Source: Erythrobacter fulvus
GTDB taxonomy: Bacteria; Pseudomonadota; Alphaproteobacteria; Sphingomonadales; Sphingomonadaceae
Direction of reading: 5' to 3'
DNA length: 64,000 nucleotides
Assembly (NCBI RefSeq): GCF_028595285.1
Contig: NZ_JAQQXQ010000008.1
Coordinates: 1 to 64,000 of the forward strand
Part shown: one piece after another, positions 1-64,000 of the stretch
How the letters are laid out: every line of letters starts with the position of its first letter
Numbering within the stretch: the first letter of the stretch is position 1
Notes under the pieces: generated by a model
The model's input: the letters and a program-made list of their open reading frames with translations, nothing else
The model's database searches: none
Told to the model about the DNA's origin: nothing
Program-made: the position numbers and the translations under genes

Positions 1-303
1 GTCTGCTTTGGGGTCGGTTTCAGAATTTCGGCTTTCGGTAGGATCCGGGCCGAAGCTGACTAACCGCTTTTGGCGAAACCAGCCCTTCAGCATGCCGTCA
101 GGGAACGGCAGCAAAGTCCCAAGAGCTTCCGGCCGCTCTCGACCCAGACCCAGTCGTTCCCGATCATCATCGGCAACGTCTGCTTCCGCCGAAAGCCGCC
201 ATGCAGCTTTCGTGATCACGTATTGACCACGCTTATGGCCGGAACGGGTGGATTACGGACCCTTCTATCCAGTTTGACCTATCCGCCTCCTTCTGAACTT
301 CAT
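1..303. other. Gene-free left margin with an intergenic repeat
   Basis: I see no convincing coding sequence here. The short reading frames have no ribosome binding site and no recognisable protein. The stretch from about 70 to 128 is shared with 8662-8722, so this is probably an intergenic repeat or the remnant of one. The window edge cuts whatever lies to the left. Confidence 0.5.
70..128 (+). repeat. Dispersed intergenic repeat, copy 1
   Basis: The core starting CTTCAGCATGCCGTCAGG (about 85-125) reappears with few changes at about 8682-8722. The flanking 15-20 bases on the left (GCTTTTGGC versus GCTTCTGGC) are also related. Both copies lie outside genes, in the same orientation, at the two ends of the exported-protein region. 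The function is unknown. It could be a dispersed repeat of the genome or a scar of rearrangement. Confidence 0.6.
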
Positions 304-630
304 TTACCATGAGGGCGAGCGCGCTATCACTTCAATTTGGCACTTCCAGCGGAAGGCATCCATGACACGCCCCTGGCGATCCTCGCAGGTGCAACCTCGG
401 TATTCGGCAACCTTCCAACGTTTTTTGCCGCGCTGGTCGCCGTTGGGTGGCGCTTCCCACTTCATGCCCACTCTCAACTGCGCCTCTTGGCGGGCATTCA
501 AACAGGCTTGTTCACGCGTCGACGACGGGTTGCCTGAATAAAATTCTCGAACATCACCTGCCGCAGCTGGCATGGCTAAACTGCATATTCCAACCACAGC
601 ACAAGCTAGAACAAGACTCGAAAGGCGCAC
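304..630 (-). CDS. Small secreted cysteine-containing protein, unknown function
   Basis: This encodes a 108-residue protein with a clear N-terminal signal peptide (hydrophobic run to about residue 22, then PAAAG). The GTG start at 630 is chosen because GAGGAG lies just upstream and the signal peptide begins immediately. The mature part has an AC..AR..A pattern, a CTC motif and a final KCQIEVI. A similar layout is seen in the proteins at 3115-3426 and 3466-3717, so the three look like distant paralogues. Upstream sits an inverted, decayed copy of the 3' end of the regulator at 1164-2981, mirroring the arrangement at 2765-3426. Function is unknown; an exported periplasmic role is inferred. Confidence 0.7.
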   Translation of the reverse strand: MRLSSLVLACAVVGICSLAMPAAAGDVREFYSGNPSSTREQACLNARQEAQLRVGMKWEAPPNGDQRGKKRWKVAEYRGCTCEDRQGRVMDAFRWKCQIEVIARSPSW

Positions 631-685
631 TGATTTTCTCCTCTACGATGCAAAGCTGGAAAACCATTCGCCATTCGGAAACAAC

Positions 686-912
686 AATCTTTCCCGCTCC
701 GCTGAAAAATTGTGAAATCGGCGGCGCCAAATTGTGAAAATTATGAAGAGCAGTAAGATCAGTCTATTCTGGACGCATCATTGCCATATCCTGCGCCACG
801 CCCAGTCGCGGCTCAAAGCTTCCCAGCGCGGCGTCTGGAATTCCCGCATGCTGTTCATTCTTGCTGCGGTTCAATCTGCCCTCGCCTGCCACGGATGCCC
901 TTCTGGTTTCAG
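686..912 (-). repeat. Inverted repeat arm 1 (mirror of 2765-3063)
   Basis: Read on the minus strand, this segment aligns with the plus strand of 2765-3063. The part covering the regulator stop codon and the downstream spacer (about 112 bases, 686-797) aligns without gaps at roughly 80 percent identity by eye. It includes the shared spacer string CTTCATAATTTTCA (CTTTTCATAATTTTCA in the other arm). Further in, the coding part aligns with indels. Both arms lead into a small secreted protein gene. Confidence 0.8.
764..912 (-). pseudogene. Decayed 3' fragment of a TPR regulator paralogue
   Basis: The minus strand encodes a remnant of the C-terminal end of the regulator at 1164-2981. The peptide HPWQARAD is conserved, but an in-frame TGA follows directly where the intact gene continues with CIAARIEQ. 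About 50 bases are missing nearer the end, and the terminal TAG is kept. No upstream part of the gene is left. It is best explained as one side of an inverted duplication that has since degraded. Confidence 0.7.
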
Positions 913-922
913 GGGCGCGGAG

Positions 923-1163
923 CAGCTAACCTAAGTAAATGGTGGTGGGTGGAAAGCCGTTGTCGAAGTTGGATTTGTCCCGTTCAATTGTGGCGTTGTT
1001 GTTGCACCAGATGAGCCTTTCGAGCTCGGCCTCGTCCAAGAGCGAAGGCAAGCAACGTTTGTCCGAGTGCCATTTCTCTTCGTGGATCTGGTAATGGCTT
1101 GGCGAAAGATGCCGTTGCGCATAAAGTCTACCGCGTGAACGATAACAGGGCGCCCTTGGGATA
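923..1163 (-). other. Possible gene remnant, unrecognised
   Basis: On the minus strand a frame ending in TAG at 923-925 reads through an apparently protein-like stretch with peptides such as LLDEAELERLIWC and NFDNGFPPTTIYLG. No start or family is recognised. The frame may be the C-terminal remnant of a lost gene between the inverted arm and the regulator, or chance. The plus strand of the same stretch must also hold the promoter of the regulator that starts at 1164. Confidence 0.25.
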
Positions 1164-2981
1164 ATGCCGGATCGAGATACGATTCAACCAACGCATGAGA
1201 GAACGCCTCCCGACACCGGCGGCACCGGATCATCCAGCCATAGCGATGTGCGGGTACTTGCCTCCGGTCTCGATCAGAGCGCCGCTGCCATTCTTGCCCT
1301 TCTGCGGGCGCGTGCCGGATCCTGTGTCGGCAAGGACGAATTGCTCCAAGCGGGCTGGCCAGACCGTATCGTCCACGAAAATTCGCTCGCCAAGGCAATT
1401 GGACGCATTCGCCAGGTGCTGGCCGACGATGGCACCCTCACGCTCGAGGCCGTCTATGGTCATGGCTATCGCCTTGATCGCGTGAAGGAGGCGGTAGGGA
1501 CTAGCGCCACTATCTCAGGCGCCATTGCCGCCCGCCCGCACTGGTGGCGGACATGGACCATGCCTATGGCGCTCGTCTCGATCGCGGCTATCGCGCTTGC
1601 CGCCGTGGTCCTGCTCACACCGGACAAACCTGTTGCCCGCGCCGGAAACGCAGAGGCCGACGCGCTTCTGGCATTCCTGTCCGAAGACCTGATCCTGCCG
1701 ACCGATCCCTATGCACCCGTACCTACCAATCCCGCCTTGCGCGACGTCGTCGAACGCGCAGCCGAAAGCATGGATGAGCGATTTGCCGGTCAGCCGGGCG
1801 CGCTCGTGGCGCTCAACATTCTGGTCGCGAAGGCTTTCAGCGGCTGGGGCGAATATGACAGGGCGGTCAACCACCTGACATCGGCCCGGTTGCACGCGCA
1901 GGGGCTGGCAGACGATGAAAATGCCGCGCGGCTGGTAGAGATCGACGCGTTGGCCTGTCAGCAGATGCGGCTTGCCGGCCAGACCCGCCGCGCCGAGCAG
2001 ACCTGCAACGAAGCGGCGCGGCAAGGCACAAGATTGGCTTCGCCGCATCGGTTCATGGCGCTGGTCCATCTCGGCAAGTTGCAGTTCGAAGTGGGCCGGT
2101 ATGCGGAAGCTGCGGCCAATCTCGACCGGATACTGGATGACCAGAGCGATGTGAGTCCGGAAATCCGGGCCGATGCTCTCTGGTTCCGCGCCTTGGTGCT
2201 GCGCAAGCTCGCCCGGTTTGACGAGGCCGAAGCGGATTTTGCTGCACACCTCGCTCAGCGCGAGGCATTGCACGGAAAAGACCACCCGTTAACCGCGTGG
2301 GCGCACTCGGATTATGGCGACTTCCTTGCCTATGTGGGCGATTATGATCGGGCGCGCGCCGAACTTGCCTCGGCACAGACAATCTTCGACCGGCGACTGG
2401 GTGCGGACCATGTCGAATCCCGCTCCCCCGCCTATTCGCTTGCGCTGATCCATCTTAACGAAGGCGCAGCCGACAAGGCCGAGGCGATCCTTGCGCCGAT
2501 GCTCGCGCTCTATTCGGCAAAGCTGGGCCGCGATCATTTCTGGACCGCCTACGTGATGACCGAACTTGCCATGGCGCAGGCCATGCAGGGCGAGGCGGAC
2601 GCGGCGCGGCAACTGCTTCGCGAGGTGCGCGCCTACGCAGCCAACGAAATTTATGGCCGGCCTGCCAAGGCCGCATGGTTCCACCTGCGCTGGGCACGAG
2701 CGATGGCTGAAATTGGTGACGTGGCGACTGCACGCGATGAACTGCGTCGGGCGCGCCGCGGCATCGCTAAAGGTTTCACAGGCGACCATCCGTGGCAGGC
2801 AAGGGCGGATTGTATCGCGGCACGGATCGAACAGCGCGTAGGCGATCCGGACGCTGCCCGCGCTGCCAGGGCCAGCTGTGAGGCGCGGCTGGCGGCCAGC
2901 AATGCACCCGGCACCTATCCCGTTCATGCCGACCTGGCGCGGCTGGAGATGGTGCGGGACATGACAATGGCGCGTCCGTAA
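1164..2981 (+). CDS. Transmembrane winged-helix regulator with TPR sensor domain (CadC/ToxR-like)
   Basis: This 605-residue protein has three parts. Residues about 28-106 form an OmpR/PhoB-type winged-helix DNA-binding domain, ending in the typical AVYGHGYRL. A single membrane helix lies at about 133-152 (MPMALVSIAAIALAAVVLL). The remainder, placed in the periplasm by inference, is a long helical array with tetratricopeptide-like repeats (for example HLGKLQFEVGRYAEAAANL). This is the architecture of one-component membrane regulators of the CadC/ToxR group, which bind DNA from the membrane. It is followed by seven exported-protein genes on the same strand, so it may sense envelope or external signals and control them. 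No strong ribosome binding site precedes the ATG at 1164, so the start is uncertain. A decayed inverted copy of its 3' end lies at 764-912. Confidence 0.8.
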   Translation: MPDRDTIQPTHERTPPDTGGTGSSSHSDVRVLASGLDQSAAAILALLRARAGSCVGKDELLQAGWPDRIVHENSLAKAIGRIRQVLADDGTLTLEAVYGHGYRLDRVKEAVGTSATISGAIAARPHWWRTWTMPMALVSIAAIALAAVVLLTPDKPVARAGNAEADALLAFLSEDLILPTDPYAPVPTNPALRDVVERAAESMDERFAGQPGALVALNILVAKAFSGWGEYDRAVNHLTSARLHAQGLADDENAARLVEIDALACQQMRLAGQTRRAEQTCNEAARQGTRLASPHRFMALVHLGKLQFEVGRYAEAAANLDRILDDQSDVSPEIRADALWFRALVLRKLARFDEAEADFAAHLAQREALHGKDHPLTAWAHSDYGDFLAYVGDYDRARAELASAQTIFDRRLGADHVESRSPAYSLALIHLNEGAADKAEAILAPMLALYSAKLGRDHFWTAYVMTELAMAQAMQGEADAARQLLREVRAYAANEIYGRPAKAAWFHLRWARAMAEIGDVATARDELRRARRGIAKGFTGDHPWQARADCIAARIEQRVGDPDAARAARASCEARLAASNAPGTYPVHADLARLEMVRDMTMARP

Positions 2982-3063
2982 TAGACGGATTTTGCTGCTT
3001 TTCATAATTTTCAGAATTTGGCGCTGCTGATTTCATGATTTTTCAGTGGTGAGGGAAAGATTC
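2765..3063 (+). repeat. Inverted repeat arm 2 (mirror of 686-912)
   Basis: This arm covers the last ~70 codons of the regulator, its stop codon and the spacer before the next gene. It matches the minus strand of 686-912, with the best match in the spacer around the stop codon. Confidence 0.8.
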
Positions 3064-3114
3064 GCCTGACGGTTTGCGCAAGAAACATCCCACCATAAGT
3101 AACGGGGGAATGTT

Positions 3115-3426
3115 ATGCGGTTTGCCAATCTTGCCATCTCAGCGATCGCCGTGGCCGCTTTTTGCGGTCTGGCTGCACCCACGAGCGTATCAGCCCAATC
3201 TGCTAGCCAGATCCGCATAAAGATAGCTTCCGGAACTGCATTTGCCGAAACCAAAGGTGAGGCGATCTCCAGAGCAAAGGACATCCTCAAAGCCAATGCA
3301 ACGAACCAGTGCGGGGGCAGGGGTTGGACTTCGGTCGGGGATGTGGACACGACAGTATCTCGACCCGCCGGACCACGAAACGAGCTTTGGGTTATCGAGC
3401 TCAAGATGAAAGTTCGATGCAACTAG
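3115..3426 (+). CDS. Small secreted protein, unknown function
   Basis: This encodes a 103-residue protein with a signal peptide (hydrophobic to about residue 20, cleavage near VSAQS). The ATG at 3115 follows GGGGGAA at good spacing. The mature protein has an ISRAK-helix-like segment, one NQCGG cysteine and a C-terminal KVRCN. The order and spacing resemble the proteins at 304-630 and 3466-3717, suggesting a small family of exported proteins. It is the first gene after the regulator and starts a run of seven exported products. The function cannot be named. Confidence 0.7.
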   Translation: MRFANLAISAIAVAAFCGLAAPTSVSAQSASQIRIKIASGTAFAETKGEAISRAKDILKANATNQCGGRGWTSVGDVDTTVSRPAGPRNELWVIELKMKVRCN

Positions 3427-3465
3427 GCTGATGGCAGCGATTGGTGTTGCGAGCTGTAAAGTACA

Positions 3466-3717
3466 GTGAAGCGATCTTTCATCTCGATGTTGGCGATCTC
3501 GCTCGCCACCCAGACCGGCGCGCCTGCCTGGGCCCGTTACACCGCCAGCGCCTCGGGACCGACGGATGCGCTGGCTTGCTCTGCCGCGCGTGACAAGGCT
3601 GCGGCCCACGCCCGTGCGCATCTGGGGCTCAATCTCCGAAAGTGCCGCTGTCCGCCCGCCGTCAAAGGGCAGAACAGAACTTGCCGTATCGACTACGAAA
3701 TACTTACCAAGGAATAG
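3466..3717 (+). CDS. Small secreted cysteine-containing protein, unknown function
   Basis: This encodes an 83-residue protein with a signal peptide ending near PAWARY. GTG at 3466 is the likely start, because translation from it opens directly with KRSFISM and the hydrophobic segment; the ribosome binding site is weak. The mature part has ACSAARDKAAAHARAHLG, then KCRCP and a final CRIDYEI. This is the pattern of the protein at 304-630 (AC..AR, CTC, KCQIEV). The stop codon is four bases before the next gene, so the two are probably co-transcribed. Confidence 0.6.
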   Translation: MKRSFISMLAISLATQTGAPAWARYTASASGPTDALACSAARDKAAAHARAHLGLNLRKCRCPPAVKGQNRTCRIDYEILTKE

Positions 3718-3721
3718 CGCA

Positions 3722-4756
3722 ATGACCGTCCGGACCTCGCCTCGCAATCGGCTGAGCGTTCATGCCGGTGGTTCGTTGCTCGCGCGGCAGGGGGGCGCGC
3801 GCAGGGCGGCAGCGCCATGCCTTGCCGCCCTGGCCTTGGTCGGCACGCTTGCCGCCTGCGGCGAAAGTCGAACCGGTAATCGGGGATCCGAGGCCGACCC
3901 GCTCGCCGAACCGGTTGGCGAGACGGCAATTCGTGCCGCGGACTGCAACGGGACCGGTATTGTCGCAAACCTTCCCGCCGAGGACGGTTTCCTCGCCGTG
4001 CGGGCAGGGCCAAGCACGAATTACAGCGAAATCGCGCGGCTGAGTGGCGGCGCGGAGATACACCTGTGCACACCCGCCAAGGACAATCGCTGGGTAGGCG
4101 TCGTCTATCGCCCCGACGGCGATTTGCCTGATGCCGCACGTTGCCGCCTGACTACCGATGACAGCCCGCGCTACGAAGGGCCTTGCCGATCCGGGTGGGT
4201 TCCAGCTCGTTATCTCCTACTCGCAGAAAAAGGGGAGGAGAGCGTAGAGCCGGTCGTCGACGGCAATTCGGCATTTGACAATGATGCCGCGGCCGGCGGC
4301 ACCAGCAATTCGCGAAACGCTGCGCAAATCGATCAATTGGGCAACGACATTCTGCTCTCCACCCCCGGAACGTTCACCGCAGGGCACCAAAATCCCGATC
4401 GCAATTGGACAATCACAATCAACAATCAGATCAACATAAACGGTTGTTCGATGTCGCTGCGTGTTAGGCAAGATACACGATCGAGAGAAAATCGTACGAC
4501 AATACAATCTGTCAATTTTGATATGAGGTCAGTATCTGAATTTCAGACAGGATCAAGCAGCAGCTACAACTATCATTACACTAATATAGTGTTTCCATAT
4601 GGCGAAGAAGGAAACATAGTCGATTTTTATTCACAAAGTGACCGTAGAGATATCAGTAATTCTAAGGATAATATCATAGCACTATTATTTGATAGCGATA
4701 TCGCGGCCAAGGAAGTTATGTTGAAACTACGGGAAATGCAGCGCTTGTGCTCATGA
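3722..4756 (+). CDS. Lipoprotein with bacterial SH3 domain, unknown function
   Basis: The predicted protein has 344 residues from the ATG at 3722. Its hydrophobic segment ends in GTLAAC, a lipobox, with the cysteine near residue 46. The N-terminus before it is unusually long and arginine-rich. Residues about 75-160 look like a bacterial SH3 domain (FLAVRAGPSTNYSEIARL, then RWVGVVY), a fold often used to bind peptidoglycan or peptides. The C-terminal half has no recognised fold. The last ~300 bases are strikingly AT-rich compared with the rest of the gene, suggesting a different origin for the 3' part. It overlaps the next gene by ATGA. An earlier in-frame start at 3566 is rejected because it would overlap the previous gene. 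Confidence 0.7.
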   Translation: MTVRTSPRNRLSVHAGGSLLARQGGARRAAAPCLAALALVGTLAACGESRTGNRGSEADPLAEPVGETAIRAADCNGTGIVANLPAEDGFLAVRAGPSTNYSEIARLSGGAEIHLCTPAKDNRWVGVVYRPDGDLPDAARCRLTTDDSPRYEGPCRSGWVPARYLLLAEKGEESVEPVVDGNSAFDNDAAAGGTSNSRNAAQIDQLGNDILLSTPGTFTAGHQNPDRNWTITINNQININGCSMSLRVRQDTRSRENRTTIQSVNFDMRSVSEFQTGSSSSYNYHYTNIVFPYGEEGNIVDFYSQSDRRDISNSKDNIIALLFDSDIAAKEVMLKLREMQRLCS

Positions 4757-5154
4757 CTCGGGCTCTGCTCACCGCGCTGCGCTGGCATATGTTTTCCGCT
4801 ACGATTTATGCGGCGGTCGCCTGCATTGCCCTATCCGCCCAGCCCACCACGGCGCAGCATTTGAGCGATGGCGATTACGAACAATGCGCTGTCTACGATC
4901 GCGAGGATCGCTTCATCGGATATGACAGCGTGTGCCTTGCCCGAAAGCGCGCGTTGCTACGCCGGTTCGATGGTGGTCGGCCCCAAAGCGATGAGCCTTA
5001 TTACTGCCCGTGGACCGCCAACAACGGTCAGGGCTTCAACATGACATGGCACTCGGACGGTAGGGTGCCGACCTATTTCGGCACGTTCGATCGCACGATG
5101 GACGGCATCCCCTGCATCGGTAGGTCTGCGCGCCGGACACGTGGCTATCCGTGA
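4753..5154 (+). CDS. Secreted protein, unknown function
   Basis: This encodes a 133-residue protein with an N-terminal hydrophobic segment and probable cleavage after TTAQH. The start is taken at ATG 4753, which overlaps the stop of the lipoprotein gene (ATGA), a usual sign of translational coupling. A GTG two codons upstream is possible. The mature part contains about five cysteines and a tryptophan-rich CPWTANNGQGFNMTWHSDG motif. No family is recognised. Confidence 0.65.
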   Translation: MTRALLTALRWHMFSATIYAAVACIALSAQPTTAQHLSDGDYEQCAVYDREDRFIGYDSVCLARKRALLRRFDGGRPQSDEPYYCPWTANNGQGFNMTWHSDGRVPTYFGTFDRTMDGIPCIGRSARRTRGYP

Positions 5155-5173
5155 CTTCAAGAGGAGACTGATA

Positions 5174-5587
5174 ATGAAACGAATTGTAGCCCATGCTTCA
5201 GCACTTGCCGCAATTTTCCTTGCCATGCCGCAGCCTGCACTGGCCGAAACGCCCGCCGAGATTGAGGATTATTTCAAGAGCATTCGCGAATATTCGCTTC
5301 CCTACGCGCAGGATTGCGCCTCTGGGCGCGCAGAGTTCGAGAGCGAATGCGGGCGGGCGATGGAAGACCTGATCTGCAGCGTCAACGCGATGTATATCGT
5401 GCTGGAAGAAAACAATGTCACCGGCGGGCGCTTCGTCCAGCAGTTGACCTCACTCACGAACTTCCTTGCCAATAACGAGGCCTATATCAACGAACTGATG
5501 AGCCGCGGGGAGATGCGCAATCCCGGCAAAATGGGATCACGCATGAGCGGATATTGCAGCAGCATCAATTCGACCATCCGGCCATAA
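5174..5587 (+). CDS. Secreted protein, unknown function
   Basis: This encodes a 137-residue protein with a signal peptide (cleavage near ALAET). ATG 5174 is chosen over an upstream in-frame start at 5141 because AGAGGAG stands just before it. The mature part is helical and acidic with four cysteines that could pair (DCASG, SECG, ICSV, GYCSS). It lies 19 bases behind the previous gene in the run of exported products. No family is recognised. Confidence 0.65.
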   Translation: MKRIVAHASALAAIFLAMPQPALAETPAEIEDYFKSIREYSLPYAQDCASGRAEFESECGRAMEDLICSVNAMYIVLEENNVTGGRFVQQLTSLTNFLANNEAYINELMSRGEMRNPGKMGSRMSGYCSSINSTIRP

Positions 5588-5616
5588 CCGGCCAGCAGCG
5601 TTAGGGGGTAGCCAAG

Positions 5617-6699
5617 TTGGAATGGAAGCGCATGCTCTTGGCAATGGCGCTTGCTGCGGGATCAGGTTACGCGGCCGCGCAATCGCGTGACGATGAACGG
5701 ACCCCCGGCTGGTATTACCTGTGGGCGCAATGCCCCCAGGAACCGTCGACGTCGGAGGAACGCTTCCTGTGCGACGAGGGTTTTGAAGGCGAACAGGCCC
5801 AGGCTCTGGCCATTAGCAACGCCTTCGAGGTTGATGGAAACGGCATGGCTGAACGCGAATTGTTTGCCGTAGAAGTCGCCCGGCGGTTCGGGTTCGAGGC
5901 TGAGGTGCGCGAAGTCGGCCCGTTCCCGGGGTTTCGGGCGGTCGATGCGGAAATCGTCCGCACCCTGAAGGCCAGCCGCCGCATCCACAAAGGGCTGCTG
6001 GCTGTGACTCCGGTGACGCTCGAGCCCGAACGTCTGGCTGATGAACCCAATGACGAGGAACGCCGGACGCAGCCCGCGCCGCTTCCCCCGGTCATGGAAA
6101 GCTTCAAGGACGGCAACGCGACGCTGTGGCGTGACGATGCAAGCAGGACTTGCGGCCTGCGTCTGCCGGACGGAACCGAAGTCACGCCCGCTTACGTCAC
6201 CGACCTGTGGGGCGAGAACGGGGAAGGTTGCCCTGCACGGCTGGTCGAAGGATGGGACATTTTCCGTTTCGACGTGCCCCGCAGCGGCATGATCTGTGGC
6301 GATACCGGCGTGTGCACCGAACTCTATGACGGCGAGGGCCACTGGACCGGCGTCGTCGAGGAAACGCCCCATCCGCTCTTCTCGATCGACCTGTTCCAGG
6401 ACTGGGGAATCATCGCCACGGGCATGCGGAACCACCGGCTGTATTCGATCCCCGAACGCCGTTTCCTGTTCGAAGGCTGGCCGGGACCGGCGCCCGAGGA
6501 GGAAAGCCGGGTGATCATTACCGGATCGGCGATCATCGAAGACCGGCTGGCCGTGACGATCGACCGCGAATATCGTGATGCCAAGCCGGATATGGGGGTT
6601 TTCTGGCTTGATACGATGACCTTCGAAGTGATGGACGAGAAGGCGCAGGAACGGCGCAGGCGTGTAAACGCTGACGGGAGCCATGATGATGGGGAATGA
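5617..6699 (+). CDS. Secreted protein, unknown function
   Basis: This encodes a 360-residue protein with a signal peptide ending near YAAAQ. TTG 5617 is preferred because AGGGGG lies at normal spacing; ATG 5632 is the alternative. The second half reads as beta-rich repeats (for example LWRDDASRTCGLRLPDG and DIFRFDVPRSG), which could be a propeller- or WD-like exported fold, but this is only an impression. The gene overlaps the next one by 17 bases, supporting an operon. No family is recognised. Confidence 0.65.
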   Translation: MEWKRMLLAMALAAGSGYAAAQSRDDERTPGWYYLWAQCPQEPSTSEERFLCDEGFEGEQAQALAISNAFEVDGNGMAERELFAVEVARRFGFEAEVREVGPFPGFRAVDAEIVRTLKASRRIHKGLLAVTPVTLEPERLADEPNDEERRTQPAPLPPVMESFKDGNATLWRDDASRTCGLRLPDGTEVTPAYVTDLWGENGEGCPARLVEGWDIFRFDVPRSGMICGDTGVCTELYDGEGHWTGVVEETPHPLFSIDLFQDWGIIATGMRNHRLYSIPERRFLFEGWPGPAPEEESRVIITGSAIIEDRLAVTIDREYRDAKPDMGVFWLDTMTFEVMDEKAQERRRRVNADGSHDDGE

Positions 6700-7681
6700 C
6701 GGCTATCGCACGCATTCATCGGCATCATGGCGCGTTCCGCGTCGGGGCGTATTCTCGGTGCTGCTTGCTACAGCCGCGTTTTCGCAACCGGTGGTGGCGC
6801 AAAACGCAGTGCAGGCCAACGCAGCGGCGCTTGCCGAACGGGTTTGCCTTTCGCCCGACATCTCCGACGGCTCCGATCGTGAAGGGCCGTGCAAGAAGGC
6901 GCTGATCGCACTGGAATCGGCTGGATTGCAGCAGACCCTTGTCCACGCGCGGGTCCAGCAGTCGCTCGGTCACATCTGGGCGGATCGCGGTAAGGCTGAA
7001 GGGGCCGCGAGCCATTACCAGAGCGCGATCGCCTTCGCACTTTCGTCATCAATCACCCGGGGCGAGCGGTATGAACAGCTGGCCGATCTGGAGATAGGCA
7101 GTGCCGGGTTTTGCGCCCGGTCGCCGGTAGCGCGACTGGCGATCGCCATGGCAGACCTGCGCCAGTCATGGCAGGCGAGCGATGATCTCGCCACGGCCGC
7201 CATACAATCCTTCGCGCTGGATCCCGGGGCCAAGACAGCCCCGGCGACCCTCAACAGCACCAATTTCGCTGCCCGGCAGATGATGGTTCTGTTGGGTGGA
7301 TTGTTTCCGCAATTCAATCGTCCGATGGACGTGCCGTTGCTGGTTAGCCGGCTGGTTTCGAAATCGGTGCCCGCCGACGATGAATTCGCGCAGGAGCCCC
7401 AGATCGCGTTTATGGAAGCGTTATTCGCCGGGGATCGCGGGCATGATGCGGCAGCGGCGCAATTCATCGACGCTCTCGGCAGGTTGGAAGATGCGACCTA
7501 TGTCGGCGAGGATGATGCAGACGAAGACGAACGGGCAGAAGCAATCACGAAGTTCGCCGCAGCTCATGCCGCTTTCCGCGCGGTCGTTCCGGAGGTGCTG
7601 ACATCACGCCAGCTCGACCTTGCGCTGCAAAAGCGACTTCCTGCGGTGTGTTTTGCAGGCACGGAAGAAGCTTCCAAATAG
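6683..7681 (+). CDS. Secreted helical protein, unknown function
   Basis: This encodes a 332-residue protein. After a basic N-terminus (RVPRRG) comes a hydrophobic segment with cleavage near VVAQN. The rest is alpha-helical, with TPR-like stretches (HYQSAIAFALSSS). Three ATG codons occur in a row at 6683, so the exact start is open. It overlaps the 3' end of the previous gene. It is the last gene of the exported-protein run and ends 92 bases before a convergent gene. Confidence 0.65.
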   Translation: MMMGNDGYRTHSSASWRVPRRGVFSVLLATAAFSQPVVAQNAVQANAAALAERVCLSPDISDGSDREGPCKKALIALESAGLQQTLVHARVQQSLGHIWADRGKAEGAASHYQSAIAFALSSSITRGERYEQLADLEIGSAGFCARSPVARLAIAMADLRQSWQASDDLATAAIQSFALDPGAKTAPATLNSTNFAARQMMVLLGGLFPQFNRPMDVPLLVSRLVSKSVPADDEFAQEPQIAFMEALFAGDRGHDAAAAQFIDALGRLEDATYVGEDDADEDERAEAITKFAAAHAAFRAVVPEVLTSRQLDLALQKRLPAVCFAGTEEASK

Positions 7682-7773
7682 GCTGCCCGCAGCACCCGCC
7701 TGAATCCTGTCGCCCCCCATTTTCGTGCCCTCATCGTTCCGACCGCGACGCGAGGCTCGGTTATCGTTATCGA

Positions 7774-8442
7774 TCAGATTGCCGCTGCGCGAGCCACAAG
7801 TCGTCCCAGCGATTTTTCGACCGCTGTCCGGTTCGCGGCGGATTTCATCCAGCCGGGCAGACGGCTGGCCATGGCGCCGGGCAATATTGCGCCGTCGCGT
7901 GACCGGGCCGGCGAAGCAATCCATTCCAGCAGAGCAAGGGCATGGGCACGGTTATAAGCCCACAAGGTGCCCCGTCCTGTTTCCTCCTGCAGATAAAGCG
8001 CGCATCCGAAGGCCGGATCACGCGGTTCTCCCTGTTGAAATCGGGGCACCCAGCGCGCCGCGACCGGCTTGACGGCAGCGCATGTCTCGCATTGCGCATC
8101 AAGGCTCACCGCATGGGTCGCCACAGGCGGAAAAGACGGCCGCGATCTTTTCGGGATAGTCAGCCCGTTGCCGCACTTGTCGCAGCGCTCGGATCCGCTC
8201 GTTACCAACGTGAATGCGCCATACCAGTCGCCATTGCTGCCCGCGCGTTCGTAACTCGCCCCATCGGCGCCGAAAAGCCTGCGCCGGACGCGGCTCTGCA
8301 ACAGATTGCAGCGAGGGCACACAAGACGCACAAGGTCGCGGACGTGGGCCGCTGCTCCGCAGCGTGGGCAGCAGACCAGAATATCGCGGGCGAATTCCCC
8401 GACAGGCCCATTCCCGCTCTCCATGCGTGGTTCAGTCATCAC
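7774..8442 (-). CDS. Zinc-ribbon (TFIIB-type) protein
   Basis: This 222-residue protein has four CxxC pairs (CPRC twice in the first 50 residues, then CDKC and CETC). These should form two zinc ribbons of the TFIIB-like type. The C-terminal half is helical without a recognised catalytic motif. Such proteins are annotated in many proteobacteria as TFIIB-type zinc ribbon-containing, with unknown role. It is convergent with the exported-protein run and carries no signal peptide, so it is cytoplasmic. Confidence 0.65.
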   Translation of the reverse strand: MMTEPRMESGNGPVGEFARDILVCCPRCGAAAHVRDLVRLVCPRCNLLQSRVRRRLFGADGASYERAGSNGDWYGAFTLVTSGSERCDKCGNGLTIPKRSRPSFPPVATHAVSLDAQCETCAAVKPVAARWVPRFQQGEPRDPAFGCALYLQEETGRGTLWAYNRAHALALLEWIASPARSRDGAILPGAMASRLPGWMKSAANRTAVEKSLGRLVARAAAI

Positions 8443-8808
8443 ACTAGCTTAGATTGAAAGACGGTTGATGTCGCCGGTAGCAGACGCATCATGAAGGTGG
8501 GGCAGTAGCCAGAGATCACTGCCTTATCTTTTGGGTGGTCCTTTCTGAAAGTACAGGATTGCAGTCAAACGAACGGCCGCGTCGGGGTTGCAACCTGCAT
8601 GTCGGGTTTCAGGAAGCGAACCTTGGAAAGCCTCCATCGGCGCTCCCGAGCACGCTTGTGTCAGCTTCTGGCAATTTCAGTCCTTCAGCATGCCGTCAGG
8701 GAACGACGGCTAAGTCCCAGATCCAGTCATAAGGGCCGCTCGAAGACCTTGTTTGCCAGCGGGCGATCAGTGGGTAAAAACCATGAGTGCATGGGGAGTG
8801 CAAAGCCC
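8443..8808. other. Intergenic stretch with dispersed repeat copy 2
   Basis: There is no supportable gene in these 366 bases. The segment 8662-8722 is the second copy of the repeat at 70-128. The boundary between the exported-protein region and the recombinase module lies here. Confidence 0.5.
8662..8722 (+). repeat. Dispersed intergenic repeat, copy 2
   Basis: This shares the core TCCTTCAGCATGCCGTCAGG with the copy at 70-128, in the same orientation about 8.6 kb apart. Differences are concentrated after the core (GGGAACGACGGCTAAGTCC against GGGAACGGCAGCAAAGTCC). Confidence 0.6.
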
Positions 8809-9363
8809 TCATTCGCCGAAGTAGCCCCACCACTCTGGCCACCGGACCTTGTGCGGCGTGCGGGTGGCGTCCCATACTTCGCGTTGCTCTTCGAATGTTA
8901 GCTGCCTATCGCCGAGCCGCGCAAGTGCTGCCTCCACGATCCATGGATTGAGCTCCCAGCGCACGCGAACTTCGTCGGTCGGATATTTCAGCTGCGCGAT
9001 GCCAAGGGTGTCAATGATCGCGTCCATGCCCGAGTCCACTGCTTTCCAGACAAGCCTGGTTGGCCCGATGTAAGTGTCAGTACGAGCGGCCCGCGCCGTC
9101 TCGATCGCCTCAAGTGACGCGCGTGCTGCGGCACTGTCTCCGGCGAGGCCCTTCTGGGTGAGCTGGAGCAGGAACGCCTCGGCCGCGGTCACTCGGCGTT
9201 CGCGGCCCTCCTCGCGGATCGTGACCATCTGGCCGAGCACGGCATCATAGGGGATCTCACGACGGCTTCTCTTTGGCCGCCCGCGTGGATTGCCGGACTG
9301 CCCCTTGCGGAACCGGGTCTTGCTCGGCGGTTGACCGTAACCGACAGGCTCGGGCTCGCTCAC
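8809..9363 (-). CDS. DUF5681 domain protein
   Basis: This 184-residue protein carries the N-terminal hallmark FRKGQSGNPRGRPKRSR at about residues 18-34, typical of DUF5681 proteins. It is the last gene of a minus-strand trio, overlapping the previous one by four bases. The remainder is helical and ends in a tryptophan-rich tail. The basic GRPK segment could touch DNA (inference). DUF5681 genes are often found next to phage- or element-related methylases and terminases. No enzymatic activity can be assigned. Confidence 0.7.
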   Translation of the reverse strand: MSEPEPVGYGQPPSKTRFRKGQSGNPRGRPKRSRREIPYDAVLGQMVTIREEGRERRVTAAEAFLLQLTQKGLAGDSAAARASLEAIETARAARTDTYIGPTRLVWKAVDSGMDAIIDTLGIAQLKYPTDEVRVRWELNPWIVEAALARLGDRQLTFEEQREVWDATRTPHKVRWPEWWGYFGE

Positions 9364-9875
9364 GCGATCCGTCCGCGCGGCCAGCGCAAGGTTTCGGAAT
9401 CGCTGGTAAAGAACTTGATGTCCTTCACGTCCTTGTCCGTGAACTTGCGGCGCCCCGGCTTGCTGAGCGCGGCTTGGGTCGCCCAGGCGTTGACCTTCCA
9501 GCGCTTGGGAAAGCCGGGATCAGGCTCCGCGATCCCGAGGATGCGCATGGCCTCGTTCGCATTGTCGGCACAGTGATGCTGTTCGAACGTCATAGGCGTC
9601 CGCCTGACGCCGCCCTTCTTGAGCAGCGCGGCCTCGCGCTTCTCGATCATCTTCAGGACCTTGCGGATCGCCATGCGCTTGCCAGCGAGCGCATCCTTTA
9701 GCGTCTGCTGCTGCAGCACCTCCTCAACGGTGAGCTCGCGCTCCTTCCCGCCGACGTTGGCGGTGAGGCGCTTGTCGAGGACGATTTCGAACGCCGAGAC
9801 ATTGGGTCGCCGTGCCTTTGGCGGCCGCCCTTTCGGATTGCCGGACTGACCGGGCTTGAAGCGCGTGTCGCTCAT
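9360..9875 (-). CDS. DUF5681 domain protein
   Basis: This 171-residue protein begins with FKPGQSGNPKGRPPKARR, the DUF5681 signature, at about residues 6-23. It is a paralogue of the gene at 8809-9363. It overlaps both neighbours by four bases (ATGA type), which points to one translationally coupled operon with the methyltransferase upstream. Its cellular role is unknown. Confidence 0.7.
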   Translation of the reverse strand: MSDTRFKPGQSGNPKGRPPKARRPNVSAFEIVLDKRLTANVGGKERELTVEEVLQQQTLKDALAGKRMAIRKVLKMIEKREAALLKKGGVRRTPMTFEQHHCADNANEAMRILGIAEPDPGFPKRWKVNAWATQAALSKPGRRKFTDKDVKDIKFFTSDSETLRWPRGRIA

Positions 9876-11179
9876 GCGGTCACCTCGTCGCTGTTGTCGC
9901 GATGGACCAACACGGGATTTTTTCCGGTGAGGTCGCTCCAGCGCTGCATGGCAATGTCGACATAGGCCGGATCAATGTCGAGCCCGCGGAAGCGCCTGCC
10001 AACGCGCTCGGCAGCGATCAGGCTGGTTCCCGAACCAAGGAAGATGTCCAGGACAAGGTCGCCCTGCCGGGTCACATCGCAATACGCATCGGCCACCATG
10101 GCGACCGGCTTGACCGTCGGATGGAGGGCAAGGTCCTCGCGGCGCGAGCCCTTCATCGAGTTGACGCTCGCATAGTCCCAGACATTGGTGCGGTTGCGCC
10201 CATGCTTGCCGAGCTCGACATTATTGGTGTGGGCTGCGGAGCCCACCCGGTAAACGAACACCATCTCGTGCTTGGACCGATAGAGCGACCCCATACCGGC
10301 ATTGCTCTTGTTCCAGACACAGATGTTGAGCAGGTCATCATAGATACCGGTAACCGACGCGGTCACGTCGTCCATGTGACGCCAGTCCATGCACACGAAG
10401 TGAACCGCGCCGTCGCGCGAGACCTTGGCGCAGGCGCCCAGCGTCTCGGCCAGGAAGGCGCGGAACTCGCCCTCGCTCATCTCGCCTGAAGCCATCGCGA
10501 ACTCGCGGTGACGCCCCTTGGCATTGGCATGACCGTTGATCTTCACGTTGTAGGGCGGATCGAGGAACGCACAGTCGATGGCCTCACCTTCGCCAACAAC
10601 GCGCTGGAGGAAGGCAACGTCGCGGCCATCACCACATGCGACCCGGTGCTCGCCCAGCTGCCAGATATCGCCGGGCTTCACGCGCGGGCTTTCGGGAACG
10701 GCCGGGATGACCTCATCATCCGGATCTTCGCTTTCCGACAGTACGACGTCGATTTCGCCGGGGCTGAACCCGGTAAGCCCAAGGTCAATGTCGATCTCGG
10801 GCAGCGACAGCTCGGCGAGCTCGAGCTTGAGAATCTCGGTATCCCAGCCTGCGTTCAAGGCGATCTTGTTGTCCGCGAGCCGAAGTGCCTTCTTCTGCAC
10901 ATCGGTGAGGCCATCGAGGGTAATTACCGGAACGCTCTCGAGCCCCATCTCCTTTGCCGCGCGCAACCGGCCATGGCCTGCGATGAGGTTGCCTTGCGGA
11001 TCGGCGAGGATCGGGTTGGTGAACCCGAAGGCGCGGATCGAGGCGATGATCTGCGCGACCTGCTTCTTCGAGTGGGTGCGCGCATTACGCGGGTCGGGCG
11101 TGAGCTCGCCGGGGGCCTTGTAGACCACTTCGAGCGTGCGACTGGCAGGTTGTCCCGCCTTGGAGAGGAGGTTGGACAT
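9872..11179 (-). CDS. ParB-domain/DNA adenine or cytosine-N4 methyltransferase fusion
   Basis: This 435-residue protein starts with a ParB/Srx-like domain (about 20-115, with NPILADPQGNLIAGHGRLRA). The methyltransferase domain has catalytic motif DPPY at about 207-210 and the SAM-binding motif DIFLGSGTSL at about 378-387. The order (catalytic motif before SAM motif) is that of beta-class amino-methyltransferases that modify adenine N6 or cytosine N4. No restriction endonuclease is next to it, so it looks like an orphan methylase. It heads a minus-strand operon with two DUF5681 genes and is divergent from the recombinase operon across a 192-base shared promoter region. Confidence 0.85.
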   Translation of the reverse strand: MSNLLSKAGQPASRTLEVVYKAPGELTPDPRNARTHSKKQVAQIIASIRAFGFTNPILADPQGNLIAGHGRLRAAKEMGLESVPVITLDGLTDVQKKALRLADNKIALNAGWDTEILKLELAELSLPEIDIDLGLTGFSPGEIDVVLSESEDPDDEVIPAVPESPRVKPGDIWQLGEHRVACGDGRDVAFLQRVVGEGEAIDCAFLDPPYNVKINGHANAKGRHREFAMASGEMSEGEFRAFLAETLGACAKVSRDGAVHFVCMDWRHMDDVTASVTGIYDDLLNICVWNKSNAGMGSLYRSKHEMVFVYRVGSAAHTNNVELGKHGRNRTNVWDYASVNSMKGSRREDLALHPTVKPVAMVADAYCDVTRQGDLVLDIFLGSGTSLIAAERVGRRFRGLDIDPAYVDIAMQRWSDLTGKNPVLVHRDNSDEVTA

Positions 11180-11371
11180 ATGTAGAACATATCACGCAAG
11201 CCCCTCATTCAGAAGGGCGCAGCCCGGTTTTTATTCACAGGTAACGCACCCTGCGCAGAACGGACTGGACTGTGCCCACGCCCTGAGCATTGCTGTCCTG
11301 GCGCCCGGCTCGGTCCGGGCTTGTCCCGGTAGCAGCGGCCATTCCGTCCGCCGCACCAACGGGAGACGATC
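11180..11371. promoter_or_regulatory. Divergent promoter region between methylase and DUF3489 operons
   Basis: These 192 bases must hold the promoters of both operons. I see a GGGAGA ribosome binding site for the plus-strand gene near 11360-11365. No clear sigma-70 boxes can be assigned with confidence. The middle contains a GC-rich self-complementary stretch around 11300-11330. Confidence 0.4.
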
Positions 11372-11611
11372 ATGACCGAGACCAACATCACAAGCACAGG
11401 CAAGCCCGCGAGCAAGCTCGACACGCTCGAGAAGCTTCTTCGCCGCAAGAACGGCGCGACCATCGCCGAGATGGTCAAGACAACCGGATGGCAACAGCAC
11501 TCGGTGCGCGGCGCGCTCGCAGGCGCGATCAAGAAGCGCGGGCACGCGGTGATCTCGGACAAGATCAACGGGACGCGCCGCTATCGCATTGCGGAGGCGG
11601 TCAATGCATGA
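11372..11611 (+). CDS. DUF3489 small helix-turn-helix-like protein
   Basis: This 79-residue protein matches the DUF3489 family: KLDTLEKLLRRKNGATIAEM, then TGWQQHSVRGALAGAIKKR and ISDKINGTRRYRI. The fold looks like a small winged helix, so DNA binding is likely (inference). ATG 11372 follows GGGAGA. Its stop overlaps the start of the DUF2924 gene. DUF3489, DUF2924 and a large recombinase form a recurrent trio in alphaproteobacteria. Confidence 0.8.
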   Translation: MTETNITSTGKPASKLDTLEKLLRRKNGATIAEMVKTTGWQQHSVRGALAGAIKKRGHAVISDKINGTRRYRIAEAVNA

Positions 11612-12026
11612 GGCGTTCGAGGAACATGATGCGGTCGAGCAGCTTGTCGCCGAGATTGAGGCGATGGATCTCGATGGCCTGCGCGGGTTCTGGAGGGCGC
11701 GCTACGGCGCCCCTCCCTCGCTGCGCTCCACGCCGCTCCAGCGCCGGCTGCTGGCGTGGCGGATCCAGGCACAAGCCTATGGTGGACTAGATGCCGATAC
11801 GCGCAAAACAGTATCGCGGTCGGGGCCCGTACAACCCGAGGGCCGGCGACTGGGCATTGGCGCACGGCTCACCCGCATCTGGAAGGGCCGCGAGGTGATC
11901 GTGGTGGTCGAGCAGGATGGGTTCCGCTGGGAGGACCAACTGTTCCCCAGCCTCTCCGCAGCCGCGACCGCGATCGCCGGCACCCGCTGGAACGGACCGC
12001 GCTTCTTCGGTTTGCGAGACAGCTGA
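11604..12026 (+). CDS. DUF2924 domain protein
   Basis: This 140-residue protein has the DUF2924 features: FWRARYGAPPS near the N-terminus, the TPLQRRLLAWRIQAQAYGG helix, and a C-terminal VVVEQDGFRW plus AAATAIAGTRWNGPRFFGLR. The C-terminal part resembles a small DNA-interaction module seen next to recombinases. ATG 11604 overlaps the preceding stop by eight bases; a TTG five codons upstream is less likely. It overlaps the recombinase start by one base (TGATG). It probably assists or regulates the recombinase (inference from its constant neighbourhood). Confidence 0.8.
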   Translation: MHEAFEEHDAVEQLVAEIEAMDLDGLRGFWRARYGAPPSLRSTPLQRRLLAWRIQAQAYGGLDADTRKTVSRSGPVQPEGRRLGIGARLTRIWKGREVIVVVEQDGFRWEDQLFPSLSAAATAIAGTRWNGPRFFGLRDS

Positions 12027-13633
12027 TGCCCACCACCATAAGGCGCTGCGCGATCTACACCCGCAAGTCTTCCGAGGACGGCCTAGACCAGTCGTTCAAC
12101 AGCCTCCACGCCCAGCGCGAGGCTTGCGCCGCCTATATCCTGAGTCAGGCGAGCGAGGGATGGGAGGCGCTTCCCGAACACTATGACGATGGCGGGTTCT
12201 CGGGTGGCAACACCGAACGCCCCGGTTTGAAGGCCCTGCTCGCCGATATAGCAGCGGACCGGATCGACATCGTGGTGGTCTACAAGATCGACCGTCTCAC
12301 CCGCAGCCTCGCCGACTTCGCGCGGATCGTCGAGGTGTTCGAGAAGCATGACTGCAGTTTTGTCTCGGTCACCCAGTCGTTCAACACCACCGGGTCGATG
12401 GGCAAGCTCATGCTCAACGTCCTCCTCTCCTTCGCCCAGTTCGAGCGCGAAGTCACCGGCGAGCGTATCCGCGACAAGATCGCCGCCTCCAAGGCCAAGG
12501 GCATGTGGATGGGCGGCGTGCCGCCGCTCGGCTATGATCCGCCGACCGATGGGTCACGCACGCTCAAGGCGGCCGAGGCCGAGGCAGAACGAGTGCGGCA
12601 TATCTTTGCTCGTTATCTCGAGCTGGGCTCGGTCCACGCCCTCCAGCGTGATCTCGAGCAGCGTGGCATTCATTCCAAGCTCTATGTCACCGCAAAGGGC
12701 AGGACCATGGGTGGGCAGCCCTTCAGCCGCGGTGCCCTGTTCCACCTCCTGCGCAACCGCGTCTATCGCGGCCAGATCGTCCACAAGGGCACCGTGCATG
12801 AGGGCGAGCATGCAGCAATCGTCGATGCCGAACTGTTCGACCGGGTGCAGACCCGGCTCGATGCCCAGGTGCGGCGGCATCAGACGAGGGCGAAGAACCG
12901 CAGCGTCAGAGCGCCGCTGACAGGCAAGCTGTTCGATGCGGTCGGATATTCGATGAGCCCAACCACCTCGCGCGGAAAGTCGGGACGAACCTATCGCTAC
13001 TATGTCTCGGCGCCGCTCCAGCAAGGCGGGCGGCCCGTCGGTTCAAATTCGATCCAACGCCTGTCGGCGCCCGAGATCGAACGGGTCGTGAGCGAGGCCG
13101 TCCGGCGCTGGGTGCCCAAGATAGAGGATCCGTTTGCGATCGTCCGCTCGATCCACCTAAGCGAGCGGGGATTACAGGTCGCGCTTGATGCCGAGCAAGG
13201 CAGGAGCCTCGCCGCGAGGTTGGGCGACGGCGAGGTGATCCTTGATCGTACCACCGACAGCATCACCGTCTCGCTGCCGATCCTGTTCGCACCGCGCGGG
13301 TCACGCACGCTTGTTCTTGCTGCCAACTCGCGACCGCGACAACCTGACCCGGTGCTCATCTCTGCCCTCAGAAAAGCCCACGCTATGCTCCGGACCAAAC
13401 GCGGCCTGCCGATGATCGATTCGGCACCGCGCTCCCCATACGATCGTGCGATCCTGCGCCTCGCCTTCCTCGCCCCCGACATTCAGCGCGCCATTCTCGA
13501 AGGACGCCAGCCAACCCATCTCAACCTTGAATGGTTCAAGGGAATCGACGTCCCGCTCGCTTGGTCGAAGCAGCGAGAGATGCTCGGATTTGGCCCACGC
13601 CGTACTTTCTGTTCCGGCGAACAAATCACCTGA
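12026..13633 (+). CDS. Large serine recombinase
   Basis: This 535-residue protein starts with a resolvase-type catalytic domain (about 5-150). The nucleophile is in YTRKSSEDG, probably S15 in the YxRxS pattern, followed by DGGFSGGNTERPGL and KIDRLTRSLADF. A Recombinase domain follows (about 170-300, with GRTMGGQPFSRGALFHLLRN), then a C-terminal DNA-binding region. Serine recombinases integrate, excise or invert DNA through a serine-linked break. ATG 12026 is chosen because it overlaps the previous stop; the longer open frame from 11756 is not needed. The gene ends just before a cluster of CCCTGTT repeats, which may be its target site (inference). Confidence 0.85.
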   Translation: MPTTIRRCAIYTRKSSEDGLDQSFNSLHAQREACAAYILSQASEGWEALPEHYDDGGFSGGNTERPGLKALLADIAADRIDIVVVYKIDRLTRSLADFARIVEVFEKHDCSFVSVTQSFNTTGSMGKLMLNVLLSFAQFEREVTGERIRDKIAASKAKGMWMGGVPPLGYDPPTDGSRTLKAAEAEAERVRHIFARYLELGSVHALQRDLEQRGIHSKLYVTAKGRTMGGQPFSRGALFHLLRNRVYRGQIVHKGTVHEGEHAAIVDAELFDRVQTRLDAQVRRHQTRAKNRSVRAPLTGKLFDAVGYSMSPTTSRGKSGRTYRYYVSAPLQQGGRPVGSNSIQRLSAPEIERVVSEAVRRWVPKIEDPFAIVRSIHLSERGLQVALDAEQGRSLAARLGDGEVILDRTTDSITVSLPILFAPRGSRTLVLAANSRPRQPDPVLISALRKAHAMLRTKRGLPMIDSAPRSPYDRAILRLAFLAPDIQRAILEGRQPTHLNLEWFKGIDVPLAWSKQREMLGFGPRRTFCSGEQIT

Positions 13634-13638
13634 TCGCT

Positions 13639-13680
13639 GCGATTAAAGTCCCTGTTCCATGCGATTAAATTCCCTGTTCC
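13639..13680 (+). repeat. Tandem 20-base direct repeat with CCCTGTT core
   Basis: GCGATTAAAGTCCCTGTTCC at 13639-13658 is repeated at 13661-13680 with one base changed (G to T). The period is 22 bases, about two helical turns, which would place bound proteins on the same face of the DNA. It begins six bases after the recombinase stop codon. Confidence 0.85.
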
Positions 13681-13687
13681 GACGAAT

Positions 13688-13829
13688 AACAGGAAAACGG
13701 TGTTTTTGCGCACGCAACCCACTGACGCGGCACGCTTATTGTCGAGCAGAAGCCCGCGATATGGCCCAAAACGGCCTGCTTTTGGGGCTCAAACTTACAT
13801 TTTTCCCTGTTCTTGCCTGTTAAACAGGG
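13688..13829. repeat. Further CCTGTT/AACAGG motifs, partly palindromic
   Basis: AACAGG at 13688-13693, CCCTGTT at 13805-13811 and an imperfect palindrome CCTGTTAAACAGG at 13816-13828 continue the motif of the preceding direct repeat on both strands. Possible roles are a recombinase or repressor binding site. Confidence 0.6.
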
Positions 13830-13860
13830 AAACCGAACCGATGCGAGCGGCCCAAGAGAC

Positions 13861-13879
13861 GGCGCCGCCAAACGGCGCC
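13861..13879. other. GC-rich hairpin
   Basis: GGCGCCG at 13861-13867 can pair perfectly with CGGCGCC at 13873-13879 across a five-base loop. No T run follows, so it is not a standard terminator. It lies between the repeat array and the island border. Confidence 0.5.
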
Positions 13880-13998
13880 TGAAAGGGCGGAAGAGACCCC
13901 GCGAATGATGCGCCGGTTACCGGTTCAGCCGCGCAAACCCGCCTGTTCACGGGGTTTACGGGCGCCACCTGAAATCAGAGACAAGTGCCGGGGGTGGC

Positions 13999-14012
13999 TG
14001 GCGGAGCAGGAG
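13999..14012 (+). repeat. Far-end attachment site of the tRNA-Ser island
   Basis: The 14 bases TGGCGGAGCAGGAG are identical to 21480-21493, the 3' end of tRNA-Ser including the CCA. With six more bases on the left, 19 of 20 positions match. The copies are in direct orientation, as expected for attL/attR created by a tyrosine integrase in a tRNA 3' end. The integrase lies at the other end next to the tRNA. Confidence 0.8.
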
Positions 14013-14095
14013 TCCGCTATTATATCGTTCTAATAACAAGAAAGTGCTTAGAAATTTTCTATCCGAAAAATGGCAATCCCACACTTTCACCCACA

Positions 14096-14635
14096 TTACT
14101 GCGATGGCGTTGCGTTGGCCTTGTCGTTTAGCACTTGGCGCAGGACGCGATTGAAGGAAGGGTTTTTAGACGGCTTGATATCCGCCAAACACTGATCGAT
14201 GGCATTTTTTGTTGCTGCATACAAACGGTTAGCGGAGTCCGAGCCCGATTGAAGTATGCCCGCGTTGCAATACTCAAAAGTGCCCCAAATCTGCCCGCCC
14301 GCAGCATCCGGCAATGTATCCCACTGTTGGACTGAAACATCGAGTGCAACAACGCATGTGCTACCGCCAACGTGCACCACATTTGCATTTACGTAAACGT
14401 ATGCGTCAGCTTCACTTGAGACAGTTATCCGATTGTAGCGAAGCGCAGATTTAGTCGCGCCCTCGATACCTTGCTTTGTCACATTGCAACGTATCGCATC
14501 AGGACTCAATTCCTCGATCACCACTTTTAAGCTGGCTGGGATCACTTGCTGCGCCATGACTGGAGTTACTACGCAGCAGGCTAGGACGCACCCCGAACCG
14601 ACCATTTTTGCAAGCTTTGATATCGTTAGCACCAC
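14096..14635 (-). CDS. Exported protein, unknown function
   Basis: This encodes a 179-residue protein with a signal peptide (GCVLACCVVTPVMAQ). The mature part starts with IPASLKVVIEELSPDAIRC and contains further cysteines and a helical C-terminal region (NAIDQCLADIKPS). A GTG start at 14635 or the next codon follows GGAGGGG. It overlaps the end of the thermonuclease gene by ten bases, so the two are probably translated together. It is the last gene before the island border. Function unknown. Confidence 0.65.
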   Translation of the reverse strand: MVLTISKLAKMVGSGCVLACCVVTPVMAQQVIPASLKVVIEELSPDAIRCNVTKQGIEGATKSALRYNRITVSSEADAYVYVNANVVHVGGSTCVVALDVSVQQWDTLPDAAGGQIWGTFEYCNAGILQSGSDSANRLYAATKNAIDQCLADIKPSKNPSFNRVLRQVLNDKANATPSQ

Positions 14636-15012
14636 CCCCTCCTATCACCCCAGCGTCGGGCAAGCCCCTCGCTCACCAGTTGCCTACCTATCGAGCGCCC
14701 GCCGCGCGTGACGGTCGCCAGCGTTCGCCCGTAACGGTCAGTTCCTTGCTCTTGCAGCTCAAACCTCCCGGCGTTCAATTGCGCGGCCAGCCGATACGTT
14801 GCAGATCGTCCCAGCTTCGCCTCTGCCTCACACTTGGGGTTGCTCACTTCGGGCGCGTCAATGTCGGCCAGCCGATACTTGATGCGGTTATGCCAGAACG
14901 TGTCCCCATCCACCACGCAGGTAACGCGCCTGCCGTCGCCACAGATCGGGAAAGTAGCTTCGACCGCCAAGCCGTCGCCTGCTAGTGTCAGAGCAGAAGC
15001 GAGCAACAGCAT
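14626..15012 (-). CDS. Exported thermonuclease-family (SNase-like) nuclease
   Basis: This 128-residue protein belongs to the staphylococcal nuclease fold. Its signature blocks are CVVDGDTFW, YRLADIDAPE and GTDRYGRTLATV, which carry the calcium-binding and arginine/glutamate catalytic residues of the family. VSEGLARRWGDRRGWC closes the domain. A short hydrophobic N-terminus (LLLASALTLAGDGLAVEA) suggests export, so it would cut DNA or RNA in the periplasm or outside. It sits in the mobile island with other exported products and overlaps the following gene. Small nucleases of this family are common island and plasmid cargo. Confidence 0.8.
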   Translation of the reverse strand: MLLLASALTLAGDGLAVEATFPICGDGRRVTCVVDGDTFWHNRIKYRLADIDAPEVSNPKCEAEAKLGRSATYRLAAQLNAGRFELQEQGTDRYGRTLATVTRGGRSIGRQLVSEGLARRWGDRRGWC

Positions 15013-15045
15013 GGCGGATCGATACCCTTGAGTTTCTCTGAGGAC

Positions 15046-15684
15046 TTATTCGGGCTCAGATTCGGCCGGAACCGCCTCTACATTTGCCTCAGCTTGAACC
15101 GGGGATGCAGTCGCAGCTTTTACCGCCGGAACAGAGAGACTAGCCCCCTTTGGCAGAGCGACAGGGAGATTAGCTTCCAAGGTCGCATTAAGCTCGCGAC
15201 CCTCCGGGATGACACCGCTCTTGCCCGTAATGAACCCAGCAAAAATTCCTGCCGCAATAACACCGCCAACGGTTGCCAAGGTCGCACCATTTCCCTCTTG
15301 CCGATAGGTGCCGTCAATATTCACCCTTCGGTTGCCGAGCTGAAGATATTCAAGCTCAATGTCCATTTTTCCCGACTTACCGAACGCCCCTCGGCTGGTG
15401 AGCCACGTGATGCGACCAACTGCTTTGGTCCCCTCAGGAATCACGATGTAGTCGCCAAGCATCACATTGGTCGCCACGGCGAGGTTGAATTGGTCGCCTT
15501 CTTTCCAGCTATCGCCTTTGGTCGTCACCATCTGAGTCATCCTCAGAGGAATCGTAGTCCCAGCTGGAAGGTAGGTCTCCGGCTCTGGCGCTGCCTGCAC
15601 GGCCTGCACGGGAACCGCTGCCTCTTGGGCGAATGCCACAACGGGAAGTAGCGCCATAGCGAGCGCCAAGTTCGAGATTTTCAT
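15046..15684 (-). CDS. Exported protein with glycine-rich segment, unknown function
   Basis: This encodes a 212-residue protein with a signal peptide (cleavage near VVAFAQE). A beta-rich core includes LPAGTTIPLRMTQMVTTKG and YIVIPEGTKAVGRITW. A glycine-rich hydrophobic stretch follows (VGGVIAAGIFAGFITG), then an alanine/glutamate-rich tail. The core recalls TrbI/VirB10-like envelope proteins (PEGT...GRI), but no partners of a secretion system are present. ATG 15684 follows GAGGGG. Function unknown. Confidence 0.6.
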   Translation of the reverse strand: MKISNLALAMALLPVVAFAQEAAVPVQAVQAAPEPETYLPAGTTIPLRMTQMVTTKGDSWKEGDQFNLAVATNVMLGDYIVIPEGTKAVGRITWLTSRGAFGKSGKMDIELEYLQLGNRRVNIDGTYRQEGNGATLATVGGVIAAGIFAGFITGKSGVIPEGRELNATLEANLPVALPKGASLSVPAVKAATASPVQAEANVEAVPAESEPE

Positions 15685-15818
15685 TATTGCCCCTCTTGAT
15701 CAAATCGACGCGAATCGCGCCGTGGATTAAGATTGCCCGAATCCCGATTTAATGTCTAATTTTCAAAGCGAAGGGGCGACATCGCGCATAGAAAAAATTA
15801 ACCTCAACCGTCGTAGGG

Positions 15819-16097
15819 CTAAACGCGCAAACTAATCCCATCCGCAAGCTCGGCGGCTGGGAAGGCGCTCACGAAGGCATGCGCGATTTCGATATTACGG
15901 AAGTAGAATGCCGCCGTGCTGCAAGCCAAGCCGGGCGCACCGTGGCAGGCATATTCTGCCGCCGAGACGTTTGCTCTCAGCCAATCGGTCATGCCATCGA
16001 GCAGCTTACCCAGCCCGCCATCCGGCACGCGGATTTTCACCCGGACCGGAAAGGCCAGATCATCCCGCTTCGCCTGCCGAATCGAATGCTGCGACAT
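15819..16097 (-). CDS. Small conserved cytoplasmic protein, unknown function
   Basis: This 92-residue protein has no signal peptide. It contains LLDGMTDWLRANV and a CSTAAFYFRNIEIAHAF block, which reads as a compact alpha/beta domain rather than a chance frame. It sits in the island behind a 478-base gap holding repeats. No family name can be given. Confidence 0.55.
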   Translation of the reverse strand: MSQHSIRQAKRDDLAFPVRVKIRVPDGGLGKLLDGMTDWLRANVSAAEYACHGAPGLACSTAAFYFRNIEIAHAFVSAFPAAELADGISLRV

Positions 16098-16132
16098 GAG
16101 CGGAACATGAAGGGAACGAACGCCAGCCGCAA

Positions 16133-16153
16133 TCCCTCTCGCGCGTGTGCGCG
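16133..16153 (-). repeat. Iteron-like motif, copy 1
   Basis: TCCCTCTCGCGCGTGTGCG on the plus strand. Related copies occur at 16466-16482, 18126-18144 and 18175-18190. The motif is rich in alternating CG/CA steps and partly palindromic. Confidence 0.5.
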
Positions 16154-16431
16154 GGCGAAAAACTGTGTTAGCGTTTCAATGGTGGATGATGACCGGTTGC
16201 CACCTTCGCGGCTTCAAGAATTTGACCACCCCCCATCGCACTACATTTAGTGTCACAGTGTCTCAATATGGGGCTTGAGCATCGCCGCAAGCTGCGGAAG
16301 CCCATTGGACTGCAAGTGGATGATAAACTCGTTCGGGCTGTAGGCAGGAGCCTTAGTCACCCGGACCCTGCGACAGCGCCCGCCGGCCCATGTTGTTTCG
16401 CTGCTCAGCTTGTCCGCAGTGTCCGGCGCGC

Positions 16432-16490
16432 ATGTATCGCCGCTTTTATAGCTCCGCTTGTTTCCTCCCTCGCGTGTACGCGTATCGCGC
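16432..16490 (-). repeat. Long repeat copy A within the island
   Basis: About 55 bases here align without gaps to 18096-18150, with roughly three quarters of positions identical. The shared parts include ATCGCC, TTTTATAG and a TCCGC element, ending in the CCCTC-GCG motif (16466-16482). One copy is intergenic and the other falls within the 5' part of the HUH reading frame. Confidence 0.6.
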
Positions 16491-16575
16491 AGCGAACGAG
16501 GGAGATACTTCGCTCAAAGCAAAATGCCGCTGGTCGCGAGACTAGCGGCATTGCATGCAAGTAGTTGGATCGGCG

Positions 16576-17241
16576 TCAGACCGCGAAACGAACCCGGTGC
16601 GTCGTATTGCCCCGACGACGCATCGCAGCGCCCACTAGACCGAAGCCAAGGAGCATCATCGCCCAAGTCGCCGGTTCAGGAACCGGGCTGACCGGGGTCC
16701 CTTGACCGACTGCTGAGGATACATTGCCGATTTGGAAGCTCTGCGTGCGGTTCACGAAATTACTAAGCGTAATCTCGTTTTTCGCACTGCCGAACTGCAG
16801 TGTCAGAGTACCCGTGCCGGGGTCTGAAATATTCTTGTGATTGCCGTTGGGGCAACTACCGCTGCCGGCTTGAAAGCAAGTTTCGGCTCTAAACCCTGCA
16901 GCCTTAAACCCGAGACTCTCGTTGCCGTAGGTACCATCCGCCATAACACCCACGACATCTGGAGATACGTTGAAGCCAAACCCCGTCACCGTACCCGCGC
17001 CAGTGTTATCTAGAGAGTATTTGAAGACCCAGTTAGAGCCCACGCTGATTACGGTAAGCGTCAGGAGCGAACTAAGGCCCCGAACCACTTGGCCGTCAGA
17101 CAAGCCGTTGAACGAGACGTTGAACGTATCGTCAACCCCGGTAACTGTCACCTGACCGCCATCGATGGTAACAGCCGCCTGTGCTGGCGATGAGAGGGCG
17201 AAACCTATTGCCACACCGCTCATCAAAACTGCCTGCTTCAT
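16576..17241 (-). CDS. PEPxxWA-CTERM exported protein
   Basis: This encodes a 221-residue protein with a signal peptide (IGFALSSPAQAA) and a C-terminal sorting signal. The signal is PEPATWAMM, then a membrane helix (LLGFGLVGAA), then MRRRG. This tripartite tail is the PEPxxWA form recognised by exosortase systems of sphingomonads, where the protein is processed at the outer envelope. The middle is beta-rich with N/G/T-rich stretches typical of surface proteins. ATG 17241 is used because GAGAAGG precedes it; an upstream start at 17280 lacks support. No exosortase is encoded in this window, so it must use the host system. It is unusual cargo for a small mobile element. Confidence 0.85.
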   Translation of the reverse strand: MKQAVLMSGVAIGFALSSPAQAAVTIDGGQVTVTGVDDTFNVSFNGLSDGQVVRGLSSLLTLTVISVGSNWVFKYSLDNTGAGTVTGFGFNVSPDVVGVMADGTYGNESLGFKAAGFRAETCFQAGSGSCPNGNHKNISDPGTGTLTLQFGSAKNEITLSNFVNRTQSFQIGNVSSAVGQGTPVSPVPEPATWAMMLLGFGLVGAAMRRRGNTTHRVRFAV

Positions 17242-17449
17242 AGGTCGAATACCTTCTCCCGGCGCGCTCGCGAAAGCCACCCCATTGAACCATGACGCAG
17301 GTGCGACTTTTCGCGAATCCCGTTAGGCCCAACTCAAGGATAGTTAACAGGTTTGCGAACGGATCGAGAGTCTAAATTGAAAGTTAAGGTTAATGTGCCC
17401 CGATACGAGACTATGGCTCCCCGTCTTCACAGTCGGCAACTTGGAGTGT
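17242..17449. promoter_or_regulatory. Intergenic region upstream of the PEP-CTERM gene
   Basis: This is the probable promoter region of the PEP-CTERM gene. It is AT-richer in 17330-17400 (for example TTAAGGTTAATG) than its surroundings. The HUH gene on the same strand ends at 17450. No exact boxes can be fixed. Confidence 0.3.
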
Positions 17450-18271
17450 TCAACTTTGCACTGCCCACACCCTAAGATTCTGCGTCCGCCCCCAGCGCTT
17501 CCCGACAATCGCCCCGCCCGGCTTTAGCAGATCCAGCCCCAACTCCGCTGCCACCGTGCTATCGCTGCCCTTAGTGAAATAGTTTCCCAGCCGCTCTAGG
17601 TTCTCGCGGTAGAGCGCCGGGCTTGTCCAAGCGCAATTCACGCTCCCGCCGATCGGACTAATCCGGCTCACCCCCTTTGAGTATTGCCCGCCCGCCGCCT
17701 TGATCCAGCGCCGGGTAAGATAGCCTAGCCGCCAGCCACGCGGCAGGTGGAACGCGATGTGAACGTGAGCGCCGTTCCGCACCCCAACCTCCCGCACCCA
17801 GACAGCCGCGAAGCTTCCGCCTCTCACACGCGCGTAGCGGCTTACAAAAACTAGCAGCCTGCCCACGAATGCAGCCCCGTCCCGGTCGGAAATCCCGGCC
17901 CGCTCATAGTCTACCGTCCAATGGCGGGTGAGAGGCAAGCCCTTCAGATCTGCTGTAGCTAAAGCCTTGAGGATTCCTTCAGCCTGACCTTGTTTGAGCG
18001 CCGTTGTCACCCGGTCCCGCCGATTGCGTGCGCCGCCCCACGTGCCTTTTTTCGGTGCCGGAAAATTCGCTTTCCCTTTCGCGGGCGAGCTGTGTGCATC
18101 GCCTTTTTTATAGGTCCGCAGGTTTTCCCTCTCGCATGCGCGCGTATTGCTCTCACAAGTCGCGTTTGCTGCCTTCCTCTCGCGCGTGCGTGGAATGCGT
18201 GATTTATCGGCTGGCGGCTGGGATGGGCCATAACTGCATAGTTGCATGACACGTGCCAATCCGGCGCGCAT
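17450..18271 (-). CDS. Probable HUH-type replication/relaxase-like endonuclease
   Basis: This protein has up to 273 residues. Its key block is VRNGAHVHIAFHLPRG (about 165-180), with an H-hydrophobic-H metal-binding motif as in HUH endonucleases that start rolling-circle replication. The upstream strand has SFAAVWVREVG, and a downstream helix LGNYFTKGSD holds a candidate nucleophilic tyrosine. The fold resembles small Rep proteins of filamentous phages and integrative elements. The first ~85 residues are low-complexity and contain the DNA repeat also found at 16432-16490. The true start may therefore be lower, for instance GTG at 18010. If active, it would nick the element DNA for replication. 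Confidence 0.55.
   Translation of the reverse strand: MRAGLARVMQLCSYGPSQPPADKSRIPRTRERKAANATCESNTRACERENLRTYKKGDAHSSPAKGKANFPAPKKGTWGGARNRRDRVTTALKQGQAEGILKALATADLKGLPLTRHWTVDYERAGISDRDGAAFVGRLLVFVSRYARVRGGSFAAVWVREVGVRNGAHVHIAFHLPRGWRLGYLTRRWIKAAGGQYSKGVSRISPIGGSVNCAWTSPALYRENLERLGNYFTKGSDSTVAAELGLDLLKPGGAIVGKRWGRTQNLRVWAVQS
18096..18150 (-). repeat. Long repeat copy B within the island
   Basis: This pairs with copy A at 16432-16490. A further half copy of the motif, TCCTCTCGCGCGTGCG, follows at 18175-18190. Lying in the 5' end of the HUH gene, it could be the replication origin or an autoregulatory operator. Confidence 0.6.
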
Positions 18272-18390
18272 GGCTGTTTCCCGCCTGTATTATCAGGCGA
18301 GCGCCAGCCGCGCTGTCCAAGTTTCAAGATTGATCGGAAAGAGCGGGGACCGCCCCAAAAAGCGGCCCCTCGCCCGTTTTTCTGCCGTTA

Positions 18391-18624
18391 TTAAACGGCT
18401 CCGGCTTTCCTGCTTTCAGCATAAGCCGCGAGCGCCTTGGCAAGTTCCGGCACCGCATCGGGCGGGAACGTTACGCCCTTCCCGGTCGGGATAGTGCCAT
18501 CCTCTGCCCACCAGCGCAGCTCGAAGAACGTCTCGCCCTTGAAGCTCCGCTCGCCTGCGAGGATAAACCCACCGCGCTTGGCGAATTGCCAGATCGGCGG
18601 AGAGGTGAAGCCGCTACCCTCCAT
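18391..18624 (-). CDS. PC4/p15-like small DNA-binding protein
   Basis: This 77-residue protein has the pattern FILAGERSFKGETFFELRWW, then TGKGVTFPPDAVPELAKAL. This strand-strand-GKG-loop-helix layout resembles the transcriptional coactivator PC4/p15 family, which binds single-stranded DNA. ATG 18624 follows GGAGG and overlaps the upstream gene by eleven bases. The position between an AlpA-like regulator and a HUH protein would suit a role in replication of the element. Assignment is by pattern only. Confidence 0.5.
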   Translation of the reverse strand: MEGSGFTSPPIWQFAKRGGFILAGERSFKGETFFELRWWAEDGTIPTGKGVTFPPDAVPELAKALAAYAESRKAGAV

Positions 18625-19159
18625 GCTCGCCTCCGACTTGATTGTTTTGATTGTTTTCAAAACAGCCCGCCCGGTGCTCGCCCGGTGCATTATCACCGAA
18701 CAGCTTTGTGGCGAGGCGATAGCGCGCGTGGCGATATTCCCCTTCAAGCTCGGTAGAGATTGCCAGCCCGTCCTCGCGCATCGCGTGGATCGAAGCTCCA
18801 AGACGCGTATGCCACGGCAGGCAATCCCATTGCGTGATTCCGCCCGGCGTGGCGACCAGCATATCGAGCACGCGAGCGCGCTTGCCCTTGTAGCGCCATT
18901 TGCGCCCTTCTGAGTCCCGATAGGCGGCTTTGCGGCTGTTTGCCCGCCTCTGCCCCTCAGGAGCGTCCACAGCGCCTTCTGGGTGGCTCCTGCCAATCCT
19001 TGCGGCTCGGATGGCGGGTGTCCGGTCGGTTCCTGGCCCAATCGGGCTAGCATCCTGCCCGGTTTGAGGGTATTCGGAGACCGCATTTGCTTGCTGAGCA
19101 TTGCACCGGGGTTCGGGCGTTGCAGCGCCCAGCCCCGATTTCGTTTCAGGCGGCTGCAT
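18614..19159 (-). CDS. Winged-helix domain protein of the island
   Basis: This 181-residue protein has a disordered N-terminal half rich in Q, P and R, and a structured C-terminal half. The latter (KRARVLDMLVATPGGITQWD, then HTRLGASIHAMREDGL and HARYRL) reads as a winged-helix DNA-binding domain. ATG 19159 is fixed by a strong GGAGGT site. It overlaps the AlpA-like gene by 14 bases, so it is probably translated from the same messenger RNA. Such proteins are found near AlpA in integrative elements of sphingomonads; the task is probably regulatory. Confidence 0.65.
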   Translation of the reverse strand: MQPPETKSGLGAATPEPRCNAQQANAVSEYPQTGQDASPIGPGTDRTPAIRAARIGRSHPEGAVDAPEGQRRANSRKAAYRDSEGRKWRYKGKRARVLDMLVATPGGITQWDCLPWHTRLGASIHAMREDGLAISTELEGEYRHARYRLATKLFGDNAPGEHRAGCFENNQNNQVGGEHGG

Positions 19160-19352
19160 TTGCACCTCCCCCGGTAATCGGCAGGCTTGCCGCCCATGCC
19201 TCGGCATCCTCGCGCGCAATGCGGGTTGCAGCGCCGAATTTGCGGAGCTTGATGCGGCCAGCCGCCGCCTCGCGGTAAAGTGAGGTTTTCCCGATGCGGT
19301 AGCGGTCGCAAAAGTCGGCCACCGTCATTAGCTCGGAAGGGGCGTTTGTCAT
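19146..19352 (-). CDS. AlpA-like excisionase/transcription regulator
   Basis: This 68-residue protein has a MerR/AlpA-type helix-turn-helix: MTVADFCDRYRIGKTSLYRE, then GRIKLRKFGAATRIAREDAEAW. AlpA-like proteins switch on integrase expression or act as excision factors in satellite elements. It lies downstream of the integrase and of one unknown gene, and heads a tight cluster of overlapping genes (winged-helix, PC4-like, HUH). It is likely to control excision or replication of the island. Confidence 0.8.
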   Translation of the reverse strand: MTNAPSELMTVADFCDRYRIGKTSLYREAAAGRIKLRKFGAATRIAREDAEAWAASLPITGGGANAAA

Positions 19353-19461
19353 GGCCCTTGTCTCCTGCCCGGAAGCCTAGCGCCGGGCGCGCACCGCAGC
19401 GAATGCCGTGGCACGCCTAGGAATATGCCAGACTGTCCGGGATGTCGGGTGACAAGGGTTT

Positions 19462-20184
19462 TTAGGGTTTTTTGGCCCTCAATGCCCCAAGTAGCTTTCG
19501 AGCTTTTGGCTTCAGCGTGTCGTCGCTGGGGATCGGCACACCACGTCTCTCAAAAGAGGACCGCAAAAGTCGGATAAGCTCCGTTTGCACCCCCTTTGCT
19601 TCAAGGTTCGCAAACTGGACATCGTGGTAAAGCGCAGCCGCTACGTCAGCGAATGCAGCCTCCCAGTCGAAAACCGTGCGCCTGACTGCGCTCTCAGGGC
19701 CGGGCAGATTCACAGCAGTCCCCACAAATGCTGAGAGCTGCCGCCGGTTAAAAGAGACACCTGCTGCTGAATGACGCTCCCAGCCATCACCTTCCGGTTC
19801 TTCTCGGAAGTGCATTTGCCAAACGGAAAACTCCCCAATGGTCCAGTCAGCGGACTCACCGCCGAACGGTCCATGCGGCATTTCAGGTTCGGCGGACTCA
19901 AAAGGGTGCTTCCAGAATTCAGGTTCCAAGAGTTTTAAACGCCCTGTCGTGTTTTCTAGCGGCTGGGGAAAAGGCTTCTCCCAGTCCCCATCCCACTGGG
20001 TCTCGAACATATTGAAATATTGCGACGTTACGATTTCCGCTCTCGCGTCCAGAAGCCCCTTACGGCATCTGCCTACAATGATTTTTTTCGCGTCTCCCGG
20101 TTTATTGGCTGCGACTATTTCTACCGTCTCTCGACATCCGACCCATAAGGAATCGTCCTCAAGCATTGGCCAACCGAACGACAT
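19462..20184 (-). CDS. Island protein, unknown function
   Basis: This 240-residue cytoplasmic protein is acidic and rich in tryptophan and phenylalanine (for example FSVWQMHFREEPEG and FDWEAAFADVAAALYHDVQF). Its base composition is lower in GC than the neighbouring integrase. ATG 20184 lies within the last codons of the integrase frame, so the two overlap. A GTG seven codons earlier is an alternative start. No recognised domain; possible roles are defence or regulation, but nothing supports a choice. Confidence 0.55.
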   Translation of the reverse strand: MSFGWPMLEDDSLWVGCRETVEIVAANKPGDAKKIIVGRCRKGLLDARAEIVTSQYFNMFETQWDGDWEKPFPQPLENTTGRLKLLEPEFWKHPFESAEPEMPHGPFGGESADWTIGEFSVWQMHFREEPEGDGWERHSAAGVSFNRRQLSAFVGTAVNLPGPESAVRRTVFDWEAAFADVAAALYHDVQFANLEAKGVQTELIRLLRSSFERRGVPIPSDDTLKPKARKLLGALRAKKP

Positions 20185-21336
20185 TGCCGCCGCGCGCCCC
20201 GTCACAGTAATTCGCCCAAGCCGCCATTAGCTCCCGACGCTTTTCCAGCATGGTCCCGCGCTGATAGGCGGCAACCGTCTTGTCGCTCACCACGTGCGCC
20301 AGCGCAGCCTCGGCCAGATCTGAAGGCCAATTGGTTTGCTCGGCAACCCAATCGCGGAAGGTAGAGCGGAAGCCGTGCGCGGTCACGCTCTGGCCCATGT
20401 CGCGGAGCGCCTTGGTGAGCGTCATGTCGGAGAGGGGCTTGCCGCGCTTCTGGCCCGGAAAAACAAGGTCAGTGTATTCCCGGCGATGCACTTTCATACG
20501 CTCGAAAAGCGCCACCGCTTGCGGGGAAAGCGGCACCACGTGTTCGCGTCCTGCCTTCATCCGCTCGGCTGGCACCGTCCACGTTGCCGCGTCCAGATCA
20601 AGCTCGCCCCAAGTCATCAACCGCACCTCCCCCGAACGTGCGGCAGTCAGGATAACAGCTTCGAGCGCCAGCCGCCCCATGCTTTCGAATTCCCGTAATT
20701 TACGCGTAAATACGGGAAGCTCGGCATAGGGGAGCGCGGCATGGTGCTTGGGCTTGGCGCGCTGCTTAGGGAGCGCCTTGTCGATCACAGGCAAGGCCAG
20801 CCCGCTTGTCCGGTAGCCCTTGGCGACTGCCCAATCGATTACCGCATTGATACGCTGGCGCAGCCGCCGCGCGGTTTCCGGCTTTTCTAGCCATATCGCC
20901 GCGAGGCAGTCGCGCACCGCCGCCGCGTCAACGTCCGCCACCGATCGATTGCCGAATGCCGGGACCGCATAGGTTTCGAGTGTGTTGAGCCATTGCGCCG
21001 CGTGCTTGGCATTTTTCCAGCTCGGCGCGTTCTCAGCATGAACCGTTTTACGGCTACGGAAAATGTGGGAATGCCCGCCGCCTTGGCGCGCTCGGCCACC
21101 GGATCGATCCCAATCTCGATTTGCTGGCGCACATCTGCCGCGCGCTCGCGGGCAAGCTTGAGTGGGACTTTGCTTGCGCTGCCCAAGCCAATGTCGCGCC
21201 GCCGCCCGTCTTTTTGGACTCGGACAATCCAGCTCTTGCTGCCGCCCTTGCCCACCACGAGGCCGAGTCCCTCGCCATCCCAATAGCGCCCCGGTTCCTT
21301 GACCTTGGCGATTGCCGTTGCCGTGAGCTTACCCAT
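20159..21336 (-). pseudogene. Tyrosine integrase, P4 type, interrupted by a one-base frameshift
   Basis: The N-terminal part (KLTATAIAKVKEPGRYWDG, then SWIVRVQKDGRRRDIGLG) is the arm-binding DUF4102 domain of P4-like integrases. It is read in one frame from ATG 21336 to about 21050. The core-binding and catalytic domains (ARSGEVRLMTWGELDLD, then AHGFRSTFRDW and the YQRG tyrosine) are in the next frame. Restoring one A in the run at 21046-21049 (T4 on the plus strand) rejoins VAVK to TVHAEN, as in intact relatives. The frameshift is either real decay, which would trap the element, or a homopolymer sequencing error. The gene abuts the tRNA-Ser target. Confidence 0.85.
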
Positions 21337-21479
21337 TGCCGCTTTCCCCACACTATTCCCCACACCGTAGCGCGGCTAGTGGGGAACGGCAAGGGCCAGC
21401 TGGGGACGATAACGTTTGCTATTTCCCTCTATTTTAGTGGGATATAACGGCTGGCGAGGATCGGCTGGGAATGGGTGGG

Positions 21480-21493
21480 TGGCGGAGCAGGAG
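21480..21493 (+). repeat. tRNA-side attachment site of the island
   Basis: TGGCGGAGCAGGAG, the 3' end of the tRNA-Ser gene on the minus strand, is identical to 13999-14012. The integrase gene ends of the element lie on its left, so the tRNA 3' end is now supplied by this copy. Confidence 0.8.
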
Positions 21494-21570
21494 GGATTCG
21501 AACCCTCGATACGCTTTTGACGTATACACACTTTCCAGGCGTGCGCCTTCGACCACTCGGCCACTGCTCC
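21480..21570 (-). tRNA. tRNA-Ser (anticodon GGA)
   Basis: On the minus strand the acceptor stem begins GGAGCAG and ends CTGCTCC with an encoded CCA (21480-21482). The anticodon loop CTGGAAA gives anticodon GGA at 21534-21536, which reads UCC and UCU serine codons. A long variable arm with stem ATACG/CGTAT marks it as a class II serine tRNA. The GTTCGAATCC T loop is typical. Its 3' end is the integration site of the 7.5-kb island. Confidence 0.97.
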
Positions 21571-21804
21571 GCATGCCCTTACGGGCAAGCACGCGCCGAT
21601 AGCGGCGAAAGGCTGCCTTCGCAAGGCGGTCTGCGGGGGCGACGATTGGCCGGGGTGCGGAATCGTGGTAATTGAGTCGCCGTGGCCAGCGCTGCGCGGA
21701 TACGGCATTCCCTGCGAACGCGGCTATCGAGAACCCCTTTCCGCCCTCGAAAACGCGTGGAAAGGGGTTTTTGATTGGGTAGAGACTGTGCCAGAACACT
21801 CTCC

Positions 21805-22812
21805 ATGAGAACCCCACTCCTCGCCGCTGCAGCGGCCCTCGCCCTTGGTCTTCCCCTCGCCGCGCAGGACCCCTCGCGCTCAAGTAGCGAAGCGGTAGGG
21901 CCAACAAAGACTCCCGCGCCCGCCCCGTCCGAAATCGTCGCTGCCGCGCCCAAGGCGGACTGGATGGCGATCCCGGCGAAGGATCTGCTGGTGATGACCC
22001 TCGCCCCAGATGCAAAAGGCAAGCCGCGGCAGGTGGTAATCCAGTTGATGCCCGCGCCCTTCTCGCAAGGCTGGGTCCACAACATCCGCCTGTTCGCGCG
22101 CTCCGGGTGGTATGACGGCATCTCCGTCAATCGGGTGCAGGACAACTACGTCACCCAGTGGGGCGATCCCAATTACGACAATCCGGAAGCGACGGGAAAG
22201 ACAAAGCCCTTGCCCGACGGGCTAAAGGTGATGACGGAAGCGGAGTACACGACGAAGTTTGTCGGCGATGATCTACTTGCCCGCTCCCGATGGTCTGATG
22301 CTTATGCAGGTTGGGCAGCCTTTGTCGGAGGGTGGCCGGTTGGCACAGAGATGAATTCGGTCCATTCGACTGAGTATCTTGCTTGGCCCACCCACTGCTA
22401 CGGCATGGTCGGCGTCGGGCGGAATTACTCGCCCGACACCGGATCGGGCGCGGAACTCTACACCGTGATCGGCCATGCGCCGCGGCACTTGGATCGCAAC
22501 ATCGCCCTCGTCGGGCGGGTGATTGAGGGGATGCAGCACCTCTCCTCGCTGCCGCGCGGGTCGGGCGCGCTGGGTTTCTACACCGCCGAAGAAGCGGACA
22601 AGCGCACGCCGATCCTTACTGTGCGGGTGGCGAGCGATCTTCCGGCCGATGAACAACCGCAGTTCGAATACCTCTCGACCGAAAGCGACACCTTCGCGAC
22701 CTATGCCGAAGCCATCGCCAACCGCCGCGATCCGTTCTTCATTGTTCCGGCCGGCGGCGCCGATATCTGCAACATCCGCGTGCCGGTGCGGCGGGCGGAA
22801 AGCGGTGAATGA
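21805..22812 (+). CDS. Exported peptidyl-prolyl isomerase (cyclophilin type)
   Basis: This 335-residue protein begins with a signal peptide (LALGLPLAAQ) and has the cyclophilin-like core. The core includes QVVIQLMPAPFSQGWVHNIR and WYDGISVNRVQDNYVTQWGDP, with later blocks around HCYGMVGVGR and YTVIGHAPRHLDRN. Cyclophilins catalyse proline cis-trans isomerisation and help fold envelope proteins; this one would act in the periplasm. Large insertions compared with minimal cyclophilins fit an alphaproteobacterial subgroup. ATG 21805 is chosen as the start of the signal peptide. Its end overlaps the next gene. Confidence 0.8.
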   Translation: MRTPLLAAAAALALGLPLAAQDPSRSSSEAVGPTKTPAPAPSEIVAAAPKADWMAIPAKDLLVMTLAPDAKGKPRQVVIQLMPAPFSQGWVHNIRLFARSGWYDGISVNRVQDNYVTQWGDPNYDNPEATGKTKPLPDGLKVMTEAEYTTKFVGDDLLARSRWSDAYAGWAAFVGGWPVGTEMNSVHSTEYLAWPTHCYGMVGVGRNYSPDTGSGAELYTVIGHAPRHLDRNIALVGRVIEGMQHLSSLPRGSGALGFYTAEEADKRTPILTVRVASDLPADEQPQFEYLSTESDTFATYAEAIANRRDPFFIVPAGGADICNIRVPVRRAESGE

Positions 22813-23122
22813 AACCGTCCGCACTACCCTGCCGCTGAGCCGCTGGCAGGGAGAGCGCGGCACCTATCATCTCGTCGTCCTCACCGGTGCCGAAGCCCAG
22901 GCGATTGCCACCCACGCGGCGATCAGCCGGCTCGAATTCGGCCGCGCGCGCGGCTTCGGTTCGGTGAAAGTCGTCGCGCAGATCGGCGAGACGCGGTGGA
23001 AGACATCGGCATTCCCGCAGAACCGGTCGCGCGAATGGGTGCTGCTGGTCAGCCGCAAGGTGATGCGCGCCGAAGATATCGCCGAAGGTGACGCGGTGAC
23101 GCTCGAACTCGAGCTGCTCTGA
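22805..23122 (+). CDS. DUF1905-type small protein
   Basis: This 105-residue protein shows the DUF1905 pattern: a beta-rich fold with ISRLEFGRARGFGSVKVVAQIGE, TSAFP and WVLLVSRKVMRAEDI. GTG 22805 overlaps the end of the cyclophilin gene by eight bases, so the two are probably coupled. DUF1905 proteins are small cytoplasmic proteins without established activity. Confidence 0.7.
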   Translation: MNETVRTTLPLSRWQGERGTYHLVVLTGAEAQAIATHAAISRLEFGRARGFGSVKVVAQIGETRWKTSAFPQNRSREWVLLVSRKVMRAEDIAEGDAVTLELELL

Positions 23123-23126
23123 CGGC

Positions 23127-25217
23127 CTACTGCCGCTCGGCCTGCGCCACGGCATCGCTGGCGCGCAGGGCGGACAGGATGCGGTTTAGGTGGACCACGT
23201 CCTGCACCTCGATCTCGATGTCGTAGGTGGTGAAAGGATGATCGATCTGGGTCTGCCCCAGTGTCGTCACGTTGGCCTTGTTCTGGGCAAAGATGCCCGC
23301 CATTTCCGCCAGCGTCCCGGGCCGGTCGTAGAGCGTCACCGACAGCTGCCCCACCGCGCCGACCGAACGGTTGCCCCAGGCAAGATCGATCCAGTCGGTA
23401 TCCACACCGCTCGCCAGTTCGAGACAGTCGATCGCGTGGACCAGCACCGTCTCGCCCTTGCGGCGGATGCCGACGATGCGGTCGCCCGGCACCGGGTGAC
23501 AGCAGGTCGCCAGTTCGAAGGCAACACCGGGGGTGAGGCCGCGGATCGATATGGCGCGTTCACGCCGGGTCCAGTGTTCGTCCTCCTCGATCCCCGCAGT
23601 GCAACCGGGGACGAGCGCCTCCATCACTTCGCGATCGGTGATCTTGGCCGCGCCGATCGCGTACATCAGATCATCGGGCTCATCCATGCCGAGCCGCTGA
23701 AGCGCGCTGCGGATCGCCTTCTTGCCGATCTTGGCGGGCACGCGTGCGGCGATCTCGTCGAAGAGTTTCGAACCGATCGTGGCGACCTCGTCGCGTTCTT
23801 TCAGGCGCACCGCGCGGCGGATTGCGGCCCGTGCCTTGCCGGTGACGACAAAGGCCAGCCACGATAATTGCGGGGCGGCACCGGGGTTCTTGATGATCTC
23901 CACCACATCGCCGTTCGACAAGGGGGTGCGCAGCGGCATGTGACGCCCGTTGATCTTCGCACCGACGCAGGCAAGGCCCAGATCTGTGTGGACGGCAAAG
24001 GCGAAATCCACCGCAGTCGCGCCCTTGGGCATCTGGAACAGCGCGCCCTTTGGGGTGAAGGCAAATATCCGGTCCTGGTAGATCGCCAGCCGCGTATGTT
24101 CGAGCAGTTCCTCGGCATCGTGGCTCTGCTCGACGATCTCGATCAGATCGCGCAGCCAGCCCACTTGCCCGTCCGACTTGTCTGACTGCTTGTAGGCCCA
24201 GTGCGCGGCAAGGCCGAATTCATTGCGGCGGTGCATCTCGCGCGTGCGGATCTGTACTTCGACCCGCATCGAATTCTCGTACATCAGTGACGTGTGCAAG
24301 GACCGGTAACCGTTGGTCTTTGGCGTCGAGATATAATCCTTGAACCGCCCGGGCAGGAATTGCCAGGTAGTGTGCAGGATGCCCAGTGCGCGGTAGCAAT
24401 CCTCCTCGCTGTCGGTGAGGACGCGGAAAGCCATGATGTCTGTCACCTGTTCGAAGCTAACATGACGCTCCGACATCTTGTGCCAGATCGAATAGGGGTG
24501 CTTTTCGCGGCCCGACACCTCGATCTTCAGGCCGGCTTCGGCCAACCGCTGCTTGATCTTCAGGGCAATCGCGTCGACCTGCCCGCCATCCTGACTGCGC
24601 AGTTGTTCGAGCCGCTTGGTGATCGTGGCGTAACCTTCGGGCTCCAGCTCGCGGAAAGCAAGCGCCTGCATTTCGCGCATATATTCGTACATGCCCACCC
24701 GCTCGGCCAGCGGGGCGTAGATATCCATTGTCTCGCGCGCGATGCGCTGGCGCTTTTCCGGCTTCTTGATGAAGTGCAGCGTGCGCATGTTGTGCAGCCG
24801 GTCGGCCAGCTTGACCAGCAGCACGCGAATATCCTCGGACATGGCCAGCAGGAACTTGCGCAGGTTTTCCGCCGCACGCTCGTTCTCGGGCATGGTCTCG
24901 ATCTTGGAGAGTTTCGTCACCCCGTCGACAAGCCGCGCGACCTCGGGCCCGAAATGGGCCTCGATATCGTCGATCGTGGCAAGCGTATCCTCGACCGTGT
25001 CGTGCAGCAGCGCGGTGATGATGGTCGCCTGATCGAGCTTGAGGTCGGTCATCAGCCCGGCGACCTCGACCGGGTGCGAGAAATAGGGGTCCCCGCTGGC
25101 GCGCTTCTGGGTCCCGTGTTTCTGCACGGTATAGACATAGGCGCGGTTCAGCATCGCCTCGTCGGCGTTGGGGTCGTAATCGAGGACCTTTTCGACAAGT
25201 TCGTACTGGCGCAGCAT
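23127..25217 (-). CDS. rsh: Bifunctional (p)ppGpp synthetase/hydrolase (RSH)
   Basis: This 696-residue RelA/SpoT homologue makes and breaks the stringent-response alarmone (p)ppGpp. The hydrolase HD domain is intact (HPVEVAG, LLHDTVEDT). The synthetase domain shows GRFKDYIS and NGYRSLHTSL; the RFKD motif is that of bifunctional, manganese-preferring enzymes. A TGS domain (IFAFTPKGALF) and a C-terminal ACT domain (VTLYDRPGTLAEMAGIFAQN) follow. It is the single long RSH typical of alphaproteobacteria. ATG 25217 is chosen because related proteins start MLRQYELVEKV. A further in-frame ATG lies one codon upstream (25220). It is convergent with the DUF1905 gene. Confidence 0.93.
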   Translation of the reverse strand: MLRQYELVEKVLDYDPNADEAMLNRAYVYTVQKHGTQKRASGDPYFSHPVEVAGLMTDLKLDQATIITALLHDTVEDTLATIDDIEAHFGPEVARLVDGVTKLSKIETMPENERAAENLRKFLLAMSEDIRVLLVKLADRLHNMRTLHFIKKPEKRQRIARETMDIYAPLAERVGMYEYMREMQALAFRELEPEGYATITKRLEQLRSQDGGQVDAIALKIKQRLAEAGLKIEVSGREKHPYSIWHKMSERHVSFEQVTDIMAFRVLTDSEEDCYRALGILHTTWQFLPGRFKDYISTPKTNGYRSLHTSLMYENSMRVEVQIRTREMHRRNEFGLAAHWAYKQSDKSDGQVGWLRDLIEIVEQSHDAEELLEHTRLAIYQDRIFAFTPKGALFQMPKGATAVDFAFAVHTDLGLACVGAKINGRHMPLRTPLSNGDVVEIIKNPGAAPQLSWLAFVVTGKARAAIRRAVRLKERDEVATIGSKLFDEIAARVPAKIGKKAIRSALQRLGMDEPDDLMYAIGAAKITDREVMEALVPGCTAGIEEDEHWTRRERAISIRGLTPGVAFELATCCHPVPGDRIVGIRRKGETVLVHAIDCLELASGVDTDWIDLAWGNRSVGAVGQLSVTLYDRPGTLAEMAGIFAQNKANVTTLGQTQIDHPFTTYDIEIEVQDVVHLNRILSALRASDAVAQAERQ

Positions 25218-25353
25218 CATTTTCGAATATGTGTCCCGCACGGCACACGGGCAAGCGGCAAATGGCTAGGGCCGCTGAATTCGTCTGCACGCGACTGGCA
25301 CGAACCTGCCGCGATGCTATCGCTTGGCGCGCCCAACCGGAGAAAGAACCCAC

Positions 25354-26241
25354 ATGATCCGCTCTATCCGCCGTCCCGCAATCGCATCGCTTGCACTTCT
25401 GGCCGCATCGTGCGGATCGGCGGACACACAGCCCGCCACGAGCGGCGAGGAGAGCCGCAAGCTTGTCTTTGCCGACGAATTCGACGGCCCCGCGCTCGAT
25501 CGCGACAAGTGGAACGTGGTCGGCATGGATTTCTGGGTCAACAACGAACAGCAGGCCTATCTCGACAGTCCCGATACGATCCAGTTCGTGCGGGATATCG
25601 AAGGCGTGGACGGCGGCGCGCTGGTGCTTCGTCCTGTCTATCGCCCCGGCGTCGACACGCGTGAGGATCGCAAGGCGGACTTTATTTCGGGCCGGATCAA
25701 TTCGCAGGGCAAGGCCGAATTTACATACGGCCGGATCGAAGCGCGCATCAAAATGCCGGATGCGCCCGGCGTGTGGCCTGCATTCTGGATGCTCGGCAAC
25801 GGCGAATGGCCCGGCACCGGCGAGATCGACATCATGGAATATGTCGGCGAGCGCGACTGGACCGGTGTGGCGCTGCACGGACCGGACTATTCAGGCGAAA
25901 CGCCGATCGTGAACAAGTTCTTTTTCGATCCGGCAACCGACGCGACCGACTGGCACGTTTATGCTGTCGAATGGACCAGAGACGCCGTGCTGTTCGAGAT
26001 CGATGGCCGCCTAACCTATCGTGCCACGCGGCCGATGGTGGAATATTACGGCCCCTGGCGCTTCGACGACGACAAGCACCTGATCCTCAACTTCGCGATC
26101 GGCGGGGCCTACCCGTTCAAGACCAACGGGATCGAAAGCCCTTACAACGGCTTGCCGCAATCGACAGTCGATGCGATCAAGGCCGGCAAGGTGGCGATGT
26201 ATGTCGACTGGGTTCGGGTCTACGAAGCGGCGGAGAGCTGA
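25354..26241 (+). CDS. Glycoside hydrolase family 16 lipoprotein
   Basis: This 295-residue protein has a lipobox (LAASC) after a short hydrophobic segment, so it is probably anchored in the envelope. The GH16 catalytic signature GEIDIMEYVG holds the nucleophile and acid/base glutamates. Family GH16 cleaves beta-1,3- or beta-1,3/1,4-glucans and some galactans. Aromatic residues typical of the glycan cleft (WPAFWML, YYGPWRF) are present. ATG 25354 begins directly with the basic-hydrophobic lipoprotein signal. The exact substrate (laminarin, lichenan or agar) cannot be told. Confidence 0.88.
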   Translation: MIRSIRRPAIASLALLAASCGSADTQPATSGEESRKLVFADEFDGPALDRDKWNVVGMDFWVNNEQQAYLDSPDTIQFVRDIEGVDGGALVLRPVYRPGVDTREDRKADFISGRINSQGKAEFTYGRIEARIKMPDAPGVWPAFWMLGNGEWPGTGEIDIMEYVGERDWTGVALHGPDYSGETPIVNKFFFDPATDATDWHVYAVEWTRDAVLFEIDGRLTYRATRPMVEYYGPWRFDDDKHLILNFAIGGAYPFKTNGIESPYNGLPQSTVDAIKAGKVAMYVDWVRVYEAAES

Positions 26242-26254
26242 TCCCCGCTGCCCG

Positions 26255-27112
26255 TCATGACCAAGTCGCGCGGGGCGGCAGGCTCATCAGGATCGCATCG
26301 ATATTCCCGCCGGTCTTCAAGCCGAAGATCGTGCCGCGGTCGTAGACGAGGTTGAACTCGGCATAACGGCCCCGGTATTCGAGCTGGCGGGCTTCATCTT
26401 CGGGCGTGAATGCGCTCTCCATGCGTTTGCGCACCAGCTTCGGGAAGACTTCAAGGTAGGCTTTGCCGACATCCTGCGTGAAGGCGAAATGGCGATCGAA
26501 TGCCGCATCGTCGACGCATTCGAGGTGATCGTAGAAGATCCCCCCTACCCCGCGATGGACCTGCCGATGCGGCAGGTAGAAATATTCGTCGGCCCACTTC
26601 TTGTAGCGTTCGTAATAGGTCGGGTTGTGACCCATGCAGGCGGCACGCATCGCAGCGTGGAATTCCTCGGTATCCTCTTCATAGGGGATCGGCGGGTTGA
26701 GATCCGCGCCGCCGCCGAACCACGCCTTGGTGGTATTGAGGAACCGAGTGTTCATGTGCACCGCCGGCACATGCGGGTTGCTCATGTGCGCCACTAGGCT
26801 GATGCCGGTCGCGACAAAGCCCGGGTTTTCGGCGCTGGCGCCGTTGATCGAGCCCGCGAACTCCTTGGCAAAGCTGCCGCGCACGGTCGACACGTTGACC
26901 CCGACCTTTTCGAAGACCTTGCCCTTCATCAATCCCTGCACACCGCCGCCGGGATCGGGATTGCCCTCTTCCTCGCGGTTCCACGGTGTATAGGTGAAGC
27001 TTGCGTTCGATCCCGCCTCGCGCTCGATCGCCTCGAATTCAGCGCAAATGGAATCGCGCAATGATTCGAACCACGCCCGCGCGCGGGCCGTGTGTTGTGT
27101 CCAGTCCGTCAT
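26255..27112 (-). CDS. hemF: Oxygen-dependent coproporphyrinogen III oxidase
   Basis: This 285-residue enzyme turns coproporphyrinogen III into protoporphyrinogen IX in haem synthesis, using oxygen. Conserved blocks are GGGVQGLMKGKVFEKVGVN, AHMSNPHVPAVHMNTR, AWFGGGADLNP and YNLVYDRGT-like (NLVYDRGTIFGL). ATG 27112 is the start at which the family normally begins; the longer frame to 27229 is non-homologous. It is convergent with the GH16 gene, and pdeM starts just across the divergent gap. Confidence 0.95.
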   Translation of the reverse strand: MTDWTQHTARARAWFESLRDSICAEFEAIEREAGSNASFTYTPWNREEEGNPDPGGGVQGLMKGKVFEKVGVNVSTVRGSFAKEFAGSINGASAENPGFVATGISLVAHMSNPHVPAVHMNTRFLNTTKAWFGGGADLNPPIPYEEDTEEFHAAMRAACMGHNPTYYERYKKWADEYFYLPHRQVHRGVGGIFYDHLECVDDAAFDRHFAFTQDVGKAYLEVFPKLVRKRMESAFTPEDEARQLEYRGRYAEFNLVYDRGTIFGLKTGGNIDAILMSLPPRATWS

Positions 27113-27227
27113 ACATCCCCGTCCGTCATCGGACCGCACCATAGGCGTTGCGGCGTCCCGCACAAGCCCTCGCTTGGCCCTGCCGAAGCGGTTGCCAAAC
27201 CGGAGATTTGCGGGCAGAGGCCAACCC

Positions 27228-27935
27228 ATGGTTCGCGCTATGTTCGCCCCCCTCCCCTTTGCCGGACACGAGCTGCTGCTGGGCCATGGACGCGCGCTCT
27301 ACTGGCCCGCCGAGCGTGCGCTTCTGGTCGCCGATCTGCATCTGGAAAAGGCCAGCTGGTTTGCCGCGCGCGGCCAGATGCTTCCGCCTTACGACAGCCG
27401 CGACACGCTGGAACGGCTGGCCGACGCAGTAAAGGCGACGGGCGCAAGGCGGGTCATCACGCTGGGCGACAATTTCCACGATGATGCGGGCGCGCTGCGG
27501 CTGGATGCGCATTGCACCGGCATGCTCGAAGCGCTCACGCGCGCTCTCGACTGGGTGTGGATCACCGGCAACCATGACGAGGAACTGCCCAAGGGCTTTG
27601 GCGGCACGATCGTGCCGGAGCTGGAACTGGGCGGCATCATGCTGCGCCATGAAGCGCGCAAGGGCGAAACCGCGCCGGAACTATCCGGCCATTTCCACCC
27701 CAAGCTGCGAGTGAATGTACGCAATCGCCATATTGCCCGGCCCTGCGCCGTTCTTGGACATGGTGCGAGCGGGACGGAACGCATGATCCTGCCCGCCTTC
27801 GGCACATTGACGGGCGGAATGGATGCCGGTGCGCCGGAAATCCGCACGGCGCTCAGCCCGGCAAGCAGGATTGAGGCGGTGATGCCCGCAAAAGGCCGGA
27901 TCGCGCGCTTCCCGCTGTGGCAGGCTACCGCCTAG
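27228..27935 (+). CDS. pdeM: Ligase-associated DNA damage response endonuclease PdeM
   Basis: This 235-residue metallophosphoesterase carries the family motifs ADLHLEKA, LGDNFHDD, GNHDEELP and GHFHPKL, which bind two metals. The PdeM subgroup usually acts with a ligase-associated helicase and ligase in DNA repair. Those partners are not next to it here. ATG 27228 is preferred; an in-frame ATG at 27240 is an alternative. The open frame upstream to 26994 lies over hemF and is not real. Its end overlaps the convergent gene by four bases. Confidence 0.85.
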   Translation: MVRAMFAPLPFAGHELLLGHGRALYWPAERALLVADLHLEKASWFAARGQMLPPYDSRDTLERLADAVKATGARRVITLGDNFHDDAGALRLDAHCTGMLEALTRALDWVWITGNHDEELPKGFGGTIVPELELGGIMLRHEARKGETAPELSGHFHPKLRVNVRNRHIARPCAVLGHGASGTERMILPAFGTLTGGMDAGAPEIRTALSPASRIEAVMPAKGRIARFPLWQATA

Positions 27936-28672
27936 TCTTCCGCGTCCATCAGGATTGAACCGACTGCAACAACGCCTTCGCGGGTCAGACTGGCGAGCGT
28001 AACCCGTTTGTCCATCCGTGATGGAGAACGATCGATAAGGCCAGCCTGCTCGAGACGGTCAATCAAACGCAAACCAGTCGTATCCGCAACGCCTGATGCC
28101 ATGACGAGGCTTTTTGTCGAAACGCGTGCGCCTCCTGCGAACTGGATGAACAGTTCAAGCAGCATTTCCCAAGCCGGCTCTCCGAACCATTCGGGCGATA
28201 AATGTCGCGTTCGCCGGTGTGACTTGGCCCGCAAGCGCAGCGCCACCTTGGCGAGGCGGAGAGCGCGACGTTGGATTCGCCCGGCGCGCGACATCCAGTG
28301 ATAGGTTGAGCGAACCTGTTCCGGATCCCACCCATCATCCAGCGCATCGGCAAGCCTGAGCAGGAGTGCACCCAGTTGACGCATCTGTCCTGCCGAAAAA
28401 TCTTCAGCGATCTGATCGAGCAATTCCTGCGGCCCGGAATCGGATGTCGCAGCTTCGTCGGGCGGACCAAATACGAGCGGATTGCCCGCTTCATCCCGCC
28501 AATTCTCCACCAGTTCAATGAAATCATCGACCGGGCCATCATTAACCCCGAGCCCGAACCGAGGCTTGGACCGACCGATCGATAATTGTGGATCGGGTTT
28601 GGCTGAATTCTCGGTATCCGAAGGGTGCTTCGCCGGATTTCCCTGGATCCGATTAGGTCGCCTTGATGTCAT
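27932..28672 (-). CDS. Protein with C-terminal MarR-type winged helix
   Basis: This 246-residue protein ends in a MarR-like winged-helix domain (EMLLELFIQFAGGARVSTKS, then VADTTGLRLIDRLEQAGLID and RMDKRVTLASLT). The N-terminal half is hydrophilic and not similar to known domains. It is therefore probably a transcription factor with an unknown sensor part. It stands alone, convergent with pdeM, with a 264-base gap before infC on the other side. Confidence 0.7.
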   Translation of the reverse strand: MTSRRPNRIQGNPAKHPSDTENSAKPDPQLSIGRSKPRFGLGVNDGPVDDFIELVENWRDEAGNPLVFGPPDEAATSDSGPQELLDQIAEDFSAGQMRQLGALLLRLADALDDGWDPEQVRSTYHWMSRAGRIQRRALRLAKVALRLRAKSHRRTRHLSPEWFGEPAWEMLLELFIQFAGGARVSTKSLVMASGVADTTGLRLIDRLEQAGLIDRSPSRMDKRVTLASLTREGVVAVGSILMDAED

Positions 28673-28936
28673 TGTTCGCTGCCTCCTCCGGGTCCTGTTT
28701 GCCCGTCGGGTTCAAGCGACCCTATGCCTTCGTCCATAAGCAATTGAATAACCTAGGAACGATAATGTTCCAAGACCCAAAGGATAAATTGGGCGACCCA
28801 CCCTGCCGACAGGCAAGGCAGCGCCCCTTCGCTCCACCGATTATTCGCCCGCATGCCGTTGCGAGACTCCATCTGGCGCTTCGCCCCGTTTCGCACTACA
28901 TAGCCGCCAGCAATAGCAACGACAGGAGAACACCCC
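28673..28936. promoter_or_regulatory. Divergent upstream region of the MarR-like gene and infC
   Basis: This 264-base stretch has no gene. It should carry the infC promoter on the plus strand and that of the minus-strand regulator. No boxes can be fixed by eye with confidence. Confidence 0.35.
28924..28929 (+). promoter_or_regulatory. Ribosome binding site deciding the infC start
   Basis: AGGAGA stands seven bases before an ATA codon at 28937-28939. No comparable site precedes the ATG at 28961. It supports initiation at the rare codon. Confidence 0.6.
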
Positions 28937-29479
28937 ATATCACGTCCACCCCGGCGCTCGATGGCCCCGCCCGTAAAAAGTGGCCCTCGATTTGATAACA
29001 TGATCAACGTCCCCAAGGTCCGCGTCATCGATGACGAAGGCGAAAACCTTGGCGTGATGTACACCCGCGAAGCGATCGAGCAGGCCCAGGAAAAGGGTCT
29101 AAACCTCGTCGAAGTGTCCCCCAACGCGGACCCGCCGGTGTGCAAGTTCCTCGATGTCGGCAAGTATCGCTACGAGGCCCAGAAAAAGGCCAACGCGGCG
29201 CGCAAGACGCAGAAAACGCAGGACATCAAGGAAGTGAAGATGCGTCCCAACATCGACACGCATGATTATGACGTGAAGATGCGGAATGTGAACAAGTTCA
29301 TCGAGCATGGCGACAAGGTGAAGATCACCCTGCGTTTCCGCGGGCGCGAAATGGCGCACCAGCACCTCGGTATGGACCTGCTGAAAAAGGTGCAGGACGA
29401 TGTTGCCGAGATCGCCAAGGTCGAAGCTTTCCCGCGGCTGGAAGGTCGCCAGATGCTGATGGTGCTGGCGCCCAAGTAA
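28937..29479 (+). CDS. infC: Translation initiation factor IF-3
   Basis: IF-3 binds the small ribosomal subunit, checks start-codon pairing and prevents early subunit joining. The N-terminal domain ([19 protein letters not shown]), basic linker and C-terminal domain ([16 protein letters not shown]) are complete. Translating from ATA 28937 gives an N-terminal extension [17 protein letters not shown] (about 180 residues in all), with AGGAGA at ideal distance. Non-AUG starts (AUU, AUC, AUA) are known in infC and let IF-3 repress its own translation. ATG 28961 or 29000 are the standard-code alternatives. A strong terminator follows. Confidence 0.92.
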
Positions 29480-29499
29480 GGCATCCCGCACGACCGGAC

Positions 29500-29537
29500 A
29501 AAAAAGAGGGACCGCCAAGTGGCTGGTCCCTCTTTCG
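29500..29537 (+). terminator. Rho-independent terminator after infC
   Basis: AGAGGGACC pairs with GGTCCCTCT across an 11-base loop. It is preceded by six A and followed by TTTCGTTCTT, and stands about 20 bases after the infC stop codon. Confidence 0.85.
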
Positions 29538-29736
29538 TTCTTAGCCCGGCGAGTCGATGAACCGCGCACGGCGCACGATTGGCGACAACACAGCAGCATT
29601 TGCTTGTGCTACAAACAGATATGCAAGTGCGAGGACCGGCCTTGCCCCCTTGGGTCAGTCCCGCTTGCAGCGATACTGCCTGCCGGTGTCGATCGTTTCT
29701 CGATCCCGGGGGCCCATTTACAGGAAGACCCCGAAC

Positions 29737-30882
29737 ATGCCTTCCATGATCCGTTTTGCTTCACATTCTGCGCTGATCGCCGCTGCGGCCGGGCTGTTGC
29801 TGACGCCCGCCGTGCAGGCGCAAACCGCCGCAGCATCCGAAGGTGACTTTGCCACCTTTGCGCCGTCCGGTACGCCCAACAGCGACAAGATCGATTATTC
29901 GATCTGGGACGAAGCGATGAAGAACCTCGTCGTCTCGATGGGGCCAAGCTTGCGCGAAAGCGCGCCGCGCCCTGACGCTAGCCTGGGCAGCCGTCGCCAG
30001 TACGGCCATGTCTCGCGTTACCGCCTGGAAGGCACGCGGGTGATGTTCAGCTTCCTCGACGCCGACGTGATTTCCAGTTTCAGCGAATACCGCAAGGATC
30101 TGGAAAATACCGCCGACATCGTCGACATCCAGTCGCTAAGCCGCAACGAACAGCTGGCCTACTGGATCAACCTCCACAATGTCGCGGTGATTGAACAGAT
30201 CGCCAATGCCTGGCCCGTACGCCAGCCGCGCGAGATCAAGAACGACGGCGTGCCGATGGATGAAGCACGCTTCATCACCGTTGAAGGCATCAAGCTGTCA
30301 CCGCGCGATATCCGCGAGAAGATCGTCTATCGGCACTGGCAGGATCCGATGGTGATCTACGGCTTCTGGCGGGGCGAGATTGGTGGGCCTTCGCTACAGA
30401 AGGAGGCCTTCAACGCCGATAATGTCGCGCGTCTGCTCACCCGCGGGGCGGCCGATTTCGTCAATTCGCTGCGGGGTTCGCAGGAACAGGGCAACAAGCT
30501 GCATGTTTCCGAGCTTTACAAGGAAGCGGCCCCCTATTTCTTCCCCGATTTTGAAAAGGATCTGCGTGCGCACCTTGCCCGTTACGCCGACGAGCAGACC
30601 GCCGCGCTGCTGGCCAAGACAACAGGCGCAGAGGCGACAGTAGCCGAGCACGACATTGCCGATCTTGCAGGTGGCTCGCGCGAGCCGACCTACCAGAACA
30701 TCCAGGGTGCCGACGGCACCCAGCAAAGCTTCCGTATTCCCCAGAGCATGACCGCCCTGCTGCGCGAGCGTGAGAGCAAGTTCCAGGAAATCATTCGCCA
30801 GGGCCGCACAGGTACCGTCACCTTCAGCAATATCGACATGCCGGGCGATCCCGAGGACAAGGAAAAGGGCGAAGTCGAATAG
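29737..30882 (+). CDS. Exported DUF547 protein, paralogue 1
   Basis: This encodes a 381-residue protein with a signal peptide (LLLTPAVQAQ). The DUF547 core is seen in RNEQLAYWINLHNVAVIEQI, DEARFITVEGIKLSPRDIRE and VIYGFWRGEIGGPSLQ. The conserved H and D/E residues suggest an enzymatic or ligand-binding site, but no activity is established. The C-terminus ends in a shared motif FSNIDMPGDPEDK. ATG 29737 follows AGGAAG; the longer frame to 29557 has no support. It is the first of three tandem paralogues. Confidence 0.85.
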   Translation: MPSMIRFASHSALIAAAAGLLLTPAVQAQTAAASEGDFATFAPSGTPNSDKIDYSIWDEAMKNLVVSMGPSLRESAPRPDASLGSRRQYGHVSRYRLEGTRVMFSFLDADVISSFSEYRKDLENTADIVDIQSLSRNEQLAYWINLHNVAVIEQIANAWPVRQPREIKNDGVPMDEARFITVEGIKLSPRDIREKIVYRHWQDPMVIYGFWRGEIGGPSLQKEAFNADNVARLLTRGAADFVNSLRGSQEQGNKLHVSELYKEAAPYFFPDFEKDLRAHLARYADEQTAALLAKTTGAEATVAEHDIADLAGGSREPTYQNIQGADGTQQSFRIPQSMTALLRERESKFQEIIRQGRTGTVTFSNIDMPGDPEDKEKGEVE

Positions 30883-30958
30883 CCCCCGGCTTTGCCGATT
30901 TGCCGCATTGGGTTATCCTGCGCAATGAAGGCGCGCAGGCGCCCGGCGGGGAAAAGAT

Positions 30959-32065
30959 GTGATACCGAGATCGCTGATCGCATTGCTGGCGGCGGGCGCC
31001 ATGGTGGTGCCTGCCGCCGGACGTGACGGCAGCACTGAAACCTATCCGTCGGACGACGCCTTTGCGACCTTCGTCCCCAAAGCGGACACCCGCCAGCACC
31101 GTATCGACTATTCCGTGTGGACCGAAGCACTGGCGGCCTTTGTCGTGTCGATGGGGCCACCCTTACGACGGATTCCGCCGCCGGAACCCGGGCCGAACGG
31201 CACCCGCATCCGGATCGGTCACAACTCGATCTACCGGCTCGACGGGGCGATGGTCGGCTTCTCGCTGATGGATCGCGAGGTGATCGCCAATATCGGGCAA
31301 TACCGGCGCGATCTCGAGGCTGTGGCAGACGGGCTCGACATCCAGTCCCTGCCGCGAAACGAGCAGCTGGCCTTCTGGCTCAATCTCCACAATGTCGCGA
31401 TGATCGAGAAGGTGGCAGAGGTTTGGCCGGTCCGGCAGCCGCGCGAGATTATGGTGGACGGCGTACCATTGGATGAAGCGCGCTTCATAAATGTCGAAGG
31501 CGTGTCCCTTTCCCCGCGCGATATCCGCGAGAAGATCGTCTACGCGAACTGGAAAAGCCCGGAGGTCATTTACGGGTTCTGGCGCGGCGAGATCGGCGGG
31601 CCGGCGATACAGCGGCAGGCCTTCGAGGGACGCGATCTTGCCCAACAGCTTGAACGCACAGCCCGGGAATTCGCCAATTCCCGGCGCGGTGTGGAAAAAC
31701 GCGGAGATACGCTCCACGTCTCGCGCTTCTACGCCGAAGCCGCGCCCTTTTTCTTCCCCGACTTCGAGGCCGACCTGCGCGCCCATCTGGCCAAATATGC
31801 CGAAGGCCCCGTCGCCGACATGCTGGCGAAGACAGACGAGGTGAATGCCAGCCTGTCCGAATACGACATTGCCGATCTCTCGGGCGGCTACCGCGCCAAC
31901 GCGTTCTTTTCCAATGGCAGGCTCAACCCCGCTGCCGTCAGGACGCTGGCCGAACGCCAGCGCAAGCTCGAATACGTCGAACGCAAGCTGCCTCGCAGCG
32001 GCACTGTGATCTTCAGCAACATCGATTTGCCGGGAGACCCTCCGGACAAGGGCGAGGTAGAGTAG
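30959..32065 (+). CDS. Exported DUF547 protein, paralogue 2
   Basis: This 368-residue protein begins with GTG 30959 and a short signal peptide (LLAAGAMVVPAAG). The core matches its neighbours closely (LPRNEQLAFWLNLHNVAMIE, IYGFWRGEIGGPAIQRQAF) and the tail reads FSNIDLPGDPPDKGEVE. Gaps of about 75 and 93 bases separate the three copies, so they could be one transcript. Tail conservation after a variable linker suggests that the last residues are functional. Confidence 0.85.
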   Translation: MIPRSLIALLAAGAMVVPAAGRDGSTETYPSDDAFATFVPKADTRQHRIDYSVWTEALAAFVVSMGPPLRRIPPPEPGPNGTRIRIGHNSIYRLDGAMVGFSLMDREVIANIGQYRRDLEAVADGLDIQSLPRNEQLAFWLNLHNVAMIEKVAEVWPVRQPREIMVDGVPLDEARFINVEGVSLSPRDIREKIVYANWKSPEVIYGFWRGEIGGPAIQRQAFEGRDLAQQLERTAREFANSRRGVEKRGDTLHVSRFYAEAAPFFFPDFEADLRAHLAKYAEGPVADMLAKTDEVNASLSEYDIADLSGGYRANAFFSNGRLNPAAVRTLAERQRKLEYVERKLPRSGTVIFSNIDLPGDPPDKGEVE

Positions 32066-32158
32066 CGCCCCACAGCCTGCCTGCCGTTCATCTCAGGTTT
32101 ATGAGATTGAGATACCATCATTTTCGGACGGGTGCTTCTATCTGGTGGGAGAGATGAC

Positions 32159-33376
32159 GTGTCGCAGAGAATCCTGATTGCCCTTGCCGCAAGTTCCGCG
32201 CTCGCCGCGCCCGCCATGGCCTCCGGCATGCCCGAGGCGCAAATCAGGCCCGACACCGAGCCGGCGCTCGATTACGTCCCTGCGATTGGGGAGGCGAACC
32301 AGGATCAACGCAGCATCGAGGATCGCCTCGCGCTGTTCACGCCTACCACAGATCCGATCCGCCACAGCATCGACTACGAGATCTGGGACTTCGCGCTCAA
32401 GCATATCGTCCTGCAGATGGGGCCGCCCGATCACAAATGGGCGCGTCGCCCCGATCCGGTAATGGGCACGCGGATCAAGCAGGGGCCGCAATCGGGCTAC
32501 CGGCTCGAAGGCTCGCTGGTGATGTTCCGCTTCCTCGACCAGCCGATCATCGACAGCTTCACCGAATATCGGCAGGATCTGGAGCGGGTCGCCGACACGC
32601 TCGACATTTCGGCCCTGCCGCGCAACGAGCAGCTCGCCTTCTGGCTCAACCTGCACAACGTGGCGATGCTCGAACAGATCGCCAGGGAATGGCCGGTGCG
32701 CGAGCCGCGCGACATCATGGTGGGCGGCGAACCGCTCGACGAGGCGCGCTTCATCACCTTGCGCGGCGTACCCGTGTCCCTGCGCGACATCCGCGAGAAC
32801 ATCGTCTTCCGCCACTGGAAGGATCCCAAGGTCATCTACGGCTTCTGGCGCGGCGAGATCGGCGGGCCGGAACTGCAGCGCCACGCCTTCACCGGTGCCA
32901 ATGTCGGCTCGCTGCTCGACGTGGCGGCGCTCGATTACGTCAATTCGCTGCGCGGCACGCAGAAGCGCGGGCAGACGCTGGCGGTATCGACCCTCTACAC
33001 CGATGTCGCGCCGTTCTATTTCCGCGATTTCGAGACGGACCTGCGCGCGCACCTCGCCAAATATGCCGAGGAGGACGTGACGGAGTTTCTCGGCAAGACC
33101 CGGATCGTCAAGGCGTCGCTCAGCGAAACCGATATTGCCGACCTGCACGGCGGCGCGCGCCCGCCCAATTACCTGTTCGTCGGCAGCCTGCCCGGGGCAA
33201 TGGACGATCCGCTTACCGGATGGTCCGAGAAGATGGGGCAGGCCGCCTTCCAGGTGCTGCAGGATCGCGCGCGCAAGCTGCAGAACATGTATCGCCGCGG
33301 CGAGCCGGTGGGCCGCGTGTTCTTCTCCAATATCGATCTGCCGGGCGATCCCCCGAACAAGAACGCGGTGGAGTGA
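32159..33376 (+). CDS. Exported DUF547 protein, paralogue 3
   Basis: This 405-residue protein starts at GTG 32159, which follows GGGAGAG and opens directly into a signal peptide (LIALAASSALAAPAMASG). The mature N-terminus is about 30 residues longer than in the other two copies. The core LPRNEQLAFWLNLHNVAMLE and VIYGFWRGEIGGPELQRHAF is retained. The tail is FSNIDLPGDPPNKNAVE. An upstream in-frame start at 32132 is less likely. Confidence 0.85.
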   Translation: MSQRILIALAASSALAAPAMASGMPEAQIRPDTEPALDYVPAIGEANQDQRSIEDRLALFTPTTDPIRHSIDYEIWDFALKHIVLQMGPPDHKWARRPDPVMGTRIKQGPQSGYRLEGSLVMFRFLDQPIIDSFTEYRQDLERVADTLDISALPRNEQLAFWLNLHNVAMLEQIAREWPVREPRDIMVGGEPLDEARFITLRGVPVSLRDIRENIVFRHWKDPKVIYGFWRGEIGGPELQRHAFTGANVGSLLDVAALDYVNSLRGTQKRGQTLAVSTLYTDVAPFYFRDFETDLRAHLAKYAEEDVTEFLGKTRIVKASLSETDIADLHGGARPPNYLFVGSLPGAMDDPLTGWSEKMGQAAFQVLQDRARKLQNMYRRGEPVGRVFFSNIDLPGDPPNKNAVE

Positions 33377-33448
33377 GCCCGCGCGGGCTTGCCGCCGCGA
33401 CCCGCGGGCTGTTAGGTCTCGGGTCATGGCGGGGAGCAGGCACAGGGC

Positions 33449-34873
33449 ATGAAAGCGCGCGGGATCGGCCTTGCCCTCGGCCCGCTGGCGTTCGCGCTGA
33501 CGGCGCTTTTGCCCGCCCCCGCCGGTATGACGCCGGGCGCGTGGCTGGTTGCCGGGCTAGTCGTATGGATGGCCGCGTGGTGGATGACCGAGGCGGTGCC
33601 GATGGCGGTCACCGCTTTGCTGCCCTTCCTTGTCCTGCCACTCGCAGGCGTCTCCACGGCAGCAGAGACTGCGAGCGACTACTACTCGCCGATCCTTTTC
33701 CTGCTGCTGGGCGGCGCCTTTATCGCCCTCGCCATAGAACGAACCGGCCTGCACCGCCGCCTGAGCCTCGCGATCCTCCAGTTTGTGGGCACAGGCGGCG
33801 GACCGGCGCGGTTGTTGTTCGCCTTCATGATTTCCGCCGCGCTGCTTTCGATGCTGATCTCCAACACGTCGACCACGCTCATCATGATGCCGATGGCGCT
33901 GGCGGTGCTGGAGGGCGGCGGCAGCGGAACCTCCGAAGATAAAGCTCCGCCGCAGGACGGCATCGCCGGAGCCCTGCCGATGGGGATCGCCTTTGCCGCC
34001 AGTATCGGCGGGCTCGGCACCATCGTCGGCTCGCCCACCAACGCGATTGCCGTCGGCCTGCTCGACCAGATCGCCGGAGTGCGGATCAGCTTTGCCCAGT
34101 GGTCGCTTTACGGGGTACCGCTGGTTTTGCTGGGCGTGCCGTTGGCGACATGGATCATTGCCCGGGTGCAGGATGTCGCCGCCTATCCGTTCGATCTCGC
34201 CGCAGCCCGCGCCGCGATTGCCACCCGCACCACATGGAGCGCGCCCGAAGTGCGAGTAGCCGCGCTGGTGGCGGTGACATTCGCCGGATGGGTCAGCCAA
34301 CCGCTGATCGCACCACTGCTGCCGCCCGGTTCATGGACCGACGGCACGATCGCCGTGATCGCGGCGCTGGCCCTGTTCCTGATCCCCGACGGGACAGGGC
34401 GCACCTTGCTGGTGTGGGACGAGGCGAAGCACGCGCCGTGGAGCGTTATTTTCCTCTTCGGCGGAGGGCTGGCGCTGGCAGGCGGGATGCAGGCATCAGG
34501 CCTCACCGACTGGCTGGGCGAGGCGCTACTGCCGCTGGAGGCATGGCCCCTGATGCTCGTCGCACTGGCAGTAGTGGCGCTGGTTGTCGGGGTTACCGAA
34601 TTCGCCAGCAATGTCGCCACCGCTACCGGCATCATCCCGGTGGTCGCCGCACTGGTGGTCGCGCTGGGTGCCGATCCGGTGCTGCTTGCCTTGCCAGCAG
34701 CGCTGGCGGCAAGCTGGGGCTTCATGCTGCCTGCTGGCACAGGCCCGAACGCAATCGCTTGGAGCACAGGCCGTATCCGCATCGGCCGGATGGTAGCCGC
34801 AGGCGCGATGCTCGATATCGCAGGCGTCTTCCTTATGGTCGGGATTGTGTGGGGAATTGCTGCGCTGGTGTGA
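33449..34873 (+). CDS. SLC13/DASS-family sodium-coupled transporter
   Basis: This 474-residue polytopic membrane protein has about ten hydrophobic segments. The two SNT-type motifs of the divalent anion:sodium symporter family are visible: SNTSTTLIMMPMAL and EFASNVATATGIIPVV. Members import dicarboxylates or sulfate. The acidic substrate cannot be identified. It starts at ATG 33449 and is followed, after a 164-base gap, by a sulfur amino acid enzyme. Confidence 0.88.
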   Translation: MKARGIGLALGPLAFALTALLPAPAGMTPGAWLVAGLVVWMAAWWMTEAVPMAVTALLPFLVLPLAGVSTAAETASDYYSPILFLLLGGAFIALAIERTGLHRRLSLAILQFVGTGGGPARLLFAFMISAALLSMLISNTSTTLIMMPMALAVLEGGGSGTSEDKAPPQDGIAGALPMGIAFAASIGGLGTIVGSPTNAIAVGLLDQIAGVRISFAQWSLYGVPLVLLGVPLATWIIARVQDVAAYPFDLAAARAAIATRTTWSAPEVRVAALVAVTFAGWVSQPLIAPLLPPGSWTDGTIAVIAALALFLIPDGTGRTLLVWDEAKHAPWSVIFLFGGGLALAGGMQASGLTDWLGEALLPLEAWPLMLVALAVVALVVGVTEFASNVATATGIIPVVAALVVALGADPVLLALPAALAASWGFMLPAGTGPNAIAWSTGRIRIGRMVAAGAMLDIAGVFLMVGIVWGIAALV

Positions 34874-35037
34874 AACCTTCTCTGCCAAGCTTGAAACGAT
34901 CGTGCGCGCGCGATAATTCCACGACAGCACAGCGGTGGCAGCGGAGAGGCGTTCCTGCGGAGGTTAGGAACGGGCGCCCTGCCCGCCGCGACCGGCTCCC
35001 GCCTTCCTGGGAGCGTGATGCAAGGAAGGACACGGCC
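34874..35037. promoter_or_regulatory. Intergenic region before the PLP enzyme, with stem-loop
   Basis: GTTCC at about 34952 can pair with GGAAC at about 34968, extended outward by GGCG and CGCC, giving a small hairpin. I looked for SAM-type riboswitch signatures and found none I could support. AAGGAAGGA serves as ribosome binding site at the right end. Confidence 0.35.
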
Positions 35038-36351
35038 ATGACTGACGCCGTCGACGCCGTCGAAACACCCACCCCCCGTCGCAAACCCAAACCCGCCAAG
35101 CGCGAGATCGGCGGCCGCCCGCTGAAGCCGTCCACCCTGATGATGGGGCACGGCTATGATCCGGCGCTGTCGGAAGGCTCGCTGAAGGCGCCGATCTTTC
35201 TCACGAGCACCTTCGCGTTCGAAAGCGCGGCTGCGGGCAAGCGTCACTTCGAAGGCATTACCGGACTGCGCGAAGGCGGGGCGGAAGGCCTCGTCTATTC
35301 GCGCTTCAATGGGCCGAACCAGGAAATCCTCGAGGATCGCCTCGCAGTATGGGACGGGGCAGAGGATGCGCTGACCTTCTCCAGCGGCATGACGGCAATC
35401 TGCATCCTGATGATGGCCTACGCGAACCAGAACGACGTGATCGTGCATTCCGGCCCGCTTTATGCGGCCAGCGAAGGCTTTGTCGCCAAGGTGCTGAGCC
35501 GTTTCGGCATCACCTATGTCGATTTTCCGGCAGGCGCGACCCGCGAGGAACTCGACGCAGTGCTAGCGAAGGCGCAGACACAGGCCGAGGCACAGGGCGG
35601 CAAGGTGGCGATGATCTACCTCGAAAGCCCCGCCAACCCGACCAACGCGCTGGTCGACGTCGAAGCGGTGCGCCATGCGCGAGATGCCGCGGTGCCGGAC
35701 TGCCCGATCGCCATCGACAACACCTTCCTTGGCCCGCTCTGGTCGCGCCCGCTGGAACACGGCGCGGACATCGTCGCCTATTCGCTGACCAAATATGTCG
35801 GCGGCCATTCCGATCTTGTTGCAGGCTCGATTGCAGGCGCGAAGAAGTGGATCGCACCGGTGCGTGCGCTGCGCAACACGATGGGCGGGATCGTCGATCC
35901 CAACACCGCGTGGATGCTCTTGCGGTCGCTGGAGACGGTGGAACTGCGCATGCAGCGCGCGGGCGAGAATGCCGCCAAGGTGTGCGATTACCTGCGCAGC
36001 CACCCCAAGGTCGAAGGGTTGGGCTATCTCGGCTTCATCACCGATCCGCGGCAAAAGGACATCTATGATCGCCACTGCCTCGGCGCGGGAAGCACCTTCT
36101 CGCTGTTCATAAAGGGCGGCGAGGCGGAATGCTTCCGTTTCCTCGACAACCTCACCGTCGCCAAGCTCGCAGTGAGCCTTGGCGGGACAGAGACGCTGGC
36201 GAGCCACCCCGCAAGCATGACCCACCTTTCAGTGCCGCAGGCGCGCAAGGACATGCTGGGGATTACCGATAATCTGGTGCGCATCAGTGTGGGGATCGAG
36301 GATGCCGACGATCTGATCGCCGATTTCGCGCAGGCGCTGGAACATGTGTGA
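35038..36351 (+). CDS. Cystathionine gamma-synthase/methionine gamma-lyase family PLP enzyme
   Basis: This 437-residue protein belongs to the Cys/Met metabolism PLP enzymes. The lysine that binds pyridoxal phosphate is in YSLTKYVGGHSD. Other family blocks are VYSRFNGPNQEILEDRLA, FSSGMTA, IDNTFLGP and SLGGTETLASHPASMTH. It has a basic, proline-rich N-terminal extension of about 30 residues. It may act as cystathionine gamma-synthase, O-acyl-homoserine sulfhydrylase or methionine gamma-lyase; the sequence alone does not separate these. ATG 35038 follows AAGGAAGGA; the open frame upstream overlaps the transporter and is spurious. Confidence 0.88.
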   Translation: MTDAVDAVETPTPRRKPKPAKREIGGRPLKPSTLMMGHGYDPALSEGSLKAPIFLTSTFAFESAAAGKRHFEGITGLREGGAEGLVYSRFNGPNQEILEDRLAVWDGAEDALTFSSGMTAICILMMAYANQNDVIVHSGPLYAASEGFVAKVLSRFGITYVDFPAGATREELDAVLAKAQTQAEAQGGKVAMIYLESPANPTNALVDVEAVRHARDAAVPDCPIAIDNTFLGPLWSRPLEHGADIVAYSLTKYVGGHSDLVAGSIAGAKKWIAPVRALRNTMGGIVDPNTAWMLLRSLETVELRMQRAGENAAKVCDYLRSHPKVEGLGYLGFITDPRQKDIYDRHCLGAGSTFSLFIKGGEAECFRFLDNLTVAKLAVSLGGTETLASHPASMTHLSVPQARKDMLGITDNLVRISVGIEDADDLIADFAQALEHV

Positions 36352-36402
36352 GTTTTCTCCCCTCGCCTGCTAGGCCACAAGCCGCAGCGAGGGGAGAATG
36401 CC

Positions 36403-37236
36403 ATGACTGACAGCCGCAAACCCGTATTCCTCGTAATCGGCGCAGGCGCCGGGATCGGCGGCAATGCCGCCAAACGCTTTGCTGCAGGCGGCTATCACGC
36501 GGTGATGGCGCGGCGCAGCGACGAAGCGGGACTTGCGCGGCTGGTCGGAGAGATTGAGGCGGTGGGCGGCTCGGCCTCCGGCACCTTGCTCAATGCTGCC
36601 GAGGACGGGGCAATCGAAGATCTGGTCGAACGCACGGAACGCGATATCGGCCCGATCCATTGCGCGCTCTATAATCTGGGCGCGCAGATCGGGAACCGGA
36701 GCCTTGATCAGACCCCGCACCGCATTTTCGAGCTTGGTTGGCGGCTGGCGACTTTCGGGGTGTTCCGCCTGGCCCATGCGTTGTTCCCGCTGATGGTCGA
36801 ACGCGCGAAGACCGGCGCGCATGGCACCCTGCTGGTCACTTCGGCGACGGCAGCGATGCGCGGCAATGCGGGGCAACACAGCCATGCCGCAGCAATGGGC
36901 GGGCGGCGGATGCTGTGCCAGACGCTGAACGCCGAATTCGCGCCGCAGGGTATCCACGTCGCCCATGTCGTGGTCGACGGGCCGGTTCGTTCACCCGACA
37001 CGCTGGTTCGTCTGCTGGGCGACAAATGGGACATGTTTGAAGCCGCAAAGGGCAAGGAGGGGATCATCGATCCGGCCGTGCTCGCCGAAACCTACTGGCA
37101 CCTCGCCCATCAGCCGCGCAATTGCTGGAGCCACGAGGTCGATGTTCGTCCGTGGACCGACGTCGCATGGTGGAACGACAACCCCGATCCCCGGATCGAC
37201 AGCAAGGGCAAGGGGTTCGCGGGCCCTTCGGCCTAG
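36403..37236 (+). CDS. SDR-family protein lacking the usual catalytic Tyr-Lys
   Basis: This 277-residue protein has the Rossmann dinucleotide site VIGAGAGIGGNAAKRFA at the N-terminus and the strand VTSATAAM with the conserved serine. The YxxxK motif expected about 13 residues later is replaced by HSHAAAMGGR, so the classic catalytic pair is missing. C-terminal residues HVVVDGPVRSPDT fit the family's substrate region. It could use another mechanism or be a binding protein. It starts 51 bases after the PLP enzyme. Confidence 0.75.
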   Translation: MTDSRKPVFLVIGAGAGIGGNAAKRFAAGGYHAVMARRSDEAGLARLVGEIEAVGGSASGTLLNAAEDGAIEDLVERTERDIGPIHCALYNLGAQIGNRSLDQTPHRIFELGWRLATFGVFRLAHALFPLMVERAKTGAHGTLLVTSATAAMRGNAGQHSHAAAMGGRRMLCQTLNAEFAPQGIHVAHVVVDGPVRSPDTLVRLLGDKWDMFEAAKGKEGIIDPAVLAETYWHLAHQPRNCWSHEVDVRPWTDVAWWNDNPDPRIDSKGKGFAGPSA

Positions 37237-37240
37237 GGTC

Positions 37241-37774
37241 TCACCCGCGCCACTCGCGCCGTTCTTCCGCAGCGCGCAGGACTTCATAGCTGGTCTGGAT
37301 CAGCTGGAACTGGCGCGCGGCCTCCTTGTCGCCCGGCTTGACGTCAGGGTGCACTTCCTTTGCACGGGCACGGTAGGCTTTCTTGATCGCGGAGAAATCC
37401 ACGTCAGGCTCCAGCCCCAGCACTTCGAGCGCGCGCATCTCGTCGGCGGAGCGTGAACCGTCACCCGATCCAGCCCAGCCATAATGCGCGGATTCAGCAT
37501 ATCCGGCGCTTTCGGCTCGCTCGGCGCGGGCGCGTTCCTCTTTCTCGGCCTTCTCAAGACCCTCGAAATAGTCCCACTTGGAATTGTATTCGGCCGCGTG
37601 CTTCTGGCAGAAATACCACCGCTCCCGGCTGTTGGGTGCCTTCGGGGCGGGGCAATCGCCCGGCTCGTCGCAACCGTGACGGTCGCAGATGCGGACATTT
37701 GTCGCCTCTTGCGAGGAGCCGTAAGGCCGCCAGCGCGGGAAGCCCCAATCCATCGAACGGCGCGCGCGGCTCAT
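37241..37774 (-). CDS. DnaJ-domain protein with N-terminal cysteine segment
   Basis: This 177-residue protein ends in a J domain: LEVLGLEPDVDFSAIKKAYR, then the invariant HPD in EVHPDVKPGDKEAA. It should stimulate an Hsp70 (DnaK). The N-terminal part has ICDRHGCDEPGDCPAPKAP and YFCQKHAAEYN, a possible zinc-binding element. The middle is charged. Such proteins with a C-terminal J domain are widespread in alphaproteobacteria, but their client is unknown. It is convergent with the SDR gene, four bases apart. Confidence 0.85.
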   Translation of the reverse strand: MSRARRSMDWGFPRWRPYGSSQEATNVRICDRHGCDEPGDCPAPKAPNSRERWYFCQKHAAEYNSKWDYFEGLEKAEKEERARAERAESAGYAESAHYGWAGSGDGSRSADEMRALEVLGLEPDVDFSAIKKAYRARAKEVHPDVKPGDKEAARQFQLIQTSYEVLRAAEERREWRG

Positions 37775-37882
37775 ACGCGAGCACCGTCGCGGTGAGAAAA
37801 AATGTCGTTGGTCGAAGGCATCAGGCGTTCAATCTAGGCGAGGTGGCGCACAAAGCAAAGCGATGCGACCACGGGAACAAGT

Positions 37883-37906
37883 TGCAATGTGAAATGTTGC
37901 ATTGCA
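37883..37906. promoter_or_regulatory. 7-bp inverted repeat, possible operator
   Basis: TGCAATG at 37883-37889 is mirrored by CATTGCA at 37900-37906 with a ten-base spacer. It lies between the divergent DnaJ-domain gene and a small membrane-protein frame. It could be an operator or chance. Confidence 0.35.
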
Positions 37907-37960
37907 CTAGAAGACCCGAGGCCGCGGGAATGTTCCCGCGTGGCCGGAAAGACGCAAGAA

Positions 37961-38122
37961 ATGAGCCAGCAATTGAACCTGTCCAGCCTGTTCTGCGTAC
38001 TCGCCCTCGCCGGGCTGTGCGTGGTGACAAGCGCTCGCGATCTTGCAGGGGTCGAAGCGCCGGCCTCTCAGCCGCTCTTCGAAATGCAGGCCGAGCTTTC
38101 GCCCGGCCTGCTTAACGGCTGA
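37961..38122 (+). CDS. Small membrane or secreted protein, 53 residues
   Basis: This frame encodes MSQQLNLSS followed by a hydrophobic segment LFCVLALAGLCVVTS and a short polar tail. ATG 37961 has only a weak GGAAAGA upstream. Length and hydrophobic profile fit a small exported protein, but a chance frame is possible. It is convergent with pal, nine bases away. Confidence 0.4.
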   Translation: MSQQLNLSSLFCVLALAGLCVVTSARDLAGVEAPASQPLFEMQAELSPGLLNG

Positions 38123-38130
38123 ACCCAGCC

Positions 38131-38652
38131 TTAGTTGATGATGACGGAAGCGGCGCGGCGGTTCTGCGCCCAGGCCGCCTCGTTGGAGGCCAGCGCCACC
38201 GGGCGCTCCTTGCCGTAGCTCACCACCGAAATCCGGCCCGGATCGACGCCCAGGCTGACAAGGAAGTTCTTTGCCGCATTGGCGCGGCGTTCGCCCAGCG
38301 CGAGGTTGTATTCGCGCGTACCGCGTTCGTCGGCATGGCCCTCGATGGTGAAGGTGACCTGCGGGTAGCGAGCGAAATACTGCGCCTGCGCCTGCAGCGC
38401 AGCGGCATCCTGCGTGTCGATATTGTAGCGATCGGTGTCGAAATAGATCGTGGTCGAGGAACCGACCGCCGCGGCAAAATGCCCCTGCGTGCCGACCGCC
38501 GGGCCGCTCTGCGTGGGTGTCGGAGTCGGGGTGTAGCTCTGGGTCGGCGCGGTTTCCGGCGGCGGGGGCAGCTGCTCGGGGGCCTTCTTGGCGCAGGCAG
38601 CGAGCGTTGAGGCCGAAGCCAGCAGCAGGATCGTGGCAAGCTTGGTGTTCAT
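38131..38652 (-). CDS. pal: Peptidoglycan-associated lipoprotein Pal
   Basis: This encodes a 173-residue protein with a lipobox (LAAC), a proline/threonine-rich linker and an OmpA-like domain. The domain binds meso-DAP of peptidoglycan via FTIEGHADERGTREYN. Pal links the outer membrane to peptidoglycan and is retained at the division site by TolB. ATG 38652 begins the lipoprotein signal. It is the last gene of the ybgC-tolQRAB-pal operon. A cpoB/ybgF gene, common after pal, is absent here. Confidence 0.95.
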   Translation of the reverse strand: MNTKLATILLLASASTLAACAKKAPEQLPPPPETAPTQSYTPTPTPTQSGPAVGTQGHFAAAVGSSTTIYFDTDRYNIDTQDAAALQAQAQYFARYPQVTFTIEGHADERGTREYNLALGERRANAAKNFLVSLGVDPGRISVVSYGKERPVALASNEAAWAQNRRAASVIIN

Positions 38653-38689
38653 CGTTCTGTTTCCTTTCAAGCTAACGCGGTTCATTTCA

Positions 38690-40090
38690 TCACGGACGGA
38701 TCGGGCCCCAGGCAGGGTCGGAGGCATCGACAGGGGTAGGCAGGCGACGTTCGTTCTGGCCGGTCAGGTCGACCTGCCAGATCGCCGAGCGCCCGGTATT
38801 CTTCTCGGTGCGGAAGAACTGGATGATGCGGCCGTTGGGCGCCCAGGTCGGGGCCTCGTCCTGCCACCCGCGGGTCAGCACCCGCATGTTGCCGCCGCCG
38901 GTATTCATCACAGCGACGTTGAAATCGCCCGCGATCCGCGTGAAGGCGATCTGGTCGCCGCGCGGGCTCCATTCGGGCGTGGCGCAGCGCCCGCCGAAGA
39001 AGCTGATGCGCTTCTGGTTCGATCCGTCCGCATCCATCACATAGCATTGCTGGCTGCCCGAACGATCGCTTTCGAACACGATCTTGCGACCGTCGGGCGA
39101 ATAGGACCCGCCGACGTCGATCCCGGGATTGTTGGTCAACCGCACGCTTTGCCCGCCGGTGGTCGGTACACGGTAGATGTCGGTATTGCCCGCCACCGCC
39201 ATCGAATAAAGGATGTATCTGCCATCGGGCGACCAGCGCGGCGCGATGGTGGGATTGCGGTTCTCGGTCACCAGCGTCTGTTTGCCGGTGCCGATGTCGT
39301 AGACATAGATCCGCGGATTCCCGTCCACATAGGAAAGATAGAGGATCTTCGAATAGTCCGGCGAATAGCGCGGAGTCAGCGCGGTGGCGCTGCCGAGCGT
39401 CAGGAAGCGGTGGTTGGCGCCGTCCGAGTCCATGATCGCGAGGCGCTTCACGCGCCGATCCTTCGGACCGGTTTCGGCGATATAGGCGATGCGGCTGTCG
39501 AAGAACGGACTTTCGCCGGTGAGGCGCGAGAAGATGAGGTCGGAACACTTGTGCGCCGCACGCCGCCAGTCCGCCGGGCCGACCACCCAGCCTTCGCGCA
39601 CCAGTTCGTCCTGCAAGGCAACGTCGTAGAGGTAGCAACCGACCACCAGCCGCCCGTCATCGCGGGCGCGGACATAGCCGTGCACCAGCATCTCCGCCCC
39701 GCGGCCACTCCAGGTGCCGAAGGCGGGCGCCGTGATTTGCCCGAAACCGGGCTGCGGAAGGCTGTCCGGGCCGACCGGCTTGAACAGCCCGTTATTGCGC
39801 AGGTTGGCGGTGATTACGCGGGCGATTTCGCGCCCCAGTGCGCCGGTGCCGTCGGCATTGGCGGGTGTCGGCCGCTCGCGGTCGGTGGCGAAGGCCGGGA
39901 TGGCGATGCCGATATCGGACCACGCGCTCTCGTCGGTAACGGTGCCGCGCAGCGGGCCGTCCGCGTCATCGCCTTCGACAGCGACGCGCTCGACAGGACC
40001 ATCCTCACCCATCGGTGCGCCCAGATCCTGCGCAGCGGCAGGCGCAGCGATCAGCGCGGCAGTAAGAAGCAGAAGATACGTCTTTGTCAT
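38690..40090 (-). CDS. tolB: Tol-Pal translocation protein TolB
   Basis: This 466-residue protein has a signal peptide (LLTAALIAAPAAAQD), an N-terminal domain and a C-terminal six-bladed beta-propeller. The blades have characteristic repeats such as YSPDYSKILYLSYVDGNPRIY and WSPDGRYILYSMAVAG. TolB shuttles between TolA and Pal in the periplasm. The start at ATG 40090 leaves one base between the tolA stop and tolB. A longer open frame to 40495 overlaps tolA and is spurious. Confidence 0.95.
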   Translation of the reverse strand: MTKTYLLLLTAALIAAPAAAQDLGAPMGEDGPVERVAVEGDDADGPLRGTVTDESAWSDIGIAIPAFATDRERPTPANADGTGALGREIARVITANLRNNGLFKPVGPDSLPQPGFGQITAPAFGTWSGRGAEMLVHGYVRARDDGRLVVGCYLYDVALQDELVREGWVVGPADWRRAAHKCSDLIFSRLTGESPFFDSRIAYIAETGPKDRRVKRLAIMDSDGANHRFLTLGSATALTPRYSPDYSKILYLSYVDGNPRIYVYDIGTGKQTLVTENRNPTIAPRWSPDGRYILYSMAVAGNTDIYRVPTTGGQSVRLTNNPGIDVGGSYSPDGRKIVFESDRSGSQQCYVMDADGSNQKRISFFGGRCATPEWSPRGDQIAFTRIAGDFNVAVMNTGGGNMRVLTRGWQDEAPTWAPNGRIIQFFRTEKNTGRSAIWQVDLTGQNERRLPTPVDASDPAWGPIRP

Positions 40091-40091
40091 G

Positions 40092-40904
40092 TCAGAGCCT
40101 TCGGTCGAATTGCCATTCGAGCGCCTTCCAGCGATCATAGAATTGTTCGGGCAGGTTGAAAGGGGCGGCAAGCTGAACCGCGCGGATCGCGCGTTCGCAG
40201 TGGAGGCCGGCTTGCGGCTGATTGCTGGTGGTGATGCTCGCCGGATCGGTTTTGCAGCGTGGACGCCCGCGCAAGGTGCCGTCCGGATTAAGGTCCCACG
40301 AAACGGTCGAAACGAGCCTTTCCGCGTCCACACCCGAAGGCGCAGTCCAGTGCGGCCGTAGCTGGCGGGTGATGGCGCTGGCGAGCGCCGCGCGCTCCGC
40401 GCTGCCGAATTTCGCAGCCGGAGCGCGGGTTTCGTCGGTGGTGGTCGAGGAGCCTTTGCCTTCGAGGAAATCGTCACCGATCCGGCTGCCCCCACCCTTT
40501 TCCGCCGCCTTGGCGGGCGCAGGGCTGGGCTTCGCGGCGAGCGTGCGATCAGGGCGCGAGCGTTCGCGGGTGGGCGCTGGCTGGGTGCTCACCGCGCGCG
40601 CTGTCGGTTTGGGCGGAGTAGGCTCGGCGCGCTCGACCCGTTCCGCGGGAGCCGGTTCGGGCGCGGGGGCCGGATCATCGGCCAGCGTAGGCGCGATTGC
40701 GGCGCGGCTTTCGGCGACCGGATCGGGCGAGGCCGCCTCCAGTCCCACCTCGGTCGCAAGGCTCACCGTCATCCTTTCGGGAAATACCGAGACCTCGCTC
40801 CGCACCGCCTGCATCAGCAGCACCGCAACGAGGGCGCCATGCAGCACCACGGCGACCAGCAGGCCGACCTTTTCCTCGTTGCGAAAGGCGATATCTCCCA
40901 TCAT
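40092..40904 (-). CDS. tolA: TolA-like protein
   Basis: This 270-residue protein has one N-terminal membrane helix (GLLVAVVLHGALVAVLLM), a proline/alanine-rich periplasmic linker and a small C-terminal domain (AERAALASAITRQLRPHW, LVSTVSWDLNPDGTLRG). It is the energy-transducing arm from TolQR to TolB/Pal. The linker is much shorter than the long helical domain II of E. coli TolA. Position between tolR and tolB supports the name. Confidence 0.85.
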   Translation of the reverse strand: MMGDIAFRNEEKVGLLVAVVLHGALVAVLLMQAVRSEVSVFPERMTVSLATEVGLEAASPDPVAESRAAIAPTLADDPAPAPEPAPAERVERAEPTPPKPTARAVSTQPAPTRERSRPDRTLAAKPSPAPAKAAEKGGGSRIGDDFLEGKGSSTTTDETRAPAAKFGSAERAALASAITRQLRPHWTAPSGVDAERLVSTVSWDLNPDGTLRGRPRCKTDPASITTSNQPQAGLHCERAIRAVQLAAPFNLPEQFYDRWKALEWQFDRRL

Positions 40905-40911
40905 GCGCGGC

Positions 40912-41355
40912 TTATGGCGGCGAAACTGAACCGTCGGTGACCAGCGAGATCGAGGTGAAGCCGGCCCGACCCAACTCGCCCATCACCGCCATTACCCGGC
41001 CATAATCCAGGCTGCGATCGCCGCGCAGCACGATCAGCGGCGGCTCACCCCCGCGATCAAGCGCTTCGAGCGCTTCGGGCAGACCGCCTGCGGAAACTGC
41101 CTCGTTCTCGATATAGATGACGCCCGCACGGTCGATCGAAATGGTTACCTGATCGGGCTGTTCCTCAACCGGCGCGGCACGGCTTTCGGGAAGCTCCACC
41201 GGCACGCCGACCGCAGGCAAGGTTACCGTCACCATGAAGATGATCAGCAGCACCAGCATCACGTCCACCAAAGGCGTAACGTTGATTTCGGCCATCGCCG
41301 CGCGGCGCGTGCGCTTGCCACGGCGACGGGATGCAGAGGCGATCCCCATCCCCAT
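40912..41355 (-). CDS. tolR: Tol-Pal protein TolR (ExbD family)
   Basis: This 147-residue protein starts with a basic cytoplasmic segment, then a single membrane helix with the conserved aspartate in INVTPLVDVMLVLLIIFMVT. The periplasmic domain (LPEALEALDRGGEPPLIVLR) follows. With TolQ it forms the proton-driven motor that energises TolA. Its start overlaps the tolQ stop by one base. Confidence 0.95.
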   Translation of the reverse strand: MGMGIASASRRRGKRTRRAAMAEINVTPLVDVMLVLLIIFMVTVTLPAVGVPVELPESRAAPVEEQPDQVTISIDRAGVIYIENEAVSAGGLPEALEALDRGGEPPLIVLRGDRSLDYGRVMAVMGELGRAGFTSISLVTDGSVSPP

Positions 41356-42056
41356 CAGACGCGGTCCAGTTCGCGGCTGAGCCCGGCGTGAACCTTGTCG
41401 GCGAACCGTTGCAGCTTGGCCTCGTACTGGTTCACCAGCCCTGAGAAGCGGTTATAGGCGATCACCGCCGGAATCGCGGCAAACAGGCCGATCGCGGTGG
41501 CGAAGAGCGCCTCTGCAATGCCCGGGGCAACCACGGCCAGAGACGCGCTCTGCTGCGCGCCGATCTGAAAAAAGCTGTTCATGATCCCCCAAACGGTGCC
41601 GAACAGGCCGACGAAAGGCGCGACCGAGCCGACCGTGGCGAGGAAATTGAGCCGCCCGGCGAGGTCGTCAGCCTCCTCGGCAACCTGGCTTTCCATCGCA
41701 GCACCGATCCGCTGGCGGGCAGCGTCGCGATCGACCGGCTGCTTGGCGGTGGATTTCTTCCACTCGTCCAGCCCCGCGCCAACGACCCGCGCAGCGGGAA
41801 TCTCGCGGCGCTGCTGCTTACCGACCAGGCTTTGAGTGTTGGGCTCTTCCCAAAAAGCGCCCTCATATTCGCGCGATGCCTTGTCGAGCTTCCCAAGCCG
41901 CAGGGAGAAGGAAACGATGATCATCCACACCCAGATGCTCGCAAGGATAAGACCCACCATCACCGCCTGAACGATGATATCGGCCTGCAGGAAGAGATCG
42001 ACCGGGTTGAGCCGGGTTGGCGCAGGAGCGGCGGCGCTAAGCAGGGCGAGCGTCAC
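41355..42056 (-). CDS. tolQ: Tol-Pal protein TolQ (MotA/ExbB family)
   Basis: This 233-residue membrane protein has three helices: DIIVQAVMVGLILASIWVWM, then ATVGSVAPFVGLFGTVWGIM and ALFATAIGLFAAIPAVIAYN. The last two are the conserved proton-channel helices of the MotA/TolQ/ExbB family. It forms the motor of the Tol-Pal system with TolR. It lies seven bases downstream of ybgC. Confidence 0.96.
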   Translation of the reverse strand: MTLALLSAAAPAPTRLNPVDLFLQADIIVQAVMVGLILASIWVWMIIVSFSLRLGKLDKASREYEGAFWEEPNTQSLVGKQQRREIPAARVVGAGLDEWKKSTAKQPVDRDAARQRIGAAMESQVAEEADDLAGRLNFLATVGSVAPFVGLFGTVWGIMNSFFQIGAQQSASLAVVAPGIAEALFATAIGLFAAIPAVIAYNRFSGLVNQYEAKLQRFADKVHAGLSRELDRV

Positions 42057-42063
42057 GTGTCTA

Positions 42064-42510
42064 TCAATCCTCGTTCATGAAAGTCTGGAAGGCAGCGCGC
42101 CATTCGGCAGGCTGGCGGCGCGGGCGGCCGTCAAGAGTGATGAAACCGACGCGAAGCTGCGCCTCGCACAGCACATCCTCGCCCCGCCGCGCGATCTGGT
42201 GCATCCGGCACGAGGCAGCGCCGAGTTCGGTGCAGCGGGTTTCGATCACCACATCGTCGTCCAGCTTGGCCGGGCGCAGGTAGCGGAGGTTCACCTCAGA
42301 CAGCGCATAGGCGCCCTCGCCGCTTTCGATCGCGTCGCGCTGGTCGATCCCGAGCAGGCGCAGCAGGTCAGAGCGCGCACGTTCGAACCAGCGCAGGTAA
42401 TTGGCGTGATAGGTGATCCCCGACAGATCGGTGTCCTCGTAATAGACGCGCACGGCATAAAGATGCCGCGCACCATCGATCACGCCGTCGGGAGGATTGG
42501 GAGAGATCAT
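42064..42510 (-). CDS. ybgC: Acyl-CoA thioesterase YbgC of the Tol-Pal operon
   Basis: This 148-residue hotdog-fold thioesterase has the active-site block YYEDTDLSGITYHANYLRWF, where the aspartate is catalytic. YbgC hydrolyses acyl-CoA thioesters and is the usual first gene of tol-pal operons. ATG 42510 is chosen because the conserved protein begins there and GGGAGAG precedes it. Upstream, 42511-42724 is gene-free and must hold the operon promoter. Confidence 0.92.
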   Translation of the reverse strand: MISPNPPDGVIDGARHLYAVRVYYEDTDLSGITYHANYLRWFERARSDLLRLLGIDQRDAIESGEGAYALSEVNLRYLRPAKLDDDVVIETRCTELGAASCRMHQIARRGEDVLCEAQLRVGFITLDGRPRRQPAEWRAAFQTFMNED

Positions 42511-42724
42511 CACGCGCCACCTAGCGCAGCAGGGAATCGCTGCAAAGGCGGGTCTTGCGATTTGTCGATGAATGGCGGTGGAACGAGTCCCGTCAGCGAT
42601 CAACGCCGCGCGATCATCGGTCGCAAAGCGACCACAAAGGCGCCAAAGAGTTCAGGCGCCCGCCCGCAGCGACGCGGCCGTCGGGCCGTGTGAGCGAGGA
42701 AAATGCAGCCCGGACGGGCTTGCA

Positions 42725-43102
42725 TTACACAGAAATCATACGCCCGAGGGGCTGGCCGCCGAAGATATGCACGTGCAAGTGCGGCACTTCCTGCCCGCCA
42801 TGCGCGCCGATATTGGCGAGCAGGCGATAGCCGGGTTCGACAAGGCCCTTGCGTCTCGCGACTTCGCCCACCGCGCGCACGAACCCGCCGATCTCCGCAT
42901 CTGAGGCCTTGGCCGAGAAATCGTCCCAGCTGACATAACGCCCCTTGGGCACCACCAGCGTGTGGATTTCGGCTTGCGGATTGATATCCTCGAAGGCGAA
43001 GGCCCATTCGTCCTCATAGACCTTTTTCGACGGGATTTCCCCCCGCAGGATCTTCGCGAAGATGTTGGCGTCGTCGTAGGGCAGGGTCGGGTCGATCGGC
43101 AT
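42725..43102 (-). CDS. Histidine-triad (HIT/HINT) nucleotide-binding protein
   Basis: This 125-residue protein carries the histidine triad HLHVHIFGG near its C-terminus and FEDINPQAEIHTLVVPKG earlier. HINT proteins hydrolyse nucleoside phosphoramidates and AMP-lysine-type bonds. It overlaps the stop of hisE by one base, and this hisE-HIT pair is common in alphaproteobacteria. A role in clearing nucleotide by-products of the pathway is only inferred. Confidence 0.93.
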   Translation of the reverse strand: MPIDPTLPYDDANIFAKILRGEIPSKKVYEDEWAFAFEDINPQAEIHTLVVPKGRYVSWDDFSAKASDAEIGGFVRAVGEVARRKGLVEPGYRLLANIGAHGGQEVPHLHVHIFGGQPLGRMISV

Positions 43103-43416
43103 TATTCGCTCCGTGATGCTTTTTCGGCGAGACCGGACAGCCCCTCGCGCCGGTCCAATTCGGCCAGCACCTGTTCGAGCCGCACCCCCTTTTCGGCGAG
43201 CAGCACGATGAGGTGGAACAGCACGTCCGCCGCCTCGCCCACCAGTTCGGCTTCGTCGCCCGCGAGCGCGGCGATTACCGCCTCGGTCGCTTCCTCGCCG
43301 AACTTCTGAGCGATCTTGTTCAGCCCCTTGGCATGGAGCTTTGCGACATAGCTTTCCTCCGGCGAAGCGGTGAGGCGCTGGGCGATGGTCGCTTCGAGGC
43401 GGAAAAGGGTGTCCAT
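43102..43416 (-). CDS. hisE: Phosphoribosyl-ATP diphosphatase HisE
   Basis: This 104-residue enzyme removes pyrophosphate from phosphoribosyl-ATP, the second step of histidine synthesis. The MazG-like helical motif NKIAQKFGEEATEAVIAAL and a following EAADVLFHLIVLLAE carry the metal-binding acidic residues. ATG 43416 is chosen; the frame continues upstream to 43434 into hisF without support. It is separate from HisI, as usual in this group. Confidence 0.94.
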   Translation of the reverse strand: MDTLFRLEATIAQRLTASPEESYVAKLHAKGLNKIAQKFGEEATEAVIAALAGDEAELVGEAADVLFHLIVLLAEKGVRLEQVLAELDRREGLSGLAEKASRSE

Positions 43417-43430
43417 GGCGCTTCTTTCGG

Positions 43431-44195
43431 TCAAACCCCGCGCGCGGGCAAGCCCGCCGCCCTTAGCGCCGCGTGGGCCTCGGCGATGGTGTGGTGGCCG
43501 AAATGGAAAATGCTGGCGGCGAGCACCGCGCTGGCGTGGCCCTTTGTCACGCCGTCAACGAGGTGTTCGAGGCTCCCCACCCCGCCGCTGGCGATCACCG
43601 GCACGCTGACAGAATCGGCAATCTCGCGGGTGAGATCGAGGTCATAGCCAGCTCGCGTCCCGTCCCCGTCCATCGACGTGACGAGCAATTCGCCTGCGCC
43701 GAGGTCTGCCACCTTGCGGGCATACTCCACCGCATCAATCCCGGTCGGCTTGCGCCCGCCATGGGTGAAGATTTCCCAGTTCCCGCGCGGTGTGCGACGC
43801 GCATCGACGCTGGCGACCACGCACTGGCTGCCGAACCGTTCCGCGATTTCGCCCACCAGTTCGGGCCGGGCGACCGCGGCGGAATTGACCGCGACCTTGT
43901 CCGCGCCTGCCAGCAGCAGCGCGCGAGCATCCTCAGGCGAGCGCACCCCGCCACCGACGGTGAGTGGCATGAAGCACACCTCTGCCGTGCGCCGCACCAT
44001 GTCGAGCAGCGTCCCGCGCCCTTCGTGGCTGGCGGAAATGTCGAGAAAGCACAGCTCGTCCGCCCCCGCTTCGTCATAGGCGCGCGCCTGCTCGACCGGA
44101 TCGCCTGCGTCCTTGAGATCGACGAAATTGACGCCCTTGACCACACGGCCATCTGCGACGTCGAGGCAGGGAATGACTCGGATGCGGACGGTCAT
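43431..44195 (-). CDS. hisF: Imidazole glycerol phosphate synthase subunit HisF
   Basis: This 254-residue TIM barrel is the cyclase subunit of the enzyme that makes imidazole glycerol phosphate and [23 protein letters not shown] at the start holds the catalytic aspartate, and the phosphate-binding loops [11 protein letters not shown] and VIASGGVGS are intact. It works with HisH encoded nearby. Its ATG overlaps the hisA stop codon by four bases. Confidence 0.96.
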
Positions 44196-44923
44196 GCTGC
44201 CCGCGCGCCCATCGCAATCGCCGCAGCCAGATCGAGCCGCCCTTCGTAGAGCGCGCGGCCCGTGATCACACCTTCGATCCCTTCATGCGCGTGGAGCGCA
44301 AGGATGTGGATGTCGTCCAGCCCCTTCACCCCGCCGCTGGCGATCACCGGAATATCGACCCGGCGGGCTAGGTCCACGGTCGCCTCGATGTTGACGCCCT
44401 TGAGCAGGCCATCTCTGCCGATATCGGTGAACAGAAGCGAGGCCACGCCTGCATCCTCGAACCGGCGGGCGAGGTCGGTGACAGGCACGTTGGAGACCTC
44501 CGCCCAGCCCTCGGTCGCCACCATGCCGTCCTTGGCGTCGACCGCGACGACGATGCCGCCTTCCCATTCTCGCGCCATCTCACGCACGAAATCGGGGTTC
44601 TTGAGGGCCGAAGAGCCCATCACCACCCGCGCCACGCCGAGATTGAACCAGCCTTCAACCGCCTTGGCATCGCGGATACCACCGCCCAATTGCACATAGC
44701 CCGGGAAGGCCGCGACAATCGCTTCCACTGCCGCGCGGTTGCGGCTTTCGCCGGCAAAGCTGCCGTCGAGATCGACAACGTGGAGATGCTCGGCCCCGGC
44801 GTCCGCAAAGATCATCGCCTGTGCGGCGGGATCATCGCCGTAGATCGTGGCGCGGTCCATATCGCCTTCGGCAAGGCGGACGACCTGGCCGCCCTTGAGG
44901 TCGATCGCAGGAAATACAATCAC
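44192..44923 (-). CDS. hisA: Phosphoribosylformimino-AICAR-P isomerase HisA
   Basis: This 243-residue TIM-barrel enzyme opens the ring of ProFAR to PRFAR in histidine synthesis. [16 protein letters not shown] at the start contains the catalytic aspartate, with phosphate loops [11 protein letters not shown] and [12 protein letters not shown] 44923 is the preferred start because it overlaps the hisH stop (GTGA) and gives the canonical N-terminus; a GTG three codons upstream is the alternative. Confidence 0.95.
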
Positions 44924-45546
44924 GGATACCACTCCAGAAAGCGCCGGAGCGTCGCCAGACCGTAAGACTGGCTCTTTTCCGGGTGAAACTGCACACCGAG
45001 GATGTTGCCCTTTGCCACGGCGGCCACCAGCCCCTCGCCGTGATCGGTCATCGCGGCGACAGCGTGTCCGTCACTGGCGGCGAAGTGATAGGAGTGGAGG
45101 AAATAGGCCTCGCCCTCCTCAATGACCGGATGATCCTTCGCATGGGGCAGCACCGCGACGTCATTCCAGCCCATGTGGGGCACCTTGATCGCCGGGTCGC
45201 TCGGCTCGATCAGCCGCACCTCTCCCGCGATCCAGCCGAGTCCAGGGGTGGTGCCGTGCTCCAACCCGCGATCTGCCAGCAGCTGCATCCCTACGCAGAT
45301 GCCGAGGAACGGCGCACCGCCGACTTGCACCCGCTCGGTCATCGCCTCGATCATGTGCGGCACCGCGCGCAACCCTTCGGCGCAGGCCTTGAAACTGCCG
45401 ACACCGGGCAGCACGATCCGGTCGGCCGCGCGCACCACGTAGGGATCGGCGGTGACGGTCACTTCCGCTCCCGCCGCCTTCAGCGCATTATGCACCGAGT
45501 GGAGGTTGCCTGCGCCGTAATCGACCAAGGCAACAACCTCAGCCAT
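44920..45546 (-). CDS. hisH: Imidazole glycerol phosphate synthase subunit HisH
   Basis: This 208-residue class I glutamine amidotransferase supplies ammonia to HisF. The nucleophile cysteine is in FLGICVGMQLLADRG and the histidine-glutamate pair in GVQFHPEKSQ. It overlaps hisA downstream and the YciI-like gene upstream by a few bases, so translation is coupled across the operon. Confidence 0.95.
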   Translation of the reverse strand: MAEVVALVDYGAGNLHSVHNALKAAGAEVTVTADPYVVRAADRIVLPGVGSFKACAEGLRAVPHMIEAMTERVQVGGAPFLGICVGMQLLADRGLEHGTTPGLGWIAGEVRLIEPSDPAIKVPHMGWNDVAVLPHAKDHPVIEEGEAYFLHSYHFAASDGHAVAAMTDHGEGLVAAVAKGNILGVQFHPEKSQSYGLATLRRFLEWYP

Positions 45547-45835
45547 TGAATGCCTCCAGCCCCGGGAAGGCCATGCGCGGAATCCATTCGGTAATGGCCA
45601 GATCGGCCAGCCCGTGCATGATGAACGGGTCGCTCGCCAGCATCCTCTCTGCCTCGGCGCGGCTGCCGGCCTTCACGAAGATCAGGCCGCCGTCGCGTGG
45701 CTCGCGCGGGCCCCAGGCGATGAAATGCCCCGCCTCGTGTCCCGCCTTCAGCCACGCCAGATGATCGGCCAACACCGCGTCGATCCGTTCGATCGGCACG
45801 GAATACGTCAATGAGGCAATAAAGATGCTAGCCAC
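45539..45835 (-). CDS. YciI-family protein within the his operon
   Basis: This 98-residue protein has the YciI/YCII dimeric alpha/beta-barrel fold: [19 protein letters not shown], then [19 protein letters not shown]. The conserved His and Asp (HLAWL and DPF) form the presumed active site of the family. GTG 45835 overlaps the end of hisB, and its own end overlaps hisH. Such a gene lies between hisB and hisH in several alphaproteobacteria; the reaction is not established. Confidence 0.85.
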
Positions 45836-46436
45836 CGAGCTGGCCTTTCGTCGACGGGATCGCCCCACCCTTTCTCGGGTCGCGCTCCACCGCCTGCCGC
45901 ATCGCACGGGCAAAGCCCTTATACAGACTTTCACAGATGTGGTGGTTGTTGCTGCCGTAGAGCAGTTCCATGTGCAGCGTGATGCCCGCCGCCTGCGCCA
46001 CCGAATGGAACCAGTGTTCGATCAACTCGGTATCCCATTCACCCAGCTTTTCCTGCGTGAACTTGGCCTTCCACACAAGGAAAGGCCGCCCCGAAATGTC
46101 GAGGGCGACACGGCTGAGCGTCTCGTCCATCGGCGAATAGGCCGCGCCGTAGCGCCCGATCCCGGCCTTGTCGCCCAGCGCCTGCGTGATTGCCTGCCCC
46201 AGCGCGATCGCCGAATCCTCGGTGGTGTGGTGCTGATCGACGTGAAGATCGCCTTCCACCTTCATGGTCACGTCGATCAGCGAATGGCGGCTGAACTGTT
46301 CGACCATGTGATCGAGAAAGCCGATTCCGGTCGACACGTCATAGGTGCCGGTGCCGTCGAGATCGACGTGAATCGCGATGCGCGTTTCGGTGGTGTTGCG
46401 GGTTACCGAGCCGGTGCGGGCGGGGATGTTGGCCAT
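45828..46436 (-). CDS. hisB: Imidazoleglycerol-phosphate dehydratase HisB
   Basis: This 202-residue enzyme carries out the dehydration step to imidazole acetol phosphate. The manganese-binding motifs [31 protein letters not shown] and [16 protein letters not shown] are present. It is the single-function form without a phosphatase domain, and the first gene of the his cluster on this strand. The promoter should lie in the 130 bases shared with the divergent sspB gene. Confidence 0.96.
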
Positions 46437-46566
46437 GTCCCGGCGCTATAGTCCTCTCGCAGGCCAACACAAGCGCCTGCGGCCACGCGCTATCCCCTGC
46501 CAAACGCAGTGGGGAGCGCCGGAAAGGCTTGACCAACCCCGCGCTGCCCGTCACGATTCACCAAGT

Positions 46567-47058
46567 ATGAGCAATGACACGCCCGACAGTCTGATCCCCT
46601 ATGACGAGATCGTGCAGGAAGCCCTGCGCGCGGTGGTCGGCCGGGTGCTGGGCTCGATCGTCAATGGCGGCGGTACGCTGCCCGGGGCGCACCATTTCTA
46701 CATTACTTTCAAGACCGGTGCGCCCGGGGTATCGATTCCCCCTCATCTGCGCGAACGCTTCCCCGACGAGATGACGATCGTGCTGCAGAACAAGTTCTGG
46801 GATCTCGAAGTGGGTGCGCAGGGCTTTTCGGTCAGCCTCACCTTCAACCAGGTGCCGGCCAAGCTGACGATTCCCTTCGCTGCGATCACTGCCTTTGTTG
46901 ATCCTGCGGTCGATTTCGGGCTGCAGTTTCAGGCCGCGGTCGAGCAGCTGGAGCCCGAAGCCCACGAAGACGCCGAAAATGACGGCTCCGATGGTGATGG
47001 CGACGGGGATGGCGATGGCTCGAACGTCGTGAGCGTCGATTTCGGACGCAAGAAATAG
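46567..47058 (+). CDS. sspB: SspB-type ClpXP adaptor
   Basis: This 163-residue protein matches the SspB fold (YDEIVQEALRAVVGRVL, then GAPGVSIPPHLRERFPDEMT and VSLTFNQVPAKLTIPF). SspB hands ssrA-tagged or other substrates to ClpXP protease. A very acidic linker (EDAENDGSDGDGDGDGDG) leads to a short basic tail ending VVSVDFGRKK, which may bind ClpX. It overlaps no neighbour but is only five bases from the next gene. Confidence 0.88.
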   Translation: MSNDTPDSLIPYDEIVQEALRAVVGRVLGSIVNGGGTLPGAHHFYITFKTGAPGVSIPPHLRERFPDEMTIVLQNKFWDLEVGAQGFSVSLTFNQVPAKLTIPFAAITAFVDPAVDFGLQFQAAVEQLEPEAHEDAENDGSDGDGDGDGDGSNVVSVDFGRKK

Positions 47059-47063
47059 ATCCG

Positions 47064-47438
47064 ATGGCGCGGCGCAAGTCACCGGGCAAGCGCAGCGACA
47101 CCGGCGTCTCCGGCACATCGCGCCTGCCTTCGCCCGATCCGGTTACCAACCTCGTCATTGCCGATATCGTGCTGCGCGGCGCGGGCTCGCTGCTGCGCCG
47201 GAAGCTGGAAAAGGGGCTGATCACGGGCCAGCTTGACGGTGACAAGGCGCGGCGCCTGATCGAAGGGCGCGGCATGGTCAGTTCAGTGGCGCTCTGGAGC
47301 GCAAGCAAGCTCGCTACCCGTTCACCTGCGGGCCTTGCTGTGGTGGCAGGCGGTCTCGCAGCAAAGGTGCTGTATGATCGCGGCAAGCGGCTTGAGGCGA
47401 AACGCCGCGCGCGCAAGCACGGCGACAGCGAATCCTGA
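47064..47438 (+). CDS. Conserved protein with hydrophobic segments, unknown function
   Basis: This 124-residue basic protein has a central helical part (LRGAGSLLRRKLEKGLITGQ) and a glycine/alanine-rich hydrophobic stretch near the end (SPAGLAVVAGGLAAKVLYD). ATG 47064 lies five bases after sspB. It may be a small membrane-associated protein. The conserved position near sspB and gmk gives no function. Confidence 0.6.
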   Translation: MARRKSPGKRSDTGVSGTSRLPSPDPVTNLVIADIVLRGAGSLLRRKLEKGLITGQLDGDKARRLIEGRGMVSSVALWSASKLATRSPAGLAVVAGGLAAKVLYDRGKRLEAKRRARKHGDSES

Positions 47439-47480
47439 CCGCCCCTTGATTTGTACGTCAGTGTTGGTGCAACGGGGCCT

Positions 47481-48131
47481 ATGGGCGACAGCACACATAA
47501 TCCTTCCGACACGCTCCAGCGCCGGGGCCTGATGTTCATCCTCTCCTCGCCTTCGGGCGCGGGCAAGACAACGCTGTCGAAAATGCTGCTGGCGAAAGAT
47601 GCGGAGATCAAGCTCTCGGTCTCGGCCACCACCCGCCCGCCGCGTCCGGGCGAAATCGACGGAGTGCATTACCACTTCGTCACGCCCGAGCGCTTTCAGG
47701 CGATGATCGACGAGGACGATTTCTACGAATGGGCCGAGGTATTCGGCCACCGCTACGGCACGCCCAAGGGCATGATCCGTGCCGCGCTGAAGGAAGGGCA
47801 GGACTTCCTGTTCGACATCGACTGGCAGGGCACCCAGCAGCTTTACCAGAAAGACCAGCAGGACGTTGTGCGGGTTTTCATCCTGCCGCCCTCCATCGAC
47901 GAGCTGCACCGCCGCCTGAAGAACCGCGCCACCGACAGTCCCGACGTCATCGCCGCCCGCATGGAGCGCGCCCGGGCCGAAATCAGCCACTGGGACGGCT
48001 ATGACTATGTCATCATCAATGACGACGTGAACCTGTGCTTCGCCAAGGTCTGCGCGATTCTGGAAGCCGAACGGATGAAGCGTGCCCGCCAGACCGGGCT
48101 TATCCCCTTCGTACGCGGGTTGATGCAGTAA
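47481..48131 (+). CDS. gmk: Guanylate kinase
   Basis: This 216-residue enzyme phosphorylates GMP to GDP. The P-loop SSPSGAGKTTLSK and the GMP-binding block LSVSATTRPPRPGEIDGVHY are complete. YDYVIINDDV near the C-terminus matches the family. ATG 47481 is chosen because a normal-length protein begins there; a longer frame to 47451 has no support. A terminator shared with the convergent TonB receptor follows. Confidence 0.95.
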   Translation: MGDSTHNPSDTLQRRGLMFILSSPSGAGKTTLSKMLLAKDAEIKLSVSATTRPPRPGEIDGVHYHFVTPERFQAMIDEDDFYEWAEVFGHRYGTPKGMIRAALKEGQDFLFDIDWQGTQQLYQKDQQDVVRVFILPPSIDELHRRLKNRATDSPDVIAARMERARAEISHWDGYDYVIINDDVNLCFAKVCAILEAERMKRARQTGLIPFVRGLMQ

Positions 48132-48186
48132 CGCGGGCGGTTCGCGCCGCTGCGAAAAGACATGCTTTTCGAGGTGTCGAAAATAA

Positions 48187-48230
48187 AGGAGGGGCGCCGC
48201 GATTGGCGGCACCCCTCCTCCTATTGTTTT
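48187..48230. terminator. Bidirectional terminator between gmk and the TonB receptor
   Basis: AGGAGGGGCGCCGC pairs with GGCGGCACCCCTCCT across a short GATT loop, with one unpaired base on one side. A T-rich run follows on the plus strand and A-rich sequence precedes on the other, so it can stop both convergent genes. Confidence 0.85.
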
Positions 48231-48237
48231 CGTCAGA

Positions 48238-50811
48238 TCAGAATTCGACGCTGACGCGCCCGTAGACGAACCGGCCGCTGAAGCCGAAAGGCGACTGCGA
48301 CGAATAGGGCAGGAAGCTCTGGTTCAGGCCGAAGTTGAACCCGTCGACCACACCGAACGGCAGGCGATCGGGATACTGATCGAACAGGTTGTTCGCACCG
48401 ATCGCCACCTGCACCATCTCGGCCGGGTTAAAGCGCGCTTCCAGATCGACCACCCATTTCGGCGAGAGCGTCACATCGCCTGGTGCCGCACCCTTGGGAA
48501 TGGTGATGTCGCTGTTCGAACCGACCGGCAGGAACACCGAACCGAAGCGGTTGGCGCGCAAGGAAGCACCGAATGGGTTCATCTCCCAGTCGACCCCGAC
48601 GTTCAGCTTGTTCGAAGGCTGGCCGTCGGTCAGACGGAAGCTCTCCGGACGGGCGAACAACCGCTGGGCGTTGAAGCCCGAGAAGGTCGCGCGGTCGGTG
48701 ATCTTGGCATCGTTGATATTGTAGCCCGCCGTCAGCGTGAAACGGCCCGCACCGAAATCGGGCACGCGGTAATTGGCGACAATGTCGAGACCCTGGGTGC
48801 GGGTGTCGATCCCGTTGATGAAGAACCGCGCCGAGGTGCCGACAACACCGGCCGCCTGCAGCAGGGCGACCACGTCGGCCCCTTGCAGGTTCTCGGTCAG
48901 CACGATGCGATCGGTGATCTCGATGTTGTAGTAGTCGACGGTGAGGTTCAGACCCTCGACCATGGTGAACACCACACCGGCGCTGAGGTTCACCGATTCT
49001 TCCGGCTTGAGCGGCTGAGCGCCCAGCGCCACGGCGATTGGCGAATTGACCGGGAAGGTGCCGATCTCGATCAGCCCCACGCCCGCGACGTTGTTGGTCG
49101 AGGTGGTGGAGAAGAACTGCTGCGCCATGCCCGGCGCGCGGAAGCCGGTCGATGCCGAACCGCGGAAGGCGAGGCCTTCGACCGGTTCGAAGCGCGCGGC
49201 GATCTTGCCGTTCAGCGTGTCGCCGAAGTCCGAGAAGTGCTCGTAGCGCCCTGCAACCTGCACGTTGAACATGTCCGACAGATCGGTGTCGAGTTCGACA
49301 TAGGCGGCATAGCTGTCACGCGAGGCATCGACGGCGGTCGAGGGTTGGAACCCGGGGAACACCTGAGCGCCCGGAGCCGCGCCGTTCGAGAAGGTGAACG
49401 GGCCGGCGATCCAGCTCGCTTCCTCGCCCGGCACGATCTTGTAATTTTCGTTGCGCCATTCGCCGCCGAAGGCGATCGAGCTGTCGCCGATGCCGAGTTC
49501 AATGTCGCGCTGCGCATCGAAATTGACCGACGTCTGGCCCGAACGCAGACCGCCCGCGTCGAATTCGGTCGGACTCACCAGCCCGCCCAGCGAGGCGTTC
49601 CAGCTGTTCGACACGCCATAATCGAGGCGGTTGCTGCCGTAGTTGATCGACAGGTCGAGATTCCAGCCGCCAGCCTCACCGCGGATGCCGAGCACGCCGG
49701 CGATATCCTCGATGTCGGCGTCGATCTGCGGCAGGAAGCCGTCAGGGTAGAAGGGTTGGCCCCCATTGGCGAAGTCACGGTTACGCGCGTCGAGCGAACG
49801 ACGGTAAAAGCCCGTGCCATTGGCCTTGCGGTTGCCGTAGCTGCCGAAGGCATAGAGCTCGAACGAAGTGCCCACGTCCACGCCGGTGTTGACAAACAGG
49901 TTCACGTCTTCCGATTTGCCGTCGCCGAAACGGTGGCTGTAGCGGTCGAAGGTGGTTTCGCGCGGGTCGCCGATGCCCGAATACTGGCGCCGGATATCGG
50001 GGCCGGAACGGTTGGTAGGATCACGGTCCTTGTACTCGGCGGTCACGTTAACATAGGCGGTGTCGCCCACCGGCAGCCCGACATTGGCAGCCATGGTGAT
50101 CGTATCGCCGTCACGCCGCTTGCGGTCGCGGCCGGTGAAGGTGATCGCGGGATCGCCGCTCGCCGCAGTAGTGGGCGAGACCGTATCGACCTGTGCCACA
50201 TCTTCCATCGTGGTGATGTACTTGCCGTAGGTCACCTGTGCGCGGCCGCCTTCGCGCTTCTTGAGCTGGATGTTGATCACGCCTGCGATCGCGTCCGAAC
50301 CATATTGCGAGGCTGCGCCGTCACGCAGCACTTCGATGCGATCGATCGCCAGCGGCGGGATGGTGTTCATGTCCACGCCTGTCGATCCGCGACCGATCGA
50401 TCCGTTGAGGTTGAGCAGCGCCGACGAATGGCGCCGTTTGCCGTTGACCAGCACCAGCACCTGATCGGGCGCAAGGCCGCGCAATGTGGCCGGACGAAGT
50501 GAGTCCGTACCGTCGGTGAGCGAAGGCTGCGGGAAGTTGAACGATGGCACGAGGTTGTTCAGCAGGCGGTTGGTTTCGGTCGTGCCCTGGTTGAGCAGGG
50601 CCTCCGAACCGATCACGTCGATCGGCACCGCGCTTTCGGAAACCGTCCGGTCGGTACGGCGGGTGCCGGTGACGATGATAATATCGTCGAAAGCGGGGTC
50701 TGCCGCTTCGGCGGATGCAGCGTTGTCCTGTGCGAAGGCAGGATGCGCAATGCTGGCCAGAGCAATAGCCGCGAGCGCGCTGCCCGCTTGGCAAGTCGTA
50801 CGAATCGACAT
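48238..50811 (-). CDS. TonB-dependent outer-membrane receptor
   Basis: This 857-residue protein has a signal peptide (ALASIAHPAFAQ), a plug domain (LRGLAPDQVLVLVNGKRRHS and AIDRIEVLRDGAASQYGSDA) and a 22-strand barrel ending in the aromatic VSVEF. It imports a substrate too large for porins using TonB energy. Substrate cannot be named. ATG 50811 is selected because GAGG precedes it and the signal peptide follows. Acyl-CoA genes on the next stretch hint at uptake of a degradable compound. Confidence 0.9.
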   Translation of the reverse strand: MSIRTTCQAGSALAAIALASIAHPAFAQDNAASAEAADPAFDDIIIVTGTRRTDRTVSESAVPIDVIGSEALLNQGTTETNRLLNNLVPSFNFPQPSLTDGTDSLRPATLRGLAPDQVLVLVNGKRRHSSALLNLNGSIGRGSTGVDMNTIPPLAIDRIEVLRDGAASQYGSDAIAGVINIQLKKREGGRAQVTYGKYITTMEDVAQVDTVSPTTAASGDPAITFTGRDRKRRDGDTITMAANVGLPVGDTAYVNVTAEYKDRDPTNRSGPDIRRQYSGIGDPRETTFDRYSHRFGDGKSEDVNLFVNTGVDVGTSFELYAFGSYGNRKANGTGFYRRSLDARNRDFANGGQPFYPDGFLPQIDADIEDIAGVLGIRGEAGGWNLDLSINYGSNRLDYGVSNSWNASLGGLVSPTEFDAGGLRSGQTSVNFDAQRDIELGIGDSSIAFGGEWRNENYKIVPGEEASWIAGPFTFSNGAAPGAQVFPGFQPSTAVDASRDSYAAYVELDTDLSDMFNVQVAGRYEHFSDFGDTLNGKIAARFEPVEGLAFRGSASTGFRAPGMAQQFFSTTSTNNVAGVGLIEIGTFPVNSPIAVALGAQPLKPEESVNLSAGVVFTMVEGLNLTVDYYNIEITDRIVLTENLQGADVVALLQAAGVVGTSARFFINGIDTRTQGLDIVANYRVPDFGAGRFTLTAGYNINDAKITDRATFSGFNAQRLFARPESFRLTDGQPSNKLNVGVDWEMNPFGASLRANRFGSVFLPVGSNSDITIPKGAAPGDVTLSPKWVVDLEARFNPAEMVQVAIGANNLFDQYPDRLPFGVVDGFNFGLNQSFLPYSSQSPFGFSGRFVYGRVSVEF

Positions 50812-50975
50812 CAAGGGTAACCTCATTGGTGAATGGAAGCTTGGGTGGGCGAAAATTATAGCCGGCACCAAAAATGTATAACAAAATTGCCATTTTGGCG
50901 GCTTTATGATCGCGGTTGTGGCATTTCGGTGACAATCATGCGGTCAGAGCGCCCTGCCATCCCTTGTCTCGATCA

Positions 50976-51012
50976 ACAAAAAGGGCCGCCGGATCGCTCC
51001 GACGGCCCCTTT
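50976..51012 (-). terminator. Terminator after the SDR gene
   Basis: On the minus strand AAAGGGGCCGTCGGAGC pairs with GATCCGGCGGCCCTTTTT-like sequence, giving a GC-rich stem and a T run, about 20 bases after the SDR stop at 51032. Confidence 0.75.
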
Positions 51013-51031
51013 GCATCTGAATTCGGGGGCT

Positions 51032-51841
51032 TCAGCCCTTGCCGCCGGGGTCGGCAAAGTGGCTCGGCAGGTGGGCGTTGACCACACCCCCGTCGACCGT
51101 CAGCGTCTCGCCCACCACATAATCGCCTGCGCGGCTGCACAGGTAAATCGCGGCGGCTGCCATGTCTTCGGCGGTGCCGATACGCTTGGCCGGGATACCC
51201 GAGGCGCTGGCATCGGGCGCATCCTTGGCGGCCTTGTTCATTTCGGAGGGGAAAGCGCCCGGCGCGATCGACGTGACGACGATATTGTCCTGGATCAGCC
51301 GTGCGGCCATGCGCCGGGTCAACTGGATCACTCCCGCCTTCGACGCCTGATAGGCGTAGGTTTCCCACGGGTTGATCCGCTGCCCGTCGATTGACGAGAC
51401 GTGGATCACCTTGGCCGGGTGCCCGTGCTTGCCGCCTTCGACCAGCAGATCGTGCAGCTTCTGGGTGAGGAAGAACGGCGTCTTGACGTTGAGGTCCATC
51501 GTCCGGTGCCAGCCGGCCTCGGAGAATTCGAGATAGGGCTGGCCCCACGCCGCACCGGCGTTGTTGATCAGGATATCGAGCCGGCTCTCGCGCGCCTTCA
51601 ATTCGTTGGCGAGGCTGACCATCCCGTCCATCTGCGACAGATCGGCGGGAATGCCGATCACGCGATCCGCGCCGAATTCGTCGATGGTCGCCTGCATCTG
51701 TTCGATCTTGCGCGCCGAGATGTAGACCCGTGCGCAGCCTGCCGCGAGCAGACCTTCGACGAACATCTTGCCGATCCCGCGACTACCCCCGGTGACCAGC
51801 GCAATACGCCCTTCAAGGCTGAAAAGTGATTGAATGTCCAT
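51032..51841 (-). CDS. SDR-family oxidoreductase
   Basis: This 269-residue Rossmann-fold dehydrogenase has the cofactor motif LVTGGSRGIGKMF, the NNAG motif (ILINNAGAAWGQ) and the catalytic YAYQASKAG (Tyr and Lys). It resembles short-chain alcohol or ketoacyl reductases that act on small carbonyls. ATG 51841 is used; the frame upstream is non-homologous. It ends the minus-strand cluster of two acyl-CoA dehydrogenases, so it may handle an intermediate of the same route. Confidence 0.88.
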   Translation of the reverse strand: MDIQSLFSLEGRIALVTGGSRGIGKMFVEGLLAAGCARVYISARKIEQMQATIDEFGADRVIGIPADLSQMDGMVSLANELKARESRLDILINNAGAAWGQPYLEFSEAGWHRTMDLNVKTPFFLTQKLHDLLVEGGKHGHPAKVIHVSSIDGQRINPWETYAYQASKAGVIQLTRRMAARLIQDNIVVTSIAPGAFPSEMNKAAKDAPDASASGIPAKRIGTAEDMAAAAIYLCSRAGDYVVGETLTVDGGVVNAHLPSHFADPGGKG

Positions 51842-51845
51842 GTGA

Positions 51846-52985
51846 TCAGTACCCGCTAAGTTCGGCCACGCGGTTGGCGTGGAAATAGGCATCGCCCAGG
51901 AATTCGGCCAGCGCACGGTCGCGCTTCATATAGAGGCCGATGTCGTATTCGTCGGTCATGCCGATGCCGCCGTGCATCTGCACGCCTTCCTGTACCGCAA
52001 GACGCGCGGTCTTGGCGACCTTGGCCTTGGCGACGCTGGCCATCAGGTCGGCCTGCTGGCTGCCCGCATCGAGCAGCTGCTGCGCTTTGATGGTCACCGC
52101 ACGCGCGATCTCGACTTCGGAATAGAGGTGGCTGGCGCGGTGCTGGAGCGCCTGGAATTCGCCAATCAGCCGCCCGAACTGCTTGCGCTGCTTGAGGTAA
52201 TCGACCGTCATGTCCATCGCCCCGCGTGCAACGCCGACGCCCTCCGCCGCAGCGCCGACGCGGCCGGCCAGCAGCATCGCGTCGAGCACGGCGCGCCCAC
52301 CGTCTATCTCGCCGATCACGGCATCTCCATCCAATTCGACGCCGTCGAACTTGGTATGGGTCGCCATCGAGCTGTCTACCAGCCGCACCGCGTCATGGCT
52401 GATGCCGGCGGCATCCTTCGGCACTGCAAACAGAGTGATCCCGTCGACATCATCGTCCGAACCGGACGTGCGCGCCGCGACCACAATCATGTCGGCGCTG
52501 CCGCCCTGAACCACGAAGCTCTTGGTGCCCGACAGTTTGAAGCCATTGCCCGACTTCTCCGCGCGGGTGGCGATGCGCGAGGGGCGGTGCTTGGCAGTCT
52601 CGTCGATTGCGACGGCGAATACAGAGTCACCCGCGATCAGGTCAGGAAGGTAGCGCCCCTTCACATCGTCCGAGCCATGCTTCAGCGCAGTCGCCGCCAG
52701 CACCGAGGAGGTGAGGAAGGGCGAAGGCGTGAGATTGCGGCCGATTTCCTCCAGCACGATCCCGGCCTCGACATGGCCCATGCCGAGGCCGCCGTCGGCT
52801 TCGTCCACCAGCATCCCGGTAAAGCCCATTTCGGCCATCTGCTTCCACAAGCCGTGGCCGAAGCCGTCCTTGCAGTTGCGGTCGCGCCAGTGGCGCAGCT
52901 GTTTGGCAATATTGCCTTCCTCGGCCATGAAGCCGGCGGCGGTGTCGGCCAGCATGGCCTGATCGTCATTGTGATACAGGGGCAT
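51846..52985 (-). CDS. Acyl-CoA dehydrogenase
   Basis: This 379-residue flavoprotein belongs to the acyl-CoA dehydrogenase family, which introduces a double bond next to the CoA ester. Blocks include YHNDDQAMLADTAAGFMAEE, FKLSGTKSFVVQGGSADMI and the C-terminal QMHGGIGMTDEYDIGLYMKR. It is transcribed with the SDR after it and, upstream across an 82-base gap with a hairpin, another dehydrogenase. The exact acyl substrate is unknown. Confidence 0.88.
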   Translation of the reverse strand: MPLYHNDDQAMLADTAAGFMAEEGNIAKQLRHWRDRNCKDGFGHGLWKQMAEMGFTGMLVDEADGGLGMGHVEAGIVLEEIGRNLTPSPFLTSSVLAATALKHGSDDVKGRYLPDLIAGDSVFAVAIDETAKHRPSRIATRAEKSGNGFKLSGTKSFVVQGGSADMIVVAARTSGSDDDVDGITLFAVPKDAAGISHDAVRLVDSSMATHTKFDGVELDGDAVIGEIDGGRAVLDAMLLAGRVGAAAEGVGVARGAMDMTVDYLKQRKQFGRLIGEFQALQHRASHLYSEVEIARAVTIKAQQLLDAGSQQADLMASVAKAKVAKTARLAVQEGVQMHGGIGMTDEYDIGLYMKRDRALAEFLGDAYFHANRVAELSGY

Positions 52986-53019
52986 CGGAGTTTCCCTCTC
53001 CCGAATTCTGGTGATTTAC

Positions 53020-53050
53020 AGGGCCGCTTCCGTCGCGCGGAAGCGGCCCT
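53020..53050. terminator. Perfect stem-loop between two acyl-CoA dehydrogenase genes
   Basis: AGGGCCGCTTCC pairs with GGAAGCGGCCCT across a seven-base loop, with no long T run. On the minus strand it would stand between the dehydrogenase at 53068-54261 and that at 51846-52985. It may attenuate or process the joint transcript. Confidence 0.6.
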
Positions 53051-53067
53051 GCATGTGCGTTTGCGGA

Positions 53068-54261
53068 TCAGGCGCCCGGCAGATCTAGGATGCGCTTGGA
53101 AATCACGTTGAGCATGACTTCCGAAGTGCCGCCCTCGATCGAATTGGCCTTGGTGCGCAGCCAGCCCCGCGCCGGCTTGCCGCCGCCGGTGTCCTCGCTC
53201 TCCCATTCGAGCGAGCGCGAGCCGCCGACCGCCATCATCAGTTCGTGGCGACGCTTGTTCAGCTCTGTGCCGACATATTTCATCATGTTCGGCTGTGCGG
53301 GGTGGGCCTTGCCGACCTTGATTTCGTCAAGGAACTTCTCGCCCATCGCGGTGTAGGCCAGCGCATCGACATCGAACATCGCCAGTTCTGCCCGCAGCAC
53401 CGGGTCAAGCTCGTCGCCAAGCTTGGCCGCGTGGCGCTTCATCATCGCGCCGATCGCGGCAGAACGTTCCCCGCCGCCCGCGCCAGAGATCATCTCGCGC
53501 TCGTGGCCGAGCAGATATTTGGCCACATCCCAGCCGCGATTGACCTCGCCGACATAGGCCGGCACGTCTTCGCCATAGGACTTGGGCACCTTCACATTGT
53601 CGAAGAAGGTCTCACAGAAAGGCGAGTTGCCGCTGATCAGCAGGATCGGCTTGGTCGTCACCCCTTCGCTCGCCATGTCGTAGAGCATGAAGGTGATGCC
53701 CTTGTACTTGTCGTTCTTGTCCGTGCGGACAAGACAGAAGATCCAGTCGGCCTGATCGGCGTAGGACGTCCAGATCTTCTGGCCGTTGACGACCCAATGA
53801 TCGCCCTTGTCTTCGCCATAAGTCTGCAAGGAAACGAGGTCGGAGCCCGAACCGGGTTCCGAATAACCCTGGCACCAGCGGATCTCTCCACGGGCGATTT
53901 CATTGAGGAACCGCTGCTTTTGCCCTTCAGTGCCGAATTGCAGCAGTGCCGGGCCCAGCATCCAGATGCCGAAGCTCGACAGCGGCGGGCGGGCGTTGAT
54001 GCGGCTCATTTCCTCGCGCAGCACCTTGGCCTCGGCCGGGGAAAGCCCGGCGCCGCCATATTCCTTGGGCCATGCGGGCACGGTGTAGCCCTTGGCAACG
54101 CAGGCCTCGAACCACGCCTTTTGCGCATCATTCTTGAAGGTCGCGCGGCGGCCGCCCCAATAGACGTCCTCGTCGTCGCGCACGGGTTCGCGCATTTCGG
54201 GGGGGCAGTTCGCTTCCAGCCACGCGCGGGTTTCGCTGCGGAATGTTTCCAGATCGGCCAT
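53068..54261 (-). CDS. Acyl-CoA dehydrogenase
   Basis: This 397-residue flavoprotein has FAD- and substrate-binding blocks: WCQGYSEPGSGSDLVSL, then DHWVVNGQKIWTSYADQAD and RWDVAKYLLGHERE-like (GWDVAKYLLGHEREMI). The C-terminal SLEWESEDTGGGKPARGW differs from the medium-chain enzyme and is seen in several acyl-CoA dehydrogenases of sphingomonads. It starts at ATG 54261, divergent to the carrier gene. It is probably co-expressed with the following genes. Confidence 0.9.
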   Translation of the reverse strand: MADLETFRSETRAWLEANCPPEMREPVRDDEDVYWGGRRATFKNDAQKAWFEACVAKGYTVPAWPKEYGGAGLSPAEAKVLREEMSRINARPPLSSFGIWMLGPALLQFGTEGQKQRFLNEIARGEIRWCQGYSEPGSGSDLVSLQTYGEDKGDHWVVNGQKIWTSYADQADWIFCLVRTDKNDKYKGITFMLYDMASEGVTTKPILLISGNSPFCETFFDNVKVPKSYGEDVPAYVGEVNRGWDVAKYLLGHEREMISGAGGGERSAAIGAMMKRHAAKLGDELDPVLRAELAMFDVDALAYTAMGEKFLDEIKVGKAHPAQPNMMKYVGTELNKRRHELMMAVGGSRSLEWESEDTGGGKPARGWLRTKANSIEGGTSEVMLNVISKRILDLPGA

Positions 54262-54429
54262 GCCGATTCTCCTCTCGTTCAGGCTCTCACTTGACGCTTA
54301 CGTTAGTGGCAATTCGCAAGGCTCTGCAAGCGCTCTTCGCCCGTACCAAGATGCCGTAGCGTCAGCGGTGAGGCGATTGACGCGCGGTGCAATCGGTCTA
54401 GGTTCGAAACCGGAGACGGGAGAGAGAGA

Positions 54430-55962
54430 TTGGCGGAGAATCCGAGCGCCTCGGCTGCGGCGGAGCAGTCCGGCGTGAGCTTTATCCAAGGCAAGCTGCC
54501 GATGCGGCTGAAGCTCATTCAGGGCTTCGGCGCGGTGGCATTCGGGGTGAAGGACAACGGCTTTTCCTTCTTTCTCCTGATTTTCTACAATCAGGTGCTG
54601 GGCATGGACGCGGGGCTGGTTAGTCTGGCCCTTTTGATCGCCCTGCTCGTTGACGCTGTGGTCGATCCGATTCTGGGCAACCTGTCCGACCGCACCTACA
54701 CCCGCTGGGGTCGCCGCCTGCCGTGGCTTTATGCCGCCCCGATCCCGCTTGCTGTCGCTTGGGTGCTGCTGTGGAGCCCGCCCGGAGGCGAGGCCCCGAG
54801 CTTCGTCGGGCTGGTCACCATCGCCATTGCCGTCCGGGTGCTGTTATCGGCCTGCGAAGTTCCGTCGATCAGCCTCGTGCCGGAAATCACTGCGGATTAT
54901 GACGAACGCACCACCCTGTTCCGCTATCGCGCGATGGGCGGATGGATCGGGGGGCTGGGGATGATGGTGCTGGCTTACACCGTGTTCATGCCAGGCTCCG
55001 AAGGACTTTTGCAGCGCGAAGGCTATGTCGCGTTTGGTATCTTCGGGGCGGTGCTGATGGCGGTATCGGTGATCGGATCGGCGCTGGGCCAGCACGCGCT
55101 GGTCGCCCACCGGCCCGCGGTCAAGCCTGGCCAATTCAGCCTCAAGGGCGCGTTCGGCGAAATCACCGAAGCCTTTTCGGAGCGCGCGTTCCTGATCTTC
55201 GCCGCCGGCGGCATGGCCGCCTATGTCCACCAAGGGCTGAACTTTTCCCTGACCAACTACGTCAATCTGTTCGTCTGGCAGCTTTCAAGCAACCAGTTGT
55301 TTTTCTTCCCGCTGATGCTGTTTGGCTCGGTCTTGCTGATGTTCGTCACCATCGCTCCCATGCATCGCCGGCTGGGCAAGGCCCATACCGCGGCGCTGGG
55401 GATGATTGTCGGGACGGTGATCGGCCTGACGCCTTTCGCGCTGCTGTTGGCGGGCTTCTGGCCGCAGCCGGGCACCAATGCGTCCGCGGCGCTGTTCTAC
55501 AGTTTCGCTCTGGTGGGTACGGGGTTGGGGATCGTCTCGTTGGTGTCGGCCACCTCGATGATTGCCGAGATCGTCGAATCCTTCGAGGAACGCACCGGCA
55601 GGCGGGCGGAGGGATCGTTCTATTCCGGCAATTGGCTGGTGCAGAAATGCGCGACCGGCGCCGGGATCTTCATGTCGGGGCAGATTATCGGTTTGGCGCA
55701 GCTTTCAACCGATGCCCAGCCTGGCGACGTGCCGGCCTCCGTACTGCGCGACCTGGTGATCTATTACGGCAGCGCGATGATTATCCTCGCGACCTTTGCC
55801 GCTTGGTGGCTGGCACGCTTTCCGATCAGCCGCGAAGAACACGAAGCGCGGGTCAACAGGCTCGCGGCGAGGCGCGCGCACCGGGCTGCCGCGCCCATCG
55901 GCGAAGCTACGGACGCCGACCCAGCGGCCGCAACTGCCGGAGTAGTGCCGCACCCAAAATGA
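54430..55962 (+). CDS. MFS transporter, glycoside-pentoside-hexuronide:cation symporter type
   Basis: This 510-residue protein has about twelve membrane segments. [20 protein letters not shown] and [20 protein letters not shown] near the start are typical of the GPH (melibiose carrier-like) branch. Despite the name, many members in sphingomonads stand in lipid- or steroid-like degradation clusters. TTG 54430 follows GAGAGAGA; ATG 54502 is a weaker option. It is divergent from one acyl-CoA dehydrogenase and followed by another. Confidence 0.85.
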
Positions 55963-56041
55963 AGGCTTGGCGCGTGCGTCACGCTCTGCCACGGTCATCC
56001 CCAGATTCGGTTTTCATTCAGGACGAGAGAGGAACACCCCC

Positions 56042-57379
56042 ATGGATTTCGAACCCACCGAACGTCAGGTTTACTGGCGCAATCGTGTGCGCGATTTCAT
56101 CGAGACGCATGTGCGCCCCAACATGGATGTCTACAAGGCGCAGGACGCCGAGGGTGACCGCTGGAAGGTGATCCAGATCATCGAGGACAAGAAGAAGCTG
56201 GCCAAGGAAGCCGGCATCTGGAACCTCTTCATGCCGCCGCGCAACGACAGTCATCATCACGTCGACGACACCTTTGAATTCGAAGGCCCCGGCCTGACGA
56301 ACCTTGAATATGCGCTGTGCGCAGAGGAAATGGGCCGCATCGGATGGGCGAGCGAGGTGTTCAACTGCTCCGCGCCCGATACCGGCAACATGGAGGTGTT
56401 CCACCGTTACGGCACGCGCGAACAGAAGGAACAGTGGCTGCGTCCGCTGATGAACGGCGAGATCCGTTCGGCCTTCCTGATGACCGAGCCCTACACCGCA
56501 TCGTCCGACGCGACCAATATCGAGACCCGTATCGAACGCGACGGCGACGAATATGTGATCAATGGCCGCAAGTGGTGGTCATCCGGCCTTGGCGATCCGC
56601 GCTGCAAGGTCGCGATCGTGATGGGCAAGACCGATTTCAGCGCCCAGCGCCACGCCCAGCAATCGATGGTGCTGATGCCGATCGACACCCCTGGCGTGAA
56701 GATCATCCGGCACCTGCCCGTATTCGGCTATGACGATGCCCCGCACGGCCACATGGAAGTGGAGATGAAGGACGTTCGCGTCCCCGTCACCAACATGCTG
56801 CTGGGCGAAGGGCGCGGGTTCGAGATCGCGCAGGGCCGCCTCGGGCCGGGCCGCATCCACCACTGCATGCGCACCATCGGCGTTGCCGAGGAAGCGCTCG
56901 CCAAGATGTGCCGCCGCCTTCAGGAGCGCGAGGCGTTCGGCAAGCCGGTCTACAAGCACTCGGTCTGGGAAGAGCGCGTCGCGCGTGCCCGCATCGACAT
57001 CGATATGACCCGCCTGCTGTGCCTCAAGGCCGCCGACATGATGGACAAGGTCGGCAACAAGGCGGCCAAGCAGGAAATCGCGATGATCAAGGTGCAGGCG
57101 CCGAACATGGCGCTCAAGATCATCGACGATGCCATCCAGGCCCATGGCGGCGGCGGCGTGTCGGAGGATTACGGCCTCGCATCGGCCTATGCCCACCAGC
57201 GCACCCTGCGCCTTGCCGACGGGCCTGACGAAGTCCACGCCCGCTCGATCGCGCATATGGAGTTCGCCAAGCACGCCCCCGTCCCCGGCCCGACCGCCAA
57301 CGCCTTGCGCGGCGATCATGGCCGTGCCGCCAATGACGGCCAGAGCTTTAGCTCGGGCGACATGGGCGTGGCCCGCTAA
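56042..57379 (+). CDS. Acyl-CoA dehydrogenase (ACAD10/11-like group)
   Basis: This 445-residue flavoprotein contains [58 protein letters not shown] and [20 protein letters not shown]. The WWSSGLGDP and [10 protein letters not shown] patterns are those of the ACAD10/11-related branch. It ends 96 bases before a zinc alcohol dehydrogenase and an aminoglycoside-phosphotransferase-like kinase. In animals ACAD10/11 joins such a kinase to the dehydrogenase, which suggests that the neighbours work together. Confidence 0.9.
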
Positions 57380-57475
57380 GCGCATCAGCGCATAACCGTC
57401 CGTGTCGAGCCAGATCGAGAGACGCTCGCACGGACGGTTTTCGCCTTTGTTCGAACCGAACGGAAAGATTTGCTC

Positions 57476-58564
57476 ATGGCAAAAGCCGCCATCCTCGAAA
57501 CTCCCGGCGAGGGCCTTCGCATCGCAGAGGTTACCTATGCCGCGCCCGGCCCGCATGAAGTCCTGATCGACACCAAAGCCTGTGGCCTGTGCCATTCGGA
57601 CCTGCACTTCATCGACGGGCATTACCCCCATGCCCTGCCCTGCATTCCCGGGCACGAGGCGGCGGGCGTGGTGCGCGCGGTGGGCAACGAGGTGAAGACG
57701 GTTAAGCCGGGCGATCACGTCGTCTCCTGCCTGTCGGCCTTCTGCGGCCACTGCGAGTTCTGCGTGACGGGCCGCATGGCGCTGTGCCTTGGCGGCGACA
57801 CCCGCCGCGTGAAGGGCGAGGCATCACGCATCGCCTTTGCCGACGGTTCGCCGGTCAACCAAATGCTCAACCTGTCGGCGCTGTCGGAAGAGATGCTGAT
57901 CCACGAGCACGCCTGCGTTTCGATCGACAAGGACATGCCGTTCGATCGTGCCGCGTTGCTCGGCTGTGCGGTGACGACCGGCGCTGGGACGATCTTCAAC
58001 GCTTGCAAAGTCACCCCGGGCGAAACCGTGCTGGTGGTCGGCTGCGGCGGCGTCGGCCTTGCGGCGATCAACTCGGCAAAGATTGCCGGCGCGGGCAAGA
58101 TAATCGCGGCCGACCCGCTGCCCGAAAAGCGCGCGCTGGCCGAAGTCCTGGGCGCAACCCACACCGTCGATGCGCTTGATCCCGAAGCGGCCAAGCAGAT
58201 CATCGCCATTTCGAACGGCGGAGTTGACTGGGGCATCGAGGCGGTCGGGCGTCAGGCCTCGGCCGATCTTGCGGTCGCTTCGCTGCGGCGCGGCGGTACC
58301 GCGGTGATCCTCGGCATGATGCCATTGGACTGCAAGGTCGGCCTGTCGGCGATGGACCTGCTCGGCGGCAAGAAGCTGATGGGCGCGATCATGGGGATGA
58401 ACCACTTCCCCGTGGACCTTCCCCGCCTCGTCGATTTCTATCTGCGCGGGTTGCTGGATCTCGATACGATCATCGCCGAGCGTATTCCGCTTGATCAGGT
58501 CAACGAAGGCTTCAACAAGATGCGCGCCGGCCATTCCGCGCGCAGTGTGGTGGTGTTCGACTGA
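57476..58564 (+). CDS. Zinc-dependent alcohol dehydrogenase
   Basis: This 362-residue medium-chain dehydrogenase keeps the catalytic zinc ligands in ACGLCHSDLHFIDG and GHEAAGVV. It also has a structural zinc site with CLSAFCGHCEFCVTGRMALC and the cofactor motif VVGCGGVGLAAI. The class III-like NAD-dependent type oxidises primary or secondary alcohols. ATG 57476 follows GGAAAG. Its stop overlaps the kinase start by one base, so the three genes 56042-59634 form an operon. Confidence 0.88.
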   Translation: MAKAAILETPGEGLRIAEVTYAAPGPHEVLIDTKACGLCHSDLHFIDGHYPHALPCIPGHEAAGVVRAVGNEVKTVKPGDHVVSCLSAFCGHCEFCVTGRMALCLGGDTRRVKGEASRIAFADGSPVNQMLNLSALSEEMLIHEHACVSIDKDMPFDRAALLGCAVTTGAGTIFNACKVTPGETVLVVGCGGVGLAAINSAKIAGAGKIIAADPLPEKRALAEVLGATHTVDALDPEAAKQIIAISNGGVDWGIEAVGRQASADLAVASLRRGGTAVILGMMPLDCKVGLSAMDLLGGKKLMGAIMGMNHFPVDLPRLVDFYLRGLLDLDTIIAERIPLDQVNEGFNKMRAGHSARSVVVFD

Positions 58565-59634
58565 TGGATATCGATTTCGACAAGGAAATGGTCGGCACGG
58601 TCGAAGTGACCGAGAAGGACGCGCTCGACCTCGACAGCCTGACCCGCTGGTTCGAAGCCAATGTCGAAGGCTTCGCAGGGCCGATCAGCTACACCAAGTT
58701 CAAGGGTGGCCAGTCGAACCCGACGTACCGGATCGACACGCCGGGCAGGTCATACGTTCTGCGCCGCCAGCCCTTTGGCAAGCTGCTTCCTTCGGCGCAC
58801 GCGGTCGATCGGGAATATGCGGCGATGACGGGACTGTATCCCACCGGCTTCCCGGTGCCGCGCACCTTTGGGCTTTGTGAAGACCCGGAAGTGATCGGAT
58901 CGAAGTTCTTCGTGATGAGCATGGCCGACGGCCGCTCGCTTTGGAACGGCGCACTGCCGGGCCTCAGCCCCGACGAACGCCGCGCGCATTATCATGCGTT
59001 GATCGACACCATGGCCGAACTGCACCTCAACGATCCGCAGAAAATCGGCATGGGCGATTACGGCAAGCCGACCGATTACTGCGCGCGCCAGATCGCCCGC
59101 TGGACCAAGCAGTACAAGCTCTCCGAAACCGAGCACATGCCGGAAATGGAGCGGCTGATCGAATGGCTGCCGCAAACCATTCCGGCGCAAAACGCGTCGA
59201 GCGTGGTGCATGGCGACTACCGGCTCGACAATGTGATCTTCCACAAGACCGAACCGAAGATCATCGCGGTGCTCGACTGGGAACTGTCGACACTGGGCGA
59301 TCCGATTGCCGATTTCAGCTATCTGATGCTCAACTGGCACAACCCCGCCGACGGGCGCGCGGGGTTGCTTGGACTGGATCTGGAAGCGCTGGGCATTCCC
59401 TCGCAGGAAGAGGCGGTTGAACGTTACGTGGCGCGCACCGGATACCCCGTGCCGCCAATGGACTGGTATTTCGCCTATAACCTGTTCCGGCTCGCCGGGA
59501 TCATGCAGGGGATCAAGAAGCGCGTCATCGACGGCACGGCTTCCAGCGCCCACGCGCAGGCGATGAGCGAGCGGGTGCGCCCGCTCGCGGAACGTGCCTA
59601 TCAGTTCGCGCTCGCCGCAGGGATGGATTCCTGA
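58564..59634 (+). CDS. Aminoglycoside-phosphotransferase-like acyl kinase
   Basis: This 356-residue protein has the APH fold: SYTKFKGGQSNPTYRI at the nucleotide loop, the catalytic HGDYRLDNVIFH (Brenner motif) and LDWELSTLGDPIADFSYL for metal binding. Homologues next to acyl-CoA dehydrogenases (ACAD10/11, LvaA of the levulinate pathway) phosphorylate 4-hydroxyacyl-CoA so that it can be rearranged. That reaction is inferred here from the neighbours. It is translationally coupled to the alcohol dehydrogenase. Confidence 0.88.
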   Translation: MDIDFDKEMVGTVEVTEKDALDLDSLTRWFEANVEGFAGPISYTKFKGGQSNPTYRIDTPGRSYVLRRQPFGKLLPSAHAVDREYAAMTGLYPTGFPVPRTFGLCEDPEVIGSKFFVMSMADGRSLWNGALPGLSPDERRAHYHALIDTMAELHLNDPQKIGMGDYGKPTDYCARQIARWTKQYKLSETEHMPEMERLIEWLPQTIPAQNASSVVHGDYRLDNVIFHKTEPKIIAVLDWELSTLGDPIADFSYLMLNWHNPADGRAGLLGLDLEALGIPSQEEAVERYVARTGYPVPPMDWYFAYNLFRLAGIMQGIKKRVIDGTASSAHAQAMSERVRPLAERAYQFALAAGMDS

Positions 59635-59752
59635 TTTTTTCGCACGCGCGGTCGTGCTTGCGGCCCTTTTGGGACGATGAGTAACGCCTTGCCGACAGTC
59701 TCCAGCGCGGCTAGCAGCGCGCGAAAGCCGATTTCGCGCCGGAGAACACGCC

Positions 59753-60589
59753 ATGAGTGACAAGCTGATCGCCACCATCGAGGAAGCCTGGGAAAACCGC
59801 GCCGAATTGACCTCCACCAGCGAGTTGCGCCACGCGGTAAGCGACGCGCTGACCATGCTCGACTGCGGCGAAGCGCGCGTGGCCGAACCGGACGGCAATG
59901 GAGGCTGGAAGGTCAATCAATGGCTCAAGAAGGCGGTGCTGCTGAGCTTCCGCCTCAACGACAACCGCATCATGGAATATGGTGCGGCAGGCGAATCCGC
60001 GTTCGACAAGGTGCCGCTGAAGTTCGCCGGATGGGGTGAAAGCCGCTTCCGCGAGGCCGGTTTCCGCGCCGTGCCCGGCGCAATCGTGCGCCGCGGCAGC
60101 TTCATCGGCAAGGGCGCGGTGCTGATGCCGAGCTTCGTCAATATCGGTGCCTATGTCGGCGAAAACACCATGATCGACACCTGGGCCACGGTTGGCTCGT
60201 GCGCGCAGATCGGCAGCAATGTCCACATCTCCGGCGGTGCGGGGATCGGCGGGGTGCTGGAACCGCTGCAGGCCGAACCCGTCATCATCGGTGACAACGC
60301 CTTCATCGGTGCGCGCGCCGAAGTGGCCGAGGGCGTGCGCGTGGGCGAAGGCGCGGTGCTGTCGATGGGGGTCTATCTCGGCGCATCGACCAAGATCGTG
60401 AACCGCGAAACCGGCGAAATCCACCGCGGCGAAGTGCCGCCCTATTCGGTGGTCGTCCCCGGTTCGATGCCCGGCAAGGACTTGCCCGACGGCTCCCCCG
60501 GCCCGAGCCTTTATTGCGCGGTGATCGTCAAGACGGTCGACGCGCAGACCCGATCGAAGACAGGCATCAACGAACTGCTGCGCGACTGA
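59753..60589 (+). CDS. dapD: Tetrahydrodipicolinate N-succinyltransferase
   Basis: This 278-residue enzyme transfers succinyl from succinyl-CoA in lysine and diaminopimelate synthesis. The left-handed beta-helix of hexapeptide repeats ([19 protein letters not shown], then [16 protein letters not shown] and [13 protein letters not shown]) is clear. ATG 59753 opens the normal-length protein. Diaminopimelate is also needed for the peptidoglycan that Pal binds. It stands alone after the catabolic operon. Confidence 0.95.
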
Positions 60590-60669
60590 TCGGGAACATC
60601 CGGCCGTCCCGCTGGTTGATTGACGCTACGGAAACTTGTTTCGCAGCGCCAACCAACGGGAGAATGACA

Positions 60670-60822
60670 ATGGCCGACATCAAAGAGTCAGTGCGCATCG
60701 CAGAAGATGCCGCACGCGGAGCCGTCAGCAATACCGGCCTGCGCTATGTGCTGGGCATCAGCCTCGCGCTGGCCATCATCGCCATGAGCTTGGTGTGGAT
60801 CGTCCCTGCGCTGGCGCGCTGA
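60670..60822 (+). CDS. Small single-pass membrane protein, 50 residues
   Basis: The frame encodes MADIKESVRIAEDAARGA followed by a hydrophobic helix LGISLALAIIAMSLVWIV. GGGAG lies before the ATG at 60670 (another ATG is two codons upstream). A short acidic N-terminus and one helix suggest an inner-membrane small protein. Its end touches the dipeptidase end on the other strand. Function unknown. Confidence 0.6.
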   Translation: MADIKESVRIAEDAARGAVSNTGLRYVLGISLALAIIAMSLVWIVPALAR

Positions 60823-62121
60823 TCACTTGCCTGCCGCAGCCGGCGCGATCAGCGTCTCGATCGGGTCCATGTCACTGACGCTCGCGGCATAGGCCTCGGC
60901 CGCGCGCATCACACGCAGGATATTCCGGCTCGCGATCATCTCGAGTTCAGCCTGCGAATAGCCACGCCGCGCCAGTTCGGCGAACAGCGCGGGATAGCCG
61001 CGCACATCTTCGAAACCCACGGGGCCAGATGGCATCCCGTCGAAATCTCCGCCGATGCCGATCGATTCCACCCCCGCGACTTCGCGGATATGATCGATGT
61101 GATCGGCCATGTCGGCGATCGTGCTTTGCGGTTCGGGGTTGGCCGCGTCCCATGCATCCAGTGCCGCCCTTATTTTGTCGGGCTGCCCCTGAAACAGCAC
61201 GCCCAGCTGCGCCTGCTCTGCCGCGCGGCGAGCACCCCACTGGCGCAGATCCTCGGTAATGAAGCGCGGCAGCGCCACCACCATCACGATCCCGCCATTA
61301 TAAGGCAGACGCCGGAGTACGCTGTCGGGCACGTTCCTCGGGTGGCCGTTGATCGCGCGCGCACCCGAATGGCTGAAGATCACCGGTGCCTTCGCCACAT
61401 CGAGCGCGTCGAGCATCGTCTCCTCGCTCACATGCGAAAGATCGACCAGCATTCCCAGCCGGTTCATCTCGCGCACCACGTCCCTGCCGAAGTCGCTGAG
61501 GCCGCCGTGCACCGGATTGTCGGTCGCGGCATCGGCCCAAGGCGTGTTGCTGTTATGGGTGAGCGTCATATAGCGCGCGCCCAGAGCATGGAGCTGGCGC
61601 AGCACGCCGAGGCTCGATCCCATCGAATGGCCGCCTTCCATGCCCAGCAATGAGGCGACACTGCCGTCGACCATCGCGGTCTCAACCTCGTCGGCGGTGG
61701 TGGCGAAGCGCAGCCCCTGCGGATAGCGCGCAATGAGGCGCTTGGTGACGTCGATCTGTTCGATCACCTGCTGCACCGCTTCAGCCTCGTCGGGGTTGGA
61801 GGGGACATAGACCGACCAGAACTGCGCGCCGACCTTGCCTTCCTCGAGTCGCGCAAGGTCGGTGTGCAGGGCGCGTCCATCGGGATGGCCCTCGCCGGTG
61901 CCGGTGGTGTCCTCGAAATCGAAGCCGGCAATCTGGTTGGCGACACGGCTGCGCAGCTGGTTGGGCACGTCATTGTGGCCGTCGAACACCGGCGCAACCT
62001 CCAGCGCGGCATTGGCGGTCGCCTCGGCCGGATCGACCGGCGCGGCATCCTGCGCCCATAGCGGGCCGCCTAGCATGAGTGCGGCGGCGAGCGCGGCGCG
62101 CGAGATTGCGGAAAGTTGCAT
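60823..62121 (-). CDS. Exported membrane-type dipeptidase (peptidase M19)
   Basis: This encodes a 432-residue protein with a signal peptide (ALAAALMLGGPLWAQ). M19 dipeptidases cleave dipeptides with two zinc ions. The ligand motifs are FDGHNDVP, LGMEGGHSMG, HSGARAINGHPRNVPD and GIGGDFDGMPSG. It probably acts in the periplasm. ATG 62121 is fixed by a GGAG site. It is divergent from the DUF985 gene, with 64 bases between the starts. Confidence 0.93.
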   Translation of the reverse strand: MQLSAISRAALAAALMLGGPLWAQDAAPVDPAEATANAALEVAPVFDGHNDVPNQLRSRVANQIAGFDFEDTTGTGEGHPDGRALHTDLARLEEGKVGAQFWSVYVPSNPDEAEAVQQVIEQIDVTKRLIARYPQGLRFATTADEVETAMVDGSVASLLGMEGGHSMGSSLGVLRQLHALGARYMTLTHNSNTPWADAATDNPVHGGLSDFGRDVVREMNRLGMLVDLSHVSEETMLDALDVAKAPVIFSHSGARAINGHPRNVPDSVLRRLPYNGGIVMVVALPRFITEDLRQWGARRAAEQAQLGVLFQGQPDKIRAALDAWDAANPEPQSTIADMADHIDHIREVAGVESIGIGGDFDGMPSGPVGFEDVRGYPALFAELARRGYSQAELEMIASRNILRVMRAAEAYAASVSDMDPIETLIAPAAAGK

Positions 62122-62185
62122 GGGTGAGGCTCCCGGAGCTAGAGCGCCCGCACCAGCGAAGACGGAGCAGGCAAGGACACGAAGC

Positions 62186-62629
62186 ATGGCTGATAGCGCG
62201 GACGCACTGATCGAACAATTGGGCCTTGCCGCCCACCCCGAAGGCGGGTGGTACCGCGAAACGTGGAGAGCCGATGCCGGCCAGGACGGGCGCGCGCGCG
62301 GCACTGCGATCATCTTTCTGCTGAAGGCAGAGGAGGCTTCGCACTGGCACAGGGTCGATGCGGCTGAACTGTGGCTGTGGCAGGCGGGCGATCCGCTTGA
62401 ACTGCGCCTTTCCGCAAGCGATACAGGGCCGGTGCGATCGGTCATCCTGGGCAGCGACGTGGGCGCGGGCCAGCAGTTGCAGGGCCTCGTCGCGCCGGGC
62501 GAATGGCAGGCTGCCCGCCCTGCAGGTGCGCCGCGACACGGCTACAGCCTGGTTTCCTGCGTGGTGGTGCCGGGGTTTGATTTCGCCGGTTTCACCCTAG
62601 CCCCGACGGGCTGGGAGCCGGGCGCTTGA
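62186..62629 (+). CDS. Cupin-type DUF985 protein
   Basis: This 147-residue protein fits the DUF985 cupin family: HPEGGWYRETWRA, then SHWHRVDAAELWLWQAGDP and VSCVVVPGFDFAGFTLA. Cupin metal ligands may be in the HWH segment. The reaction is unknown. Its stop overlaps the next start (TTGA), so the two genes are coupled. Confidence 0.85.
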   Translation: MADSADALIEQLGLAAHPEGGWYRETWRADAGQDGRARGTAIIFLLKAEEASHWHRVDAAELWLWQAGDPLELRLSASDTGPVRSVILGSDVGAGQQLQGLVAPGEWQAARPAGAPRHGYSLVSCVVVPGFDFAGFTLAPTGWEPGA

Positions 62630-62862
62630 GCGCGGCCGAAGACGCCATCCTCGCATTGCTTGCCCAGCGCGCGGCGGGCGCAACCATCTGCCCGAGCGAG
62701 GCCGCGCGGCGGCTTGCCGGAACGCAGGGCAACTGGCGCGCCGAAATGGAGGCGGTGCATGCCGCCACCGATGCGCTGCTGGCATGCGGCACAATCGGAC
62801 TTTCGTGGAAGGGCGCACCCATGCAAAAACGGCGCGGACCCTACCGGATCGCGCGCCGTTGA
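62626..62862 (+). CDS. DUF3253 small protein
   Basis: This 78-residue protein resembles DUF3253: EDAILALLAQRAAGATICPS, then AARRLAGTQGNWRAEME and MQKRRGPYRIARR. It is a basic winged-helix-like domain, so nucleic acid binding is possible. TTG 62626 overlaps the stop of the DUF985 gene. It is convergent with the SWIB gene. Confidence 0.75.
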   Translation: MSAAEDAILALLAQRAAGATICPSEAARRLAGTQGNWRAEMEAVHAATDALLACGTIGLSWKGAPMQKRRGPYRIARR

Positions 62863-62904
62863 TGCTTGCAAGCCGCAAGACGCCGCAAGGGCGCCGGGCG
62901 GATC

Positions 62905-63159
62905 TTACTTGAGGTGCTTCGAGACCGCAGCGGTCATCTTGAACATCGAGATCTGGTCCTTGCCGATCACCGCGCCAAGCTTGGCGTCGGGATTGATCTG
63001 ACGCTTGTCCTTGCTGTCCTGCAGGCCGTGGGCCTTGATGTATTCCCATACCTTCGAGGTCACCTGGGCGCGGGTCATCGGACCCTTGCCGATCAGCGCT
63101 TCGAGTTCACCGGAAAGCTGCACCGGCTTCTGCAGTGCGTTCGTTGTGCCAGCCATCAT
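62905..63159 (-). CDS. SWIB/MDM2-domain protein
   Basis: This 84-residue protein is a single SWIB domain: PVQLSGELEALIGKGPMTRA, then VTSKVWEYIKAHGLQDSKDKR and ISMFKMTAAVSKHL. SWIB domains occur in chromatin factors of eukaryotes and as stand-alone proteins in some bacteria. DNA or protein binding is likely but unproven. ATG 63159 or the next codon (63156) starts it. Confidence 0.9.
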   Translation of the reverse strand: MMAGTTNALQKPVQLSGELEALIGKGPMTRAQVTSKVWEYIKAHGLQDSKDKRQINPDAKLGAVIGKDQISMFKMTAAVSKHLK

Positions 63160-63188
63160 CTACTCCCTTGTCTTCAGTGGCAGGTTAA

Positions 63189-63779
63189 TCAGAAATCATC
63201 GTCTTCCCAGCCCGCATCATCATCCTCCCCGCCACCGGTGAAGGTGGCATGGAGCACTGCGCAGGCCGTAATGGTCCCTTGCAATGATGCGAGCAGTTCC
63301 GCCCGGCTTGCCCCGGGCATAAGCACCAGCGGCAAATCGGTCGCGAAAATCTGGAACAGGTAGTGGCGCGTCTCGCCCTCGGGCGGGTCGGGCAGCAGCC
63401 ATTCGGAATTGCCGAAAGCATTCTTGCCGGTGCGCGGCGGCACTTCGCCTTCCAGCAGCTTGCCGCGCTGTCCGGCGAGACCCCATACCAGCCAGTGGCA
63501 CGGTGCCTCGGCACCCTTGGCCGAGGCTTCCTCGACAACGATGACCAGTTCCTGCGAACCCGGTGGCGGCGCGCTCCATTCTAGCGGCGGGGCCACGGCA
63601 TCTTCCTCGGTCGCGGTGAAGCTTCCGTCGAGTTCATCGCCGGCGCGAAAGGCGGGGCTGGTCAGCGCGAACCCGCTGCGCCCGAGCGCCTGCGCCGAGC
63701 CGAGCGCAGCCACCGCCAGACCGGGATGGCGCGCGGCAGCGGGCACATGCGGAGCAAGCCATGCGGGAAATTCAGTCAT
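63189..63779 (-). CDS. PEBP/YbhB-YbcL-family protein
   Basis: This 196-residue protein matches the phosphatidylethanolamine-binding/Raf-kinase-inhibitor-like family: LTSPAFRAGDELDGSFTATE, then VAPPLEWSAPPPGSQELVIV, CHWLVWGL and GYRHYLFQIFA-like (GETRHYLFQIFA). The conserved DPDAP anion pocket is partly replaced by EEASAKGAEAP. No signal peptide is seen, so it is probably cytoplasmic. It lies about 30 bases upstream of the SWIB gene on the same strand. Confidence 0.85.
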   Translation of the reverse strand: MTEFPAWLAPHVPAAARHPGLAVAALGSAQALGRSGFALTSPAFRAGDELDGSFTATEEDAVAPPLEWSAPPPGSQELVIVVEEASAKGAEAPCHWLVWGLAGQRGKLLEGEVPPRTGKNAFGNSEWLLPDPPEGETRHYLFQIFATDLPLVLMPGASRAELLASLQGTITACAVLHATFTGGGEDDDAGWEDDDF

Positions 63780-64000
63780 GATTCTGCCGTTTCATTGCCT
63801 CCGTGCTAGTCCCTTCGAGACCGAGAAACGAGGCTTGCCCGACAGGTTTTCGCCGGTTTCTGCGGAAAAACATGCAAAAGCAGGCAAAAAACGGTCCGAT
63901 AAGGGCTTTTTTGCATCACCGGCGCAACGGTTCTTGCCCTCGGCGCCAAGACATTGCATCCCTTGCCCGCTTCCCGAGAGAAGCCCCCTGCCACTGTTTC
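63780..64000. other. Right margin, no supportable gene
   Basis: The 62-residue frame on the minus strand has no ribosome binding site or protein-like composition. The stretch is AT-richer in 63860-63920 and may be a promoter region for the PEBP gene or for a gene beyond the window. Confidence 0.4.

Follow-up and report, generated by a model that had tools for sequence, protein, structure and literature searches.

The window analysed here, a stretch of 64,000 nucleotides from the marine bacterium Erythrobacter fulvus, opens with a putative membrane regulator and a row of genes for exported proteins, which the initial annotation proposed as a candidate for a regulated surface or periplasmic machine. 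We asked whether these genes belong together and, if so, what kind of system they may form. Genes are named below by their start coordinate (4747 by its longest reading frame), and compared genomes carry our own labels.

304-630, minus strand: divergent gene for a small exported protein with a Cys pattern; fold predicted as beta-alpha-beta-beta
1164-2981, plus strand: ToxR-like membrane regulator, 605 aa; OmpR-type winged helix, one transmembrane (TM) helix, TPR (presumably on the periplasmic side)
3115-3426, plus strand: small exported protein; at this place E. dokdonensis DSW-74 has another protein with 30% identity
3466-3717, plus strand: small exported protein with the Cys pattern; DSW-74 and G430 have relatives
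3722-4756, plus strand: lipoprotein with a sub-threshold SH3-like N-terminal part (profile search) and lipobox-like LAAC
4753-5154, plus strand: small exported protein with four conserved Cys, the hallmark family of the locus; open from GTG at 4747, ATG at 4753 likelier
5174-5587, plus strand: exported protein; DSW-74 counterpart 38% identical, relative in G430
5617-6699, plus strand: exported 360-aa protein; N-terminal domain stands alone in G130 and is fused to a 6683-type domain in G430
6683-7681, plus strand: exported protein; C-terminal domain family in G363, G352 and G430, and after a giant gene in G126 and G142
7774-8442, minus strand: zinc-ribbon-like protein with Cys pairs; Pfam matches sub-threshold, signal peptide not seen

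The regulator is, as first proposed, a membrane winged-helix protein with a TPR part. Trans_reg_C covers residues 38-104 (37.2 bits, Pfam cut-off 26.2), TPR_12 scores 86.8 bits (cut-off 30.1), and residues 133-151 form the sole 19-residue peak with mean hydropathy above 1.6, taken as the TM helix. The protein has two features of a ToxR-like receptor: an OmpR-type DNA-binding domain, presumably cytoplasmic, and a single TM helix, as judged by hydropathy. By the same measure, all seven further regulators examined have one hydrophobic peak (eight with the window's own). The TPR array is kinesin-light-chain-like and lies C-terminal to the TM segment, where it would face the periplasm and may act as a sensor. 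Scores against FxsT (NF040586, 93.9 bits) and HilA/EilA (NF009037, 37.7 bits over the winged helix) stay below the curated cut-offs of 300 and 589, respectively. A literature search found no paper joining ToxR-like, CadC, tetratricopeptide, winged helix and transmembrane.

Directly 3' of the regulator lie seven closely packed ORFs on the same strand, spaced in order by 39 nt, 4 nt, an overlap, 19 nt, 29 nt and a second overlap; the 133-nt gap between the regulator and 3115 holds an operator-like site. All seven have a signal-peptide-like hydrophobic N-terminus (judged by hydropathy and by eye) and the LAAC of 3722 was recognized by eye, which bears out the tightly spaced genes with signal peptide or lipobox of the initial annotation. 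It had also proposed a profile search and held that its idea would fail if each gene matched an unrelated known family, or if the genes did not co-occur elsewhere. None of the seven exported proteins scored as high as the curated cut-off of any Pfam or NCBIfam model, and on this count the idea stands. PHROGs gave two weak matches, to 4747 (E 0.078) and 6683 (E 0.0015), both from families of unknown function. The SH3-like domain first reported in 3722 is present as a match, albeit a sub-threshold one (SH3_3, 16.5 bits, cut-off 27), and the G430 relative likewise stays below that cut-off (19.3 bits). In a sample of relatives, 3722 was matched in 45 of 198 genomes, at full length in its own genome and DSW-74 and over the N-terminal part in the rest. 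One gene of G430 joins 5617-type and 6683-type domains (hhalign: helA-helE 96.1%, helE-helF 98.3%, helA-helF 70.0%). Several other assignments were tried and set aside: 3115 as a member of the small Cys-pattern family (hhalign 0.5%, motif absent); weak Pfam matches, among them 5174 to LT-IIB (E 0.15) and others to CBM_1 and GspH, taken as chance; a beta-propeller in 5617, whose model from a two-sequence alignment had a mean pLDDT of 34; and a PH-like domain common to the 3722 C-terminus and exported proteins of G363, G130 and G352 (hhalign at most 6.4%).

Two minus-strand genes were absent from the initial annotation, the exported 304-630 and the zinc-ribbon 7774-8442. The structure model of 304-630, the sole small protein modelled, has three strands and one helix and no barrel; comparison with a dodecin-like fold gave a best Z of 6.5 and Foldseek E of at least 0.4, and the arrangement is common at such Z. 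The zinc-ribbon gene has 100% nucleotide identity to DSW-74 and is rare (4 of 196 genomes); in G352 its relative adjoins the regulator. It can be counted as part of the system only tentatively, since in G130 relative and regulator lie on separate contigs and in the G132 stretch no related exported gene was found.

What could tie the regulator to the exported genes is an operator-like element of direct TTTCA repeats closing with TTTCA-N10/11-AAAGAY.

687-747, minus strand: second operator-like element, before 304-630; core at 687-707
2999-3061, plus strand: operator-like element ahead of the exported genes, made up of TTTCA repeats with the core TTTCA-N10-AAAGAT at 3041-3061
686-810: one arm of an inverted repeat, 81% to 2938-3062; contains the duplicated 3' end of the regulator and the promoter region of the small genes
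2938-3062: other arm of the inverted repeat, pairing with 686-810

The element sits between regulator and exported genes in six of six loci, with sites in G000 and DSW-74 not independent, these being near relatives. Across eight locus stretches there are ten cores against 0.09 expected, the pattern having been derived from nine of those ten. DSW-74 has a single core outside its main locus, some 75 bp past an orphan second regulator, which has no recognizable exported gene behind it; this core extends upstream as TTTCAGAATCTTTCAG, a sequence unseen when the pattern was drawn up and hence out-of-sample. Both genome-wide matches in G363 fall within the locus. The bare core is unspecific: it occurs 1-13 times in each of 12 genomes without a detected regulator, most matches lie away from the locus in G130 (11 of 12), G352 (7 of 8) and G430 (5 of 6), and none of the five in G337 is close to its regulator. 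A reversed-pattern control gave 0-5 matches per genome, two of them in G363, and G130 and G430 show less regularity in the repeats that precede the core. Counts of sigma-70 promoters and terminators were no higher than in shuffles. From these patterns, the TTTCA element is a candidate switch that the regulator may bind.

The block recurs outside E. fulvus. Among 396 genomes of the order Sphingomonadales, 7 have a relative of the regulator, 14 have the 4747 family and six have both (hypergeometric 4e-9, kinship ignored). Absences of the regulator are soft, because its searches scored at most 3-6 candidates per genome. In six of the seven regulator genomes a 4747-family relative shares the locus, adjacent to the regulator every time; in the seventh, G337, no 4747-family gene was found. 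The six loci span five genera and two families in differing surroundings; only regulator and 4747 family are common to all, and other gene content varies strongly. G430, of another genus, has relatives of six of the seven window genes, five by iterated HMM (for 3722 the N-terminal part only) and 6683 by blastp (E 3.5e-4) and hhalign. On co-occurrence, then, the initial annotation holds. At least one Cys-pattern small exported protein was present in each locus of G000, G071, G352, G363 and G430, and in the G130 locus the pattern scan detected no such protein. Families were compared across loci with six-frame ORFs because a simple gene caller missed real window genes; listings around 4747-family genes and of the G142, G126 and G132 stretches rest on the gene caller, as does part of the listing around the regulator loci. 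Eight of the 14 genomes that carry the 4747 family had no detected regulator, and in six of these eight the 4747-family gene lies 0-1 genes from a dehydrogenase of about 630-720 residues, which we take to be of the PQQ type. A class-wide sample of 229 genomes besides the window's own, at least two from the same family, held no regulator match at E 1e-30. Plasmid, phage and viral collections queried with 5617, the regulator and the 4747 family returned one weak FxsT TPR stretch on one plasmid. G352 has a TPR-CHAT protein beside its locus; tblastn of this protein against the window found nothing, the regulator profile, which detects its TPR part, found nothing of the kind in the other loci, and no caspase link is claimed.

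Comparison with DSW-74 bears on whether these are real genes and on how they move. Ratios of dN/dS are 0.15-0.25 for the regulator, 3722, 4747, 5617 and 304, and 0.30 for 3466; for 6683 the ratio is about 1.0 on 99.2% identical DNA, with changes too few to judge, and in 3115 and 5174 synonymous sites are close to saturated. By these ratios, most block genes are real genes under purifying selection. Protein identity to DSW-74 is a mosaic of 30-100% (regulator 96%, 304 98%, 3466 66%, 3115 30%), with single genes replaced amid near-identical neighbours. The surroundings contain several marks of mobility:

66-121, plus strand: 56-nt direct repeat left of the locus, 84% to 8664-8719
8664-8719, plus strand: 56-nt direct repeat right of the locus, pairing with 66-121
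12026-13633, plus strand: large serine recombinase, inside the same block homologous to DSW-74
13999-14012, minus strand: 14-nt copy of the tRNA-Ser 3' end; DSW-74 homology stops 5 nt further on
20159-20941, minus strand: tyrosine integrase, between the att-like copy and the tRNA
21480-21570, minus strand: tRNA-Ser (gga), its 3' end duplicated at 13999-14012

At its right boundary, in both species, the block has the 3'-end duplication and integrase of a tRNA-associated genomic island; it ends at the tRNA-Ser 3'-end copy, and the tRNA-Ser genes alongside differ between the two species. A mobile unit containing the locus could not be closed because its left end is not seen in the window's contig.

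These observations raise the alternative that unrelated exported genes gathered behind the regulator as island cargo and are co-inherited only because they travel together. The mosaic identities, the variable content and the island setting would all fit, and the SH3-like part of 3722 and the 4747 family occur elsewhere too. We nevertheless consider it unlikely, given that the linkage persists over five genera and two families, that the operator-like element is shared, that two families are fused in one gene, and that dN/dS is 0.15-0.30 for most genes.

We propose instead that the block is probably a one-component regulon that is mobile and serves a modular assembly of the envelope or surface. 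Its architecture, linkage and shared element are well supported; DNA binding and function we infer. The regulator would span the inner membrane, its OmpR-type winged helix on the cytoplasmic side and its TPR superhelix on the periplasmic one; there the TPR part may bind a protein or peptide cue that alters how the regulator assembles. The regulator would then bind the tandem TTTCA repeats before the exported genes and turn them on. Once exported, the small disulfide-capable proteins, the lipoprotein and the larger proteins would work together, whether in the periplasm, at the outer membrane or on the cell surface, a joint action suggested by export signals, co-inheritance and the one gene fusion. 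The parts list appears to be swapped cassette by cassette, in a block that comparison places at different tRNA-Ser integration sites in the two species. Of the system first suggested, the recurring regulator-linked exported block with its operator-like element stands at six loci; its variable content speaks against a fixed machine, as do the G337 regulator that lacks a 4747-family gene, the orphan second regulator of DSW-74 and the 4747-family genes in genomes without a detected regulator.

The small exported proteins allow another reading, in which 304, 3115 and 3466 are fast-changing periplasmic partners of the TPR part (compare ToxS/ToxR and VtrC/VtrA) and the rest is output. Fast-evolving co-components are described beside ToxR-type regulators in the part of PMC9214523 used here, two of the three small proteins evolve much faster than the regulator, and Cys-pattern proteins recur in five loci. 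Yet 304 is as conserved as the regulator, the small genes have their own element in front and no overlap with the regulator, the fold modelled for 304 is beta-alpha-beta-beta and not a lipocalin-like barrel, and the G130 scan found none; we regard this reading as improbable.

Still less likely is a role of the 6683-type proteins as partners of a large secreted protein of the DUF4347/cadherin/RTX kind. In G142 and G126 a giant gene, which the gene caller put at 1835 and 2072 aa, is directly followed by 6683-family and HEAT-repeat proteins, the G142 giant has DUF4347, RTX and cadherin-like matches (Pfam, this giant only), and the G430 locus has a relative of the HEAT protein. However, no such giant gene stands in the listed stretches of the six regulator loci (the G430 contig ends soon after the locus), and the G142 and G126 stretches lack relatives of other window families, the 4747-family gene of G142 being on another contig. 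A literature search found no paper linking DUF4347 with tetratricopeptide. That the exported, diversifying proteins shield the cell from neighbours' toxins or phages is very unlikely: mobility and single-gene replacement amid near-identical neighbours speak for it and nothing more direct does, whereas PADLOC at E 0.1, a screen for anti-phage defence, matched none of ten window proteins and no toxin or immunity family exceeded its Pfam or NCBIfam cut-off.

The regulon reading makes these orphan ORFs testable as a unit: it predicts an operator and a regulator, and five genera supply natural variants. Several of its exported families have no Pfam or NCBIfam model, and its TPR sensor is unlike the ToxR and CadC sensors in the portions of the literature compared. 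More tentatively, the locus might represent a class of mobile surface-remodelling islands in Sphingomonadales, in which a TPR-type ToxR-like sensor and one operator type form a fixed chassis and exported disulfide-capable modules (the small beta-alpha-beta-beta, 4747, 5174, 5617 and 6683 families) are swapped to give strain-specific envelope assemblies under the same switch. A switch kept constant while cassettes change would be in keeping with selection on the cell surface.

Known systems share parts of this design. HilA/EilA regulators carry TPR and share the winged helix (NF009037, far below cut-off); to our knowledge HilA has no TM helix, which the window regulator has. Like tRNA-Ser genomic islands, the block has a tRNA 3'-end copy at its boundary, a tyrosine integrase and differing sites in two species; unlike them, its left end is not seen in the contig and the integrase lies across the boundary from the locus. 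ToxR-like receptors (CadC, ToxR, TcpP), in the account of PMC5430869 drawn on here, regulate genes through a cytoplasmic N-terminal OmpR-type DNA-binding domain joined by a single TM helix to a periplasmic sensor, and CadC prefers AT-rich targets; the window regulator and its candidate target are alike in winged helix, TM helix, a part beyond the membrane and AT-richness. The periplasmic part of CadC is an alpha/beta sandwich plus a helical domain in the portion of PMC9214523 consulted, where the window regulator has a TPR array, and the window element differs from those of ToxR-like receptors in being a row of direct TTTCA repeats. The same portion describes VtrA/VtrC-type cassettes (MarT/FidL with MisL, PsaE/PsaF), in which a membrane regulator and an exported neighbour control envelope genes such as the neighbouring MisL. 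The window locus shares the pairing of membrane regulator and exported neighbour; in place of a visible overlapping lipocalin-like partner it has many exported genes, and it belongs to Sphingomonadales rather than enteric bacteria.

We examined the locus at the start of the window. The window and contig C19 share their first base, the genome measures 3.11 Mb, and Erythrobacter dokdonensis DSW-74 was the closest named relative that we found. The initial annotation described a ToxR-like regulator (1164-2981, plus strand) followed by seven closely spaced exported genes, named here by start coordinate (3115, 3466, 3722, 4747, 5174, 5617, and 6683), and we found regulator, genes, and spacing as described. 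The regulator combines a winged helix of the OmpR type (Trans_reg_C, 37.2 bits versus a cut-off of 26.2) with one peak of hydrophobicity and a TPR part. All seven exported proteins stayed below the curated cut-offs of Pfam and NCBIfam, PADLOC matched none of ten proteins, and PHROGs gave weak matches for three of ten, all to families of unknown function. A literature search found no publication on this locus. Two proteins beyond the original list were counted with the locus:

304-630, minus strand: small exported protein
7774-8442, minus strand: zinc-ribbon-like protein

We searched 396 genomes of the order by profile, with a regulator threshold of E 1e-40. The 4747 family occurred in 14 genomes, the regulator in seven, and both in six (G000, the window's own genome; G071, DSW-74; G130; G352; G363; and G430), which represent five genera and two families. 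The two genes are adjacent in all six, and the proposed co-occurrence in other Sphingomonadales held for this pair (P = 4e-9 for at least six shared genomes with marginals fixed and kinship ignored). The seventh regulator genome, G337, lacked the 4747 family in profile searches; near its regulator relative we found neither a 4747-family gene nor any of the genome's five matches to the core motif described below. That relative comes directly after a second winged-helix gene of its kind, which looks truncated (293 aa; stretch L074 8392-11092). The other eight genomes with a 4747-family gene had no regulator at E 1e-40. In six of them (stretches L076 and L078-L082) a dehydrogenase of about 630-720 residues, which we take to be PQQ-dependent, lies near the 4747-family gene, apart from any regulator; it is adjacent in four and one gene away in two (L080 and L082). 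The regulator was found in none of 229 other genomes of a class-wide sample.

The loci also share an operator-like element, first noticed on inspection of the sequence that separates the regulator from the first exported gene: TTTCA repeats ending in a core, TTTCA-N10/11-AAAGAY (window 2999-3061 and 687-747). Eight locus stretches held ten cores versus 0.09 expected in first-order Markov sequence, a count that is circular on its own because nine of the ten shaped the pattern. One core, in DSW-74, lay outside the pattern-building set. It is the third of three in that genome (the other two are within the locus), has the upstream repeat, and lies about 75 bp behind a second regulator, behind which no recognizable exported gene was found:

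L044 12000-14408 (DSW-74): second regulator (58-61% identical) and an operator-like element, in the gap separating bamD from recN

The bamD-recN interval is 2.4 kb in DSW-74 versus about 13 bp in the window's genome. Across 19 genomes the core matched 1-13 times per genome and the reversed control pattern 0-5 times; the core by itself is unspecific, because 12 genomes without a detected regulator show 1-13 matches. Matches fell within the locus for two of four in G000, one of six in G430, one of eight in G352, one of 12 in G130, and both in G363 (before a small gene and before a divergent 4747), where the reversed pattern also matched twice. Upstream of the core, four genomes (G000, G071, G352, and G363) show clear repeats; those of G130 and G430 are less regular. 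An inverted repeat in the window (686-810 / 2938-3062, 81%) duplicates the regulator 3' end and promoter region and thereby supplies 304-630 with a separate element.

The content of the other loci, read by six-frame iterated HMM, varies around the regulator and 4747. G430 has a 3466-related small protein, the 5174 family, the SH3-like part of 3722, a 5617 relative fused to a helical domain, and a 6683 relative (blastp E 3.5e-4, also hhalign); G352 has the zinc ribbon and 6683, G363 has 6683, and G130 has the N-terminal domain of 5617. A TPR-CHAT protein adjoins the G352 locus (L073 13087-15861; CHAT 152 bits). Of 1219 ORFs with 60-170 residues, 13 matched a cysteine pattern, AC-A...C.C...C, against an expectation of 2.55 in each composition shuffle; ten are small exported proteins of these loci (two each in G000, G363, and G352, three in G071, one in G430), and in the other three no signal-like start was seen by eye.

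DSW-74 keeps the gene order (L005) with two differences: (i) 3115 has no sequence match, a different small protein occupying its position; and (ii) 5174 and 5617 are separated by an additional ORF of 125 residues whose start is signal-like. Nucleotide identity over aligned codons was 100% for the zinc ribbon, 99.2% for 6683, 98.1% for 304, 96.5% for the regulator, 96.2% for 3722, 93.3% for 4747, 90.5% for 5617, 70.7% for 3466, 49.4% for 5174, and 44.7% for 3115 versus its positional counterpart. Most genes are under selection, with dN/dS of 0.15-0.30 for 304, the regulator, 3466, 3722, 4747, and 5617; the value of 1.01 for 6683 comes from very few changes. The block holding the locus and a serine recombinase (12026-13633) is 91-96% identical over three long alignments. 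The chromosomal background around bamD-recN is 81-90% identical in the four longest alignments and 72-87% in shorter ones, and lepA is 92% identical.

Homology of the block stops at window 14017, next to a copy of a tRNA 3' end:

13999-14012: 14-nt copy of the tRNA-Ser(gga) 3' end; the tRNA itself at 21480

A tyrosine integrase lies between copy and tRNA. In DSW-74 the last 14 nt of the block are those that correspond in tRNA-Ser(gct), with that tRNA 16.6 kb further on and an integrase again between, so that the block adjoins two different tRNA-Ser sites. A serine recombinase also follows the locus in G352. The 7.5-kb integrase element (window 13999-21570) carries PC4-like, PEP-CTERM, and HTH_17 genes, and the shared block includes, at 8809-13633, two DUF5681 genes, a ParB-like DNA methylase, DUF3489, DUF2924, and the serine recombinase. 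A 56-nt direct repeat (84%) flanks the locus (66-121 and 8664-8719); its core recurs a third time at G000:C2:4425, within a 99% match to window 1-126. Searches of plasmids, phages, and IMG/VR contigs, with varying protein-collection pairs, gave no relative of 5617, the regulator, or the 4747 family except one weak FxsT TPR plasmid match.

The 6683 C-terminal domain is related to a family that includes proteins directly behind giant genes in G126 and G142 (hhalign 96.1%, E 2.9e-9), the G142 giant gene having DUF4347, cadherin-like, and RTX domains. It also matched the domain fused to the G430 5617 relative (hhalign 70.0%, E 4e-5), and the intermediate family matched that domain at 98.3%. In L121 2769-9497 (with DUF4347, cadherin-like, and RTX domains in the giant gene) and L122 8103-15539, a sulfotransferase-like gene precedes the giant gene, and behind it come an exported protein of the 6683 family and one with HEAT repeats.

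We lean towards reading the locus as a regulon plus an envelope assembly. The regulator would bind the element and activate the exported genes, its TPR part may serve as the sensor, and the exported products may act jointly in the envelope or at the surface. An AlphaFold model of 304-630 that included five relatives predicts a beta-alpha-beta-beta fold; its mean pLDDT is 74.8, and block means are 73-93 from residue 31 onwards. Dodecins are the closest solved chains (Z up to 6.5), SIMPL, RcsF, and FlgT rank lower (Z 4.7-4.8), and such values may reflect only a common arrangement. Among PDB sequences, the regulator's TPR part matches kinesin light chains best, and its winged helix matches SaeR, TcpP, BaeR, and CadC.
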